64,000 nucleotides of DNA from Entophlyctis helioformis (taxonomy: Eukaryota > Chytridiomycota > Chytridiomycetes > Chytridiales > Chytriomycetaceae): positions 1 through 64,000 of the forward strand of contig JAHLKH010000065.1 of assembly GCA_025526915.1 (NCBI GenBank). The letters run 5' to 3'. How positions within the stretch are numbered: the first letter of the stretch is position 1; every line of letters starts with the position of its first letter. The notes below the pieces were generated by a model. The model saw only the letters and a program-made list of their open reading frames with translations. It had not been told where the DNA came from and made no database searches. The position numbers and the translations under genes were made by a program. Below, in pieces: positions 1-64,000 of the stretch.

Positions 1-44
1 TTGAATTTCAACTTTTTTGTTTTTCTTTTTCACTTCAGCCAACG

Positions 45-998
45 ATGACCGAGCTCGAGGACAAGGCACAGGCTCTGCTGGACCAGGCGCTGGAGGCCAA
101 GATGCTCATTGAGCAGGTCGCCGACACACCTCTGCAGGATAAACTCAAGGACATGGACCCTCTGGAGAAGGCGCGCTGGCTGACGACAGTCGCCTATTCC
201 ATCTGCTCGTTGACGTTTGGTGAGGCCGGCATGGGCATGGCTTGCCTGTGGATGCATGTCGCTGACCGGCTTGGCTGGATGGCTGGATGGCTGGATGGCT
301 GGATGGACAGTGTATCTCAGAACGGTGGGAGTGTCGCCCAAGACGCATCCGGTCAAGGCTGAGCTTGTGCGTTGGATGGCAACGAGTCAGAGGCAGACAA
401 GGACGGGCTGACTGACACACACTGCAACGACAGGACCGCATCAAGACGGCCTTTACCAAGATCGAGAAGCTCTCTGGCGGCATGCAGCCCACGATGCGCA
501 TTGACCAGAAGGCGGCCAAGCGGTTTGTGAACCACACGCTTGCAGCCAACCCAGAGACCAAAGGTGGGGCTGTTTGCCTGGATCCCGCCGGAGCAGCTGC
601 CACACGATGAACTGACACTCGGGTCAGATGCAATTGCGCAGCAGCGAGCAGCGAGCAAGGCCGCGGAAACGGCAGCAGAAGCAGAGGAGACAGCAGATGC
701 CGAGATGGAAGACAGCCAGATTGCAGACGAGGCCGACCAGTTCCTCAGATCGCTGCGTGAAGAGACCGCGGCAAGAAGTGTGTTGGATGCAAAGACACGC
801 AAGAGTGCGTCGCCAACACCGCGATCTGCCACGCCGAGCTCGCCGCCACGGTCGCGGTCGGCCACGCCAGCATCGCCCGCTGCCAAGGCAGCCAAAAGCA
901 GTGCAGCATCTGCCGGCAAGGCGGCCAAGAAGAGCGGCGAGTCAAGGGGCAAGGCTGCAGGGAAGAAGCCCAACGGCACGAAGAAGCCGTCCAAGTGA
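45..998 (+). CDS. C1D/Rrp47 (Lrp1) family nuclear exosome cofactor
   Basis: Exons read as 45-219, 311-366, 434-563 and 628-998, giving 243 residues with all junctions in frame. The N-terminal 110 residues match the C1D/Sas10 helical fold: a DPLEKARWLTTVAYSICSLTF helix, then VYLRTVGVSPKTHPVK, then the EL-DRIKTAFTKIEKL helix. The peptide VSPKTHPVK matches the family hallmark closely. The C terminus from about residue 165 is a Ser/Ala/Lys-rich basic tail (KKSGESRGKAAGKK), as in yeast Rrp47, where the tail helps bind RNA. By family, the protein would bind Rrp6 in the nucleus and help exosome trimming of rRNA, snRNA and snoRNA precursors. The pyrimidine tract at 7-36 just before the ATG is probably 5' leader or the end of an upstream intron. 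The family call is firm; the exact ortholog name is inferred. Confidence 0.85.
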
Positions 999-1035
999 TC
1001 CCAATAAGACGTCTTTCCTTTCCTGTCCAGCTGTC

Positions 1036-2063
1036 ATGGCAAGCGCAGCCTATTGCAGTCTATTGCAGTTCATCGCAGACGAGATCTGCCGAGGTCAGAT
1101 CGGTGATGACGACATCGCCGTCGACGTTCCTCCACTCAGCGCAACACGAAGCATGCTGGACGACGTGGATGACGATGAAACGGGCTCGCGGAAGCGCAAC
1201 CGCATCCCGCTGGCGTGCGACAACTGCAACCGCAAGGTGAGCGCCGGCTGCCCGACTGGCGGCGTGCTGCAGCCCAGAGAGCCTGCAGAGCCCCTCAGGC
1301 GGGCTGGCCTAGCAGCCAAGGCGTCGCCTGTAGCCCCAGAAATGCCGCCCAAAGCCCTGGAACGTGGCTGTCGAGCACACTGCGTTGCAGAGCCTGCCGC
1401 TGGCCACACACACAGAGACAGACATGGAGGCAGCCGGCCAGCGCTGCGCCGCCGCCATGTGTGTGCACCGGCTGACCGCCGTCTCTGGCTGCCCTGCTCC
1501 TGCCTGTGACAGAAAGTGCGCTGTCTGCCTGCCCCCGAGGGACACACATCGTGCGCCAACTGTCTGCGGCTCAAGCTCGAATGCTCGTACGAGCGCCGGT
1601 CTCGCCGCAAGACGCTGACCTCGGAGTACATGGACACCATCGAGGATCGCCTGGCCTCGATAGAGTCGCTGCTCAAGAGCAGCAGCGCCAAGAAGCGAGC
1701 CGCAAGCGCCAGCAGTGCTTCTGGGGCAGACTCGGACCAGGTCAAGCGGGAAGGCTCCGTCGAGCTCTCGCCCGAGCTGGCTGCTGCAACGGTCGCTGCC
1801 GTGGCAGACATTGCCGGTGCAACTGCCTCCATGGCCGACACCGCTGCCAGCAAGCGGCTCCGCATGCTCCAGTCGTCACTGCTCATGAACGTCATGAGCA
1901 GTCCGCAGTCTGATGCAAGCGCCAAGCGATCGCCGGATCTGCACGCGGACGGCAGTGCCAAGCAAACCACGGCGTCTCCCGTCGAAGGCACGCTGGTGAC
2001 GGAAGCAGCCGCGTCCAAAGCAGCTGCAGGCACTGCTGTCAACAACGGCATTGTATTAGACGG

Positions 2064-2100
<37 letters not shown>

Positions 2101-4301
2101 CGCAGTGCGGAAGACCCATCTGTGCACAGTTTCCATGTCTCCGATCCGACCCTGGGTGGCTTTGGCGGCGGAAATGGTCCCTTTGCAACAATGGCAGCGT
2201 CGGGCGGCACAGACGGACTGCTTCACGCCACCCCTGCCATGAGCCATGCTGATATGCGGCAGCCCAGCATGGGCATGATGGCGCACGGAGGATTGCATTC
2301 AGGCATGCCCCTGGCCAACATCCCGCAGTCGAACGCGCTCAACCCGATCAACCAGGCGTCGTTCACAACCGTCATTCGCGAGGATCTGTTCAACCTGTTT
2401 TTTGAGTTTGTGTATCCGATCTTCCACCCTCTGCAGCTGCCCGACAGTCAGGCGTACTGGCGCGTGCGTGCACAAACGTCCGTGTTCCTGACCAACGCCA
2501 TGTACTCTACTGCCCTTCGGTTCTCGTCGTTTTTGGATCCGCGGTACCCGCGGCATACGGCTGGCGACCTCTTTTTCTTTGAAGCACGGTCTCTGCTGGA
2601 TGCTGAGCTAGAAGCGCCGACATCTTCGACTGTCTTTGGTCTCATTCTGCTGCACCACTACTCTTACGGTATGTCTCTTGGCCACTGCCCATCCCGCTGT
2701 CTCCGCCTTGGTCGCTGATGAATTGACCACCGCATGTGTATGCCAATGCAGCATCTGCGCGACGGATGCTCGGCAGCACCTACTTTAGCATCTGTATGAA
2801 GCTGTGCATCGAGCTGCGCCTCAACCTGGAGCCAGAGTTGAAAAAGACCAACTGTGCAGGCTCGCCGTACGAGCAAGAGATCAACAGGCGGCTCTGGTGG
2901 ACGTTTTGGATGATGGAAAACTACGGATGTGCACTTGCGCCGCGCAGGCCGACGCTGCAAGTCGGCGAGTGTCTGGTAGCCCTCCCGCGCGCTTGTCGTC
3001 TCAGCGGACCATCCTCGGCCGGGTGCAGCGACCACACCAAACTCAGCATCAAGGTCATGTCATCGACGGATCTGTTCACGCCACCATTGTCGACGTCGAC
3101 CCCTGAAGGATACCTCCTGATGCTCGAAAAACGCTTGCACATGGTCATCCAGCGATCTCCCGACTTGTGCTGCGCGATACCGTCCATGTCCCGCGAAGAC
3201 GAGGCGTACAACCAGATGGTGCTCGATGCTTCACTCAGGGCGTGGTACGACACTCTCCCAGAGCGCATCAAGTCCTCGCAAACGGACACGCTTCCACTCG
3301 ATCCTAGCCTGCCACGTGGGCCGACATGGATGCTCGTGTACATTCGCGTCCTTTACCACTTTTCGTACGTGCTCCTCTATCGGCCCAACGTCATGCACGC
3401 ACTCTCGAATCCAAAGCTGGCGGCGACGCCCGAGTTTGCAAAGTGCCACGATGCTGCGACTGCCTGCACGGGGCTGATGGCGCAGATTGTCAAGCACAAC
3501 CCCGAGTTTCACCATCTGAGCTTCTTCATGGCCTATGTCGCGTTTCACGTGGGATGGATCCATGCGGCCGTTGGACAAGTGCTGTCCGGGTCTGATCTGG
3601 CTGCATCGGCTGTGTCGTGGAAGAGTGTCGACACGCACATGGAGGCTCTTCGGAACCTTGGACGCTATTGGGCCATGCCGACGTATCAGTATGCGCTGCT
3701 GTGGCACTTTAAGCAGACCAAGGACAGTGCTCTGATGCAGCTGCCGCTGTCGCGACTCAGGGAGCTGAATCCGCTGCTGATCTGCCCACATCTGCAGATG
3801 GAAGGATTCCTGATCCCGCAGACGTTGGTGGCACGACTGGCCGGCACTGTCGACGGCAATGCCAATGCCAATGGCTCCAGCGTGTCTGCGCAGTCGGCTG
3901 CCTCTAGGCCGTTTGTGCAGCTGTCGGGGTCGACCTTTTCTGTTGCGCCACAGATGCAGCAGCAGCAACCGCTTCAACAGCAACAGCAACAGCAACATCA
4001 ACAGCAGCAGAAGCACCAGCAGCAACTGAACCAGCAGCAACTGAACCAGCATCAGATGCCGCGCCAACCAAACCGACCGCAGCAACAAAACATGGGATCG
4101 TCGTTCTTTGGTATCGTGCCGATGCCTGCTTCCATGCATGCACCGTCTGCGCAAGCCATGGGCGTGGCTGGTGTGGCTGGCGTGGCTGGCGTGGCTGGCC
4201 AGTCGTCGATTGCAGACCAGCTCGATCTGTTTGGCTCGGGCATGCCGCCTGCAGGATTTGCCGATCTGGCCCAGCTTGCAGCGCAGTTTGCGCCGTTCTG
4301 A
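1036..4301 (+). CDS. Zn2Cys6 fungal-specific transcription factor 1
   Basis: Exons 1036-1236, 1513-2668 and 2752-4301 give 968 residues. The zinc cluster is split by the first, 276-base intron: ACDNCNRK lies before it and KVRCLPAPEGHTSCANCLRL after it, completing six cysteines, followed by a basic linker and a short coiled coil (EYMDTIEDRLASIESLL). A fungal_trans regulatory domain follows (IREDLFNLFFEFVYPIFHP to about residue 730), then a Gln-rich tail near 3955-4060 and four GVA repeats at 4162-4199. The second intron is phase 1 and sits at the position shared by the whole array. An alternative start is the ATG at 1154. By family it is a nuclear DNA-binding regulator; the target is unknown. 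It is the first of five tandem paralogs. Confidence 0.85.
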
Positions 4302-4373
4302 TGTGATACCGATCGCCTCAATAGAGACGTTTTCCACTTGTGTTGAACGTGCCGCGGCCTTGAAACCCTGGAT

Positions 4374-4390
4374 TTCACATTCCCTTTTCC
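4374..4390 (+). promoter_or_regulatory. Shared upstream pyrimidine motif, copy A
   Basis: A TT-CACATTC-CCTTTT-type element lies about 20 bases before the TF2 start codon. A near-identical element precedes TF3. In intergenic spacers of only 109 and 75 bases this is the only evident shared sequence, so it may be core promoter or leader retained from the duplication. The role is inferred. Confidence 0.35.
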
Positions 4391-4410
4391 AAACAACCGC
4401 ACACAACGTC

Positions 4411-6945
4411 ATGCGAGTGAACAACACCTGCGAGAGCTGCATCCGCAAGAAGCGCAAGTGCTCGCGGGACAAGCCCTCCTGCCAGCAGTGCCTGCTCAGC
4501 GGCATCAAGTGCACCTACCAGGCCTTCCGGCCGAGCGGCGGCAGCGGCAGCAACGGCGACGCCCACAGCAACCACCTCGAAACAACCAGCAACTCGTCGG
4601 GCAGCGGCTCGGACCACTCGCCGTCCATGCTGGACCACCCGCACTCGCACCCGCAGGCGGCTGTGCACAGCTACCAGCAAGGCCAGCAAGGCCTGCAAAG
4701 CCTGCAGGACCCGCAGGACCAACAAGACAACCCCCGCAGCATCCACACTGAGCAGCAGCAGCAGCACCAGCAGCATCAGCAGCAAGAGGACCAGCACATG
4801 TGGTCGAGCACAGCCACGGGCGCCGACTTTGCGTTTGCCGCGGCACCAATCACACAAGCCCACGCCCAACCGCTCGACCCGTCGCTGCTGCCCTATCCGC
4901 CGCTGCCATCACAGCTGCACACGGCAACGGCAGCCAGACGCCTGCTGGTCGATGTCGCCGAAGCGCAACGCCAGCAGCGCGAGCGAGAGCAGCAGCAGCG
5001 AGACCAGGACGATGCCGACCTGCTTGGCCTGTTCTCGCTGTGCATCGGACCGCATCTGCTGCTGGTTCCCGACCCGTACTTGAGCGGCATGCTGCGCAAG
5101 AGCATGCTCGCCATGCACTCGATCCGCGCATTCACTTGTGCGATCGCTCCCGCCACAACAAGCAAGACCGCAATGGACGCTCGGGCCCATTATGAGAAGG
5201 CCATAACTCTGATTGGCGACGCTCTGCTCAACCCCAGTCCTGGCTCTGTTATCGGCTTGCTCATGCTGGCCATGGCATCTACACGTAAGTGGCTCACAGC
5301 CTTCCTACGGCCCAGCCTGATGCTAACCCCGACTCGGCTCTGGCACTCTGCAGAGTTGTCCACCGCCCAGCAAGGATCGCAGTTCATGGAGCTTGGCGTT
5401 CAACTCGCTATCCGCATCGGCCTCAATACCGAAGACGGCATCGCCGCACTGGCAAGCAGCGGCGAGTACGAAAAGGACACACTTCGCGCTTTGTTTTGGT
5501 CGATGCTGCAGTTTGAGGTCTTCCTCGTGGTCGGCTTCGAGCTCCCAATCCACATTCAGGACAAGGACATGCTCGTCGGGTTCCCGAGCGATATGTACGC
5601 AAGCAAGCGTGCTCACCCACTGGACAGCAACCTCAAGATGGAGATCGCTGCCATGTCCTGTACAAACTGGGCAGTTCCGTCCCTGCCGAACCGCGGCACG
5701 CTCGCCAACCTGCTCATTATCGAAAAGATCACGATCAAGGTTGCACTGCTCAATGCACAAATCAAGGCAGGCAAGCTGGACGAGCTGGAGGCCCTCCGTG
5801 CACGAGTAGCGCTGGATTCGTCGTTGCGGGCGTGGTATGGAGCACTGCCGCCGTCGATCAAGAGCCATCATGTGAACTTTATGGTTGCCGCATCCACTCC
5901 AATGGGCGTCGATGCATGGCGTCCCCTGTTTGCCATGAGTCTGTATAACTTTGCACGCATCCTGCTGTGGCGCAACGTCTTTGTCGAGAACGTTCTCAGT
6001 TCGCCCGAGCAGGCCACCACGTCACACGCGTTCATGGAGTGCATCCAAGCCGCCAACGACATGGCCAGCACGGTCGTTCTCGCGATTGTCAAGCACAACG
6101 CCTACATGATTGTCAACCCGTTCTTGGCATCGATGACGCTCGTCCATGGACTCGTTCTCCAAACGGCGCTCAAGCTTCCTGCGTCTGCCAACGAGACCAT
6201 TCACAACGCCACATCGCTCAGTATGCTCAAGCAGTGTCTTCATGGCCTTAGCACCAACTGGAAGACGGGGTGCATCGAGCTGGACATTCTGCAGTATCTC
6301 GAGTCGCTGCCGGACGCGGCGTCGATTGTGCGGCTGTTTGAGTTCCTCACGCACACCAAGCGACTGCACAAGCGGCCGCGCATTGATTTCGCCGAGGATT
6401 GGACGTCGGGCAAGAGTCCAGATGTCGACATGAGCACAGCGACGGCAGCTGGCGCACGGCTTGCCGCAGTGGCCGAGACCATGAGTTCCATCAAGAACCC
6501 AGCCGCACAAGCGCAGCAGCAGCAGCAGCAGCAACAACAGCAGAAGCAGCAGTCGTTCCAGAGCAGCGCGTTTGGACACTCGACTGTCACGCCGCTAGGC
6601 AACAGCCCAGATTTCAACTCTCCGAGCGGCCAGCATTCGCCAAGCGACCGGCTGTCGGTGTCTGATACGTCTACGTCCCTGAGCTCGATGATCGGCGGCG
6701 GAAACAGCAATCTGTTTGCGACGGTTGCTTCAGCAATGCCTGCGAATTCGTACGTCTCGATCGGGATCCCCACGCCGCCGTTGCCGTTTGGGTCGCCTGC
6801 TGATGGGTCGGCGATGAGCAGCAGCGGCGTGTCTGACCAGGCGCTTGCGTCGCTGCTGGATGTGGAGTTGAACAGTGGGCTGGGTGGATATAGCAGCGAC
6901 ATCCGCGCACCATCCTCTGACCTGATTGCGGGACTGTTTAGTTGA
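4411..6945 (+). CDS. Zn2Cys6 fungal-specific transcription factor 2
   Basis: Exons 4411-5284 and 5354-6945 give 821 residues. The protein opens directly with the zinc cluster: MRVNNTCESCIRKKRKCSRD, then C-Q-Q-C-L-L-S-G-I-K-C. Next comes a Ser/His/Gln-rich linker (about residues 50-165), the regulatory domain (about 190-640) and a low-complexity Gln/Ser-rich tail. The ATG at 4411 is chosen because homology starts there and because TF3 starts identically. The single intron (69 bases, phase 1) is a multiple of three without an in-frame stop. The gene begins only 109 bases after the previous stop codon. It is the closest paralog of TF3; the two likely arose by the most recent duplication in the array. 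Confidence 0.88.
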   Translation: MRVNNTCESCIRKKRKCSRDKPSCQQCLLSGIKCTYQAFRPSGGSGSNGDAHSNHLETTSNSSGSGSDHSPSMLDHPHSHPQAAVHSYQQGQQGLQSLQDPQDQQDNPRSIHTEQQQQHQQHQQQEDQHMWSSTATGADFAFAAAPITQAHAQPLDPSLLPYPPLPSQLHTATAARRLLVDVAEAQRQQREREQQQRDQDDADLLGLFSLCIGPHLLLVPDPYLSGMLRKSMLAMHSIRAFTCAIAPATTSKTAMDARAHYEKAITLIGDALLNPSPGSVIGLLMLAMASTRKWLTAFLRPSLMLTPTRLWHSAELSTAQQGSQFMELGVQLAIRIGLNTEDGIAALASSGEYEKDTLRALFWSMLQFEVFLVVGFELPIHIQDKDMLVGFPSDMYASKRAHPLDSNLKMEIAAMSCTNWAVPSLPNRGTLANLLIIEKITIKVALLNAQIKAGKLDELEALRARVALDSSLRAWYGALPPSIKSHHVNFMVAASTPMGVDAWRPLFAMSLYNFARILLWRNVFVENVLSSPEQATTSHAFMECIQAANDMASTVVLAIVKHNAYMIVNPFLASMTLVHGLVLQTALKLPASANETIHNATSLSMLKQCLHGLSTNWKTGCIELDILQYLESLPDAASIVRLFEFLTHTKRLHKRPRIDFAEDWTSGKSPDVDMSTATAAGARLAAVAETMSSIKNPAAQAQQQQQQQQQQKQQSFQSSAFGHSTVTPLGNSPDFNSPSGQHSPSDRLSVSDTSTSLSSMIGGGNSNLFATVASAMPANSYVSIGIPTPPLPFGSPADGSAMSSSGVSDQALASLLDVELNSGLGGYSSDIRAPSSDLIAGLFS

Positions 6946-6996
6946 TTGTCATCAGTACTTTTGGTTCAAAAATCGTTAGTTTAACGTCACTTGACT

Positions 6997-7013
6997 TTAC
7001 ACATTCTCTTTTT
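6997..7013 (+). promoter_or_regulatory. Shared upstream pyrimidine motif, copy B
   Basis: This counterpart of the element at 4374-4390 (ACACATTCTCTTTTT) ends seven bases before the TF3 ATG, in a 75-base spacer. Conservation may only reflect recent duplication. Confidence 0.35.
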
Positions 7014-7020
7014 GCACTAC

Positions 7021-9606
7021 ATGAGGGTGAACAACACCTGCGAGAACTGCATCAGGCGCAAGAAGAAGTGCAGCCGCGACCGCCCGGTGTGCACGCAGTG
7101 TCTGCGCATCGGAGGCGTCTGTGTGTATCCGCCGTCCTCTCAGCCGCCGTCTGCGTCGCCCCTCGAAGGCGACCTCAACAGCGACACCGAAGCCACAGCA
7201 ACGTCGGCAGCCTCGGCACCGTCGGCCTTCTCCAACAAGCGGCGGCGACAGCAGGACCAGCCAGAGCAGCACCAGCCAGAGCAGCTGCAGCCACAGCTGC
7301 TGACAGCGGCGCAGACACTGGCACAGCAAACACAGCTCCTGCAGCAGCAGTATCTGCAGTTTCAGCAGCAGCAACAGCAGCTGCTGATGCAGTATGCGTC
7401 CTTGTCGTCGCTTGGACAGCTTGGCGACGGTGCGTCAGGCGGTGTGTCTGACATGGCACTGCCACTGCAAGGACTGTCCACACAGCAGCAGCAAGGCGTC
7501 GGCTTGATGGGGGCATCTGCGCCACCGGTGCACCAGCAGCAGCCATTCCAGCAGCAGCAGCCATACCAACAGCAGCAGCAGCCATTCCAGCAGCCAGTAA
7601 CGTTTGGCGGCGTGGTCAGTGGCTTCGACATGCTCACGGCACTAAACACCACCCCGGCAATGCCGAGCTGGCCGACGGCAGGTGCTGCGCCGATGGCAGC
7701 TGCGCCTGTGCCAGAAGCAAGCTACGAGCCGCAGCAGATGCAGCCGTTTGATGCACTCGCTGTCCAGTCCGTGCAACAGCAGATGCAGCAGATGCAGCAG
7801 GTGCAGCAGGTGCAGCCGTCATTCCCGACATCACATGCCACAACACAGCCGCTTCCACGGACACCAGCGCCATCTGCATCTGCATCGCTCGTGTCGCAGC
7901 GTGCACAACTGCCGGCCGAGATCATCGACATCTTTGTGATCCGCATCCGGCCGCATTTCCTGCATGTCCCGGAGCAGTTTATGCGCAACATGCTCATCAC
8001 ATGCCCGCTGGCTGGCCACGCTGTCGGCGCGTTCATGCTGTGGGTGCTCCAGGATGCCAAGAATGCAGACAAGGCGCAGGAGCACTACGACAAGGCCGTT
8101 TCCATGACGGGGCTGCTTGTGCGCAACCCGACTGTGGAGGTTGTTTTGAGCTTGAACATTCTCAGCTTCACGTCCATGCGTATGTGCATCTGTTTTGGGT
8201 CTTTGTTCTTGTCTGCTGTGCTGCCACTGACTCTTGTACTGGCAGATGGCGGGACGACAAACGAAACGAAGCAGTACTTTACGATGGCAGTCACGGCTGC
8301 GCGGCAACTGAACATGTTCACCGAGGAAGGCATTGCGCGTCTTGGCTCGACCGAGGAAGAACGAGATATTGCGCGCGGCGTCGCTTGGTCAATGTGCATG
8401 TTCTCGCAGGTCACGCTCTGCTCATCAAACGTCAAGCTGGACTTGGACGATGACGACATGCTGATCCGGCTACCGCGCGACAAGGACACGGGCAACCCCG
8501 TTGAGCACCCGCTGGACGACAACTACTCGGTCGAGATTGCGCTCGTCTCTGCACCTGGATGGCAGGTTCCGATCATCTCGTATGGCGGCGTGATTGCCAA
8601 TCTGTTCCTAGCGCACAAGTTTCTTGGCAAAGTCAGCAAGTACACGGACCAGGTCAAGTCGGGCAAGCTGTCTGGCATGGAGGCAACGCGAGTGCGTGCA
8701 TGTCTGGACCAATCGGGCCAGGCATGGCACAGCGCGCTCCCCGACATCATCAAAGCGGTGCCGCAAGAGTTTGCGACTGCAACGATTGCCAACCCGCCCG
8801 CGCGGACGATTGATGCGTGGCGGCCCATCTATCTGCTGACCATGTACCACCACGCTCGCATGCTGCTATGGCGCGACACGTTCATCGGCCATGTGGCTCA
8901 GTCGCCGGCACTTGCAGCCACATCGTATGCGGTCACAACGACGATCGAGTCTTCCGAGATTGTTGCGCAGACGCTCGCACAGCTTGTGATCAAGCACGAC
9001 GCATTCAACTACGTATGCCCATTCATTGGCTTCTCGTGGACGTTTGCGGCGATTGGTCTTGTGGCGATATCCAAGCTGCCGCTCGCTGCCAAGGACACAC
9101 ATCGCACTCTGGCAGCCATCGCCACGCTTCGAGCAGCCATCACGGGACTGTCGCGCACATGGGTCGTTGGCAAGATTGAGCTGCAGTTCATCGACTACCT
9201 CGAGAGCCTCCCCGACGTCACGTCGGTCATCCAATGCTTCGATGCCATCCACCTGCGGCGGCCAACCGTCAATGGACGAGTCAGTTTGCAGCCGCAGCCC
9301 ATCCCAAGCATGGCGCGAGTGGAAGTCATGGACGACGACGAGCCGGCCACTAGCAAGCATGCCAGCCACGATGGCCGCAGCGACGACGGCAGCAGTATCA
9401 GCGGCCGCTCCAAGCACACGCCAGGATCGACTCCGGGGCTGGGATCGCATGTGTCTGTGTCAACAAGCTCTGGCACAGATCTTGGCGAGTATTTTGGGTT
9501 TGACTCGCCGCCGTACCTGCCGAGTGCGACAGACCACTTGCCCTTGCCGTCACACAAGCTCATGCAGCAGCAGCCGCAGCCGCAGCCACACAACCTCTTA
9601 CAATGA
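7021..9606 (+). CDS. Zn2Cys6 fungal-specific transcription factor 3
   Basis: Exons 7021-8179 and 8246-9606 give 839 residues. The N terminus is MRVNNTCENCIRRKKKCSRD, followed by C-T-Q-C-L-R-I-G-G-V-C, a complete zinc binuclear cluster starting at residue 7. A very Gln-rich linker runs to about residue 290, then the regulatory domain (PAEIIDIFVIRIRPHF onward to about 765) and an acidic/Ser-rich tail. The intron (66 bases, phase 1, no in-frame stop) lies where TF2 has its intron. The upstream in-frame codons before 7021 are rejected as start because TF2 begins at the same residue. By family it is a nuclear transcription factor; the targets are unknown. Confidence 0.88.
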   Translation: MRVNNTCENCIRRKKKCSRDRPVCTQCLRIGGVCVYPPSSQPPSASPLEGDLNSDTEATATSAASAPSAFSNKRRRQQDQPEQHQPEQLQPQLLTAAQTLAQQTQLLQQQYLQFQQQQQQLLMQYASLSSLGQLGDGASGGVSDMALPLQGLSTQQQQGVGLMGASAPPVHQQQPFQQQQPYQQQQQPFQQPVTFGGVVSGFDMLTALNTTPAMPSWPTAGAAPMAAAPVPEASYEPQQMQPFDALAVQSVQQQMQQMQQVQQVQPSFPTSHATTQPLPRTPAPSASASLVSQRAQLPAEIIDIFVIRIRPHFLHVPEQFMRNMLITCPLAGHAVGAFMLWVLQDAKNADKAQEHYDKAVSMTGLLVRNPTVEVVLSLNILSFTSMRMCICFGSLFLSAVLPLTLVLADGGTTNETKQYFTMAVTAARQLNMFTEEGIARLGSTEEERDIARGVAWSMCMFSQVTLCSSNVKLDLDDDDMLIRLPRDKDTGNPVEHPLDDNYSVEIALVSAPGWQVPIISYGGVIANLFLAHKFLGKVSKYTDQVKSGKLSGMEATRVRACLDQSGQAWHSALPDIIKAVPQEFATATIANPPARTIDAWRPIYLLTMYHHARMLLWRDTFIGHVAQSPALAATSYAVTTTIESSEIVAQTLAQLVIKHDAFNYVCPFIGFSWTFAAIGLVAISKLPLAAKDTHRTLAAIATLRAAITGLSRTWVVGKIELQFIDYLESLPDVTSVIQCFDAIHLRRPTVNGRVSLQPQPIPSMARVEVMDDDEPATSKHASHDGRSDDGSSISGRSKHTPGSTPGLGSHVSVSTSSGTDLGEYFGFDSPPYLPSATDHLPLPSHKLMQQQPQPQPHNLLQ

Positions 9607-9801
9607 ATACCTCCGCACACTGCCGCACACGTGTTTGAGGATTCCGAAGCAGCATTTTGTTTCATCGTGGCCGTCAACGTTGACAACGCCGGTGTGCACC
9701 ATCCCAAGAGTCCTCAACCAGTAGCAACCAGTAGCCCCGACAAGCAGCAACCAACAGAGGCATCCAACAGCAACCATCGACTAGCAGCAGAAGCACCACA
9801 C

Positions 9802-12488
9802 ATGACAAACGACACCGAGCGCCGCAAGCCAGGCCCACGCCCCGGCTACTCCAAGGTGCTCGAGGAGCGGCTGGAGAAGCTTGAAGCCATCGTCGAGGCG
9901 CTCAACCTCAACCCCGAGCAGCTCGAGGCGGTGCTGGAGGCCAAGTCGTCGGCTGCCTCGTCGCAGCTGCTGGGCAAGGCTGGCGCAGCAGCAGCAGCAG
10001 CCGCAGCGGCAGCCGAGCGAGCGAGTGCGTCGCCCGAGGCATCGGCCGGCACGTCCGCGCAGGCATCGGCACCGGCCTCGGCAAATGGAGGTGCAGGCAT
10101 CGCAGGAGGTGCAGGTACCAAGCGACGCAAAGCCAACGAGGACGACGAGGCGAGCGCGGCGGCGGCCAAGCTGCACGCCGACCAGCTGCAGGCGGCCGCC
10201 GCCGTGTACCGCCAGGACCTGGTCGACCTCTTTGACGAGCAGCTGGGCGGCTTCCTGTTCTTTGTGCGCATCAAGCCGGTGCTGGCGCTGCCGGGCTCGT
10301 CGCCGCTGCTGCTCCACGCCATCTACAGCCTCGCCTCGCTGTTTGCGCCCGACGCCATGGTGCTGCAGCCGTTCAAGACGCAGGAGGAGATGGCCGACTT
10401 TTATTTCGGCCAGGCCTGCCTGCAGCTGCGCGACTGCTTCGTCGTGCCCACCGCCTGCTGCGTGCTGGGCCTCATCCTGCTCATGTACTACTGCGTCCGT
10501 AAGTAGCCTCGCATCCCGCCCCTTGGCCTCCCGTTTCGTCTCCCCCCTTCTGGCGCGGCTCATCGTCGATACGGTGCGCCGGCCATCGCGCATCGCCGTT
10601 TTTCCGCGTCCAATGTGCCCGCCGTTTTGCTGGGCCGGCCAGCCGCCTGCTGCTCCGATTGTGCCGCCTTTTGCGGCCAACGCTGTAGTGCTCCTTGCAG
10701 ATGCCGCCGTGCCCCTTGCTGGTGCTGCCTTGCTCCTTTCTGGCACCGCTTTGCTCCTTGCAGACGCCGCCTTGCTCCTCGAGCAATAGCGTCTTGCTTG
10801 GCAGCGTTCCGTGCGCCGATCCTTTGGCGTCCTATGACGTGCTTGGCGTGCCTCGACGCGATTGGATGACTCACACATTGTGCAACACAGGATCCAAGCG
10901 CGGCCCAGAAGGCTACTACTACTACACCATTGCCATCCGCATGGCGCTGAGCCTCGACCTCAACATCGAAGACTCGATCGTCAAGCACACATCCGACCTG
11001 ATCGAGCAGGACATCCGCCGTGGCATCTGGTGGACATGCTACCAAACCGACAAGTTCATCTCGTATGCACACAACGAGCCGCCGCTCATCAAGGACGAAG
11101 AGTGTCTGGCACGGCTGCCCGACATGGTGCGTCCGCCGTCTGCGGCCCATCCACAGGACTTTGACGACGTGCTGCAGATTGCGCTCATGTCGTCGCCCAG
11201 CTTCTTTGTGCCGGGCATCCGCAACCAGACCATCAACACATCGGCCATTCTGCTCCAGAAGATCCAGGGCCGCGTCGTTGCATACACCATGGAGGCGCAG
11301 ACGGGCAAGTCGGACGTCACGCCGCAGCTCATGTTTAAGCGCGCTGCCATTGAGGCATCTCTGCGCGAGTGGGTCATCCACCTGCCAGACAGCGTGTCGC
11401 TGGTGCGCTCGGCCGACCAGTCCAAGATGGACGTTGCCGACCCGCTCGTCTGGCGCGCTGCCTTTCTGCACGTCATGCACGACTCGGTCGTCGTTGCTCT
11501 GCACCGTCCCATGTTCATCTCGCACATGATGGAGTCGCCTGCCCATGCCATCACCAGCTACGCGGCCCGCGAGTCCTTCAAGGCTGCCCACAGCGCGGCA
11601 ACGCTCCTGGTCGAAATGATCTCAGCCAACCCGCACTTTGACCACGTCCCGCCCTTTATTGGCATCTGCATCTTTGGCTGCGCGCTGGCCCTCCTGCCGC
11701 AGCTCAACACACGCCTGTCTGCTATGGATCTCGCGATTGCCGAGGCAGACATCAACATCTTCCTGCAGGCACTTCAGATCCTGGAGCGGCGGTGGGGCAT
11801 TGGCGAGGTGCAGATCAACATCATCCAGTCCCTGTTCCGCACACGCGATCCAGTCACGGTCGCCCGGAACATCGAGTGCTTCTCCAGCAACAAGGTGCGC
11901 ATCGGGTGCCTGCAGCGGTTCATTGAGGGGTTCATGCACGAGCCCGTGGACGATGCGCTGCGCCGCATGAACGCTGCACTCGACGCTGGCGAGCTTGCGG
12001 CGGACCCGTCTGGTCTTGACGATGCTTCGTGGATGTCGACCATGCAGGGCATGCCGCCGTTCCCGACCGTGTTTGGCACTACGTTTCCGTCGGTGCCCAT
12101 GATGCTGTCGCTCGGAGCAGCAGCAGCAGCCTCGACCGGATCTGTTCCTGTTGGCCCAGTGCCCAATGCCAACTATGGCTCGTGGGCATCTGTCGGCATG
12201 CAGTACGCAAGCAAATCTCCCGGGCCGTCTTTATCTGGACGAAACCGGACAGGCGGCGGCGCGTCGGTGCTGGTCAGCGACATGCTCGACAGCAGTGGCA
12301 TCAGCGCGCTGAGGTTCACGTCGGCCATCACATCCTTGTCTCAGTCGCCACCCGGCTCGTCTGCGTCCTCGTCCTCGCTGTCTTCGTCGGACGGGTCGCC
12401 TTCGGCTGGTCGTCATCATCCGCCTGACAACGGGCCATTGACACCAGAGCTCAGACGACAGCAGCTCGGCTTGCAAGAATCTCGACAG

Positions 12489-12526
<38 letters not shown>

Positions 12527-12815
12527 GCAGCAGCAACAACAACAACAGCAAGAGGCGCTGCGATCTTCTCGGTCGTTTGACGCGCTTGTCAAGACAGAGC
12601 TGCCAGTGACACACACGAGTCTGGCCACTGAACGCAGCGCAAGGATGACGCAGCCATCGCTGTCGCAGTTTGCACTCGGGAGCGCTGGTGTCGGTGGAGG
12701 GGTTGTCGGCGGTATTGGCCACAACGCGATCGAGGAGCTGCTGGGCGGCATGGACCCGTCATACAACGACCTGATTCTAGACATGGACGACCAAAGCATC
12801 ATCTTTACACGTTAG
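9802..12815 (+). CDS. fungal_trans regulatory protein lacking the zinc cluster (TF4)
   Basis: Exons 9802-10498 and 10891-12815 give 873 residues. The protein begins MTNDTERRKPGPRPGYSKVL, the linker that normally follows a Zn2Cys6 domain, then a coiled coil (EERLEKLEAIVEAL). No C-x2-C-x6-C motif is found in any frame between the previous gene and this ATG. The regulatory domain is intact (LVDLFDEQLGGFLFFVRIKPVL, later RRGIWWTCYQTDKFISYAHNEPP). A long CAG/CAA-encoded Gln tract spans 12484-12551. The intron is unusually long (392 bases) but sits at the array's conserved phase-1 position. It may act by dimerising with paralogs, or may have a distant first exon. Confidence 0.8.
10499..10890 (+). 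other. Long intron of TF4 with degenerate internal repeats
   Basis: The intron starts GTAAGT after TACTACTGCGTCC and ends CAACACAG. About 10670-10790 it contains several imperfect copies of a roughly 30-base element built around GCTCCTTGCAGATGCCGCC, each carrying a CAG that could act as an alternative acceptor. Its paralogs have introns of 66-126 bases at this site. Confidence 0.6.
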
Positions 12816-13168
12816 CTCGCCCAGCATGCAAATGAACCACCTGTATCTTTACGTGTGCGTCGACTGCCTTTGGCGACCTGCCCTGGCGGCCTGCCTTGAC
12901 GATCTGCCAGCCCCTGACACCTAGGGCCGTGCACTGTCCGTCGTTCGGCCGAACGGTCCCGAGTGATCGCCAACAAGGACCGCCAGGATTAATTGCAAGC
13001 AATCCACGGATTAACCCGAGGCGCACTCGGCGCTCCACACGGCCGCACGAGGTTGCCCGCACAGGCCGCAACGGAGCACATCGCCACGCCAGCCACGCCC
13101 GCCACGCCAGCCATCGCAGCCCTCGAAGCCGATCCATCGCAGCCATCGCAGCCACGACACGCCAAGCC
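12816..13168. other. Intergenic spacer between TF4 and TF5
   Basis: These 353 bases hold no coding signal that I trust. The 3' half is made of GCCAcGCCAGCCATCGCAGCC-like short repeats leading into the TF5 start, probably 5' leader. Confidence 0.5.
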
Positions 13169-15730
13169 ATGCCATCCGACGAGCATCGCAAGCCGCCGCC
13201 CGAGCGCAAAAAGGTGCGGCAGGCGTGCGACCAGTGCATCCGGCGCCGCTGCAAGTGCGACAGCGAGCGGCCCGTGTGCGAGCCGTGCAGACGCACCGAC
13301 CGGGTGTGCACCTGGACCACCGTGCAGCGCAAGCGCGGCCCGCGCCCCGGCACGACCGGCTCGCATGCGGCTGCTGCCGCCGCCGCCCCTGCTGCCGCCG
13401 CCGCTGCATCGTCAACGTCGCCACCGCCCACATCGTCCAGCCGCACGGCAGCACCCAATGTGGCACACGTGCTGCCCACGGAGCCTGCGCTGTTTCCGCC
13501 GCCGATGCCGCCCGCCTTTGATGCCGTCGGCAGTGGGGCGGCCTATGCCCAGCACCACGGCTCGCCCGGAAGCGGCAGCGGCACCGGAAGCGGCAGTGGT
13601 AGCGGCGCCAACGACGCCTACGACGCGAGCCAGGCGCTCCAGCGGTCGCCCGTGCGCCTCGACCTCATCAACGTCTTCTTCCAGTTCTTCCATCCGTTCT
13701 TCCCCGTCATCCACAAGGAGCGCTTCATCGCAAACCTGGACTCGGCGCATCCGCTGATCCTCAACGCCGTCTACGCAGTCGCAACGCCGTACTTTGACCA
13801 CCTGTTCCGCATCGATCCGTCGTCCAAGCAGACGCTGTTTGCGTCGGGCGATCCTTACTACTACATTGCCCGCTCGCTTGTCAACGAGTATCTTGACGAG
13901 CCCGACACGTACACGGTCGCGGCGCTTGTCATTCTGGCGGCACACTCGTGCATGACCGGCCGTCGTAAGTCTGCGCTGGGTCGGCCCTGCATTGCCTTAC
14001 GTGCACCAACTGACGACTTGCACCGTCTGCACCGTCTGCATCATGTGCACCGTCTGTGTGCCGCCTGCTCGTATCTCCTGGGCAACACAGAGTCTGCAAA
14101 CTGGCAGCTGCTTGGAATGGCGATCCGCACGGCGCACCAGCTGGATCTGCACATCGATCCCTCCATTCTCGGCCGCTTTCCGGACAAGAACGAGCGAGAA
14201 GAGCGCCGCGCGCTGTTTTGGGTGTGCTACGAGCTCGACTGCTACTCGGCGTGCATGGCCGGCATGCCCACCTACATCCACGAGGGCGACTACTCGGTCC
14301 GGCTGCCCGAGTACAGCGATCCGGACCAGACCGGCACGGGCTACGCCGAGACCATTGCCTTCATCGGCGACGGCATGGGGCCTCAGCGCAACGCCACAAA
14401 CGCGCAGGGCCACTTTATCCACCTGCTGCGCATCTACTCGTCCATCATGCGGTTCACGCGGCAGTGGCTCGAGAACAACCTCATGGATCCCCGCATCCCG
14501 CCCAACGGCGACCAGCAGACGCAGCTCGAAGCAAAGCTGCACGACTGGTTCTTCTCGCTGCCGCCGTGGATGCGCGCATACAGCATCCCGACCGAGCAGG
14601 GCAAGACGCCGCACTCGGCCCAGTTCTACCGCGTGTACATTCATATCGTCTACCACACGTCCGTCATTCGGCTGCACCTTCCGTCCATCATCCACCACCT
14701 TTCCTCGGGCAGCACCGCCAATCTCCGCACCAACACCAGCCTCAATGCCGCGACCCAGTCGGCCAACGCCATGACATCCATCCTCAAGGAAATGGCCTTC
14801 CACAACCCGTTCTTCCAGTTCATGGCTCCGTTTGTCGCGTACTGCCTCTCGCTCGGCGGCATGGTCCACGCCCTTTTGCAGCAGCACCAGCACGTCGACA
14901 CACACATCTCGGCCCTGAGCACCATGAGCCGCTTCGTGTTCATGGGTAAGCAGGACGCCGTGATCCTCTCGTCGCTCAAGCTCATGACCACGGACGGCTG
15001 TGTGCGCACAATCCGCAATCGTCTCAAGGCATCTCTCGTCATTGGCCGTATTTGCGGCTCGGCTCGCACACAGCCGTCGCCGCCGTCGTCTGCGTCTGCG
15101 TCTGCACAGCCGTGTGATCAGCAATACCGCAACGGCGTGCTTGTGACGGACGCCATTCTTGCTGCTGCCGCAGCGGCGGCCATGAGCACCACCAACACCG
15201 CCAACACTGCCAACACTGCCAACACCAACGCAAACACCGGCATGTCTATTCTGGGGATGCCGTTCACCATGTCGTCGCTGAGCCCGGCATCCCATAGCGA
15301 TCATACCAGTCCGGGATCGTTTCTGAGCAGCAGCGCATCGGGCACGTCGCCCTTTGTCTCGCAGCTCAGCCCTGGCCCAGGCCCAGCGATCAGTGGTTTC
15401 GCGATGAACGGGCGACCGATCCCGCCGTCTGCGCTGCCTGGCTTCAACCCGACCGTCGCGCTCGGATCGTCCATGTCGTCGCTGACGATCGACCAGCTGG
15501 CTGGCATGATCCATGTGAACATGCCGGCACCAATGCCCAGCGCAGGTATCGACGCAGGCCAGCTGCCCATGACCGTGTCGTCTTTGCCGGACAGCGACAT
15601 GCAGGATGCTGCAAGCACTCCGTCCAACGGCGTGCTCGTCATGAACGAGTCCATGTCGCCGTTTGAAGCCATGCTGACACAGAGCCAAGAAGATGGCACA
15701 GCGCTGCGTGTAAAGGCAGAGACCGCGTAG
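13169..15730 (+). CDS. Zn2Cys6 fungal-specific transcription factor 5
   Basis: Exons 13169-13964 and 14091-15730 give 811 residues. The zinc cluster is near the N terminus: RQACDQCIRRRCKCDSERPVC followed by EPCRRTDRVC, then the KRGPRPGT linker. The regulatory domain begins at SPVRLDLINVFFQFFHPFFP and contains the family signature ERRALFWVCYELDCYSACMAGMP. The tail is Ser/Pro-rich with an Asn-Thr-Ala repeat near 15187-15235. The 126-base phase-1 intron is a multiple of three with no in-frame stop and lies at the array's shared position. The ATG at 13169 gives a normal short N terminus. It is the last of the five tandem regulators. Confidence 0.88.
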   Translation: MPSDEHRKPPPERKKVRQACDQCIRRRCKCDSERPVCEPCRRTDRVCTWTTVQRKRGPRPGTTGSHAAAAAAAPAAAAAASSTSPPPTSSSRTAAPNVAHVLPTEPALFPPPMPPAFDAVGSGAAYAQHHGSPGSGSGTGSGSGSGANDAYDASQALQRSPVRLDLINVFFQFFHPFFPVIHKERFIANLDSAHPLILNAVYAVATPYFDHLFRIDPSSKQTLFASGDPYYYIARSLVNEYLDEPDTYTVAALVILAAHSCMTGRRKSALGRPCIALRAPTDDLHRLHRLHHVHRLCAACSYLLGNTESANWQLLGMAIRTAHQLDLHIDPSILGRFPDKNEREERRALFWVCYELDCYSACMAGMPTYIHEGDYSVRLPEYSDPDQTGTGYAETIAFIGDGMGPQRNATNAQGHFIHLLRIYSSIMRFTRQWLENNLMDPRIPPNGDQQTQLEAKLHDWFFSLPPWMRAYSIPTEQGKTPHSAQFYRVYIHIVYHTSVIRLHLPSIIHHLSSGSTANLRTNTSLNAATQSANAMTSILKEMAFHNPFFQFMAPFVAYCLSLGGMVHALLQQHQHVDTHISALSTMSRFVFMGKQDAVILSSLKLMTTDGCVRTIRNRLKASLVIGRICGSARTQPSPPSSASASAQPCDQQYRNGVLVTDAILAAAAAAAMSTTNTANTANTANTNANTGMSILGMPFTMSSLSPASHSDHTSPGSFLSSSASGTSPFVSQLSPGPGPAISGFAMNGRPIPPSALPGFNPTVALGSSMSSLTIDQLAGMIHVNMPAPMPSAGIDAGQLPMTVSSLPDSDMQDAASTPSNGVLVMNESMSPFEAMLTQSQEDGTALRVKAETA

Positions 15731-15782
15731 ATCTTGTACTTTTTTGTTCTTTGTCCGTTCACATAAACGCATCATTCCATCA

Positions 15783-18011
15783 TCAAAGACACAGTATTGT
15801 TTCGGGCCATGGCCTCTGAGGGGACATTGCGTGTTCATTCTGTATTGAACAGTCATGCGCCAACCCATGGGCCTGCAAAATAAAGGGGTGTCTAGTTGGT
15901 CTCCTCCCAGGCATCCTCGTCCATGGCAACATCGCCATCGCATCGGCATCCATCTCATCATCCTCGTCCTCTTCCTCAGGCTCGTTGTCAGGCTCAAGGA
16001 CAGTGAGCTCGCGACGCACGCGCTTCTCCTCACCGGGCTGTCCGGCCTGTAAGAAAGATGCATGACGTGTGAGACGCCAACCCACAGCAGCAGACGCGGG
16101 AGAAACTGCTCTTACCTGAGTCTGGGACTGCGGGCCGCCAGGGAAGGCACGGCGCATGCCAGCGTTCTCCTCCAAGTTCCACATGACGACATTGCCCTTG
16201 CTGCCAGCGATCGAGACCACATACGGCGAATCGGGCGAAAAGGCGCAGCAAAGACCTTGCCCTATAAACAGTGGGATGGATTCCAAGCACGAGCGTCAGT
16301 CATCCAAGCCTCTCACGCATGGATACTCGAGCGAAAACAGACGCAGCACTACTTACACAGCCAACATCGCGAGACACAATGCACGACGGCTTGTTGTCGG
16401 TGATGGACCAGATCTTGACCATCTTGTCGCCGGATCCAGTAATGATGCATCCGTCAATGTGCGAGCTGATGTCGAGGGCCGACACGGCGGCATCGTGCGC
16501 ATGCAGAGTAAACAGCGTGTCCTTGGCGGCACCCTTGCGGACATCAAATGCCTTGACAATGCCGTCTTCCGTGCTGACCAAGAACCGCTCGCTGTGGATG
16601 GGGTCCCACTTGATACACTCGACGTCTGCAGTCAGGGTCCATGCGGAAATGGATCCAGGTGCGCGCGAGTCAAACGCGCATGCGCGGCGATCGTAGCCAC
16701 CCGTGAGGAGCACGGCCGGCTCGGCTCGGTTCCATGCCACCGCCTGCACCTTGTTGGTGTGGTGTGTGTAGTTGGCAATGGCTGTCGCGGGGCGGTTCAA
16801 GTCCCACAGCTTGACGGTTGTGTCGGCCGAGCCAGTGGCCACGAGATTGCGCTGCACCTTGTTCCATGCGATGGCCATGACGGCGTCGACGTGGCGCTCG
16901 GGGTTTGGCCGTCTGCTGGCGAGGAGAGAGGCAGCAGAGCTGGATAAAGATGCAGCGGCAGCAGCGCCGTTCTTCTTCTTCTTCTTCTTGCCCTTCTTGC
17001 CTCCCTGCGGCAGATCCGCCTCGGGTTCGGAAGCGGCTGTCTTGGCGTCCGGCAGAGCACCAAGAATACACTCGGGGAACATGGAGTCCACCGTGTCCAG
17101 ATCCCAAATCTCGACCTGCGGCTCAAACGTGCCGACGGCAACAAAGTTTCCTGTGCGAGATGGATGTCAGCTGGGCTGGCTTTGATCGACGCATTTCGAC
17201 CTCTTGCTGCTGGACAGTGCGTGGGCATGGCCAACAGGCAGATGGCGCTTACCAGTCTCAGACTTGCCCGCCTTGCGGCCAACGGGGAAATCCAGCCACT
17301 CGACGCAGAGCGGAAAGCTGGGAAGCAGAATGTCGTGGTGCACGTACAGATTGTCCTCTTCCTCTTCGTAGACGTAGACTTCAAGGTGCGAAATGTCGTC
17401 TTCGGTCTTTGACGCGAGGATCAGGTTGTCCGAGGGGTTGATGCGCATCTCGTCCAGCTCTTCCTTTTCGTCTTCCTCGTCGTCCAGCTGCACGTACGGG
17501 TCCTCCTTGTTGGAGTTGTGGTAGGCCAGGCCGCGGATGTTGGAGAAGAGCGAGACGTCTGCATGAACAACAACAGCGTCAGCACGCGAATGCACAACCC
17601 AGCGCGCCGCACGACGAAAAAAAGACGCTGCACGCGGCGGCACTCACGGCCCTCGGTCTCGAGGCCATCGTCGTCGGCATTGTTCTCGTCGTCGTAGCCG
17701 TCGAGGTTGTAGATGGACAGGTCGTCCTTGTCCTTGCCCATCTTGGGCGCAATGTCCTCGCCCTCGTCCTCGTCTTGGTTGTTGTCGCCGTCGTCGCCGC
17801 TGCCGGCCGTGGGCTTGGCCTCGGCCATGGCATCGTCAGCGGCGCCAGCAGCACCGGCGGCCGCCTGTGCATCGGCCAGGCTCTCCTTGGCAAGCTGCAG
17901 CTGCACGCCCATCTGGCTGGATATTCTCTCAAACTCCTCCTCGGTCAAGCGCACCCGCTCCGGCAGCTCCTGCGCAGCGCCCTTGCGGACCCAGGCCAGC
18001 GACGAAATCAT
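15783..18011 (-). CDS. PWP1: Periodic tryptophan protein 1 (Pwp1), WD40 ribosome biogenesis factor
   Basis: Exons on the minus strand are 17648-18011, 17253-17558, 16359-17150, 16116-16261 and 15783-16046, giving 623 residues. The start MISSLAWVRKG and the acidic stretch around DDLSIYNLDGYD are typical of Pwp1, as is FSNIRGLAYHNSNKEDPY. WD repeats follow (TVKLWDL, CAFDSRAPG, VKAFDVRKG, VKIWSI). A Lys-rich insert (KKGKKKKKK) lies between repeats. Pwp1 acts in the nucleolus in 25S rRNA processing and large-subunit assembly. The end is odd: in the frame of the last exon the acidic tail runs into a basic unrelated sequence, while a shifted frame gives an acidic end DVAMDEDAWEETN with a stop at 15892-15894. 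An indel, real or from assembly, is likely there. Confidence 0.88.
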
Positions 18012-18115
18012 GGTTGTTGGTTGTTGGTTGTTGGTCGGCAATCGCACAAAAAAAAGAAATGCGATTTGCGGGTTTGCCACGCAACCACCCAACCGCCGAC
18101 GGGCACGCAGACGAG

Positions 18116-18951
18116 ATGGCGGCGCAGATGGCCGACGCCGTGCAGACGACGATTGCCGACTTTGCGGGCCTGCTGGCCGTGCTCTCGGCCGACCAGTTCA
18201 CCTGCCGCTCACGGATCATCCCGGGCTCGACCATTGGCCAGCACGTGCGCCACACTCTCGACCACTTTAGGCAGCTGCTGGCCGTCGTCGACCCCGGCCA
18301 CTGCACCGGCCGCCATGGGCAAGCAGCCGTCGGGCACTGCTGCGAGGGCTGCACAGCGACAAGCGGCTGCACAGCGACCAGCAGCAGCAGTAGCAGCAGT
18401 AGCAGAAGCAGTAGCAGCAGCGCTGCCCACAACACCATCCAATCAGAGCCGGCCAAGTCGCAGCTATGGCCTACAGACGACATGGTCGACTACGACGCTC
18501 GCCAACGACAACTGTTTCTTGAAACCGACATCGATGCCGCGCTGGCTGCGTTGGAAGCCACCAGGCTGGGCCTGCACCGGGTCCTCGGGTCGATGGATGC
18601 CGATGCACCCGTGCACCTTCTGGCAACCGTCGTGCCGATCGGCCCGCCCGTGACGCTGCGATCAACCGTTGGCCGTGAAGTGTGGTTTGTGAGTGCACTG
18701 CAAACGCTTCATATGCAGGGCCTGTAAAACCCGCCTGTTTCGACTGAGCAACTGACGAGCATGCTGGCATCTGACAGGCGCTGCACCATGCCATCCACCA
18801 CGGTGCACTGGTGCGTGCCATCTGCATCGAGCACGGGGTGGGCGAGTCGGCCATTCCGCAGCATCTTGGCATTGCGCCATCCACCATCAAGCACCAGTTG
18901 GAGGTGCAACAGCAAAGCAAACACCACCAGCAGCACCACGACGACCAATGA
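18116..18951 (+). CDS. DinB-superfamily (DinB_2-like) four-helix protein
   Basis: Exons 18116-18688 and 18778-18951 give 248 residues. GSTIGQHVRHTLDHFRQLL near residues 38-56, then VDYDARQRQLFLETDIDAAL, and STVGREVWF joined to ALHHAIHHGALVRAI across the intron give the His ligands expected of this metal-binding bundle. The end GIAPSTIKHQ matches the conserved C terminus of bacterial members. A Ser-rich insert (18380-18420) sits between helices. The start is 104 bases from the divergent Pwp1 ATG and the stop is 26 bases from the convergent RMI1 stop. The biochemical role is unknown; relatives include thiol-dependent metalloenzymes. The resemblance to bacterial proteins suggests old transfer, but the gene is intron-bearing and composition matches its neighbours. 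Confidence 0.75.
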
Positions 18952-18977
18952 ACATTTTTCTGTATTACAGCTCCGCC

Positions 18978-19616
18978 TCACTGCGCCTCAAAGGCGATCA
19001 TCTGTGCAGCGCTCGCGCCACCGCCAGAAGCAGTATCAGCCGATTCCGCTGTGAGCCGCAGTGTGAACAGTCCGTCCATGGCCGCAAGACGCGCGTAGAA
19101 TGTCTTGAGCGCCTGCGCCATCTGAGCTGCACCTGATGGCGATCCGCGCAGTCTCTTCATCTCGCTCGGGCCCATTCCCAGCTGCTCTGTGATAAACTGT
19201 ATCAAGCCATGGCTCGCCACATCAGTCTCGTGGTGCACATGCTATCCATTCTACCTGCGCGGGCCATTCCGCCAAAGCTCTCACCTCGCTGTTGACCGAG
19301 ACCATGCACGTGTCGCTGGCGTCTTTCAAAGACACGTTCATGGTAAAGCCGGCTGCCTTGGTCATGGCAATCTTGTCCCATGCATCAACAGACGCAAACA
19401 CTTGCACATCCTGCTGCTGTCTAGCCTCCCATCCAATAGCATTCACAATCAATACCTGTTCGTCTGGGCACTCTGTCACGCAACAGAAAGTCCTCACCTC
19501 TCTTCCATGAGTCGCAGGACCTGTGAGACAGTATAGCTGGTGAAACGCAGTCGACCGGCCAGTAAATGCGTTAGTGCCCGTCTAACAGGTTCTGCTGGAC
19601 TTGTTTCACTTACATC

Positions 19617-19648
<32 letters not shown>

Positions 19649-21181
19649 TTCATGACCTGCAATGAGTGCGTCCAGGTCAAAATCCCCGTGCAGAAAGTCA
19701 TCGTCCAGATCCCACTCCGCATCTGAATGTAGCTGTGCTTGCGCCTGGGCTGGCATTGGTGCAGGTGTGACTGGCACAGTCTCTGTTGCCGCATCTTGAT
19801 CCAACCGCAGGCGCTTCGGCGGAGACACAAGATTGATGTAGTTTCCCTCGGCGACGCCCATATGCTCCGCGGTGATTGGCTGCCCCCTTGGTTGGGCAGC
19901 AGAGGCTGATGCTCGATTGGCACTCTTGCTTGCACTGGCTTGGGCAGGTTGAAAATCATCGTCATCGTCATCGTCAGCCAAATCCAGGATCGCACGCTGT
20001 TGAGAGACGCGCTTTGATGGTGGCGTGACATGGCGCGTCAAAGTGCTTGCTGCTGCTGATGGTGAGGCTGGCGGTTGTTGTGCGAGCAGTGGTCGCTGAT
20101 GTTGTGGTGGCTGTTGCGGCACCGGTGCCTGCTGTTGCTGTTGCTGTTTCTGTGGCTGTTGCTGTGGCTGTTGCTGTGGCTGTTGTGCGCGTGGTTCCTG
20201 CATAAGGCTGCATGAAATCTGCCGTCAGCCTATTGCCAGAAGAAGAAACCATTGACGATGGCGGTCAGAGGCATACTTGAGTTTCTGCCGCAGCTGATCC
20301 TCGAGCCGGTCGATCGCGGGCTTTGTGTTCATCTCCACAACAGACCCGCCAAGGATGCGTGTGTTGGACGTGTTCAGCAACAGCGCTCCTCGCCGCACTC
20401 GCACATTCGACACAAAGATCTGCCACCGCGCACGCCATATCACCAGCGTCAGATGAGAGCCGAGTGTCCAAGACCCGCAGCAAGCCACACACGCGCAGTG
20501 CACCTTCATGCCCAGATCGCTCAGCAAGTCTATGCCCTGCAGCCGCCCATACTCCATTCCAATAAACTCTTGGCGGCCATCCGTGAGCGTCAGACGAAGC
20601 ATGTGTCGCTGCAACCGAACAGTCGACGCAGCATCGCCCGGAGCTCCTGCAAGCCCGCCAATGCCTGTCGCCTGTGTGCTGCCAACCTCGTGCTCGTCGT
20701 TGTTGTCCGCAGAAGCGGCAGCAGCGGCAGCGGCATGCGCCAGCTGCAGCAGAGACGTCGGATCGCCTCGCTTGGGCTTGCTCCCCAGGATCGAGTCCAG
20801 CTGGTGGTACGCACTCGTGCCAACCTCCTCGATCTGCATCACCTGCAGGAAGTATCCTGGCACGGCCGCAGCAGCCTCGGGAGTGCGACGAAGCGAGTCG
20901 GAATGGGGCGGCTGGCCCGGCTGGCCAGGCTGGGGAGCGAGCACAACGTCGTGCATGGACTGCACCGGCCCAGGCAGCACAGTGCTGTTGTCTGCAGGCG
21001 TTGCGGCCACCATCTCGGCCAGGTCGGCGTGCAGCACCTGCTCAAAGAACAGCGGCGGCACCTGCGCTGCAGACGGGGCGACCGACTGCACGTACTCGAG
21101 GCACTGCGACACCCACTCGGGGTCGATGCCGCTCAGGTTGTGTCTGGCCAGCAGGCTCTGCACGGCCGGCGGCACCACCAT
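18978..21181 (-). CDS. RMI1: RecQ-mediated genome instability protein 1 (RMI1)
   Basis: The first exon starts at 21181 (MVVPPAVQSLLARHN) and runs to 20504; later exons are 20277-20419, about 19614-20207, a short one near 19515-19590, one near 19300-19460, and 18978 to about 19220. The N-terminal helical part and OB fold are clear: PGYFLQVMQIEEVGTSAYHQ, then LTDGRQEFIGMEYGRLQGIDLL, then NVRVRRGALLLNTSNTRILGG. A Gln/Asp-rich linker contains a nuclear-like PPKRLRL. The C-terminal second OB fold is readable (VLIVNAIGWEARQQ, later LIQFITEQLGMGPSEMKRL), so this is the long, animal/plant-like RMI1, not the short yeast form. It would work with the RecQ helicase and topoisomerase III in double Holliday junction dissolution. 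The boundary near 19500 is uncertain. Confidence 0.82.
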
Positions 21182-21299
21182 CGTCGCCAACGTCCAAGTG
21201 ACGAGTTTCGGACAAAGATGATGATTTCATTGGACATGGACACGTACAGCAAGAAACAGATCTGGCTCAGATCTGGCTCAGACAGGCCTGGATTGGCGC

Positions 21300-22520
21300 T
21301 TACTCGAGAGGGTTCTCGACAGACTCCTTGCCTGGGATCGCGAGACCACCGCCAGCCGCGACGCCGCCGTTGCCGCCAGTCTGTCTGCGCTCAAGGGGTT
21401 CTCGACGGACTCCTTGCCTGGGATCGCGAGACCACCGCCAGCCGCGACGCCGCCGTTGCCACCAGTCTGTCTGCGCTCGAGAGGGTTCTCGACAGACTCC
21501 TTGCCTGGGATCGCGAGACCACCGCCAGCCGCGACGCCGCCGTTGCCACCAGTCTGTCTGCGCTCAAGGGGGTTCTCGACGGACTCCTTGCCTGGGATCG
21601 CGAGACCACCGCCAGCCGCGACGCCGCCGTTGCCACCAGTCTGTCTGCGCTCAAGGGGTTCTCGACAGACTCCTTGCCTGGGATCGCGAGACCACCGCCA
21701 GCCGCGACGCCGCCGTTGCCGCCAGTCTGTCTGCGCTCAAGGGGTTCTCGACGGACTCCTTGCCTGGGATCGCGAGACCACCGCCAGCCGCGACGCCGCC
21801 GTTGCCACCAGTCTGTCTGCGCTCGAGAGGGTTCTCGACAGACTCCTTGCCTGGGATCGCGAGACCACCGCCAGCCGCGACGCCGCCGTTGCCGCCAGTC
21901 TGTCTGCGCTCGAGAGGGTTCTCGACAGACTCCTTGCCTGGGATCGCGAGACCACCGCCAGCCGCGACGCCGCCGTTGCCACCAGTCTGTCTGCGCTCGA
22001 GAGGGTTCTCGACAGACTCCTTGCCTGGGATCGCGAGACCACCGCCAGCCGCGACGCCGCCGTTGCCGCCAGTCTGTCTGCGCTCGAGAGGGTTCTCGAC
22101 AGACTCCTTGCCTGGGATCGCGAGACCACCGCCAGCCGCGACGCCGCCGTTGCCGCCAGTCTGTCTGCGCTCAAGGGGGTTCTCGACAGACTCCTTGCCT
22201 GGGATCGCGAGACCACCGCCAGCCGCGACGCCGCCGTTGCCGCCAGTCTGTCTGCGCTCAAGGGGGTTCTCGACAGACTCCTTGCCTGGGATCGCGAGAC
22301 CACCGCCAGCCGCGACGCCGCCGTTGCCGCCAGTCTGTCTGCGCTCAAGGGGGTTCTCGACAGACTCCTTGCCTGGGATCGCGAGACCACCGCCAGCCGC
22401 GACGCCGCCGTTGCCGCCAGTCTGTCTGCGCTCGAGACCGTTGCCGCGAGAGATTGGCGCGGCAGAGGTCGAGGCCAGGAGAGCAACGAAAGCGGCGAGA
22501 AGAGCAAGTCCAGTGCGCAT
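21300..22520 (-). CDS. Secreted tandem-repeat protein with an Arg-Arg (Kex2-type) site in each unit
   Basis: The ATG is at 22520. A signal peptide (MRTGLALLAAFVALLAS, cleavage near TSA-AP) and a short pro-region ending LERR precede 13 near-identical 87-base units at 21303-22430. Each encodes 29 residues beginning QTGGNGGVAAGGG, continuing LAIPGKES and ending VENPLERR. Dibasic ends suit Kex2 cleavage followed by carboxypeptidase trimming, releasing Gly-rich peptides of about 27 residues with N-terminal Gln. Units 6, 5 and 2, counted from low coordinates, are 86 bases, each missing one C in a C run. As written, the frame breaks after the eighth unit and stops at 21651-21653. The original frame meets a TAA at 21300-21302 directly after the last unit, showing that the whole array was once coding. 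A TATA box lies upstream. No family recognised. Confidence 0.7.
21303..22430 (-). repeat. 13-unit, 87-base direct tandem repeat
   Basis: Unit starts on the plus strand fall at 21303, 21390, 21476, 21563, 21650, 21736, 21822, 21909, 21996, 22083, 22170, 22257 and 22344. Ten are 87 bases and three (21390, 21650, 21736) are 86. Variation is confined to a few alternating sites (CTCGAGAGGG or CTCAAGGGGG at the unit start, ACAGAC or ACGGAC, GCCGCC or GCCACC), implying recent unequal exchange or gene conversion. Confidence 0.95.
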
Positions 22521-22586
22521 TGTGTGTGTTGGCTTGTTGGATCGCTGCTGTCGGGATGCCTGGACTCCAAGGGGATCTCAGGTCCG

Positions 22587-22594
22587 CTTTTATA
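22587..22594 (-). promoter_or_regulatory. TATA box of the Kex2-type repeat gene
   Basis: TATAAAAG reads on the minus strand about 67 bases before the ATG at 22520, in otherwise GC-rich sequence. Housekeeping genes in the window show no such element. Confidence 0.6.
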
Positions 22595-23631
22595 CCTGGC
22601 CTCGAGTGTGGCAAAGACGAGAGAGACAGAAGCGCTCACTCGGCAAAAGGGGTCAACTCCCGCCCGTCTCGAATGCTGGGCAGTGATGGCCAGCCTCCGC
22701 CTGTGTCGGAGTAACGCTGTCGCAGGCCGAGCATGCATCCGACACGCATCTGGCACGCATCCGACACGCATTCGTTGTGCATTCGGCGTTCATCTGGCAT
22801 GCAGTCGGCGCAGACAACAACGAGACGCTGGGCAGAGCGACCCTCGCGGCATTCAGGTTGAGCGTTGTGGCGGTGATGAAGCGGGCGGATGATGGCAACT
22901 CCGACTGCTCGTGTTGCTTTCGTCTCCGTTCGATGCAACGCGATCCATCGCTGATGAAGATGAGCGCGCATGACGACGAAGCGGCACGCTGCACACAGCA
23001 CACGGCACATGCATGGCTGCTGGGCATTTCAGCTCGAGGAAACGTGGACGACCTCAGCCCGCCCCTTGGGCCGACGCTCTCGCTGCCCGCTGTCCGCCCG
23101 TTGTCCGCCCGTTGTCCGCCCCCGTCAACAGCCACCTCCCGAGTCCCCATTTTGGTCCCGCTCGGCACTTTGATTCGCCATGGTGGACACATTCGTCGGC
23201 CGGACGGGCGGAGGTCGGGTGCATCGGAAGCAATGTTGATCGCACCCCTTGAGCATTGGCCTCTGGACCCTTGCCGGCCCAACCTTACCCTGTCCTCCGC
23301 CCGTCCGCCCGGCCTCCGCCCCAAACATCCGCCCTGATCCAGTGTCGAGCGTTTGTGCTCTGTGTGACGGAGATGCGCTTGCTCCAGGGATCTTGCTCCT
23401 GGTCATGCTGCCTTGTATCACGGCTGAAAACGGTGGCTGCGCAAGCGGCGAACCGTCCTGTTGGATTGGGAATGCAGGTGTATAGAGGATATTATCTCAT
23501 TTTTTCAATCAGCAACACTGTCGAACCAGCATTCCACGGACAACATGGTGCTCAAAGCAAGGAGAAGCAGCGCAACGGATTGTGTCAATAAGGTATATAT
23601 TTTGTTAATCGAAAATTTCGAACAAGAAGGA
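22595..23631. other. Non-coding spacer with short direct repeats
   Basis: I see no convincing gene. The region includes copies of a CATCyGrCACG-like 10-mer at 22733-22800, GTCCGCCC repeats at 23080-23130, and another CCGCCC-rich block at 23290-23335. Open frames here are repeat-driven and lack recognisable content. Confidence 0.5.
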
Positions 23632-23704
23632 GCTTCGATGGCGCAGTCGGTAGCGCGTGAGTCTCATAATCTCGAGGTCGTGAGTTCAAGCCTCACTCGG
23701 AGCA
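23632..23704 (+). tRNA. tRNA-Met (CAU), elongator type
   Basis: A 73-base cloverleaf without intron. The acceptor stem GCTTCGA pairs with TCGGAGC (one G-U), followed by discriminator A. The anticodon loop is CTCATAA, giving CAU. The T arm has GAGTTCAAGCCTC as B box, and the D arm TGGCGCAGTCGGTAGCGCG as A box. A T7 run at 23709-23715 is the Pol III terminator. An AT-rich TATA-like stretch (GTATATATTTTG, about 23593) precedes it. The loop and stems fit elongator rather than initiator tRNA-Met. Confidence 0.95.
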
Positions 23705-23958
23705 ACTTCTTTTTTTGCACTTGCCAAGTACGGCAATCGCCAGAGCCTGCAACTCGCTGCTTGGGCTCGCATTGAGCACGCATACTTGGACGTCTGCAGT
23801 CCAGTCCGGCTTTCCCTTTTTGCCAGCTTTGTGAGCTTGTGCTGGCCGAAAGCAGCGTCATGAAGGATCAGCAAGATGTATGGTCGGTTGTAAAGATGTA
23901 TTGGCAAAGATGGATAAGAATAGTGGATGCAATGTAGTGTGGCAGCAAGTCGGCACCG

Positions 23959-24369
23959 TCAAGGAGTGGTGCCGCTCAGTCTCTGTCGGTGGAAGCGCTG
24001 ACAGCGGCAGCAGCAAGCGCGTCTAAACCAACGCGTGGTCGTCCGCCTACTCCTTGGGAAGCTGGAAACCACCACTGCCGCCGCCGTTGGCGAGTGCTGG
24101 TCCGTCGGCGATCTCGGAGCGGCTCGGAGCAGACTCCTTGGGAAGCTGGAAACCACCGCTGCCACCGCCGCCGTTGGCGAGTGCTGGTCCGTCGGCGATT
24201 CGGAGCGGCTCGGAGCAGACTCCTTGGGAAGCTGGAAACCACCGCTGCCACCGCCGCCGTTGGCAAGCGCAGGGGCCACCTGCTTGACGCTATCGTCTGT
24301 GCCAGTAGGGACTGGAGCGGCAGCAACTGTTGCGACAAGGGCCAGGAGAGCGATAAGGATGTTGCGCAT
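23959..24369 (-). CDS. Second secreted Gly-rich repeat protein, frame-shifted paralog
   Basis: The ATG at 24369 begins a signal peptide (MRNILIALLALVATVAAAPVP), then TGTDDSVKQVAPAL and a Gly-rich motif NGGGGSGGFQLPKESAPSRS. Units start (minus-strand ends) at 24051, 24135 and 24221. Spacings are 84 and 86 bases, explained as an 87-base, 29-codon unit with a three-base and a one-base deletion. After the first copy, the one-base loss moves translation into a Ser/Pro/Arg-rich frame ending at 23959. In the original frame a TAG follows PKE of the last copy at 24048-24050, as in the 21300-22520 gene. Shared period, secretion signal and GG..P.KES motif indicate paralogy. It has no Arg-Arg sites. Function unknown. 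Confidence 0.6.
   Translation of the reverse strand: MRNILIALLALVATVAAAPVPTGTDDSVKQVAPALANGGGGSGGFQLPKESAPSRSESPTDQHSPTAAVAAVVSSFPRSLLRAAPRSPTDQHSPTAAAVVVSSFPRSRRTTTRWFRRACCCRCQRFHRQRLSGTTP
24051..24300 (-). repeat. Three imperfect 84-87-base units in the second secreted repeat gene
   Basis: TCCTTGGGAAGCTGGAAACC recurs at 24051, 24135 and 24221 on the plus strand. The copies differ by one missing GCCACC triplet pair element and by ATCTCGG versus ATTCGG. Confidence 0.85.
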
Positions 24370-24434
24370 GATGACTGGGACTGGATGCGAGTCGGTGTGC
24401 TGATGCCTGGCTGTTGAGGGGCGAGATGGCCGGC

Positions 24435-24443
24435 ATTTTATGC
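24435..24443 (-). promoter_or_regulatory. TATA-like element of the second repeat gene
   Basis: GCATAAAAT reads on the minus strand about 66 bases upstream of the ATG at 24369, the same spacing as the TATA box of the larger repeat gene. Confidence 0.5.
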
Positions 24444-25178
24444 AGTGTGCACGCAGTGGCAGGGGTCCAGGGGTTCAACACGGGTCCTCGTTCATGCAGC
24501 AAGGAAGGTCAGGTTTGCGTTGAAGGCGGCGAAATGATCTGGGCTGGACGAGACTGAAAGAGCGCGGACGAGACTGAAAGGCAGTGGACGGGACTGAACG
24601 GGACTGAGAGGGACACAAGCGCAAGCATGAGCCAATGCATGAGCCAGTGCATGAGCCAATGCATGAGCCAGTGCATGAGCCGTGCGCTGAACCTCCGCTC
24701 AGGGTCCTTTCAGTCTCGGGGTCGTCGGTGCGGGTCAGATGCCGCCAGACGTGTGACCGGCAGCGTCGGCTCGGCCATGTCTCCGGATGGCGACGGCCGG
24801 ACAAACTTGGCTCCTCTCGGCTCGGCTCGACCCTGGCCTCCACCATTGAGCCCAACTCTGACTCGGCTTCCAACCCCATCACCACAGCCACCTGTCTCTT
24901 CTGATCTGCATTTGCACTGCTATGGCTGTCTGCCAGTCAATCCATGTCTTGCATATCCAATACATCACACAGGGTCCATATCATGCATATCCGACACACC
25001 ATACAAGATACGCAGCATCAACTGGTGGATGTGTGCAAGGGCCGCATTCAATCATTACACTCGTGCATTCTGGCCCAAAAGTGTAGGCGTCGTCACGGCA
25101 GCTGAAGAGGAGACAGATCGACGTCAGAGCAGCTGAAAGGCGACGAGCAGTAGGATTCGGAATCAGACTGCGTCAAGT
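24444..25178. other. Non-coding spacer with minisatellites
   Basis: No gene is recognised. The spacer has GGACGAGACTGAAAG-like repeats at 24540-24605 and a 12-base minisatellite at 24625-24681. The remainder is unremarkable. Confidence 0.5.
24625..24681. repeat. 12-base minisatellite (GCATGAGCCAAT/GT)
   Basis: Nearly five copies alternate between GCATGAGCCAAT and GCATGAGCCAGT, a higher-order 24-base period. Confidence 0.85.
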
Positions 25179-26328
25179 CTATGACCACGAGGGTGGTGTG
25201 GCAGCAGCATCGTTCCATTTGCTGCAGATGCAGTATTTGGTATAGCAGCAGTAACCGTAGTCGGCTTTGCTGGGGCCTGGGCTGCTGTGCAACGTGTGTT
25301 GGATACAGCTCTTGGCTGTAAGTCGTCGGCGACTGGCCAAGTGTTGGCCGCACGCTCCGCAGTGACGGCCGTCGCTCGAAATCGCACCTTCGCCGTCATC
25401 AAACTCGTCGAAGGAACGCTTTCGACGAGCTACCGGAGACGAGCCACGTGCATGGCTGCCTGGCATCATCACGCCGCTTAGCCCAAGGCCGACAAGTTGG
25501 CTACCTGTTGAGTTACTCAATTGAGCCGGCGTGGTAGCCTCGTCGAATCCGGCCTCTATGTGAGCATCCGTGTTGCTGATGCTGCTGATACTGATGATCT
25601 CGCGTTGAACATGCGACGATCCAGTCGACGCCGACGATCTTGACAAGACAGGCGACGACGGCGAGGTTGACGAAACCGACAAGATTGAGGGGGACTCCGG
25701 CAGCCCGTACTGCCCGCTGTAATTGGTCATTGGGCCGGCGGCTGACGACGACGGCGTGGTTGCCCGCGATGAAGGGTAAGAACACGCTCTTGCAGATATC
25801 GTCGTCAATAGCGTTGACGCTCGTGATGGCTGGCTATCTGTCGATGCATACCATGAAGGACACCGCGACACCTTGTCCGATGCCTCGCTCCGAGGCGGCT
25901 TGCTCGCGTGGCGTCGTGCCTGTCCAAACAATGATCCATAGCAATTCCAATCCGTCAGCCAGGCGGCCGGTCATCCAGACACGCTGCAGCCAAGCCACAA
26001 AACAACATGCAAGCAGAGCCGGCACTGCGACAGATGCAGCAGCAAGAGCCAGCCATGCTGATGCTGCTGCTGCTGCCGCCCTTGAGCATAGCCGTAGACG
26101 GGCGATCCACATCATCCGATGCATGACACTTACAGCTGCAATGCAGTCGAGAAGAGCATATTGCCGGAGCTTGTCTCGAGCGTCTCGCAGAAATGCGTCC
26201 GTTCGCGGGGTTTCCACGGCGAGAGTGGTGCGTGGCGGACGGCGGAGGGCTTGTACCAGCGGTACGGTGCGAAGCGGTGCAGCTGATAAAGGGGGTGGCC
26301 CAAGTGCCGTCGTCGCTGTGGTTTGCAT
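25179..26328 (-). CDS. Hypothetical Ser-rich protein with C-terminal cysteines
   Basis: Exons 26134-26328 and 25179-25919 join in phase 0 across a 214-base intron (GTAAGT...CTGAC...GGACAG) to give 311 residues. The first exon encodes MQTTATTALGPPPLSAAPLR and a helix TDAFLRDARDKLRQYALLDC. The second is Ser/Thr-rich, with a basic-acidic patch ARRKRSFDEFDDGEG and a Cys-rich end (HCGACGQ, YCCYTKYCIC). If the intron were kept, a hydrophobic Ala/Val/Leu segment would be inserted in frame for part of its length. I recognise no family. The ATG has a good context (GCGACAATGC). Support is only the open frame and splice signals. Confidence 0.35.
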
Positions 26329-28095
26329 TGTCGCAATGTATGCCTGCTTGATTGTCAAAATGAAAGTCTTGGGCAGAAGCGCAAGTCGGCGTTGTGGATT
26401 GAAAACGGCTGGTGCTGTGGATCTGGCGAGCTGTAACGGTGGCTCAGCATGGGCTGTGATGCAGCTACGTGATCTCGCCTGATGCTCGCAGTCTTGCAAG
26501 CGATCCATCTGTCTGTCTGTGAATGGGAATGTGCCTGATTGCTGCCGATGCATCGCAGTTGACCTGCAACGACCAAAGAGCGAATCTGTCCATCGATGGC
26601 GTGTGAGACGGACGACGACGAGGCGGGCTGCACGGACATCTCATGGACACCGCACAGAGCCACCAGGGACAGAGGCGAGTGTTGGATGCTGCTGCTCGAG
26701 TCGTTGGCGTGCCTGACTGCTGCAGAGCATTGGATGCAGCCAGCCAGCCAGCCAGCCAGCCCGTCTTGGGTGGATGGATCCATGGACGTTGTCGCGACGA
26801 CCACTGCGAGCACCATCAAGGCTGTCTCGTGCATGGGCAGCGTGTGCGGGGCGAGAGGGCGGGAGCGAGGAGGGCACACTGGCGGCCGTGGCATCAAGCA
26901 CCAGTGACAGAGCATCGCACGCCTGCAACTGGCCGCACGCTTGGCTGACTCGGTCTCGCAGTCGTCGTCGTTGCGGCTGCTGTTGGTGCCGTGAGATGGA
27001 CAGCACACATGAACGCGAGACACGCACAGCCTGCATGCGGACTCGGACGCGACTGACCAGGCGGGGCGACCAAGCGAGTGCAGCACAACAGGACGCTCTC
27101 TGTCACATCCAACAGCACGCCAAGAGCACGTCAGCAGCACTCTACGATCCAGTGGCAGTCCAACGCAGTCCAACAGCGACGATCAAGCAGCCACTCGACT
27201 GCAAGTGTTCACACGGGACGGACAGACGCATGCATCTGGCCATCCAAGCCACTCGCACACAAGCCACGCCAAGTGGACAGAGAGTCAAGCCAAGCCATTC
27301 CGGTCAAGTGGGCAGAGAGCCAAGAGTCCCGTGGCTCGCACAGTCCGAGTGACCAACACCAGCCTCTTGGGGGCAGCAACTGGCTGCTGTTGGTTGCGCA
27401 GACTGTGCGGCATGAGCGATCGACTGACGCATGTCTGGCACTGCAGGGCTGCTGCGCTGTGGAGCAAGGCGGGCTGGAGAGGCTGGGCTTGTGGAGAGCT
27501 GCTTCGCAGGACTGCTGGCTGCTCGCTGCTGGCTGTTGGCTGTTGGTGGTGGGAGGGATGGGAGGGATGGTGGGTACATGGCTGTGAGGGGCGAGTGGAT
27601 GGACAGCAGACGGACGGCTGGCTGGTGAATAAGTGTCGGTTGGGAGTGGGAGTGGCAGGCGTATGCAGACTGGCAGGACGTGGTGGCAACAGCTGTCAGC
27701 AGCCGGCTGTGGCATGCCGGCTGTTGCTGTTCCCGCCGCCGTTTGTTGTTGCTGGTCCAAGATGCGCTTCGGATCGTGGCTGGCTGGCTGGCTGGCTGGC
27801 TTGTGCTGGCTGCCGCTCTCGGCAAGACAGCAAGGCGAGTGGGGCGGGCGATCGGTGGGCTGCACAGCACTGGCTGGCATCCACAACCAAGGCAGGCTTG
27901 GACAGCCTCGCTCAGTCTCGCACAGTCGACAACGGCAGCCGCCACGCACAGACACGTTTCCTGTCCAAGTGGCAATGCCGCCACAGCAGCCAATCAGCCG
28001 TCGCCAGCTCGATCTGTGCCAAGCCATCGTCATCAAGTGGCCAAGCAGATGCTGCACCACACAGGCTGTCTATCTGCCTGTCTGCACCAGCAGCC
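26329..28095. other. Low-complexity intergenic region
   Basis: About 1.8 kb without a gene I can support. It is filled with CAGC/GCTGG tetranucleotide runs (26740-26763, 27778-27803) and purine-pyrimidine-skewed short repeats. These open long frames on both strands, none with protein-like composition. Confidence 0.5.
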
Positions 28096-28102
28096 TATAA
28101 AA
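28096..28102 (+). promoter_or_regulatory. TATA box of the small ORF at 28171
   Basis: TATAAAA lies 69 bases before the ATG, followed by a CT-rich stretch and CATCAACAGCCAACAGCC leader. The spacing matches the two TATA boxes of the secreted repeat genes. Confidence 0.55.
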
Positions 28103-28170
28103 GCCATCGGCTGTTCCTCTCTCGCTTGCTCAGCATCAACAGCCAACAGCCAACGCTCTCTGCATCCAAC

Positions 28171-28401
28171 ATGATCCATGACAACGTCCACGCATCTGCA
28201 CTCGCTTCGGCTGGCTTCCCTCCCATCACAACTCGCTCGGCTGCTGCACCAAAGCCAAGTGCCACATCGGCATCCATCTCGTCTGGCAGCACGCTGTCGC
28301 CTGCACATGGCTCCAACACGATCAGCAAACGCACGAGCTCGCTCGAACTCGCGCAGATGAATCCTGCACTGTCTGCACCCATGGCCCTCCGTCGTCTCTG
28401 A
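28171..28401 (+). CDS. Small Ser/Ala-rich basic protein, unknown
   Basis: A 76-residue single-exon frame, beginning MIHDNVHASALASAGFPP and ending ALSAPMALRRL. It is Ser/Ala/Pro-rich with a possible basophilic-kinase site (KRTSS) at residues 53-57. There is no signal peptide and no known domain. The reason to believe it is the canonical promoter layout: TATAAAA, then a CT-rich tract, then an A-rich leader (GCATCCAACATG). It could instead be a non-coding transcript. Confidence 0.4.
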   Translation: MIHDNVHASALASAGFPPITTRSAAAPKPSATSASISSGSTLSPAHGSNTISKRTSSLELAQMNPALSAPMALRRL

Positions 28402-28697
28402 TCTGCATCCAAGACACGCAGCATCGCTCGCTCTCTGTCGATATCCTGCACATCCTGAACATCCAGCCAATACATCCATTCATCCATCTTCAGCTGTCCA
28501 TTCATGCAGCCATCCGCAAGCCTTGAAAGTCTGCTGATATATGCACACGAATGAACCAAAAGTGCAACAATATTGGTCAACAACCATCAGCCAAATGTGC
28601 CAAGATGCGATGGAATACTCTGCAAATGGTTGTTTGGTGATGCAGTTGACGCGGCAATATTCGAGTATGCACAGGGCACATCTGAGGATGTGAAAGC

Positions 28698-28770
28698 GGG
28701 CTTATGGCGCAATGGATAGCGCGTCTGACTACGAATCAGGAGGTTCCAGGTTCGACCCCTGGTAAGCTCG
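28698..28770 (+). tRNA. tRNA-Arg (ACG)
   Basis: A 73-base cloverleaf without intron. The acceptor GGGCTTA pairs with TAAGCTC (one G-U), discriminator G. The anticodon loop CTACGAA gives ACG, read as ICG after editing. The B box is GGTTCGACCCC and the A box TGGCGCAATGGATAGCGCG. A T5 run at 28777-28781 terminates transcription. Confidence 0.95.
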
Positions 28771-29042
28771 ATCTCACTTTTTGCCAATCTGGGCATCGCC
28801 TTTCCTTTTGCCACTCTCGCCAGAGTCTTTTGCCCAGAACCCACTGTGCACCACGCAGCATACTTTATGGATACATCACCATGGACGTGTCGGACCAGGG
28901 GGGTGACATAACTGAGGGATCTACGCACGGCCTAAAGCTCGAAAGGGTATGGCATCTAGTGTCTTTGGGACTGGGAATCTTCTTGGAATGAATGTTGGCA
29001 CAAAATGGCATGTTGTCTATCATAGGGCGTGCGCAATAGTCT

Positions 29043-30014
29043 TTACTTGTCTGTATCATCGTAGCTGCTGTTGATGGCGCCAAGACACAGCTTGAGTAGC
29101 CACAGCTCGGGTGTCAAACGCGCACCCTTGGAAGCAAACTCGGCCGACTCCATCTCGTAGTTGGACGTGGCGTCAATCATACCGCCAATGACTGGGTCGT
29201 TGTCGAGGGCCGCCAGAAACTGCTGCGCATTCACGTCGTCGCCCACCTGGCCAATCTGGATGGCGAGAGCGCCGGTGCCGTACTTGCTCTTGGCAAGCGA
29301 CGCCATCGTGTCGCGCACCACCGACGCGAACATTTCCTGCGGCTCGGTGGTCGGCTCGCCGTCGGTGACGATGATGGCCAGCACAGGCTTGGCGAGCGCC
29401 GTCCACTTGAGCACGAGCGGCTTGACAATCTTGGCCTTGAACTCGGTGCCCAGCGGCGTGCCGCCGTTGAACGGCACCTTGCCGATGAGATCGTTGACCT
29501 GGTCGGCCGAGCGGATGCCGTCGCCCTTTGCGCTGCTGTTCATGAAGCGCACCTGGATGCCGTCCTTGTCAAACAGGCCGGCGACGTCGGCCGTCTTGCT
29601 GATGATGGTGCGCAGGTCCTTGATGCGGTCGCCCGTGTTCATGGACCCCGAGTCGTCGGCAAAGAAGACAATGTCGTAGAGGGCCAGCGCACACAGGTCG
29701 TAGACGAGGTGCGTGCTGATGGACCACTGCTGCGCGAGCCTGGCAAAGTCGACGGCGGCCAGCCGCTCAGCCACCTTGGCGATGCGCTTTGCGTCGTAGA
29801 ACGCCTGCAGCTTGTTCTCGGACACGGTGTGGTGCAGACGCTCGAGGATGTGGGCGGCTGGGTTGGTGATGGCAGGCGGCGGTGGCGGGAGCGGTGCCTG
29901 CTGTGCCTGCTGTGTCTGCTGTGCCTGCTGTGTCTGCTGTGCCTGCTGTGGCTGACTCGGAGGAGCCATGCCTTGTGCAGCCTGCTCTGCTCTGAGCTTG
30001 GACATGAGACCCAT
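29043..30014 (-). CDS. von Willebrand factor A domain protein
   Basis: A single exon of 323 residues. The start at 30014 (MGLMSKLRAEQ) follows the last possible upstream non-ATG codons. A Gln-Ala-rich repeat (QQTQQAQQTQQAQQ) and a proline run precede the domain. The vWA fold shows a complete MIDAS: DDSGSM (D-x-S-x-S) near residue 125, a Thr in GGTPLGTEF, and the Asp of IIVTDGEPT. Fungal relatives of this cytoplasmic type are mostly uncharacterised. Function cannot be stated beyond metal-dependent ligand binding. Confidence 0.8.
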   Translation of the reverse strand: MGLMSKLRAEQAAQGMAPPSQPQQAQQTQQAQQTQQAQQAPLPPPPPAITNPAAHILERLHHTVSENKLQAFYDAKRIAKVAERLAAVDFARLAQQWSISTHLVYDLCALALYDIVFFADDSGSMNTGDRIKDLRTIISKTADVAGLFDKDGIQVRFMNSSAKGDGIRSADQVNDLIGKVPFNGGTPLGTEFKAKIVKPLVLKWTALAKPVLAIIVTDGEPTTEPQEMFASVVRDTMASLAKSKYGTGALAIQIGQVGDDVNAQQFLAALDNDPVIGGMIDATSNYEMESAEFASKGARLTPELWLLKLCLGAINSSYDDTDK

Positions 30015-30307
30015 TGCGTGCTGTGGTGGCGTTGATGTTGCCTGTGAGGGCAACTTGACGACGGTGCACTGCAGATCTGGGTAGCCATATCCTCAAGACG
30101 CACAACTTGAAGCCGGCACTCGGCGTGCTCTGCCTCACAAAGTCAGCATCCATTGGCGGACGCCTCTGGTCCAGGACACGCCACATGGCATACGGCCTGG
30201 CTGTCACGCTCAAGCCTGCCTGCAAGTGCGAAACGGCTGCCCACCAGATGCTCGACTCTCTGTCCGCCAATACGAGTATACATTCTATTATTCAGCTGTT
30301 GCGAGGA

Positions 30308-33300
30308 TCAGAAACCGCCCATGCCAAACATGGACAGATCTTCAGCAGACTGGCCGGCCTGTTGCTTGTCGTGTTGCTCGCTCCTCGTCTGCCGCGCGCT
30401 CTCCAGACTGATCGCTCCGCGGATATGCGGCCCAATGTGCATGGCCAGATCGGCAGGCAGTCCATGCGCAACCACGCCTGTCGCGTACCAGTCCATCTGC
30501 TGCGGCGCCACATGCGCAGTCGACACAACACGCTTGACCGGATCCACAACCCAAAACACAAGCATCTTGGCATGGCCTGCTCGGGTCGGGTCGGCCAGCC
30601 GGAACGGCTCCTGCCTGTGCTGCCAACTGTTGGGGAACGCAATGCACCTGCCCTCGACGGCATCCATCGCTCCAACGCTCTGCACTCGCATGCTGGCGTC
30701 GTCGTGGAATCCATACACCTCCTCCAGGTAGTCGTACTCGGTCTGATCGTACCGCGTCAGCCATGCCTCAAACGTCGGCGTCTCTGACTGGAACGACAGT
30801 CGCGGCGTGGTGACGTTGTCCATGGCGTAGTAGCAGATGCCCGTGGCAACAATCGGCTCGGTCTGCGATCCCTCGGTGTGCCAGCTGCTGCCGTGATACT
30901 CGGGACTCTCGGGACTCAGATGGATGCTGACCAGCTTGACAACGACTTGCAGGCTGCGGTCGCGCAGGATGACGGGAGTTGGAAGAGCTGCTGGTGGCAG
31001 AAACGAGTCTGGCAGTCGGGGATGCAGAAAGCCCGATGCTTGGTGGTCGCCTGGGTTTCCAGCATCGTCGTCGCGATCGTCCTCGCCCTCGACGTAGCCG
31101 TCAATGATATCCTTTGCTTGTCGATAGCCCTCGTCGTCGTCCTCGCTGGGCAGCTCCGGCATTGTCCGAAGCAGGCATCGCAGTGCATCGCGTGTCGTGT
31201 ACACCTCGCCTGGATTGGTAATGTACGGCACAAGACCGCTGCTGTGCCCAAACAGACTCTCGAACAGCGGCACAAACCGCTCAAAGACCTTGGCGATCGT
31301 CGTGTAGAGCGGCTTGTGCCAGACCGGATGCAGGTTGTTGATGTACGAGTTGATGGACACGGTGCCGTCCTCATGGATATGGAACTCTGACGGCAGCACC
31401 TGCGAAGGCTCCGATGCGGCGTACACGTCATCGTCGAGCTCGTCGAACACGGTCGGTGCGTCTGCCACGGTCTCGGCGGCGCCAAGGATGTCCCATGGCG
31501 GCATGGAGTTGGCCGCGGCGCGATGGATGCAAGCAAGAACCAGAGTGCGGCCGTACGTGAGCGGATACAGCGACGTGCTGACCAGGTCGAGCACCGTGCC
31601 GGACGAGCCTGGATGCCAATCCTTCTTGTAACGGGGGACGTCTTCGAGCACAGCGACTTGGCGGACGAGCGTGTCTCGCAGCGGTTGCGGCAAGGCATCA
31701 TCCGACATGACTGTGCACTTGACGGCTCCAGGCGTGAGTGTCACCACTTCGCCGCTGGCCAGCTCGGCTGTGCGAATGCCGTGCTCGGCAAGATACGCCA
31801 ACTCGCTGAACAGCAGACCGACCGCGCGCTTGGAGAAGCCGCGTTCAGTCGCCTCGGCGTGCCACGTGGCTGCAGTGGCGGCATCCTTGAGCTTGATCCA
31901 CCACTGTGGCTTGGCAAGGACCGAACCAAGCAGACCAAGATACTGGCGCTCCTTGACGGTGAGATGCGGCTGCTCGGCGCTCGGGATGAGGGCTATGGGC
32001 AGATCGATGTTGTACTCGTTTGTCTCGTAGTTGGTGTCGCCCGGCTCGAGTTCTGTGCCAAAGAAGGTGCGCAGGATGGCAATGATGCGTTTCACGACCA
32101 CCGACGAGAGTCTGTGGCTTTCGGCCAGTTGCTGCAGCAGCGACGGCATGCCGATTGCTTGCATCGCGTCTGCCGTTGGGTTCGAGTCGCTGTGCTTGTA
32201 CCACGTCAGCAGACAGTCGACAACTTCGATGGCCTTGCTCAGGCTTGATGACTCGGTGCTACTGCTGCTGCTGCTGAGGAGAAGGAGGAGTTTGTGCATC
32301 GCCGGTGCAATGCCGTGGTGCAGGTATGCTGGAACGAGCGCATCGCTGCCGTTGTTTGGGTCTTGAATCGTCACATGAATGCATCCGAGTGCGGCTTCGG
32401 CCCTTGCGTGGCCAGGAGGGTTGAACGCCGCGATGATGCGACCCACAACAGCGCTGTATGCTACATCCGAAGCTTGCTGGTCGACGCGCAAGAGGATCCG
32501 GCTGACAAGCAACGACAGGGCGGAAAAGAGATCATCCGACTTGCTTGCTTCATCGTTGGCCAGTATCCTTTTCAATGCACCCATAATGCCTGCACTGGCA
32601 AGCTGATCTGCCATCGTGACGCCATCAGATGCGAATATGGTCATGTGCTGATGAAGCAACTCGAGAATGGCCTTGAGATGGTCAGCGTCGGTGATCGATC
32701 TGGTTTACAGGCATTGGTCAGCGGGCAGTCAGCGAGACGATGGAAGATGTGGCATCATCGTACTGGAGCTTCTTGACCGTGGTAGAAAAGAGCTGCAGAT
32801 CGGGGAAGAGTGCCGGAAAGTTGTACATGTTTGCAAACAAGCACCTGCATGCAGCCACGGTGACTTCTCCGTCGTCTTGTTTGGTAAGCACATGCAGCAC
32901 AGCTTCGGCAAACGGCTTGATGACACTCTGTCATTCACAGGTTGTCAGCGTTATGGATCCATGCGTGGCGAGGCAACTCTCCCACGCACTTGGAATGGGT
33001 TTGGTACGCACATTTTCAAGGCCGAGATAGGCACGAAGCCGCAGATTGATCGAGAACAGGATCCTCAAGATGGCGCCTCGGTCTGTTTCGGCAACCAGCG
33101 CAGCGACAACAGTCGGACCGCGTCGGATGGGCCATTTCACTGTAAAAGTGTTGTGGGTTAGCAAGGTTTTCAGTGCCTCGTTGATCTGTCCAAGGATGAC
33201 GATCGGTCAGTACCACAGCAGCAGCATCCCAAGCGGATCTACCAGCAACTGACAGCCATGCGGACTTGGATATCCGTGTCGGCCAGCAGATTCATGAACA

Positions 33301-33855
33301 CGGCGCCGACATCCCATTCGGTTGTTTCTGGCATTCGGTCGACATACTCGGCCCCGTCCATGCTGTGCGTTGCACGCATGAACGTGTCGACAGAGTTGGC
33401 AGCAGCGACCTGAGAAGAGGAGGTTAGTCAGCCGATCGCAGGTGCCTTGCTGCGACGGCAACTCACCTTGACCCTCAGCGACGGAAAGAGAAGGGCTTTG
33501 TAGTGCATCATCGACATTCCCTTGTCGTAGTACAGTTTCATGGCCTCGGTCCTGCGTTCCATCGGCAAGCCCACTGCGAGCCGCCAGCGACACATCACAC
33601 ACAGAGCGGCGTCAGCAAGATTTCGAACCATGGATTCGTTGGAGGTATGCTGGTCGGCATGGATGCAGCGGCAGGCAGACCAAGCAGTGCAGACTCACTC
33701 AGCCGCTCGTCGACTTCCGCCCAGGCAGCAATGGCGTCGTCGATGGCCGCGGGGTCCTCCGAGGCCGGCAGCAGGCGTGCCATCAGCGCCGCCACGTCCA
33801 CACCCTTTCCCAGCACATCAGGATCCCTTGGCTGTGCACCAGGTTCTTGCGCCAT
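30308..33855 (-). CDS. ARM-like helical repeat protein fused to DUF4246
   Basis: The start is at 33855 (MAQEPGAQPRDPDVL). Exons 33699-33855, 33467-33573, 33254-33409 and one beginning 33185 are in frame; two more introns lie between about 33030 and 32660. The large last exon starts near 32690 and ends at 30308. The N-terminal 450 residues are all-helical, ARM-like (SVIKPFAEAVLHVL, then VAACRCLFANMYNFPALFPDL). The C-terminal 540 residues match fungal DUF4246: YINNLHPVWHKPLY, SLQVVVKLVSIHLSPESPEY, then SSWHTEGSQTEPIVATGICYYAMDNVT. The His-containing WHTEG motif suggests an oxygenase-like fold, but that is inference. An in-frame TGA near 32943 is removed if the intron starts at the GTGCGT donor after LGLEN. 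Confidence 0.72.
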
Positions 33856-33948
33856 GTGGGGCCAGTGGCTGGCGGGGCAAGTCAGGGTATGTGAAGCAAC
33901 AGATGGGAAAGTTGGTTTTGAGATTCCAGCCGAGGTGGCTGCAAGCAG

Positions 33949-33994
33949 GCACAGACATCGCAGTCTGTCAGCACAGACATCGCAGTCTGCCAGC
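33949..33994 (+). repeat. Direct repeat in the divergent promoter region
   Basis: GCACAGACATCGCAGTCTG occurs twice in tandem with a short spacer between the divergently transcribed ARM-DUF4246 and TypA genes. It could be a regulatory duplication or chance. Confidence 0.5.
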
Positions 33995-34059
33995 ACGACG
34001 CCGCAGTCGGCGGACGAGCCAGACACGCAAACGCGGCGGCTTGGGCTCGGGCAGCGTCG

Positions 34060-34400
34060 TGGGCCAGATCGAGCGGCGCCCTGCTGTGGAAGCAGCGCAA
34101 GATGGGCATCCCGCCACGCACGAACGAGTTCCTCAAGGCACTCTTCACACCATCCACTGCATGTGCACGATCAGGCAACGTGCTCTCACAGCCGCTCAAT
34201 GCCAGGCGAGGCGTCCACCAAGGCTGCCCACTGTCTGGCCTCTTGCCCAATCTGCTCCTCAACGACAGCCTCGATGGCATTCCAGAGATCGGCATCTCCG
34301 AGATCGGCATCCCTGCGGTGGCCAACGGTCGTTCTCGCAGAGTCGCATGCAGCACTGGCAGCCGCAGTGCAGGCCGTGTACGATGCCGGCACAGCTGAGG
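34060..34400 (+). mobile_element. Non-LTR retrotransposon reverse transcriptase fragment
   Basis: The plus strand reads LLWKQRKMGIPPRTNEFLKA, then STACARSGNVLSQPLNARRG and VHQGCPLSGLLPNLLLNDSLDGI. This is the segment around RT motif RG-x-x-QGCPLSP-LLFN of LINE-type elements, with substitutions at normally fixed sites (SGLLPN for SPLLFN). No FADD box, endonuclease or poly-A tail is present. It is a decayed fragment abutting CAC and CAGC microsatellites. It lies in the region upstream of the TypA ATG. Confidence 0.7.
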
Positions 34401-34404
34401 GATC

Positions 34405-34434
34405 GGCGCACCACCACCACCACCACCACCACCA

Positions 34435-34476
<42 letters not shown>

Positions 34477-34478
34477 TA
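34405..34478. repeat. (CAC)n and (CAGC)n microsatellites
   Basis: About nine CAC triplets are followed immediately by about ten CAGC tetranucleotides, at the 3' edge of the retroelement fragment. Confidence 0.9.
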
Positions 34479-34573
34479 GCCAGCCACCAGCCAGCAACGC
34501 AGGCAACCGCCCGCGACCATTTCAGCCCGCTCGCTCGCCGAATGCACCTTTCGGCCCAATCGAAAACCCCCGA

Positions 34574-37328
34574 ATGGCTGCACACTTTGCTGCCTCGGCG
34601 GCCTTTGCTGCTGCCGCTGCCGTGCGGGCGCCGGCTGCCCACTCGTTGGCGGCTGCCGCTGCATGCGCACGGCTCCCTGCCCTCCGTCTGTCGCTGCCCG
34701 CCGCGCACCCAGCACCCGTGCGCACACCCGCTGCCGCCCAGCGCCGTGCCTTTTCGGCGTCTGCCGTCCGTCTGTCGATCCCCGACTTGGACAAAATCCG
34801 CAACGTGAGTTGGACGCTCGCTGCCCGCCGCTCACGCCGTGTGTGCGGTTGGACGCTGGCCGGGCACCTGCGGCTTGCGATCCGACTGTGCCCGGCGCAT
34901 GCGCTGCACAGGAACGGCGGCTTGACCTGACCCCCGTCCTGTGCCCTGCCGCCCTTTGCAGATCGCCATCATCGCCCACGTCGACCACGGAAAGACCTCG
35001 CTGGTGAGTCTGCCGTCTGTCTGTGGCCGCTCTGGATCGCATCGGCAACGTGGCCGTTGGGCTGCGCTGACCTTTGCTGGCTGTCCGTTCTCAGGTCGAC
35101 CAGCTTCTGCGCCAGTCTGGCTCGGCGGTTGTCGAGACGGACTCGCGTGTCATGGACTCGAACGAGCTCGAAAAGGAGCGCGGCATCACCATTCTCAGCA
35201 AGAGCACGGCCGTCTCGTACAAGGGCCACCGCATCAACATCGTCGACACGCCCGGCCACGCCGACTTTGGCGGTGAGGTCGAGCGTGTCCTCTCCATGGT
35301 CGACGGCGTCTGTCTGGTGGTCTGCGCAACCGAGGGACCCATGACACAGACCAAGTTTGTGCTAGGCAAGGCGCTGCAACGTGGCCTCAAGCCGCTTGTT
35401 GTCATGAACAAGGTCGATCGCCCCACGGCGCGTCCGGAAAAGGTCGAGGAGGAGCTTCTGGAGCTGTTCCTTGGCATGGACGCCACGGACGAGCAGCTCG
35501 ACTACTCCACCATCTATGCCTCTGCCAAGGAGGGCTGGGCCACGACGGACAGGGCCCAGCCGTCAAAGACCATTTTCCCGCTGCTGGACAAGATTGTTGA
35601 AAACATGCCCTCGCCCAAGGTGGACCGCGAGTCGCCTTTCTCGCTTCTGGTGACTGTAAGTGCTGGCATGCATGCAGTGCATGCGGCCTCCCTCGTGACT
35701 GGCTGGTGTCTCACCGATTCTTGTGTGATGGCAAACAGCAAATGGAAAACGACAAGTACGTCGGAAAGTGCTACCTCGGCAAGATCCAGTCGGGTGTTGT
35801 TCGTGTTGGCGACAGCATCAAGAGCCTCGACTCTGATGGAAAGCTTGCCGTTGAAGGCAAGTGCACCAAAATCATTCAGCGCAAGGGTCTCGAGCAGGTA
35901 ATGCACCATGATGGTTTGTGCTCCTGTGTATTGCTGCTCAATGGACTGAGATGGCATCCAACAGATCTCGATCAACGAAGCTGGCGCTGGTGACATTATC
36001 TCGATTGCCGGTCTGGAAGGTGCTCGTGTGAACCACACGCTTTGCGCTCCGTCGGTCATGGAGCCTCTTCCTGTGAGTAGCAGCCGCTGATCGCCAGTCA
36101 GAACCTCTGCTCCCTGCCAGAAACTGACTCGCGTGGCGCGTGGCAGTTTGTGCCTGTCGACCAGCCTACCATCTCCATGACGTTCTACGTAAACGATTCG
36201 CCGCTTGGTGGCAGAGAAGGTGCGCCGCCTGCCCGGCTGTGGATGCTTGCGATCGCATGCAGAACTCACACTAGACACTACAGGAAAGCTTCTCACGTCC
36301 CAGGTCATTCGCGAGCGTCTCTTTAGAGAGACCGAGACCAATGTGTCGCTCCAGGTTGTCGAGACGTCCGAGGGTGCATTCGAGGTCAAGGGCCGTGGTG
36401 AACTGCAGATGGGTGTTCTCATCGAGTCCATGCGTCGCGAGGGTTTTGAGCTGTCGGTGTCGCCCCCGCGTGTCATCTACAAGGTCGAGGGCGAAGGTCG
36501 CGAACGCGCCATCATGGAGCCGATTGAAGAAGTCACACTCGACGTCGACCTCGAGTTTACGGGCATCGTCATTGAGAAGATGACCAAGAACAAGGGCGAC
36601 ATGAAGTCGTTCACTGAGGCTTCCAACCGCGCGCGTCTGGTGTTTGATGTGCCCACACGCGGCCTGCTTGGATATCCCGCCGAGTTCAAGAACGACACGC
36701 ACGGCCAGGGCACGCTCAACAGCATCTTTATTGGGTACCAAAAGTACAAGGGACCCCTTGAAAAGCAGCGCAAGGGATCCATCATCTCTGTTGCAAGGTA
36801 TGCTTCACTCTGGCGAGGAGCCAAAGCCGCGAGCGCTCCACTGTGGCTGACGGACCGTTGTGCATTGCTAGTGGCGAGGCAACGGCGTACGCTCTTGTCA
36901 GCGTGGAGCCGCGCGGCAAGCTGTTCATTGTGCCTGGCACCAAGGTGTACCCCGGCATGATTGTCGGCGAGCACAGTCGCGAGATTGACCTCGAGGTCAA
37001 CCCCGTCAAGGCCAAGGCGCTCACCAACTTCCGTGCCGCGGGCAAAGAAGACGCGATCCGCCTGACTCCTGTCGAGCCCATGTCGCTCGAGCGCATGATC
37101 TCCTATGTCCAGGGTATGTTGTCCGCATGTTGCCTGGCGTGTCTCGACTGTCGCAGTCTCTAGCTGTATATTCCTTTTTTGAAAGAGGGCTGACGATTCC
37201 GCATGGCAGAGGACGAGGTCATTGAAGTCACGCCCACTTCGCTGCGTACGCGCAAGAAGGAGCTTGACTCGAACAAGCGCAAGAGTCAGAAGCGTCGCGG
37301 CGGCGAGTTTGGCCTGCCCACGCTCTAG
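34574..37328 (+). CDS. TypA/BipA-type translational GTPase, mitochondrial
   Basis: Nine exons (34574-34804, 34962-35003, 35095-35655, 35739-35897, 35965-36072, 36147-36219, 36284-36797, 36872-37113, 37210-37328) give 682 residues. An Ala/Arg-rich presequence ends near RRAFSASAVR, an MPP-like site. Then come G1 AHVDHGKTSL (split by an intron inside the domain), switch II DTPGHADFGGEVERVL, NKVDR as G4, a beta-barrel, and the BipA-specific C-terminal region (GRGELQMGVLIESMRREGFE, then VEPMSLERMISYVQ). In bacteria the protein binds 70S ribosomes and helps 50S assembly at low temperature. A mitochondrial role here is inferred from the presequence. Yeast and most Dikarya lack it to my knowledge. 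Confidence 0.92.
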
Positions 37329-37532
37329 ATTCTCCATATCTAATCTTTTGCCATCCGTCCATTGATCATCAACACATTGTGTCTCTTGTCACGCAATAGA
37401 TCCAAGCATTCAGTCTCTCGATGTGCGCACCGGTGTGGATGTATTTGGTCTTGTGCATGCGTGTGTACGTGTGCAGGCATATGAACATGGACATGTATGT
37501 AGACAGTGGCTGGCTGCATCAGCAGACGCGCC

Positions 37533-39328
37533 TTACTTGATGCGGCGGATGCGTGTTGTGACGAGGACGCCTGCGAGAAAGTAGAGAATGCACAGCCCGT
37601 AGACGACCTTGTAGCCCAGACACTGCTGGCCGCGCGCATTGCCGTACGCCTGCACTGCATCAAGAATGCCGCCCGCGACGGGGGTTGCCACGATCTGCGG
37701 GACGACAAGGGCCATATGCCAGAGACTCATGTCGCGTGCGGCATCGTGCGCATTGGGCAGCACGTCCATGAGCATCGCAAACTCGACGGATATGAATGGC
37801 CCGAATCCAATGCCAAACAATGCCGACACGGCCAGCACCCAGCCAAAGTCTCTGACGACCATGATGAGGAGACACGTGGCCACCATGAGCGCCGTTGCGA
37901 CATACACAACCACCTTGCGGTGGTGCTTGGGGATCAGCGTGGCGGCCAGAGGAGCGAGCAGCAGGTTGGGCAGCAGTCCGATCGACACGGCACGTGTTGG
38001 AGACAGATCCGTCACAACGCAGTCCTGGATCCAGTACTGCAGAAACTGTTGGACGGTTGCAATGCCCAGCTGGTACAGCAGCCGGCTGACAAACACGAGA
38101 CAAAAGTCCCGATGCGTCCACAGCGGCCGCAACATATCCTTGGCAAACTCTGTCCACCGGATCGGCCCCGGCTGCGGCGTCGCCATCAAGTCTCCATCGA
38201 CGTCTGCAAGTGCACTGGCAGATGACCGCCGCTTGTAGTGGGGAGGCGGTTCGCGAGTGTAGAGAGCCGTCGGGGCCATGAACCCGCACAGCACAAGGAT
38301 CATGACGGCGTACACCTGCGAATGGTCGAGCGACTGGACAAAGACGCCAGCGAGCGCGCCAAGGAGGTAACCGCTCAGATTGGCTGCACCCATGACGGCC
38401 GACACGCGTCCGTTCTGGTCGGCCGGCGTCACGTCCGCCAACAGCGCATTGAACGGCACCGACGCGACCGCCGACGCAAGGTTGAGCACCAGGTAGCCAA
38501 GCGTGTACTCCCACAGCGGCATGGATCCCCAGAGCGAGAACAGCGACACCGCCATGGCGAGCGTGCCGCCCACAATGTACGGCATGCGGCGTCCGGCCCG
38601 CGACACGAAGCGGTCGTTGATGGCGCCAATGGGCGGCGACACGAGCATGTACAGCAGACCGGACGAGAGCGACACGACGGCGAGGCCGGTGCCCTTGGCG
38701 TCGGGGCCCATGATGGACAGGATCTGCGACGGGAGGAGCACGATCGACTGCAGGAACCAGAAGAACTGGAATCCGAGCCAGAAGCTGGTCAGAAGCACCA
38801 TCTGCGTCAGCGACAGCGGCGGCATGGGCCTGCTGCCCGAGATGTCGTCGGCGTGTGTGCTGTCTGCGGCGACTGCTGTGGCGACGGTAGCGGTCTCGAT
38901 GCGAGACCCTCGCGCAGATCGGGCGGGCTGTTGGGTCTTGGTGGGCCACCATGCTGCGGTGCCGGTGGCTGCCATGGACAGCTCTGTGCCTGCACTCGAG
39001 ACTGCATTCGAGACTGCAGAGGCCACCGACGACTTGACGATGCTGGCAGTGGCAGTGGTGGTGGTGGTGGTGGTGGTGGTGGTGGTGGACGGCTGGATTA
39101 AGAGCACCGACTCTGTGCCGTCAGCGCGGCATCCGCCTCCAACGAGCTGCGTCTGCTGCTGGTGCCGCTGGCTGCGTCGGTGTCTACCTGCTCGCCGTCG
39201 CTGGGCATAGCCGTGGCCGCATCCTGCATCTGGAAATGTGCTTGTGCCAGCGCCTGCTCGTCTGCACGGCGAGCCATCTCGCCCTTGTTCGTTGCCCAGC
39301 CAACTTGGACAATACGGACGCGACGCAT
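37533..39328 (-). CDS. MFS/GPH-type sugar transporter-like membrane protein
   Basis: Preferred model: exons 39188-39328 and 37533-39092, 566 residues, starting MRRVRIVQVGWATNKG. The 95-base intron (GTAGAC...CTGAC...ATCCAG) also removes a poorly protein-like stretch; without it the start would be 39347. A Thr run (ACC microsatellite) precedes the membrane part. About twelve hydrophobic segments begin at LSLTQMVLLTSFWLGFQFFW. The loop after TM2 carries GAINDRFVSRAGRRMPYIVG, the D-R-x3-R-x-G-R-R signature of GPH/sucrose-type carriers (MFS_2), and ALLADVTPADQNGRVSAVMG follows later. Substrate unknown; a sugar with cation symport is the family norm. Confidence 0.8.
39055..39088. repeat. GTG/CAC trinucleotide microsatellite
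   Basis: Eleven-odd repeats encode the Thr run at the N terminus of the transporter on the minus strand. Confidence 0.9.
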
Positions 39329-39532
39329 CGACTGACGTGAGCTTCATTGGCGCAGATTGCGAATGGGGACGGGCCGGTTGGCGTGTGGAGTGGAGTTGGG
39401 CAGGGCAGGGCAGGGCAGGGCAGATGCCGCTGCTCTAGGGGGTTATTAGGATGGTGGCCGAGCGTGGAGGGAGCGGGCTGGAGTGGGACGAAACAATCGG
39501 GGGAGGAGTGCACAGGGGCAGCCAGGCGGGGA

Positions 39533-42341
39533 TCAAAACTCTTTAAACTTGTCGTGGTGCGGGTCGTGGCCCGCGACGCCGTACGGCTCGTGGTCCTCTG
39601 GGTACGTGTCAAAGTTGCTCGCGTCGCCGTCGCCCTTGAGCGGCGGAATGTACGGCGCCTGGATCTCGAGGTTCTTGAGCTTGTCCCAATCGACACCTGC
39701 GAACCACTTGTGTCGCTTGATGTCCTGCACGCCGCCGCGCAGATTGCCGAACCGTTTGGTGAGGTCCGACGTCAGGAACCGCTTGACAAGGTCCTTGCAC
39801 TGCGGGTCAAAGTTGGCGGGGAACTTGGGCTTACACGCCAGGATGTTTTCATAGAGCTTCATGTGCTCTTCGTGGTAGAATGGTGGATATCCTGCAACCA
39901 TCTGTCGTTTGCGTGGCCGCGCATTCATGCATGGGCTCTTAGTTGGCATTGCCCATGGCATCGCCCATGACATCAGTGTTGGATTGTCTGTGGTCTCACC
40001 TCGTAGATCAGCACGCCCAGAGCCCACCAGTCGACTGCTTTGCTGTATCCCTTGGACTGGATGATCTCGGGGGCAAGGTAGTCGGGCGTGCCACAGAGCG
40101 TCCATGTGACATCCGGCACGACCTTGGCGAATCCAAAGTCTGTAATCTTGATGTGCCCTTGTGCGTTCAGCAGCAGATTCTCGGGCTTGAGATCGCGGTA
40201 GATGATGTTTTTAGAATGCAGGTCCTCGAACGCAAGCACAATTTCGGCGGCATAGAACCTCGCAACATGGTTGGGGAACCGCTGTCAAAACAGACGTGAG
40301 TCGCCCATGTGCATCAGACACGCTGGCTGGCCAACAGTTTCAATGGGCACAAGCATCACTCACAGCACATCGCCGCAGGTACGAAAACAGTTCACCGCCT
40401 TGCACGTACTCGAGCACAAAGTACAGATTGTTGCAGTCCTGAAACGTGCCGAGCATGCCGACCAAGAACGGATGGTCCAGCTGCTCAAGGATGTGCTTTT
40501 CGTTGAGCGTGTGCTCGACTTGCCGCATCTTGACAATCTCGCCCTTGCGCAGCACCTTCATGGCATAGTATTTGCCATTCGATTTGAGACGGGCCAGATG
40601 GACGCGTCCAAACGAGCCAGTGCCAAGCGTCCGCTCAATGTGCAGATCGGACAGGGTGTACTTTTTCTTGACAGGAACAGCCGCTGTGCTAGCAGCAGAA
40701 GCGGGAGCCTGTACTCCTGCTGTGGATGCGCGTGGCTGAGATGCAGGTGATGTGGATTGAGCCGAGCCTGCCGGTGATGCAGACGGATGTGTCGCGTGGC
40801 CGGGGGCAAGCGTCGCCCCCGGTTCCGCTTGTACTGCCGCTTGTGTTGCTGGTGCGTGTGACGGCGGGTGTGCAGACTGTGACTGTCCATGCGATTGTGC
40901 GGTTGATGGATGTGCAGAGGATGAGGGTGATCGTGGAATGGGCGTTGATCCAGCCGCCGCTGCTCCCGACCCGCCACCTGAAGTTGGTCCAGAAACAGAC
41001 AGTGCCGGTGCTGCAGATGTGCTGGGCGTGTGTCCAGACGGCGGAGGCTGTTGCTTTGCAGACGCCGAAGAAGACGACGGTGCACGCGCGTGTGTGGGCT
41101 GTCCTGATGCCGAGCTGGACGGCGCTCGCTGGTGCGTCTGCTGAGACTGCGGCTGTGGCTGGCCACCGGATGCCGACGCCGATCCAGACGTCGATGCAGT
41201 CTGGGCGTTTGACGTCGATGTGGGGCTGGTTGGATTTGTGGCTGAAGACCGTGCGCTCGGCTGGGAAGTCGCGATGGTCGAGGCTGACAGCTGCAGCACG
41301 TTGGTGGAAGCAGACGTAGTCGAAGACACGGACGCGCCTCGCGGATGGCTTTGGCCGTGCGTTTGTGCAGTTGCCGATCCCTGGCGCTGGTGGGTCGGCT
41401 GGGACGAGGAGGGTTGGGCCAACGAGGCGTGATGGCCCGACGACGCTGCGCTCTGCGACGTGCGCGTGGGGCGGGACTGCGACGACGACAGCGACGCCGA
41501 GGACGCCGAGGCGTGGTGGGATGCCGACGTGGACACTGGCGAGGTGACCATCTGCGATCCCGACGACGAGACGGGCGGGGCACCCGATGCAGCCGACGAG
41601 ACCGACAGCTTGGGGATCGTGGCGGCATTTCCAGATGCCGACAGCGATGGCCGGCCAGCAGCCGAGGACGAGGCCGGAGCAAGAGCGCCAGACGCAGATC
41701 CAGATCCAGATACAGACGCAGATGCAGACGACGTTGATGCAGACGACTGGGTCTGGGACTGCGATGGCCGCGGTGCTGCCGGCTGCGCATGCGATGACGA
41801 CGAAGGCGCCGAGCCACTGGACGACGCGGCCGAGGCGGATGACGTGCTGTGGCCATGTCCGCTGGCGGACGTCGGGGTGCCGGCCGCCGACGTGGCGGGA
41901 TGCTGCGCAGACTGCGATGCGGGGGGCGCTGCTGCCGCGGGAGCCGAGGCGCCGGCGGCTGTCGAGGCTCGCGGCTGCTGCGGGGGCGATGCCGCGTGGG
42001 TGGTTGTTGTGGTCGGCGCTTGTCGCGTTTGTGTTGTTGGCGTTGGGCGTGTTTGGGGCTTGGCCAGGCGGCGGCGGCTGCTGCGGCTGCGGTTGTGGCG
42101 ACGGGTGGGCAGTGCCGAGCTTGCTTCCGGCCAGCCCCGATATGGCCGCAGCGCCTACGTTGGCCTTGCTCGAGCCAACAAGGGGAGATCCGCCGGCCCC
42201 GCTGCCCGTGACGGCCAGGCCGTCGACGTGTGGCGGCTCTTTCGGCAGCACATTCGCAGATGTGGCAGCCGAATTGGAGCTGGAGCTGGAGCGAGAGGGC
42301 AGCTTGGCCGACTCCTTGATCTTCTTGAGAAACGACGACAT
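39533..42341 (-). CDS. cAMP-dependent protein kinase catalytic subunit with long low-complexity N terminus
   Basis: The last exons are firm: 40364 upward, 40000-40281 and 39533-39901. Kinase features run in order: [12 protein letters not shown] loop, the Lys of [22 protein letters not shown], the DFGFAK segment, [12 protein letters not shown] activation loop and the AGC tail ending FKEF, the hydrophobic motif as in PKA-C. The start at 42341 ([16 protein letters not shown]) is a convincing N terminus. Between them lie over 400 residues of Ser/Ala/Pro/Gln. Reading passes from one frame to another between about 42050 and 41900 with no clear intron, so that part is unresolved. The gene diverges from chitin synthase. 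PKA would control growth and differentiation through cAMP. Confidence 0.85.
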
Positions 42342-42948
42342 GCTGTGCGGCGTGCTGCGGGTGCTCTCGACGTCGGCAGCAGGCGTTCCTGTCGTGTGTC
42401 GTCTGTCGTGCGTGTCCTGTCCGTCAGCTCGATGCGAACCGGGCGGATGCTTTCCCTTGTGCGAATCTGTAAAACTTTGTTTGCGAGCAATGGTCGGATC
42501 TGGGTCTATTCTTAGCAAACGGCCAGCGGAATCGGCAATGCAGACGACATGCTTGCCTGCAGTACGAAACCAGTCTCACGCATCTCACGGCGGCAAGCAT
42601 GCCTTGCGAGGGGTGGTCGCCATGCCACACACCCGAGTCGTTGATAAGAGCCAACGGTCCCTTGCAACCGTATCAGATACCTTCCACCTCGGACAGCCCT
42701 GACGGCAAGCATCATGGGCAACAGCAACTCGCGACTTACTCGATCTGGACGCGCCCAGGGTCTCTCTCGCCATTGCAGCAACCTGCCTCGATGCAATCAA
42801 GCACCATTGCAGCCACTCCCTCCCGCGATCGTGACGGTCCTGCTCACGGCCCGCCAGCCAACCACCGCAAGCGATACCACCGATCAACAACCACCAGCAG
42901 CCTCCCGAGGACTCGACCCACCAACCAACAACCAACTCTCGTCATGCA
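42342..42948. other. Divergent promoter region, PKA / chitin synthase
   Basis: No TATA box is obvious. A start codon at 42714 opens a frame (MGNSNSRLTRSG) that overlaps the chitin synthase start out of frame, and another ATG at 42944 is just upstream. Both would act as upstream ORFs if the leader begins before them. Confidence 0.4.
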
Positions 42949-45900
42949 ATGGACGTGGATGTGCACGTTGCCGAGCAGCAAGTGATCGCCGCGCCACCGC
43001 CCAAGCAGAAGCCCGCCAAGCTGTCGCCGCAGCGCCGCAACTGGCTATGCTGCACGTGGTGCATGACATGGTGGATCCCGTCGTTCTTCCTGTCCGTCTG
43101 TGGCAAGATGCGCCACCAAGACGTGCAGATGGCGTGGCGTGAAAAGGTGACCCTCAACCTCTTGATCCTCCTGATATGTGGCGCCATGCTCTTCTACATC
43201 ATTGGTCTGGGCCGCATCATATGTCCCAAGACGTCGGCGCTGTCGCAGGGCGAGCTCGACGGCCGCAAGGATATCCACAAGCCTTACGTGAGCATCTACG
43301 GCAACTACTACAAGATCTCGGATATCGTGCAGAACCATGTGACGGACAGCATGTACTTGAACGAGCAGGCGATGCAGGACACGACGCTCGGACGTGACGT
43401 GTCGGCCATGTTCTTCAAGACGGACATGTGGGCAACCTACTGTCCTGGCATTCCGACTCCCTCGCCTGGCTGGGACAATATCCGCCGAGACGTACCAAAG
43501 GACGCATGTACGTCTCTGTTGGTGCAGCAGCATTCTTTGTTGGATCGATCGTCTTCAGATCGCATACTGACACTTGCAGGATGTGAATGTGATGTGAACC
43601 TTGGGGCTTGGTCTTTACAGTGACAGTCTGGCTGTTTCATCGTGGCAAGGACAAGGCCAACAAGCCGAAAAACTACTTCAAGCTCATCGACTACATGCGC
43701 AAGGGGGCCATTGCGCGCGACCGATCGTTTGTGCAGGCGTTCCTGGCCGACGATCCCGTCAACCACTTTATGCTCACAGCGTACGGCAAAGTGTACGACG
43801 TCTCGACGTACATGGACGCCATCAACCAGGTCAACTTCCTTGGCGACAACATGCGCGACATCATCCGCACGCTGGGCCAGACGACCCGAGACGCCACTCC
43901 GTTTATCGAAAAGATCAAGACGGCCGAGGGAGAGCGCAAGTGGCGGCAGTACATGACGTGCATGGACAACATGTTCTACATTGGCGTCGTTGATCACCGG
44001 CACGACCCGCAATGCGTCTTCTCCAACTACATGCTCCTGATCTCGACGATCCTGCTTGTTGCGATCATTGGGTTCAAGTTTATCGCGGCCTTGTCGTTTG
44101 CGACGCAGGGCAACCCAGAGCACCGCGAAAAGTTTGTGCTGTGCTGTATCCCGTGCTACTCGGAAGGCGCAGACTCGCTGCGGCTGACGATCGACTCGGT
44201 GGCCACGTCGCGGTTCGATCCCCAGCGGATGCTCATGTTCATTGTGGCAGACGGCATGGTGGTCGGATCGGGCAACACGGCGTCGACACCGCAGATTCTG
44301 CTGACGTTGCTGGGGGTTGCCGAGGACGATCGGCACGCGGCACGGCTTCTGCAGGAGAGCCACGAGCCGGCAGCTGCTGCGTTTCTGTCGATTGGCGAGG
44401 GCATGAAGCAGAGCAACCGCGCCAAAGTGTTTTCGGGCCTGTACGCCAAGCAGGGACTGCTGGTGCCGTTTGTCGCTGTGATCAAGATGGGCCGCCCTGG
44501 GGAGACGTACCGCTCAGGCAACAGGTGGGGTATTGCCGCATGGATCAGACTACTGCATGGTTACACATGCGCATGGCTGACAGACGTGATACGCACCAGA
44601 GGCAAGCGCGACTCGCAGCTGCTTCTGATGCGGTTTCTCGGCCGTGTACACGACCAGGATCCGATGTGCCCACTCGAGCTTGAGCTGTTCCGCCATTTCA
44701 GAGACATCATTGGCGTGCATCCGAGCGTGTACGAGTACCTCATTTGGGTCGATGCCGACACGGAGGTGTTTCCCGACTCGATCAACCACTTTGTGTCTGC
44801 CATGGCATGCGATTCAGCGGTGAGGCAGGCATGCCAAGGATGATGCATCTCGCCATGGCACGAACGCTGACATGGCCTGCATGTGTGCATGCCGTCTGGA
44901 CCAGATTGTCGGCATTTGTGGCGAAACGGTGCTGCGCAACGAGGACGACTCGTGGGTGACCATGATCCAGGTCTACGAGTACTTTATCTCGCACCATCTG
45001 GCCAAGGCGTTCGAGTCGTTCTTCGGGTCGGTGACGTGTTTGCCCGGCTGCTTCTGCATGTACCGCATCTTCTCGACCGTCACCAACGCGCCCGTCCTGG
45101 TCTCCCAGTCGGTGATTGCCGACTACGGCGAGAACAATGTCAACACGCTGCATCTCAAGAACCTGCTGAGTCTGGGCGAGGACCGCTACCTGACGACGCT
45201 GATGCTGAAGCACTTTCCCAACTCCAAGCTCAAGTTTACGCCGGATGCGCGCGCCAAGACCAACGCACCCAACACATGGGCGGTGCTCATCTCGCAGCGG
45301 CGACGGTGGATGAACTCGACCGTCCACAACCTGTTTGAGCTGCTGATGCTGAGCAACCTGTGCGGGTTCTGTGTCTTTTCGATGCGGTTTGTGGTGTTTC
45401 TGGATCTGTTTGCGACGGTCGTGCAGCCGGCCGGATTCGTGTACGTCGTGTACCTGATTGTGAGTCTGGCCGTCGACGAGGAGGCGCAGATCCCGCTCAT
45501 CTCGCTCATCATGATTGCGGCCATCTACGGTCTGCAAGTCGTCATCTTTGTTATCAAGCGCGAGTGGCAGCACATTGGGTGGATGATTGTGGTATGTGCT
45601 TGCAGCCGACGACCGAAAGTGCCATTTGCTGCCGGTTGCGCTTGGGGCTGACTGCATGCTCGCACAGTACATTCTTGCGATGCCGCTGTACGCGTTCTAC
45701 CTGCCACTGTACGCGTTCTGGCACTTTGACGACTTTTCATGGGGCGAAACGCGCATGGTTGTGGATGCGAACGGAACGGGCATTCAAGTCGTCGACTCCA
45801 AGGACGAGGCGTTTGATCCAGCCAGCATCCCACTGGCCGATCCCAAGGACGCCAACATGGGCAATGCACTGGTAATGACGGTGCAGCCGTATGCTGCCTC

Positions 45901-46219
45901 GGGCTTCTATGAGATGCACAGCGATCGCGACGTTGGAGATGACGATGACGACCAGCCGGTCATGCAGCAGCCTGTGCTACAGCCAGCAACAGGAGCAGCA
46001 GCCATGCCAGTTGGGCCAACAGACGCGATGCTGCAAGACCGAATCTATGCCCTCGTTGCAGCAGCCGACCTGGAGCGAGTCACCAAGCGACAGATCGTCG
46101 AGCAGCTGTCGCACGAGTACGGCATGGACATGCGGCCGCGAACCAAGGCCGTCAGCGCATGCATCGACCGTGCTCTGTTTGACCTCGGCGAGGCCCGCGC
46201 ACGTCAAGTGCAGAGTTGA
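42949..46219 (+). CDS. Division II chitin synthase with C-terminal DEK_C domain
   Basis: Exons 42949-43507, 43621-44524, 44600-44819, 44905-45591 and 45668-46219 give 973 residues. A membrane segment ([20 protein letters not shown]) is followed by a cytochrome-b5-like region ([20 protein letters not shown]) and a second membrane span. The glycosyltransferase core has [13 protein letters not shown], then [28 protein letters not shown] and the [11 protein letters not shown] signature. Several C-terminal membrane helices precede an acidic tail and a DEK_C-like domain ([20 protein letters not shown]). It makes chitin from UDP-GlcNAc at the plasma membrane. There is no myosin motor domain at the N terminus, unlike class V/VII enzymes of Dikarya. 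Confidence 0.92.
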
Positions 46220-46420
46220 AATGAAATTTGATTTGCCTTGTCTCGACTCACGACATCGTAAGCGCTGCTGCTGCTGCTGCTGGTGCTGCTGGTGCTGCCG
46301 TTGCGGGTGCTGCTGCTCAAGCCCAAGCACCTGCACCCGCACCCATGAGTGGCCTGGACTGACGCTCGCTCTCTCGCTGGCGCATGCGCAACGCCTGCAA
46401 TGCCGTGGTGCAGGTTCCAA

Positions 46421-47009
46421 ATGTCTTACTGGCGCAAGGCAGGCTTCTCGTGAGTGGCCGCCGCTTTGTTCCTGCGTCGAGCGTTGCAATGGCAGGGAGC
46501 TCGGCCTGGCTTTCGTGCCCCAGCCCAGCCCCGCAGCACGCATACTCACACCGCCTGCTGCCTGCCCCACTGCGGCCACTGCACCGCAACGGCACCGTCG
46601 CCGCCAACAGGTACCTCAAGTACAGCAACATCACGGCGACGGCCCTCCGATCTGTCCTCAAGAGCGAGGCCAAGGCAGCCGCTGCCAAGCGTGAGGACAT
46701 TGCGCTCAAGCAGGCTATCTGGAAGGACGGCAAGTCGGGCGAGAACGTACGTTGGGCCCTGTCTGCCTGTCTGCCTGTCCCTCCGCCTGTCTGCCTTGTC
46801 TGCCGCCTGCCCCTGTCCTGCGCAGCTTGCTCACCACCCTGCACCCGCCTCCCGTCGCCCTCTGCCTGCGTCTGCGGCTTTGGCTCGCAATCAACATCGT
46901 TTTCGCCTGTGGCCGCTTTGGACGATGCTGCGTGCAACGACATGCAACGACATGCAACCATGCGCTCGGTTGGCGTCTACAGAAGTTTGTCATCATCCCC
47001 AAGGAGTAA
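46421..47009 (+). CDS. ATP15: Mitochondrial ATP synthase epsilon subunit
   Basis: Three tiny exons (46421-46449, 46611-46746, 46983-47009) give 63 residues: MSYWRKAGFS joined to YLKYSNITATALRSVLKSEA and ending KFVIIPKE. Start, length and the SYWRKAG-(F/I)-SYL(K/R)YSN motif match eukaryotic F1 epsilon (Atp15), which sits in the central stalk with gamma and delta. Two introns (161 and 236 bases) exceed the coding length. The gene starts about 200 bases after the chitin synthase stop, on the same strand. Confidence 0.9.
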
Positions 47010-47186
47010 GGACGGCAGCGTTCATCCAGCCGCCACAGCCCTCTGTCGGCCGCATCTGCACAAGGCTTCGACACAGATGCATGCGGAATGAAACTAGCTC
47101 AGTTCGTCGAGGCAGGCTGTCGTTGGCAGACACCATGGGATTCATTTGAGTGAGGTGCTGCCTGAGCCATGCACACGGCATGGGGA

Positions 47187-49007
47187 TCACGGCAGCTTGA
47201 GCACCTTGCGCTTGCGCTCGTGCTCGTCGCTTGTCCGGGCATACAGGCTCTTTTCGATGCGCAGCGGGATCGACTTGCCAATGAGATAGAGCCGGTTGCC
47301 GTGCTCGGCTGTTGTTTCGGGATGGGCCAGGCATTGGTGCGCAAAGATGAAGCCAGTCATGTACGCATCAAAGCAGGCCGAGTGGTATGTCTCAAATAGG
47401 TTGGAAATGGCTGCGCTTGCAGGTGTTGCTGGGGCTGGGGCTGCTGAAGGTGCCACGGCCGTTGAGGCGGCTGGCGTGGCTGCCACCGAGACGCGCTTGG
47501 CGTGCAATGCCGTGTCGATCGCGTCTGCTTCGTCCGCAGCATGAGCACCTTGGCCATCTGCATCACCCGTGCCAGTATCGGCTGCTGCTGCCGTTGCTGC
47601 CGCCGCCGCTGCCTTGCGCTTCTTGCCCTTTGACTTGCCCGACTTTCCTGCCGCTGCCTCTGCCTCTTCATGGTCCAGAATCAGGTCCAGATCGTGCGAC
47701 CGCGTGCATAGCTTGCCCGAGTGGCACACTCCATGAGCCTGCATGCATCAGCACCGCAATCGTTTGTCAGCCAGCCACCACAGCCGCACTCTGCAAGGAT
47801 CTTGATGGCCAGCAGGAGCCTTACCGCATACTGCTCGCAGTAGGCCTTGCCCGTGTCGAGAATCTTGCGGTTTTTGCTCATGTTGGGTGCCAGCCCCATA
47901 TCGGCGAGCGACAGCATGGTCTTGATGCTCGAGTGCTTCACACGGTCCTGGATTGTAATGTCCAGGTACGCGGTTTCGCCACCGGCCTCCTTGCGCCGCT
48001 GCTGTGCACGCTCGCTTCATGGCATTCCATCGCATCCCCACATGCAATAATGTCAGATCGCCGCACAATACTCGCAAGCCAAAGCCAAGCCAAACCAAAC
48101 CAAGTTGAGGTGAGGTGAGGTGGGCTGGCCATGCACTTACTATTTGCGGAACAGGTACGACAGAAACGTGCGGCTCTCTCTGGTGACAAACTCGGACACG
48201 TACTTGGTGTCGTACAGGCCGCCGGGGAACATGCCGTGCAGATCCGAGATGAACGTGGTGAGGTCTTTGGGCAAGTCTGCATAGAAGCTCTGGTACAGGA
48301 ACATGGCGTCCAGCAGACCGTTGTGGACGACCACCGGCACTCTGGACGCCAGGATCTGGCCAAACATGCTGCGCATGAGGATGTTCGAGTCTGCCGTTCG
48401 CTCGGCCTTGATCTGCACATGGACGGCAAGGGGAAGCGTGATCAGCGGCGGCCCAGCAGACAACAGACACGCTCCAGGCGGGCAAGGCTCCGAGACGTAC
48501 ATCGTTGCCTGGCATGTAGGGAATGCCGTTCTGGATCTGGTCGTTGAAGTCGAAGCCGTGCTCGACGAGGAACGATAAGCTGGATGGATCGACGGCGTGC
48601 TCGCGGCGACTCAGCATCACAAACTGGAAGTTGTGGACCAGGAAGGCGGCGCTGGCCGATGCTGGTGCAGCCGATGACGCCGACGGCGGCGCCTTTTCAA
48701 AGACCGAGAGACCGAATGCGACCAGGGCATGCGAGCGGGCCACGTCCGCCAGGGCCTTGTAGCGGTCTTCGATGTTTCTGTCGGCACGGCTCGTCAGTCC
48801 GAGTCGCTGGCACGCAGCGCCAAGCGCCAACGGCCGCGGCACTCACTGCTCACGGGTCTTGCGCTGGTCGCCCAGGCCGGTGAACTCTGTGTCGATGGCA
48901 ATGTGGTGCGCACGGCTGAGCGAGTGTCCGATGACCAGCGACAGAACAGCCAGGTTGTGTCGGTTGACGATGTTGAACGTTGGCACGGCGAGTGCACCCG
49001 CAGTCAT
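47187..49007 (-). CDS. TOE1-like DEDD 3'-5' deadenylase (CAF1 family)
   Basis: Exons 48847-49007, 48501-48777, 48141-48412, 47825-48014 and 47187-47738 give 483 residues. The start at 49007 (MTAGALAVPTFNIVNRHN) leads to the first catalytic pair in HHIAIDTEFTGLGD. RVPVVVHNGLLDAMFLYQSF carries the second Asp, and YDTKYVSEF and the following helices complete the CAF1 fold. A CCCH-like finger (AHGVCHSGKLCTRSHDLDLI), placed after the nuclease part as in TOE1, separates this from Pop2 and PARN. A Lys-rich nuclear-like signal (KSKGKKRKA) follows. TOE1 trims snRNA and other small RNA 3' ends in Cajal bodies and nucleus. Confidence 0.85.
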
Positions 49008-49279
49008 TGATCACGATGGCGACAGATGTAAAAAGGATTGGCAAAGTCGCCTTGAAGGCAGCTGCAAGGCTGGAGGGCTAGAAGGCAGCTTGACGGGGTG
49101 TATTTATGTAGGTGAGGCGGGCAGCAGCCACGGCAGCAAAAGAAAGAGGCACACCAGGGGGCGATGAAGAGGATTGGGAACAAGGAAACGAGGGGCGGGC
49201 CCACACCACACACGCACACACACACGTATATGCTCGTCAAAGGGCTCGCAGACGACTTGGCGGAGGGGGTGGCAAGTAA

Positions 49280-52036
49280 TCATCTGTTGAGCTTGACGAC
49301 GAGGTACGAGGCAATGAGGACAATACCAGCCGAAATGGCAATGTTTACAGGAAGAGGCGCGTCTTTGAGAAAGTCGATCAGTCCCTGAGGCTCGTCACGA
49401 CGTGGAGGTGCAGGGCCATGCGCAAAGCTGTTGCCATTGGGACCGCTATTGTTGGTGTAGGTGTGGGTGGGGGCAGGCGCTGGGGCGGGGGCGGGTGCGT
49501 CGTTGTGGGTGATGCTGATGTTGGGGCCGCGGGGGCTGTGGGGCGTGGGAGACGACGCGCCGGACGAGTGGCGCGACTGGCCAAGGTCGGGAACGGCAGA
49601 GGCCATGGGCTCGCCGAGGTAGACCATGAGTCTGTTCCATCCAACGCGGCGCGACATGGCAACCGCCTCTTCCAAGTCCTTGTCCGACTCAATGTGCACG
49701 ACATCGCCCTCGTCGTCAATGTAGCAGACGCGGACGACTTCGCCAAGAGCCGTCTCGATGTCGACCAGGTCAGAGGACAGGCTTGCTGTGGACAAGCCTT
49801 GAGCACCAGCGTCGAGCAGGTCGGATCTTGCGCCGGTTTTGGCGCAGATCTGAGCGTACATCTCTGCCAGCGAGTTGTGGTGGGAGCTGAAGCGGTAAAC
49901 CTTGCCGTTTCCACTGCGGGTCATGTCGCGCAGCTTAAAGGCAAACACGGTCGGGTCTTCGGTGATCATGTTCTGGGAGCGAGACAGCATCGAGCCGGCA
50001 AAGTCGTCGGCCTGCGGCGAGAGCGGGTGGCGGCTGGCCGAGTTGCGACCGGAAGCACCCAGGGTGGGCGTCAGACGGTGCAGGCTGTGTTGCGGTTGCT
50101 GCTGCTGTTGCTGCTGGTGGTAGCCCTGGGCAGCCGACACGGTGGATGGCGCAGCGCGCGACTCGGACGTCTGCGACAGACGGTCGGACTCGCTCTCGAC
50201 GGTGGATCCCGCCGCAAAGGTGGAGTTCCAGAACTTGTTCCACATGGGGCCGTCCTCGCCAGGATTGGCGGCACTGCCGTCGGGCTGTTGCTGCTGCACG
50301 GCCGACACGTAGTTGTTCATCAGATACGTGAGCATCGAGATGGTGAGCGTCAAGACGTCGACGAGACCAATGGGCGTGGTGCCGTCCATGACAGGCAAGT
50401 GCAGGTAGCGGCCCACGTGGAGCTTCTTGAGGGCCTCGAGGATGGACGTGTCGGGGCCAACAAAGTCTGGATGCGGGGTCTGCAGCGAGAACAAGCGACA
50501 TGACGGCATTGATGGCATTCGTGTGAGTTGATACATGTGTGCGAGGGCATAAACATATGCGCATGAGCAGTGGGGGCAAGCACGCACCATGACACGGACG
50601 ACCGAGGTGGTGTTTGGGTCGAGCGAGGCGGCAATGACACGCAGCACAATGTCCTTGGTGGTGAAGATGCCGCCAATCTTCTCTTCGTCCTGCGCACCCA
50701 CGACGAGCACCGCGGTGCCGTGGTGGCTCTTCATCATGCGAGCAGCGTCGCGCACGCTGGCCTTGATCGACACCTCGGGCACAAAGTCGCTCTCGTCGTT
50801 GACGGCATTGTTTTGCGCAATCAGGAAGCCGACGTCGGGACAGCCGTGCTGCTGGCGCACCGCACCGACCTGGTCGGCACCGACGGCGCCGCGACGCTCA
50901 AGCGCCTCGATGGCGTTGATGATGTTCTGGTCCTCGTTGACCTTGCGCTCCAGGTCGTCGAGACGCTCAAACACGCACTTTGTGATGTCGAGTAAGCCCA
51001 CCACGCTCGTGCCGCCACCACCGCCGCCGCCGTTGCCATCGTCGTCATCGCCCTCATCGTCGCCGGCATCATCGCCCTCACTGATCACAGGCAGATGGCG
51101 GAAACGACGCGAGACCATGATGTTCAGTGCCTCGTTTCTGGAGCCCTTATCGTACACGGCGATGGGATCGGGGGTCATGACGGCCGAGACGGGCGTGGTG
51201 CGCACGTCGAGCCCCTCGGCAACCACACGGTACGCAATGTCCTTGTCGGTCAGGATGCCGGCCAGCGCGCCGTCCTCGTTGACAACCAGCACGGCGTCGG
51301 CACGCTTGGCGGCCATCAGCTGCGCCGCCTGGATGATGCGGGCCGTCTCGATGATGATGATGGCGGGTGCCGGACGCAGCGACGACACGGTGCCGGCGCG
51401 GGAGCGGCGGGCGTCTTGGCGGGCAGCGCCGGCCGAGCCTGTCGAGCCGCGCTTCTTTGTCCTGCGGGACAGCTCCTGCTCAACCTGCGGTGCGTGGGCG
51501 AGCGAGCAAGCGAGCAGTGTGAGAGTATCGCCCGTGCGGCGAAATACAGCGTCGTGCAAGTGGTGGTCAGCAGGGCGTCAGCAGGAGAAGGAGGCGTTTG
51601 TGCGCAGGTGGCGACAGGCGTGGGGCGGCGTGCGAGGCGGCGTGTGACGCAGACAGACGCAGACGCAGACGCAGACGGCCATGGGCAGGCGTAGGTGTAG
51701 GCGTAGGCGTAGGCGTAGGTGTAGGCCCAGCCGAGACACAGCAGCTGCGCACGCCCGTGGCTTGGCGGCCGCTGCTCCTCCCGCAAGCCGCCAACCGGCA
51801 GCAGCAGCAGCAACTGGGCCGGCGCCGCACCGCACGGCATCCGGGCGAATGGTGCTGCAGCACGACGGCAGCACAGACAGAGCAGCGCAGACAGAGCAGC
51901 GCAGACAGACAGGCCAAGGCCGCACCTTCTTGCGGATGGCGTCGTCTCTGCGCTTGTTGCGGGTGCGCATGTTGTCGTTGGACGGCGCCGAGCGCAGAGC
52001 GCCGGGTGCGCGGGGGTCGCGGGGGTCGCCGTTCAT
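49280..52036 (-). CDS. CBS-repeat and PB1 domain protein with C-terminal membrane anchor
   Basis: Exons 51926-52036, 50588-51484 and 49280-50479 give 735 residues starting MNGDPRDPRAPG. Four CBS motifs come as two pairs: VVNEDGALAGILTDKDIAYR and RFRHLPVISEG, then EKIGGIFTTKDIVLRVIAAS and RYLHLPVMDGTTPIGLVDVL. A PB1-like domain follows (FAFKLRDMTRSGNGKVYRFS to MVYLGEP). The last 20 residues (NIAISAGIVLIASYLVVKLN) form a tail anchor. The layout matches a conserved fungal family that includes, I believe, fission yeast Mug70. CBS pairs usually sense adenine nucleotides. The first intron is long (441 bases). Confidence 0.85.
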
Positions 52037-52210
52037 CGCGTGCGAGAGAGTGTGAGTGCGTCGAGGGCCGTGCGCGGTTGGCGGGAAAGAATGTGCGCAG
52101 GCGGACGTGGCTGAAACACGGCGCATGTTTCATTCGCAGCGGTGCACAACCACAAACACCCACGTAAAACCACAACCACAAACACCACAAACAACCACGC
52201 CGCTCTGCCC

Positions 52211-53373
52211 TCACTCGATCGTCGACGTCAGCATCTTGTAAAAGTCGGCAAAGTCCACCCGCCCGTCCAGATCGCCGTCCGTCACCCGGATCATGTCCAG
52301 CGCCTGCTCGTGCGTGATCTTCTCGCCAACACTCACAAACGCCTGTGCAAGGTCCTGCGCCGTCACGTACCCATCCTTGTCAAAGTCCACAAGCGCAAAC
52401 GCCTCGCGGATGTCCGCCTCCGTCTCAATGATGCCGCCCCGCGTGCGCACCGTCGCCATGAGGTCCACAAACTCCACAATCGAAATCTCGCCGTTGCCGT
52501 CCTGGTCAATCTGCGACATCATCGCCCGGATCTCGGCTTCGCTCACGTCCTCCAGCCCCAGCGACCGCATCACTGCCCCGAGCTCTTCCACATCAATCGT
52601 GCCGCTGCCGTCCAGATCAAAGATGCAAAACGCCTGCCGTCCACTTGTCAGTGCCGCCAACAGGCGGAGCACTCCATACGCGAGCAGCGCATACACATGC
52701 CCACCTCGACATAGTACTCGCGCTCCTCTGCACTCAGCGACATGCTCTTGATCTCCTTGCGCACGCGCTCCTTCTTCTCTGCCATCATCTCGTCTTTCAT
52801 CGTCATGATGGACGAGTTTCGTGTCTTGACTTTCTCCTTGTGCATGTCATCGTACAGCTCCTTGTAGCTGGATCCATTGGGTGCTGCTCCTGGCGGTGCC
52901 AGCAGCCTATTCTTGCCCTCTGCATCCTCGCCTCCAGCTTCGTCGCGGGCCTTGGCAAGGGCTGGATTGCTGTCTTTGCTGGAACTTGCAATGTTGCTGT
53001 TGCTGGCACTCGTCTGGACCATTGGCAGCGTCAGATTCGGCTTGCTTCCGCTCACTCCGCCCGCGTTGAGTCCCATGTTGCTGGCATACTTGCGAAGCCC
53101 GCCACTGCTGCTCGCAAGATTGCTCAGGCTTCCCTTGAAGCTGCCTCCGAGCGTGCCTTGTCCTGGTCCAGCAGGAACAGATGGGACGCCCAAGCCAGAA
53201 AAAGACTGGCGCCGTTGCATATCCCCACCGCTCAGATTGCTACTGCTGCCGCCGCGATATGTGCCGAGTCCAGCTGGCACCATCAGCCCTCCAGCAGCCA
53301 GATTGCCTGCCGGTGCGTTGGGGTTGAGAGGCGGCGGTAACACGACTGACGACACGGTTCCGGGGCTCGACAT
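52211..53373 (-). CDS. Four-EF-hand calcium-binding protein with long Ser/Gly-rich N terminus
   Basis: Exons 52705-53373 and 52211-52633 give 363 residues. The first 190 residues are Ser/Gly/Asn-rich; a basic helical segment (KTRNSSIMTMKDEMMAEKKE) leads into SLSAEEREYYVE. Four EF loops follow: DLDGSGTIDVEE, DQDGNGEISIVEF, DFDKDGYVTAQDL and DGDLDGRVDFADF. All have acidic positions 1, 3 and 12 or close to it, so calcium binding is expected, slightly weaker in loop four. The 150-residue core is calmodulin/centrin-like; the N-terminal extension is unlike both. The partner is unknown. It diverges from the CH_2 protein gene 175 bases away. Confidence 0.82.
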
Positions 53374-53548
53374 TCTCTATATGCAGCGATACGCAGGACT
53401 GTGCCGTGCTGTTGCGATGGCAAAGATCTCGGGCAAGCGCGAGGCAGCGAGCCAACCGCGACTGTTGGAGATCAAAAACGCGTGCTTGACGCGGCAACAA
53501 ACAGAGCGTCAGAGACTCAGACGGCAGACCAACAAAGCAGCACGGCAA

Positions 53549-56500
53549 ATGTCAACGAACCTGCCGCGCGAGATTATCAAGTGGATACAGAGCCTGGACT
53601 TGTCGTTTGCCATCAAGAACTACAAGCGGTGGGTCTCTGCATGAGTGTCCTCTGCGTCCTTCTCCAGCTGACGGCTGTCTGTCCTTGCTTCGGCCCCAGA
53701 GACTTTGCCAATGGATTCCTGCTCGCAGAGATTCTGTCAAAGTACTACCCAGCAGATGTCCAGATGCATGCCTTTGACACGGGCACGGGCACAGGTGCGA
53801 AGAAGAACAACTGGGGCATGCTGGAGCGTATCTTCACAGTAAGCCTCGCGTCTGCATGCGCTGCTCATCATTCCTCACTCTCCATCTCACTGCCACCAAG
53901 CAACGCACTGCTGACCGTCAACTTTAATGCCCTGAACATGGTGGCGACCTGCAGAAGTACTCGATACCCGTGTCGAAAGAGATCTGCACCAACGTGGCAG
54001 CATGCAATCCCAAGAGCGCCAACATCCTGCTGTCGATCATCTACTGGCACCTCAACAACAAAGCGCCACCACCAGAGGGCATCACCGCAACAAGCGCAAC
54101 GCTCATGCCTCAAGTAAACAGCAAGCGCGGCCAGTACATGGAGGGACGCAAGGGAAGCATTGGCGGAAGCGCGATGCCCGGCGGCAGCATGGGCAGCATA
54201 GGCGCAATGAATGGTGCAGGCGGGCCAGCCGGCTCAGGATCGACGACCAAGGGATGCTCGAATGGTGGTGGAAGCAGCTACGCCAACCCACAGTCGAGTG
54301 GAGGTGCTGCAGGTGGACTTGGACACAGCAACAACGCAGCAGCAGCAACAATCACAGCAGCAGCGGACTGTCCAAAGGAGTGCATTCTGGAAACGGCAGT
54401 GGCGATCAGCAGATGCCAGGAGAAGGTCGCAATGCGCCGTCCACTGCCGAGCATATTCTGTCGGCTGGACGCGACTCTTGCATCCTCGTTGAAAACACTC
54501 TTGAGCCGTTTGCGTCGTCGGAAGGTGCTGGCAACGGAAGCGGGACAGGCAGCGGGAACGCCAATGGTGGATCTGGCGCAAGCATCGGTGGCATTATACA
54601 CGGCACTGTGCGGACAGCGCAGCTCGTGCTTGGATCCGACTTGGAGTACGAGTCACCTGCAGAGGACCAGCTGTCCATTGGGCGAGTAAGTGCAGCGTGC
54701 AGTTTGTGGACATGATTGGCACCAACACCGACGTTTCATGTACTGACGGTTATCAGGTTTCGTGCATGAGGACCATTTGCCAGATCTTTGGCGTGACAGA
54801 CCAGCAAGTCAACTTTCATCGCAACGGCTTCCCGACAAACATGGTCAGAGACATTCTCACATACAAGATCGAAACCGGGCAGCGATACGAGACGGATGTG
54901 CTCATGAGCCTGCTGAATGACAAAGTTCCCGAGCTGATGGCCATCATCCAGCAGAGCCCGCCAGTCGATTTCCAGCTCGTGTTTGACACCATCATCCCAT
55001 GCATTGTAAACTATGGCTCGTCAACCAAAGTATTTCAAGGTGGGCGGGTCTCTCGTCACCGACAGGCTGTCGAGACGCGCATGCAAACGCCACGATCCGA
55101 CTAACCAGTCTCTGTTTGCGGCCATGGCAGCCATGTCGACAATCCTGTACATGCTTGGCGATTTGTGCCAGCGGATGCTTCCAACAGGCGAGAGTTACCG
55201 CAGACTCTCGTCGGCGAGGGACTATGTGGCCATGATCCAGCAGCTAAGCTTGCCCACCATGGACAAGATCCCGTTCATTGCACGGATCATACATGCCTTT
55301 CTTGGCCCAGACATTCTCGAGACGGAGCGCGTACGGGTGTTTCTGGAGATCAAGGTGCAGTGAGCATGCAGCCCATTGACAGAATGATGCCAAAACTGAC
55401 GTTCTTTGGACGCACAGTCTGTGCTCAACAAGGAGCGTATGCAGTCGCCACTGATCCAGAGCAAATCCGCGTCCGGCAGCGAGTTTATCTTTTTCCTGGC
55501 GTCCTTCAACGCCATTGACGACTACCCGCTCCACTCGGCAATGTTCCAGTTCACCGTGTTCCACCTGAGCGAGTGCCTGACCATCATTAACGCGTACAAG
55601 GGTGCGGGACAGGGCAGTGCGCTCCTGCTGTCATCCATGAACGTGCCATCGATCGCCTCAGACATCTCTGCCAATCCAGGCATCACCATTCTCTCGACCG
55701 CCGACCTGCCTTCGCTCGAAGTATCGGCCGCACTGCATATCCTGGCGGCTATTGTGCGCGCAGGCGTTCCACTGGAGCACCAGATCATGACAGACATTGT
55801 CGATTCGGCACTGCGTACGTTTCTCAAGACGGTCATCAATCCACAATGTGCGAGTCACTTGCAAAAAGCGTACATGGGCGTCGTTGTTGCGCTGCTCGAG
55901 ACCCTGCCCATCGACCAGCCGCGAGACTCGATCGAGTACATTCTGCTCAAAGAGCTGCTGAGCATCACGAACAACTTGCTCAAATGGTTTGCCGGCGAGC
56001 CGCTTCGTGCTGGTATGTAAAATAGATGGTGCAGCCAAGACTCACGGACACTGACACTGCATGTCGCGGCCACTCAGCATTGATCCTCACCGCGCCGGTT
56101 CTTTTCCGCCACCAACGACTGTGCACGCCTTTTGTGCGCGGCCTTGTGAGTGTGGGCGACACCATGCGCGTCGAGTTGCTCAGACTGCCCGTCGACAAAC
56201 GCAGCAAGCAGGTGCTTGCATGGGATCTTCCGTTTCTTCTGGACCTGCCCAAACCGTACATTTTCGATATCTGGTGGGGCTTTGGTGTTGGCATGGGCAT
56301 CTGCAAATCGGTAGGACGATGCTGGAATGCCACTGTGCACGGCTGGCCGTGGACTGACATGGCTGGCGCAGATTGAGTATTCGCGAAGCCCGCTAGAAGG
56401 GCCGTATCTGCAGATCCTGTGGGCCGTTGCGCGCGATCGCGGCCAGACGGAAAACAAGTCTGCCGATCCCATTGACAAGCACCTCGTCCCACAAAATGCA

Positions 56501-57208
56501 TGGAACCACATGTTTTTGTGTCTATCTGACCACATCATTGCGAGCCTCGCTGTCCACGAGCTGTCTGATCTGGCATGGAGCGTGTTTTCCGGGTTCATGC
56601 AGATCTGCAGCCGAGACACCATCCTCAAGGTACGATGCAACCAACTCGAGCAGTCATGTATGCCACAGCCCTCGACAGCCACTGACATTTAATGGGGTTT
56701 CGAATGGCTGCAGAAATTCCCGGCACTGCTTGGCGTCCTGGTGTATGTGCATACGGCAGACCGTGGCCGTTGTCGCAGACGCATCCTTGGCAGACTCAAG
56801 CGATGGGCGACCAAGGACCCACTCAAAGCCAAGCCGTCGGCATCCAACCCACTGGACGCGACAGGATCAGCGACGCCGTCCGCCTTGGCGCCAGCAGCAG
56901 CAGCAGCAGCAGCAGCCAACGAATCGCCCATGGACGACAGTGCTGGTGTGGCCGACGGGACAAATGGCGGCTCAACAGCGCAGACGCCGCAGCCGTTTGG
57001 ATCTGCAGCGGCATCAACAGGAGCAGCAGCGAATCATCCGGCTGTTTCGACGCCCATGGGCGGGACAAAGGATGACAGCCCCAAGTGGCCGCCGGATCCC
57101 AACGACGCGCATGCCATCCACCTGGAAGCCAAGCGCGTCTTGCGTATCTTCACGACCGAGTTTCCGACACTGTCTGGTGCCGGCACGCGCTCGTTCCTGT
57201 CGACCTGA
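53549..57208 (+). CDS. CH_2 (SPATA4/SPEF1-type) calponin-homology protein with long helical C terminus
   Basis: Exons begin 53549-53628, 53700-53838, 53955-54685, 54757-55029, 55109-55354, with later ones from about 55420 to 57208; the total is near 1,030 residues. The N terminus REIIKWIQSLDLSFAIKNYK, then RDFANGFLLAEILSKYYPAD and a conserved Trp (NNWGMLERIF) is the CH-like domain of SPATA4/SPEF1, families of axonemal and sperm-flagellum proteins. A Gly/Ser/Asn-rich linker (54100-54600) needs a frame switch that I could not assign to an intron. The rest is all-helical and ARM-like with an acidic/Gln-Ala tail. Such length beyond the CH_2 domain is unusual. It supports a flagellated life stage. 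Confidence 0.75.
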
Positions 57209-57260
57209 CCTCACCCTCCTCTCTCTCTCTCAGCGCGGCTTGCGCCGAGAGGGATACCGG

Positions 57261-57888
57261 TTATCGAGCGCTGAAGTGCTGGTGCAACGCCGTGCGTTCA
57301 AGGACATCCAGATCCGGCAACTCAATAAAGACGGAGGGGTGATCGTCTTGCTGACGGACTCGGTCATATGCAACAGATGCAGCTGTTGCTGCATATGGCA
57401 GACGCGGGAACCGGCACGCCTGCTGGCGGAGCCGCTTGACGACTCGTGATGTCCAGACGGTTTGCAAGCAGACGGCCACGCCGAGACCGACAGCACTGCC
57501 CGTCAGGTTGGCCTGGACCACGCAGCGTCAGCCACCACACACACACAGAGAGACGTTTGATGGACGGGCAGGTGCGGCCAAGTACACAGACCTCAATGTC
57601 CTTGGCATCGAATGTGCGATACGGCAGTAGCCCCTGCAGCACCTCGCTCATGACACTGGCAAGCACCATGAGCACCACGCTGAGAGCCAGTGTCTTGCGC
57701 AGCGACGGCAGGTCCCATGCAAAGAAGACGACGAGCGAGAGGAGCAGGAAGCCGGCAAAGTGCAGCGTCTTGTCGTTGCGGAGGATGGGAGGGAGGAGCG
57801 GCACAATGTCCTCGTTGCGGCTGAAGCCAAGGACGGCGAGCACGGCAACGACGAGCACGCCGCACACGACGACGCCGACGCGCAGCAT
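57261..57888 (-). CDS. VanZ-like membrane protein
   Basis: Exons 57592-57888 and 57261-57512 give 182 residues. Four hydrophobic segments start at MLRVGVVVCGVLVVAVLAVLG. NDKTLHFAGFLLLSLVVFFA, then MSEVLQGLLPYRTFDAKDIE and ANLTGSAVGLGVAV across the 79-base intron match the VanZ-like family (H-F motif, E-x-x-Q, D-x-x-A/D-x-x-x-N). The tail is soluble. The donor is the weaker GTCTGT, accepted because it alone joins the conserved halves. Fungal VanZ-like proteins lack a firm function. It is convergent with the CH_2 gene (52-base gap) and lies 59 bases downstream of the squalene synthase stop. Confidence 0.75.
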
Positions 57889-57947
57889 CGTTGGTCGCGT
57901 TGATGGAAAGGTGGCGTTTAATGGCAACAGTGTGGCAGCATGACGGT

Positions 57948-59745
57948 CTACATAGCCTGGGCAAGGCCGATGAAGAGGGCGATAAGGATGACAAGGAAGA
58001 ACAGGAACAGCTGCGTATTGAAGGTGGCGCGCACGGAGCGGCCGGTAGTGCGGCCGACCTTCTTGTCATGGATCTGAATCCAGCGGACAATCTGCAGTGG
58101 ACGGTGGGCGACTGGTGAGCACGGGAATCAAGGGGACGAGCGGCATCACTCGAAACAAAGATGCAACTCACGTTGGCGCAGGCCTCGGAGATGTCGCCGT
58201 AGCTCTTGTCGGCATCGTTGGTGCCAAGAGCAGCGCGGCTTCTGTTGCTGACCTCGACCGCGTACTCGTAGTAGACCTGCTTGATCTGCTCAAAGTCGCC
58301 AGCGGCACCAATCAGCTTGACGGCCAGACCGCGACGGATCTTGTTGCCGCTCTTCTTGAACAGGTCTGGGTTGTTGTAGAAGAGAGCGATGGAGGCAATG
58401 GCCATCAGCTGCGCAGAGCGATCGATTAGAAGGGTGGGTTTGAGCGTCAGTATCTAATGCCCCGCGGAGACTCGCACCGACATGGACTCCAAGCCGTGCC
58501 ACGCACCTGGGGAATGGCAGCAAAGTTGAGGACGGACTTGTTCCGGAGCATCGACAGGTACTCGAGGCAGTCGGGCACAAGGGCGAGCGCGTTGCCACAC
58601 AGGTGGTTCAGGCAGGCAAGCGCATTATCGCGGTTCTCGGGAAGCGCAAGCACCTCGACGCCCTCGCCTGGAGCGACGTACTGGCCCCAGATCGCCTGCG
58701 GCCAGAACAGCCGGCCGTCCTTGATGTCGGTCAGGTAGTCCTTGAGGATGTTGGTTTTTTGCAGGAACAGGCCCATGAGGTTGGCAATCTCCATGTTCTT
58801 GGACAGATCTCTGCTTTCGAGACCCGACTCGACAAAGAGACCCGTGAGGCCGTGGCCAACAAGGCCGGCCACGTAGTGGGTGTACAGGTCGTAGTCCTCG
58901 AGCGTGACGACCTTCTTGCCGCCAACAAACTCGGCCATGCCGTTGCCCATTCTCTTGGTGATGTCTGTGATGATGGCCTGGTACCTGTGCCGTCGATCGA
59001 TCCGGTCGTTCCACAGCGTCAGCCCTCCGTTCCGTGCGTTCAATCTGCCTGCCTGCCTGCCTTCCTGCCTCTGACAGGGCTGCTCCGGCCATGGCAGGTT
59101 TGCTGTGCACGCTGCACAGCAGCAGTTCAAGTGGCGGCGGCGGCGGCGGCGCTGCACCAACCATTCAGGCGATGCACAACCCACAGCAACAGACACTGCA
59201 GGGCAGCAGCGGCTGCCTGGCTGCTGGCACTATGCCTGCACACACAGCCACACACACAGGCAGACACACACTGACACACTCGGGGACAGACCGACGATGC
59301 CCACTTACTCGGGCTTCAGACGCAGAAACTCCTCGACAACGACATCGTAGCGCTCGAGCAGAATGCGGTCCTTTTCTTCAGGCGAGTTCTCGGTGAACGT
59401 CCAGCCCCGCTCGTAGTTGACCTCGTGGAAGCGGCGCAGGAGCGGCAGCTTGACGTCGAGCGGCAGGCTCATGTCGTCCTCGATGGTGTCGAGGCCACGC
59501 AGCACCAGGTAGAAGATGCAGACCGGGTCGCGGAGCTCGGCGTCGAGCTCCTGGATGACACGGGCAAACGAGCGGGAGGTCTTGTTGAGGAAGTAGTAGC
59601 ACATGGCCCGGTTGTGGTCGGGCGACGACTCGGGCGGCACCGACGACAGCTCCTTGTACGACGTCTTGTCCTCGGACAGGAACTTGTACTTGAGGAGAGC
59701 GGCCACCTCCGACGGGTGGAATGCCGAGGCTGCGATGGTGTCCAT
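57948..59745 (-). CDS. ERG9: Squalene synthase (farnesyl-diphosphate farnesyltransferase)
   Basis: Exons 59309-59745, 58507-58984, 58172-58408 and 57948-58091 give 431 residues. NKTSRSFARVIQELD, then LVLRGLDTIEDDMSLP (first Asp-rich motif), RMGNGMAEF, YCHYVAG-like DLYTHYVAGLVGHGL and LQKTNILKDYLTDI (second Asp motif) place all catalytic segments of this prenyltransferase. It condenses two farnesyl diphosphates and reduces presqualene diphosphate with NADPH, the first committed step to sterols. The C-terminal segment QLFLFFLVILIALFIGLAQAM anchors it in the ER. The start MDTIAASAF is slightly shorter than usual. Confidence 0.95.
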
Positions 59746-59983
59746 TGGTTGGTTGGTTGATCGTGAGGAAAGTGACGTTGCGAATTGTGCACAAAGGTCC
59801 CTCAACGATCGAGGGACGACAGAGGCTCGTTGGGAGATGTGAGGAGTCGGCCGGCACAGCGGTGCACAAGGCTCGATGACCCAACAGCACCAATGGCTCA
59901 CACAACAACAATGTTTATTCTCTTGCTCGACCGTCTGCCTTGGATCATCATCAATTGATCATCATCGTGTGCATGCTATCCCA

Positions 59984-60010
59984 CCACCACCACCACCACC
60001 ACCACCACCG
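59984..60010. repeat. (CAC)n microsatellite
   Basis: About nine CAC triplets in the 298-base spacer between squalene synthase and the last transcription factor. Nothing else is seen in that spacer. Confidence 0.9.
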
Positions 60011-60044
60011 TCGGCGTCGTCGCCTCATCACCCCCTCGACAGTG

Positions 60045-63000
60045 CTAGTAAACTTGTGTTGTGGCGTCTTCTTCTCCTTCGTCGTCCGACGACGACCCCG
60101 TCATCGACATCGAATCCAACTCGATCCCCACGACCGACAGCAGCTCCTCGCGCGACCCGAGCCCCTTGTCCAAGATCGACGCTAGAATCTGTCGCGGCAG
60201 GCCGACACGCACGGGGTCGCGCAGAAGCAGCAGGTTGCGGAGCACCATGTGCCGCTCGGCTGCAGCGGGCCAGACCTGGCTCATGCGCTCGAGAGCCTCG
60301 AGGTGCACGCCGAGATGCTGATGAGCGATGCTGGACTCGAGGAGAAGCGTGGATGCCGCCGTCGCGCCTGCCGGAGTCGACGGCTGGCTGAGCGTTGTCG
60401 AGGTCGTGAAGGTGCCTGGGTGGAAGGCGCTCGCGATCAGAAAATGCGTGACGCCCGTGTTGTAGATGCAGTAGTGGATGTAAATGGGCAGCGTGCGGAT
60501 GTCGATGGCTGTGCCTCCTGGCGCTGCTGACTGGCGGCTGTGGCTGCCACTTGCATGGCCGGCTTGGTTGTGGCCAAGAAGGAGATTAGAGATGAGCATA
60601 GTCATTTGGCGGGCCGAGCGGACAGAGGCTTGATACGCATGCTCCAAGGTGTGCGGTATTGGAGGATGAGGGGCATTGTGGCCGTTTTGGATCCATTCAA
60701 CTATGATCACCAGATACTCGAGCATCTTGGGGCGATGGAGGGTCACGACGGCGCTGTGGAACGTGAAAATGAGCAGCAGCGAGATCCAGTTGGCCTGCGG
60801 GTGCGTGCTGTCTTCTTCGTTGTTCTCGTGCAGTGTGATCTGCGGAGGCAGTGATGCAAAGCACGTGCTCAGCGACATGTCAAGAACGGCGTTTTGGTAC
60901 TCGGCGTCGTGCTCTGTGAGCTCACCGCGTCGCCGGCGAGACAGAAACGTGATGATGTCTCCATTGACTTTCTGCAAGAGGATCAGGTACGACAGCAGGC
61001 CGTGTTGCCGAGTAAGGGGCATGAACGGCTCGCCGCTGAGAAAGATGCCGCGGTCAAGCTGGACTTCGGCGGCACTGGCCTCAAGCGATCGTGGTGGAGA
61101 CGAGGCAAGATTGAGATGGCAGTGCTTGTCCGAGATCCGCGGCTGGGAATGCAAAATAGCTGCGTGGCAGCGATCCATGAGGTAGAGTGACCACCAGACG
61201 CGCCGCCGCATTTCGCGCTCTGCCTCGCGTGTCAGCTCAGAGGTGGTTGGCCCGACCGTCTGCGATGTCTCTGTCATGGAATGGAGCACGTCGGTGCTGT
61301 TGAGTGTGGATCCAGCAAACGTGTCCAGGGCATCTGCGCTCTCCGTGCCTGTGCCCGTGCCTCCACCCGTCCCAGTCATTGTCCCTCCGGCCGTGCTGCG
61401 CTGCGAGAGGCTCAATGATGGAAGGCTACCCAAGGGTGTTGCAGCAGTGGAGACCGTCATGTTGATGGACACATTGGAATGCGCGGCACTGACAGCGGCA
61501 GTGGAGAGCGACGACATGGATCCGCCAAATGAGAATGACCTGGAAACGTCGCCGCCTCGCGCGTTGTTGGACGTTCTTCGAGTGAAGGAGCTTGCTCGCC
61601 CACTGACGGACAGCCGGTCGTTGGCTTGGCTGGAACTTCCTTGGTTGGCGGCATGCATGGATGCTGCAAAGGACGACGACAGCGACAGGGATGCCAGCGC
61701 TGCTTCGTTTGCCTCTGCCGCGACGAGACCCTCTTCTTCCTTGTTGAATCGCAGCGCAATGGACAGCTGCATGGCCGTGTCTGTGAATGTCCCAGCTAGC
61801 TGGACTGGAGGGCATCAACACTGCACTGTCAGTTTTGCGATTCATATGTGGCACAGTGCGGCATGCATAAAGAAGATCCAGGTACAGCTCAAGGTGCACG
61901 TACTCTTGCCAGACTCTGTCGTTTGATGTGGATAAAGGCAGAGTCGCGTTAGGACATGCCGCCAGTGTGCGATATTCAATGGCAGTAGCCAAAACTTACG
62001 GAAGGAATGCTCAGCCAAAAGCCGCATGGCCATGACGGTCGACATGTTTGGCGACTCGACTTCTGACCAGACAAGGGACGATGCCTCTGTAAAGTAGTGG
62101 TTTGCAAGCGCCGCACAAGAGCCAAACTGCGGCGGTATTTGGTCGTGTGGCATGACCCAAGCCGCGACTGTCGCCATGGCGCTCAGCAGCAGTTGCGACT
62201 CCCATACCCAGGACGGCACCGATTCGGGGATGCGTAAGAGCATATGCGCACATTGGGTCGACTTGAATGTCTGGACCAGAATGTCTCGAAGCGGGTCGAC
62301 TGGCGCAGGGGCTTGGTCGAGCTGTCGGTGAGAGGGGCGACGATGAGGAGAGGCATCCAGACCTCGAATATCGGGGATATGTGCAGCAGCCAGATCGTTG
62401 AGAGAGTCTGTCATGGTCATGTTTGCGGTCCTGGTTGCGTTGGGCTCCTTGTCAGGCTCAGGCTCTTGCGGGGCAATGATGTTGATGCCAATCTCGGACG
62501 CGATGTCGTTCAGACTAGACGAGACGGACTCGACAGACTGGGCGAGATAGGCGGGGATCATATGATAGGTTGTGGAAGCTGATGTCGACGACGAGGAGGG
62601 GTGTGTGCCATGGATGTCCATGGTGATGTGACTTGGACGCTCTGCGCGTGACAAACTTGATGCTCTCCTCCTTCCAGCAGCATCCGCCTGGTGTAGGCGA
62701 TTCGGTGCCGGCGGCCGTGCGAATAAGGCGTCGTCATTGGCAGATCCGCTACTGCTGCCCTGACGAGGCAGACTGGTTGAGCCTTGGCGACGAAACGCAT
62801 GGCGAGTTGGCGTCGGAGTGACATCAGTCAAAGAGCCGTTCGGAGAGCCGGGCGTCGAGCCGTCGCGAACATCGGCGGCAGCAGCAGCGGCAGCGCCAGA
62901 AATGCGGAAAGAAGAGTAGGCCGAGTCGTTGGGCGTGGTAAGAATGGAAGCACACGCGGTGTACATGCTGCCGCCGGTAAACGAGACATCAAAACGGGGG

Positions 63001-63521
63001 TTACCTGACGAAGGCGCGATTGCTGGCGCGGTCGGCAACCAGGCGGCCAACGCAGTATGTTGAATGGGCATCGTCACCGAGTTTCTGCTCATAGCTGCTG
63101 CCGATTCTGACCCAGAGCCGGAGCCAGATCTTGCCCGGTTTGCACTCGCACCCGTACTCGCGCGACGGTGTGGATGAGAGGCGTCTCCAATGGCGTCTCG
63201 TGGTGTGAGCGACTTTCGCTTCCCAGTCGTACTTGAGCCTGCCGATGATACGGCTGGATGGCTGGATGGACCAGCGGCGGATGCGGCAGTTGCAGCTGAT
63301 GGGACTGCAGTTGAATCTGATCCAGACCCCGACCCAGAACCAGACCCCGAGACGCCACTGGAAAGAAGGCGGTGGATAGACTCTTCGAGCTGCTCGATGC
63401 GCGTTGCCACGCGCTGGAGGCCTGTGATCTGGGGCCGCGGCAAGGTGTCTCTGGAGTAGACGCACGTTGTGCCGACACGGGCACAAATGGCGCACGGCAC
63501 TTGCTTATTGCACTTTGCCTT
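60045..63521 (-). CDS. Zn2Cys6 transcription factor 6, 5' end not in the assigned exons
   Basis: Exons 62000-63521 and 60045-61795 are in frame; an optional 12-base microexon (61904-61915) lies in the intron between. At least 1,090 residues are encoded. The exon at 63521 opens KAKCNKQVPCAICARVGTTC, the last four cysteines of a zinc cluster, so the first C-x2-C half is on an exon upstream of 63521. I found no clear candidate in the remaining 479 bases. Then follow QRVATRIEQLEESIHRLL as coiled coil and a long Ser-rich linker. The regulatory domain contains REAEREMRRRVWWSLYLMDR. The phase-1 intron after LLAEHSF is at the same site as in the five-gene array. Confidence 0.8.
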
Positions 63522-64000
63522 CTGCAGACGCCAGGACACGGCGACAAAGAGGGCACGGATCGTGTTTGGACAAACGAGACGCGAAGGCGGTCCGAGACAC
63601 GCAGCGAGCGTGCGACAGCGTGCGACAGCGTGCGATCGAGGGAACGTGACGCATCGGGCCAGGGCATGGTGATGCGAGGTGTTGGGAATAGAAGAGAAGG
63701 ATGGGGACGACCAGGTTTGTGGTCAGCAGGCCGACCGACCGGCCGACAGGGAGTTGCCGCCAAGTGGGAATCCAGATGCACGCAGCGTGGTCCAAATTGC
63801 CAGCGATACGACGGCCGAGGTGAAGCGGGGCGGGTCGATGTGAATAGGCCCGAGGCCGATGGTCCAGGCCAGGCCATGTCATTGTTGATGGCAGGCAATG
63901 AACCACCAGCCGATGCGGCGGAGCAGCAAACAGACGGACCAGACACGGACAGACGAGCAGAGATGGCGTGGACAGGACAGATTGGGACAGAGGCGGTCAG
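63522..64000. other. Upstream region of TF6, coding status unclear
   Basis: No complete gene is visible. The minus strand ends CTGGCGTCTGCAG before 63521, a good intron acceptor, so this is probably intron plus leader of TF6. Confidence 0.4.

Follow-up and report, generated by a model that had tools for sequence, protein, structure and literature searches.

A probable Kex2-processed repeat protein precursor in the chytrid Entophlyctis helioformis

A gene in the 64-kb window—that is, the whole stretch of Entophlyctis helioformis DNA that was analyzed—probably encodes a Kex2-processed repeat protein (KEP) precursor from which many copies of one linear peptide would be released. The published definition of a KEP asks for a signal peptide together with three or more tandem repeats, each 8 residues or longer and none longer than 100, set between KR, KK, RK, or RR sites (PMC7329392, 2020; PMC6339444, 2019). 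The anatomy of the locus, the chytrid host, the presence of a kexin in its genome, and the agreement with this definition lend good support to the original prediction that an early-diverging fungus encodes a multi-peptide precursor of the Kex2 type.

Architecture of the Precursor Locus

The precursor gene is encoded on the minus strand, starting from an ATG at 22520 with the N-terminus MRTGLALLAAFVALLASTSAAPISRGNGLERR (Table 1). The signal peptide and the short pro-region ending in RR that had been predicted are both present, the former by its sequence and by a crude charge/hydropathy/cleavage rule of our own, unlike the SignalP used in KEP surveys. They are followed by 13 units arranged head-to-tail and then, as predicted, directly by a stop codon (TAA at 21302–21300, minus strand). 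RR is found at the same position in 13/13 units and is followed in each of them by QT. The last unit ends in LE-stop, with the stop occupying the position of RR in the other units; the claim that each unit ends in LERR thus fails for the last one. Tandem Repeats Finder described the array as 13.1 copies of period 87 with 97% matches and a score of 2116, the top of 62 rows in the window, and the array itself is clearly beyond chance. The TATA box that had been noted upstream of the gene is also there; TATAAAA occurs just twice when both strands of the window are counted, once at this gene.

Searches of the genome itself with the 5′ DNA, the 289-aa frame, a single unit, and the N-terminal 36 residues returned this locus only, and no paralogue. 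In two protein searches, no annotated protein of E. helioformis came up for the precursor locus, although the model of the neighboring gene was found.

Table 1. Features of the precursor locus and of the neighboring gene (window positions)
Feature	Position	Strand	Basis
TATA box TATAAAAG, starting 74 bases before the A of the ATG	22587..22594	-	TATAAAA count in window
Signal peptide MRTGLALLAAFVALLASTSA, cleavage predicted after residue 20	22461..22520	-	sequence and crude rule
Pro-region APISRGNGLERR, short, last residues forming the first dibasic site (RR)	22425..22460	-	sequence
Units 1–7, 87 bp apiece, RRQTGGNGGVAAGGGLAIPGKESVENPLE, in frame	21822..22430	-	sequence
Unit 8, 86 bp, in frame as far as VENPL, frame lost thereafter	21736..21821	-	sequence
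Unit 9, 86 bp, out of frame as assembled, holding the end of the 289-aa ORF (21651)	21650..21735	-	sequence
Units 10–11, 87 bp each, out of the ATG frame as assembled	21476..21649	-	sequence
Unit 12, 86 bp	21390..21475	-	sequence
Unit 13, in the ATG frame again, VENPLE-stop with TAA directly after	21300..21389	-	sequence
Gene 2 (context, outside the precursor), signal peptide and Gly-rich repeat units with PALANGGGGSGGFQLPKES core	24047..24369	-	model BC831DRAFT_435914

Frame Breaks in Units 8, 9, and 12

The unit length is 87 bp in 10/13 units and 86 bp in units 8, 9, and 12, each of which is one C short, with four C rather than five in one C run. Consequently, the open frame as assembled is 289 residues long and contains seven complete units between RR sites; beyond unit 7, it comprises unit 8, lacking its last Glu and the following RR, and then a frame-shifted tail. 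Because the three one-base losses total one codon, unit 13 and the stop codon share the ATG frame once more. Thus, the 13 units of 29 codons in the original prediction do lie head-to-tail, but were counted through the breaks, and the suggested number of up to 13 peptide copies would apply only if the breaks are assembly errors; as assembled, the frame covers seven full units and the greater part of unit 8. The losses were found in 3/7 units with the long C run and in 0/6 units with an interrupted run (two-sided Fisher p 0.19), a pattern that hints at consensus error or slippage but does not decide the matter. We infer consensus error in C runs as the origin of all three breaks. If they are instead real, the predicted frame is still one that falls under the definition of a KEP, with seven 27-residue stretches between RR sites as assembled and a signal peptide under the crude rule.

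Coding Evidence

Losses aside, the 13 units differ at four nucleotide positions, all of them third positions at which the variation is synonymous in the sense frame (4/4), with 27% of all possible single changes in the unit, and 33% of transitions, expected to be synonymous. One antisense frame likewise shows 4/4 synonymous sites, but with a codon score of -0.53 bits per codon. The score of the unit in the sense frame, +0.11 bits per codon, was the best of the six frames by a small margin, with a different antisense frame coming second at +0.08 bits per codon and 0/4 variable sites synonymous. The training set for the codon score was 1235 codons from nine segments of the window with Pfam support, and both the unit and the leader (+0.01 bits per codon) fall below the values of these segments (0.33–0.79), which makes codon usage alone weak evidence. 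Starts resembling a signal peptide under the crude rule were found at 13 of the 2405 ATGs in the window, including those of the precursor gene and the neighboring gene 2, and at 49 of 23534 in Markov sequence.

Neighboring Gene 2 and Genomic Context

Gene 2 belongs to a family of three copies with a repeat period of 29 codons. In the window copy, the frame of the first unit is broken by one base, and the public model of this copy (E. helioformis, 100 aa) omits part of the repeat; in our reading, the annotation placed an intron there. A protein search with the paralogue on C6 returned this model and no other protein. Its two paralogues, at C6:134234-134656 (four units) and C340:5425-5760 (three units), are both open and encode secreted Gly-rich proteins with no dibasic sites. 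The three copies lie in a segmental duplication that extends in the window from 23795 to at least 28290 and is common to contigs C6 and C340, with approximately 92–95% identity over the main blocks and no match at 25670–25872; the precursor gene lies outside it. In an alignment of the three copies (1967 columns), conservation is highest over the promoter and signal peptide.

The signal peptides of the precursor gene and gene 2 share a modest resemblance, with their likeness reached by 0/2000 simple shuffles and 18/5000 block shuffles, and with a score of 47 as compared with 13–32 for 11 other signal-peptide-like starts in the window. The resemblance between the unit cores is weak, being reached by 91/2000 shuffles, and BLASTP of the first 117 residues of the precursor against a gene 2 paralogue gave no alignment.

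Elsewhere in the window, several domains of the Zn(2)-Cys(6) and fungal-specific transcription factor types are found at both ends (2727–15730 and 60045–63722), and a long DUF4246 protein is encoded in a single open frame at 30308–32704 on the minus strand.

Host and Processing Machinery

By taxonomy, E. helioformis belongs to the Chytridiales within the Chytridiomycota. A CH_2 sperm-protein domain encoded in the window at 53350–54117 (plus strand) fits a flagellated fungus. The JEL805 genome is credited to Amses et al. 2022 (PMC11797018).

The host genome encodes a kexin, represented by a 343-aa ORF on contig C407 that is part of the gene; it has Peptidase_S8 and P_proprotein domains and aligns over 321 residues with yeast kexin (1ot5; E 3.1e-94). 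Its P_proprotein match spans one TGA, probably within an intron. A second P_proprotein match is present on contig C294, where no ORF of 300 aa was found. Three contigs carry matches to Peptidase_S10, the serine carboxypeptidase family to which Kex1 belongs, with internal stops in one case, and DPPIV_N matches were likewise found on three contigs. In view of the cleavage preference of kexin, LERR-Q is a plausible kexin site.

Predicted Peptide and Its Release

If the gene is expressed, the signal peptide would direct the precursor into the secretory pathway, where kexin would cut after every LERR and a Kex1-like carboxypeptidase would strip both Arg residues. The product would be a linear, Gly-rich peptide of 27 residues, QTGGNGGVAAGGGLAIPGKESVENPLE, made in many copies, on which an N-terminal pyroglutamate may form. 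The final copy, ending in LE-stop, needs no trimming to equal the trimmed copies, which argues that the mature C-terminus would be NPLE. With a pI of 4.5 and a GRAVY of -0.26, the predicted peptide is acidic and mildly hydrophilic. Its calculated average mass is about 2479.7 Da, or 17 Da lower with pyroglutamate, and it contains no Tyr, no Cys, and no STE13 signature.

Comparison With Known Precursors

KEPs are widespread in fungi, although the KEP peptides detected so far are few (PMC9769878). In the survey of PMC7329392 (Table 1), 178 KEPs were counted in Chytridiomycota, with 14 of 19 strains positive, and most KEP types were found to be limited to one genus; the KEP peptides of chytrids have been described as having larger sizes (PMC6339444). 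For a chytrid KEP, the lack of known relatives is therefore what one would expect. The present gene shares with KEPs the signal peptide and the tandem repeats, at least three in number and shorter than 100 residues, between dibasic sites, but differs in that no homologue of the peptide was found and in that this assembly interrupts the frame where unit 8 ends. Literature searches returned no report on Kex2 tandem-repeat peptide precursors in chytrids and, for Kex2 secreted peptides in Chytridiomycota from 2019 on, PMC6339444 only. The name Entophlyctis is absent from the main text of PMC7329392.

No homologue was found at E <= 1 for either the 289-aa frame (7995 candidates sharing most words, with lengths of approximately 159–505 aa) or the first 117 residues (7989 such candidates, with lengths of approximately 64–205 aa), in searches that scored only candidates sharing most words and may thus miss distant relatives. 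The earlier statement that no known family could be recognized therefore stands for the sequence, but not for the kind of gene, KEPs being defined and known from chytrids in the surveys cited above. Among Pfam families, DUF5431 and ABCA11_C scored above the whole-protein cut-off with no single stretch passing, and were taken as repeat artefacts; a DUF1317 match below the cut-off was rejected on the same grounds.

Ascomycete alpha-type pheromone precursors resemble the present precursor in having a signal peptide, a pro-region, and tandem copies split by dibasic sites, but here RR is followed by QT rather than by the XA/XP signature of STE13, and the 27 residues of the peptide lie outside the range of 9–24 residues given for alpha-type pheromones (PMC6339444). 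No Pfam match to MF_alpha was found in the precursor, and none to STE2 (PF02116) in the genome at E <= 0.1, in a search that had no positive control and in which introns may hide a gene. Dikaritin and ustiloxin-type RiPP precursors also combine a signal peptide with Kex2-separated repeats. The core peptide of dikaritins contains Tyr, whereas the unit here has none, and the genome gave no match to UstYa (DUF3328, PF11807) at E <= 0.1, again with no positive control. Given the lack of an STE13 signature and of Tyr, and the null results for STE2 and UstYa under these conditions, the gene was not filed as a pheromone or dikaritin precursor; the pheromone and RiPP-like assignments suggested at the outset gained no support.

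A further comparison is with Rep1 of Ustilago maydis, which gives rise to 37-residue peptides controlling hyphal wall properties (PMC6339444). Repeated peptides released by Kex2 (a release that is predicted here), a similar length class, and the lack of an STE13 signature are common to both; the predicted peptide here differs in being acidic and mildly hydrophilic. A role as an abundant secreted or surface-associated peptide, used in the manner of Rep1 and not as a mating pheromone, may be proposed tentatively. That the 27-mer is a diffusible signal of the chytrid, in mating or in communication between zoospore and thallus, is quite improbable; if true, it would place a pheromone-like peptide in a phylum whose pheromone chemistry falls within what has been termed largely unknown (PMC6339444).

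Alternative Explanations

Were the one-base losses real, the locus would be a KEP gene in decay, whose output could not go beyond the first seven or eight peptides and a useless tail, or which is no longer expressed at all. The short length of three of the 13 units fits such decay, as does the occurrence of the short form on two unit backgrounds (units 8 and 12 on one, unit 9 on another), a pattern that repeated slippage could produce; furthermore, gene 2 also has a one-base break in the window while its paralogues elsewhere stay open. The confinement of all three losses to the same C run, weak as it is at the p value given above, speaks against decay, and the complete lack of non-synonymous change in any unit, losses aside, would be unusual in a decaying gene, though recent expansion of the array could explain it as well. 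On balance, decay is considered unlikely. Another reading, according to which the Gly-rich repeat product is secreted and functions whole in the wall or matrix, with RR merely part of the repeat, draws on the open gene 2 paralogues, whose secreted, Gly-rich repeat products lack dibasic sites and have a core of similar appearance (NGG..GG...P.KES), and on the likeness of the signal peptides beyond that of shuffled sequences. However, RR is present in all 13 units and missing exactly at the end, where it would be needless, and the similarity of the cores is weak against shuffles and yields no BLASTP alignment, so that an uncut product seems distinctly doubtful.

A non-coding minisatellite, whose reading frame would be open merely through high G+C content and a period divisible by three, would account for the several frames on both strands that are open over much of the array, for its company of 61 further tandem-repeat rows in the window, and for the close score of the second-best frame. 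However, the signal peptide, the TATA box, the position of the stop codon, the synonymous-only variation, and the best codon score of the six all point to one frame, and a minisatellite is highly improbable.

Significance

In Coprinopsis, the KEP peptides detected were linear and minimally modified, kep knock-outs showed no detectable phenotype, and KEPs have been expressed in a laboratory strain of Pichia (PMC9769878); none of the detected KEP peptides named in the literature examined is from a chytrid. As a KEP precursor, the gene offers a clean test case, with a single predicted mass, a precursor that holds the same peptide many times over, a likely promoter, and a host outside the group of chytrids that kill frogs. 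On sequence alone, it represents an unstudied example of a catalogued class with a new peptide, and detection of this peptide would directly show Kex2-type multi-peptide processing in Chytridiomycota.
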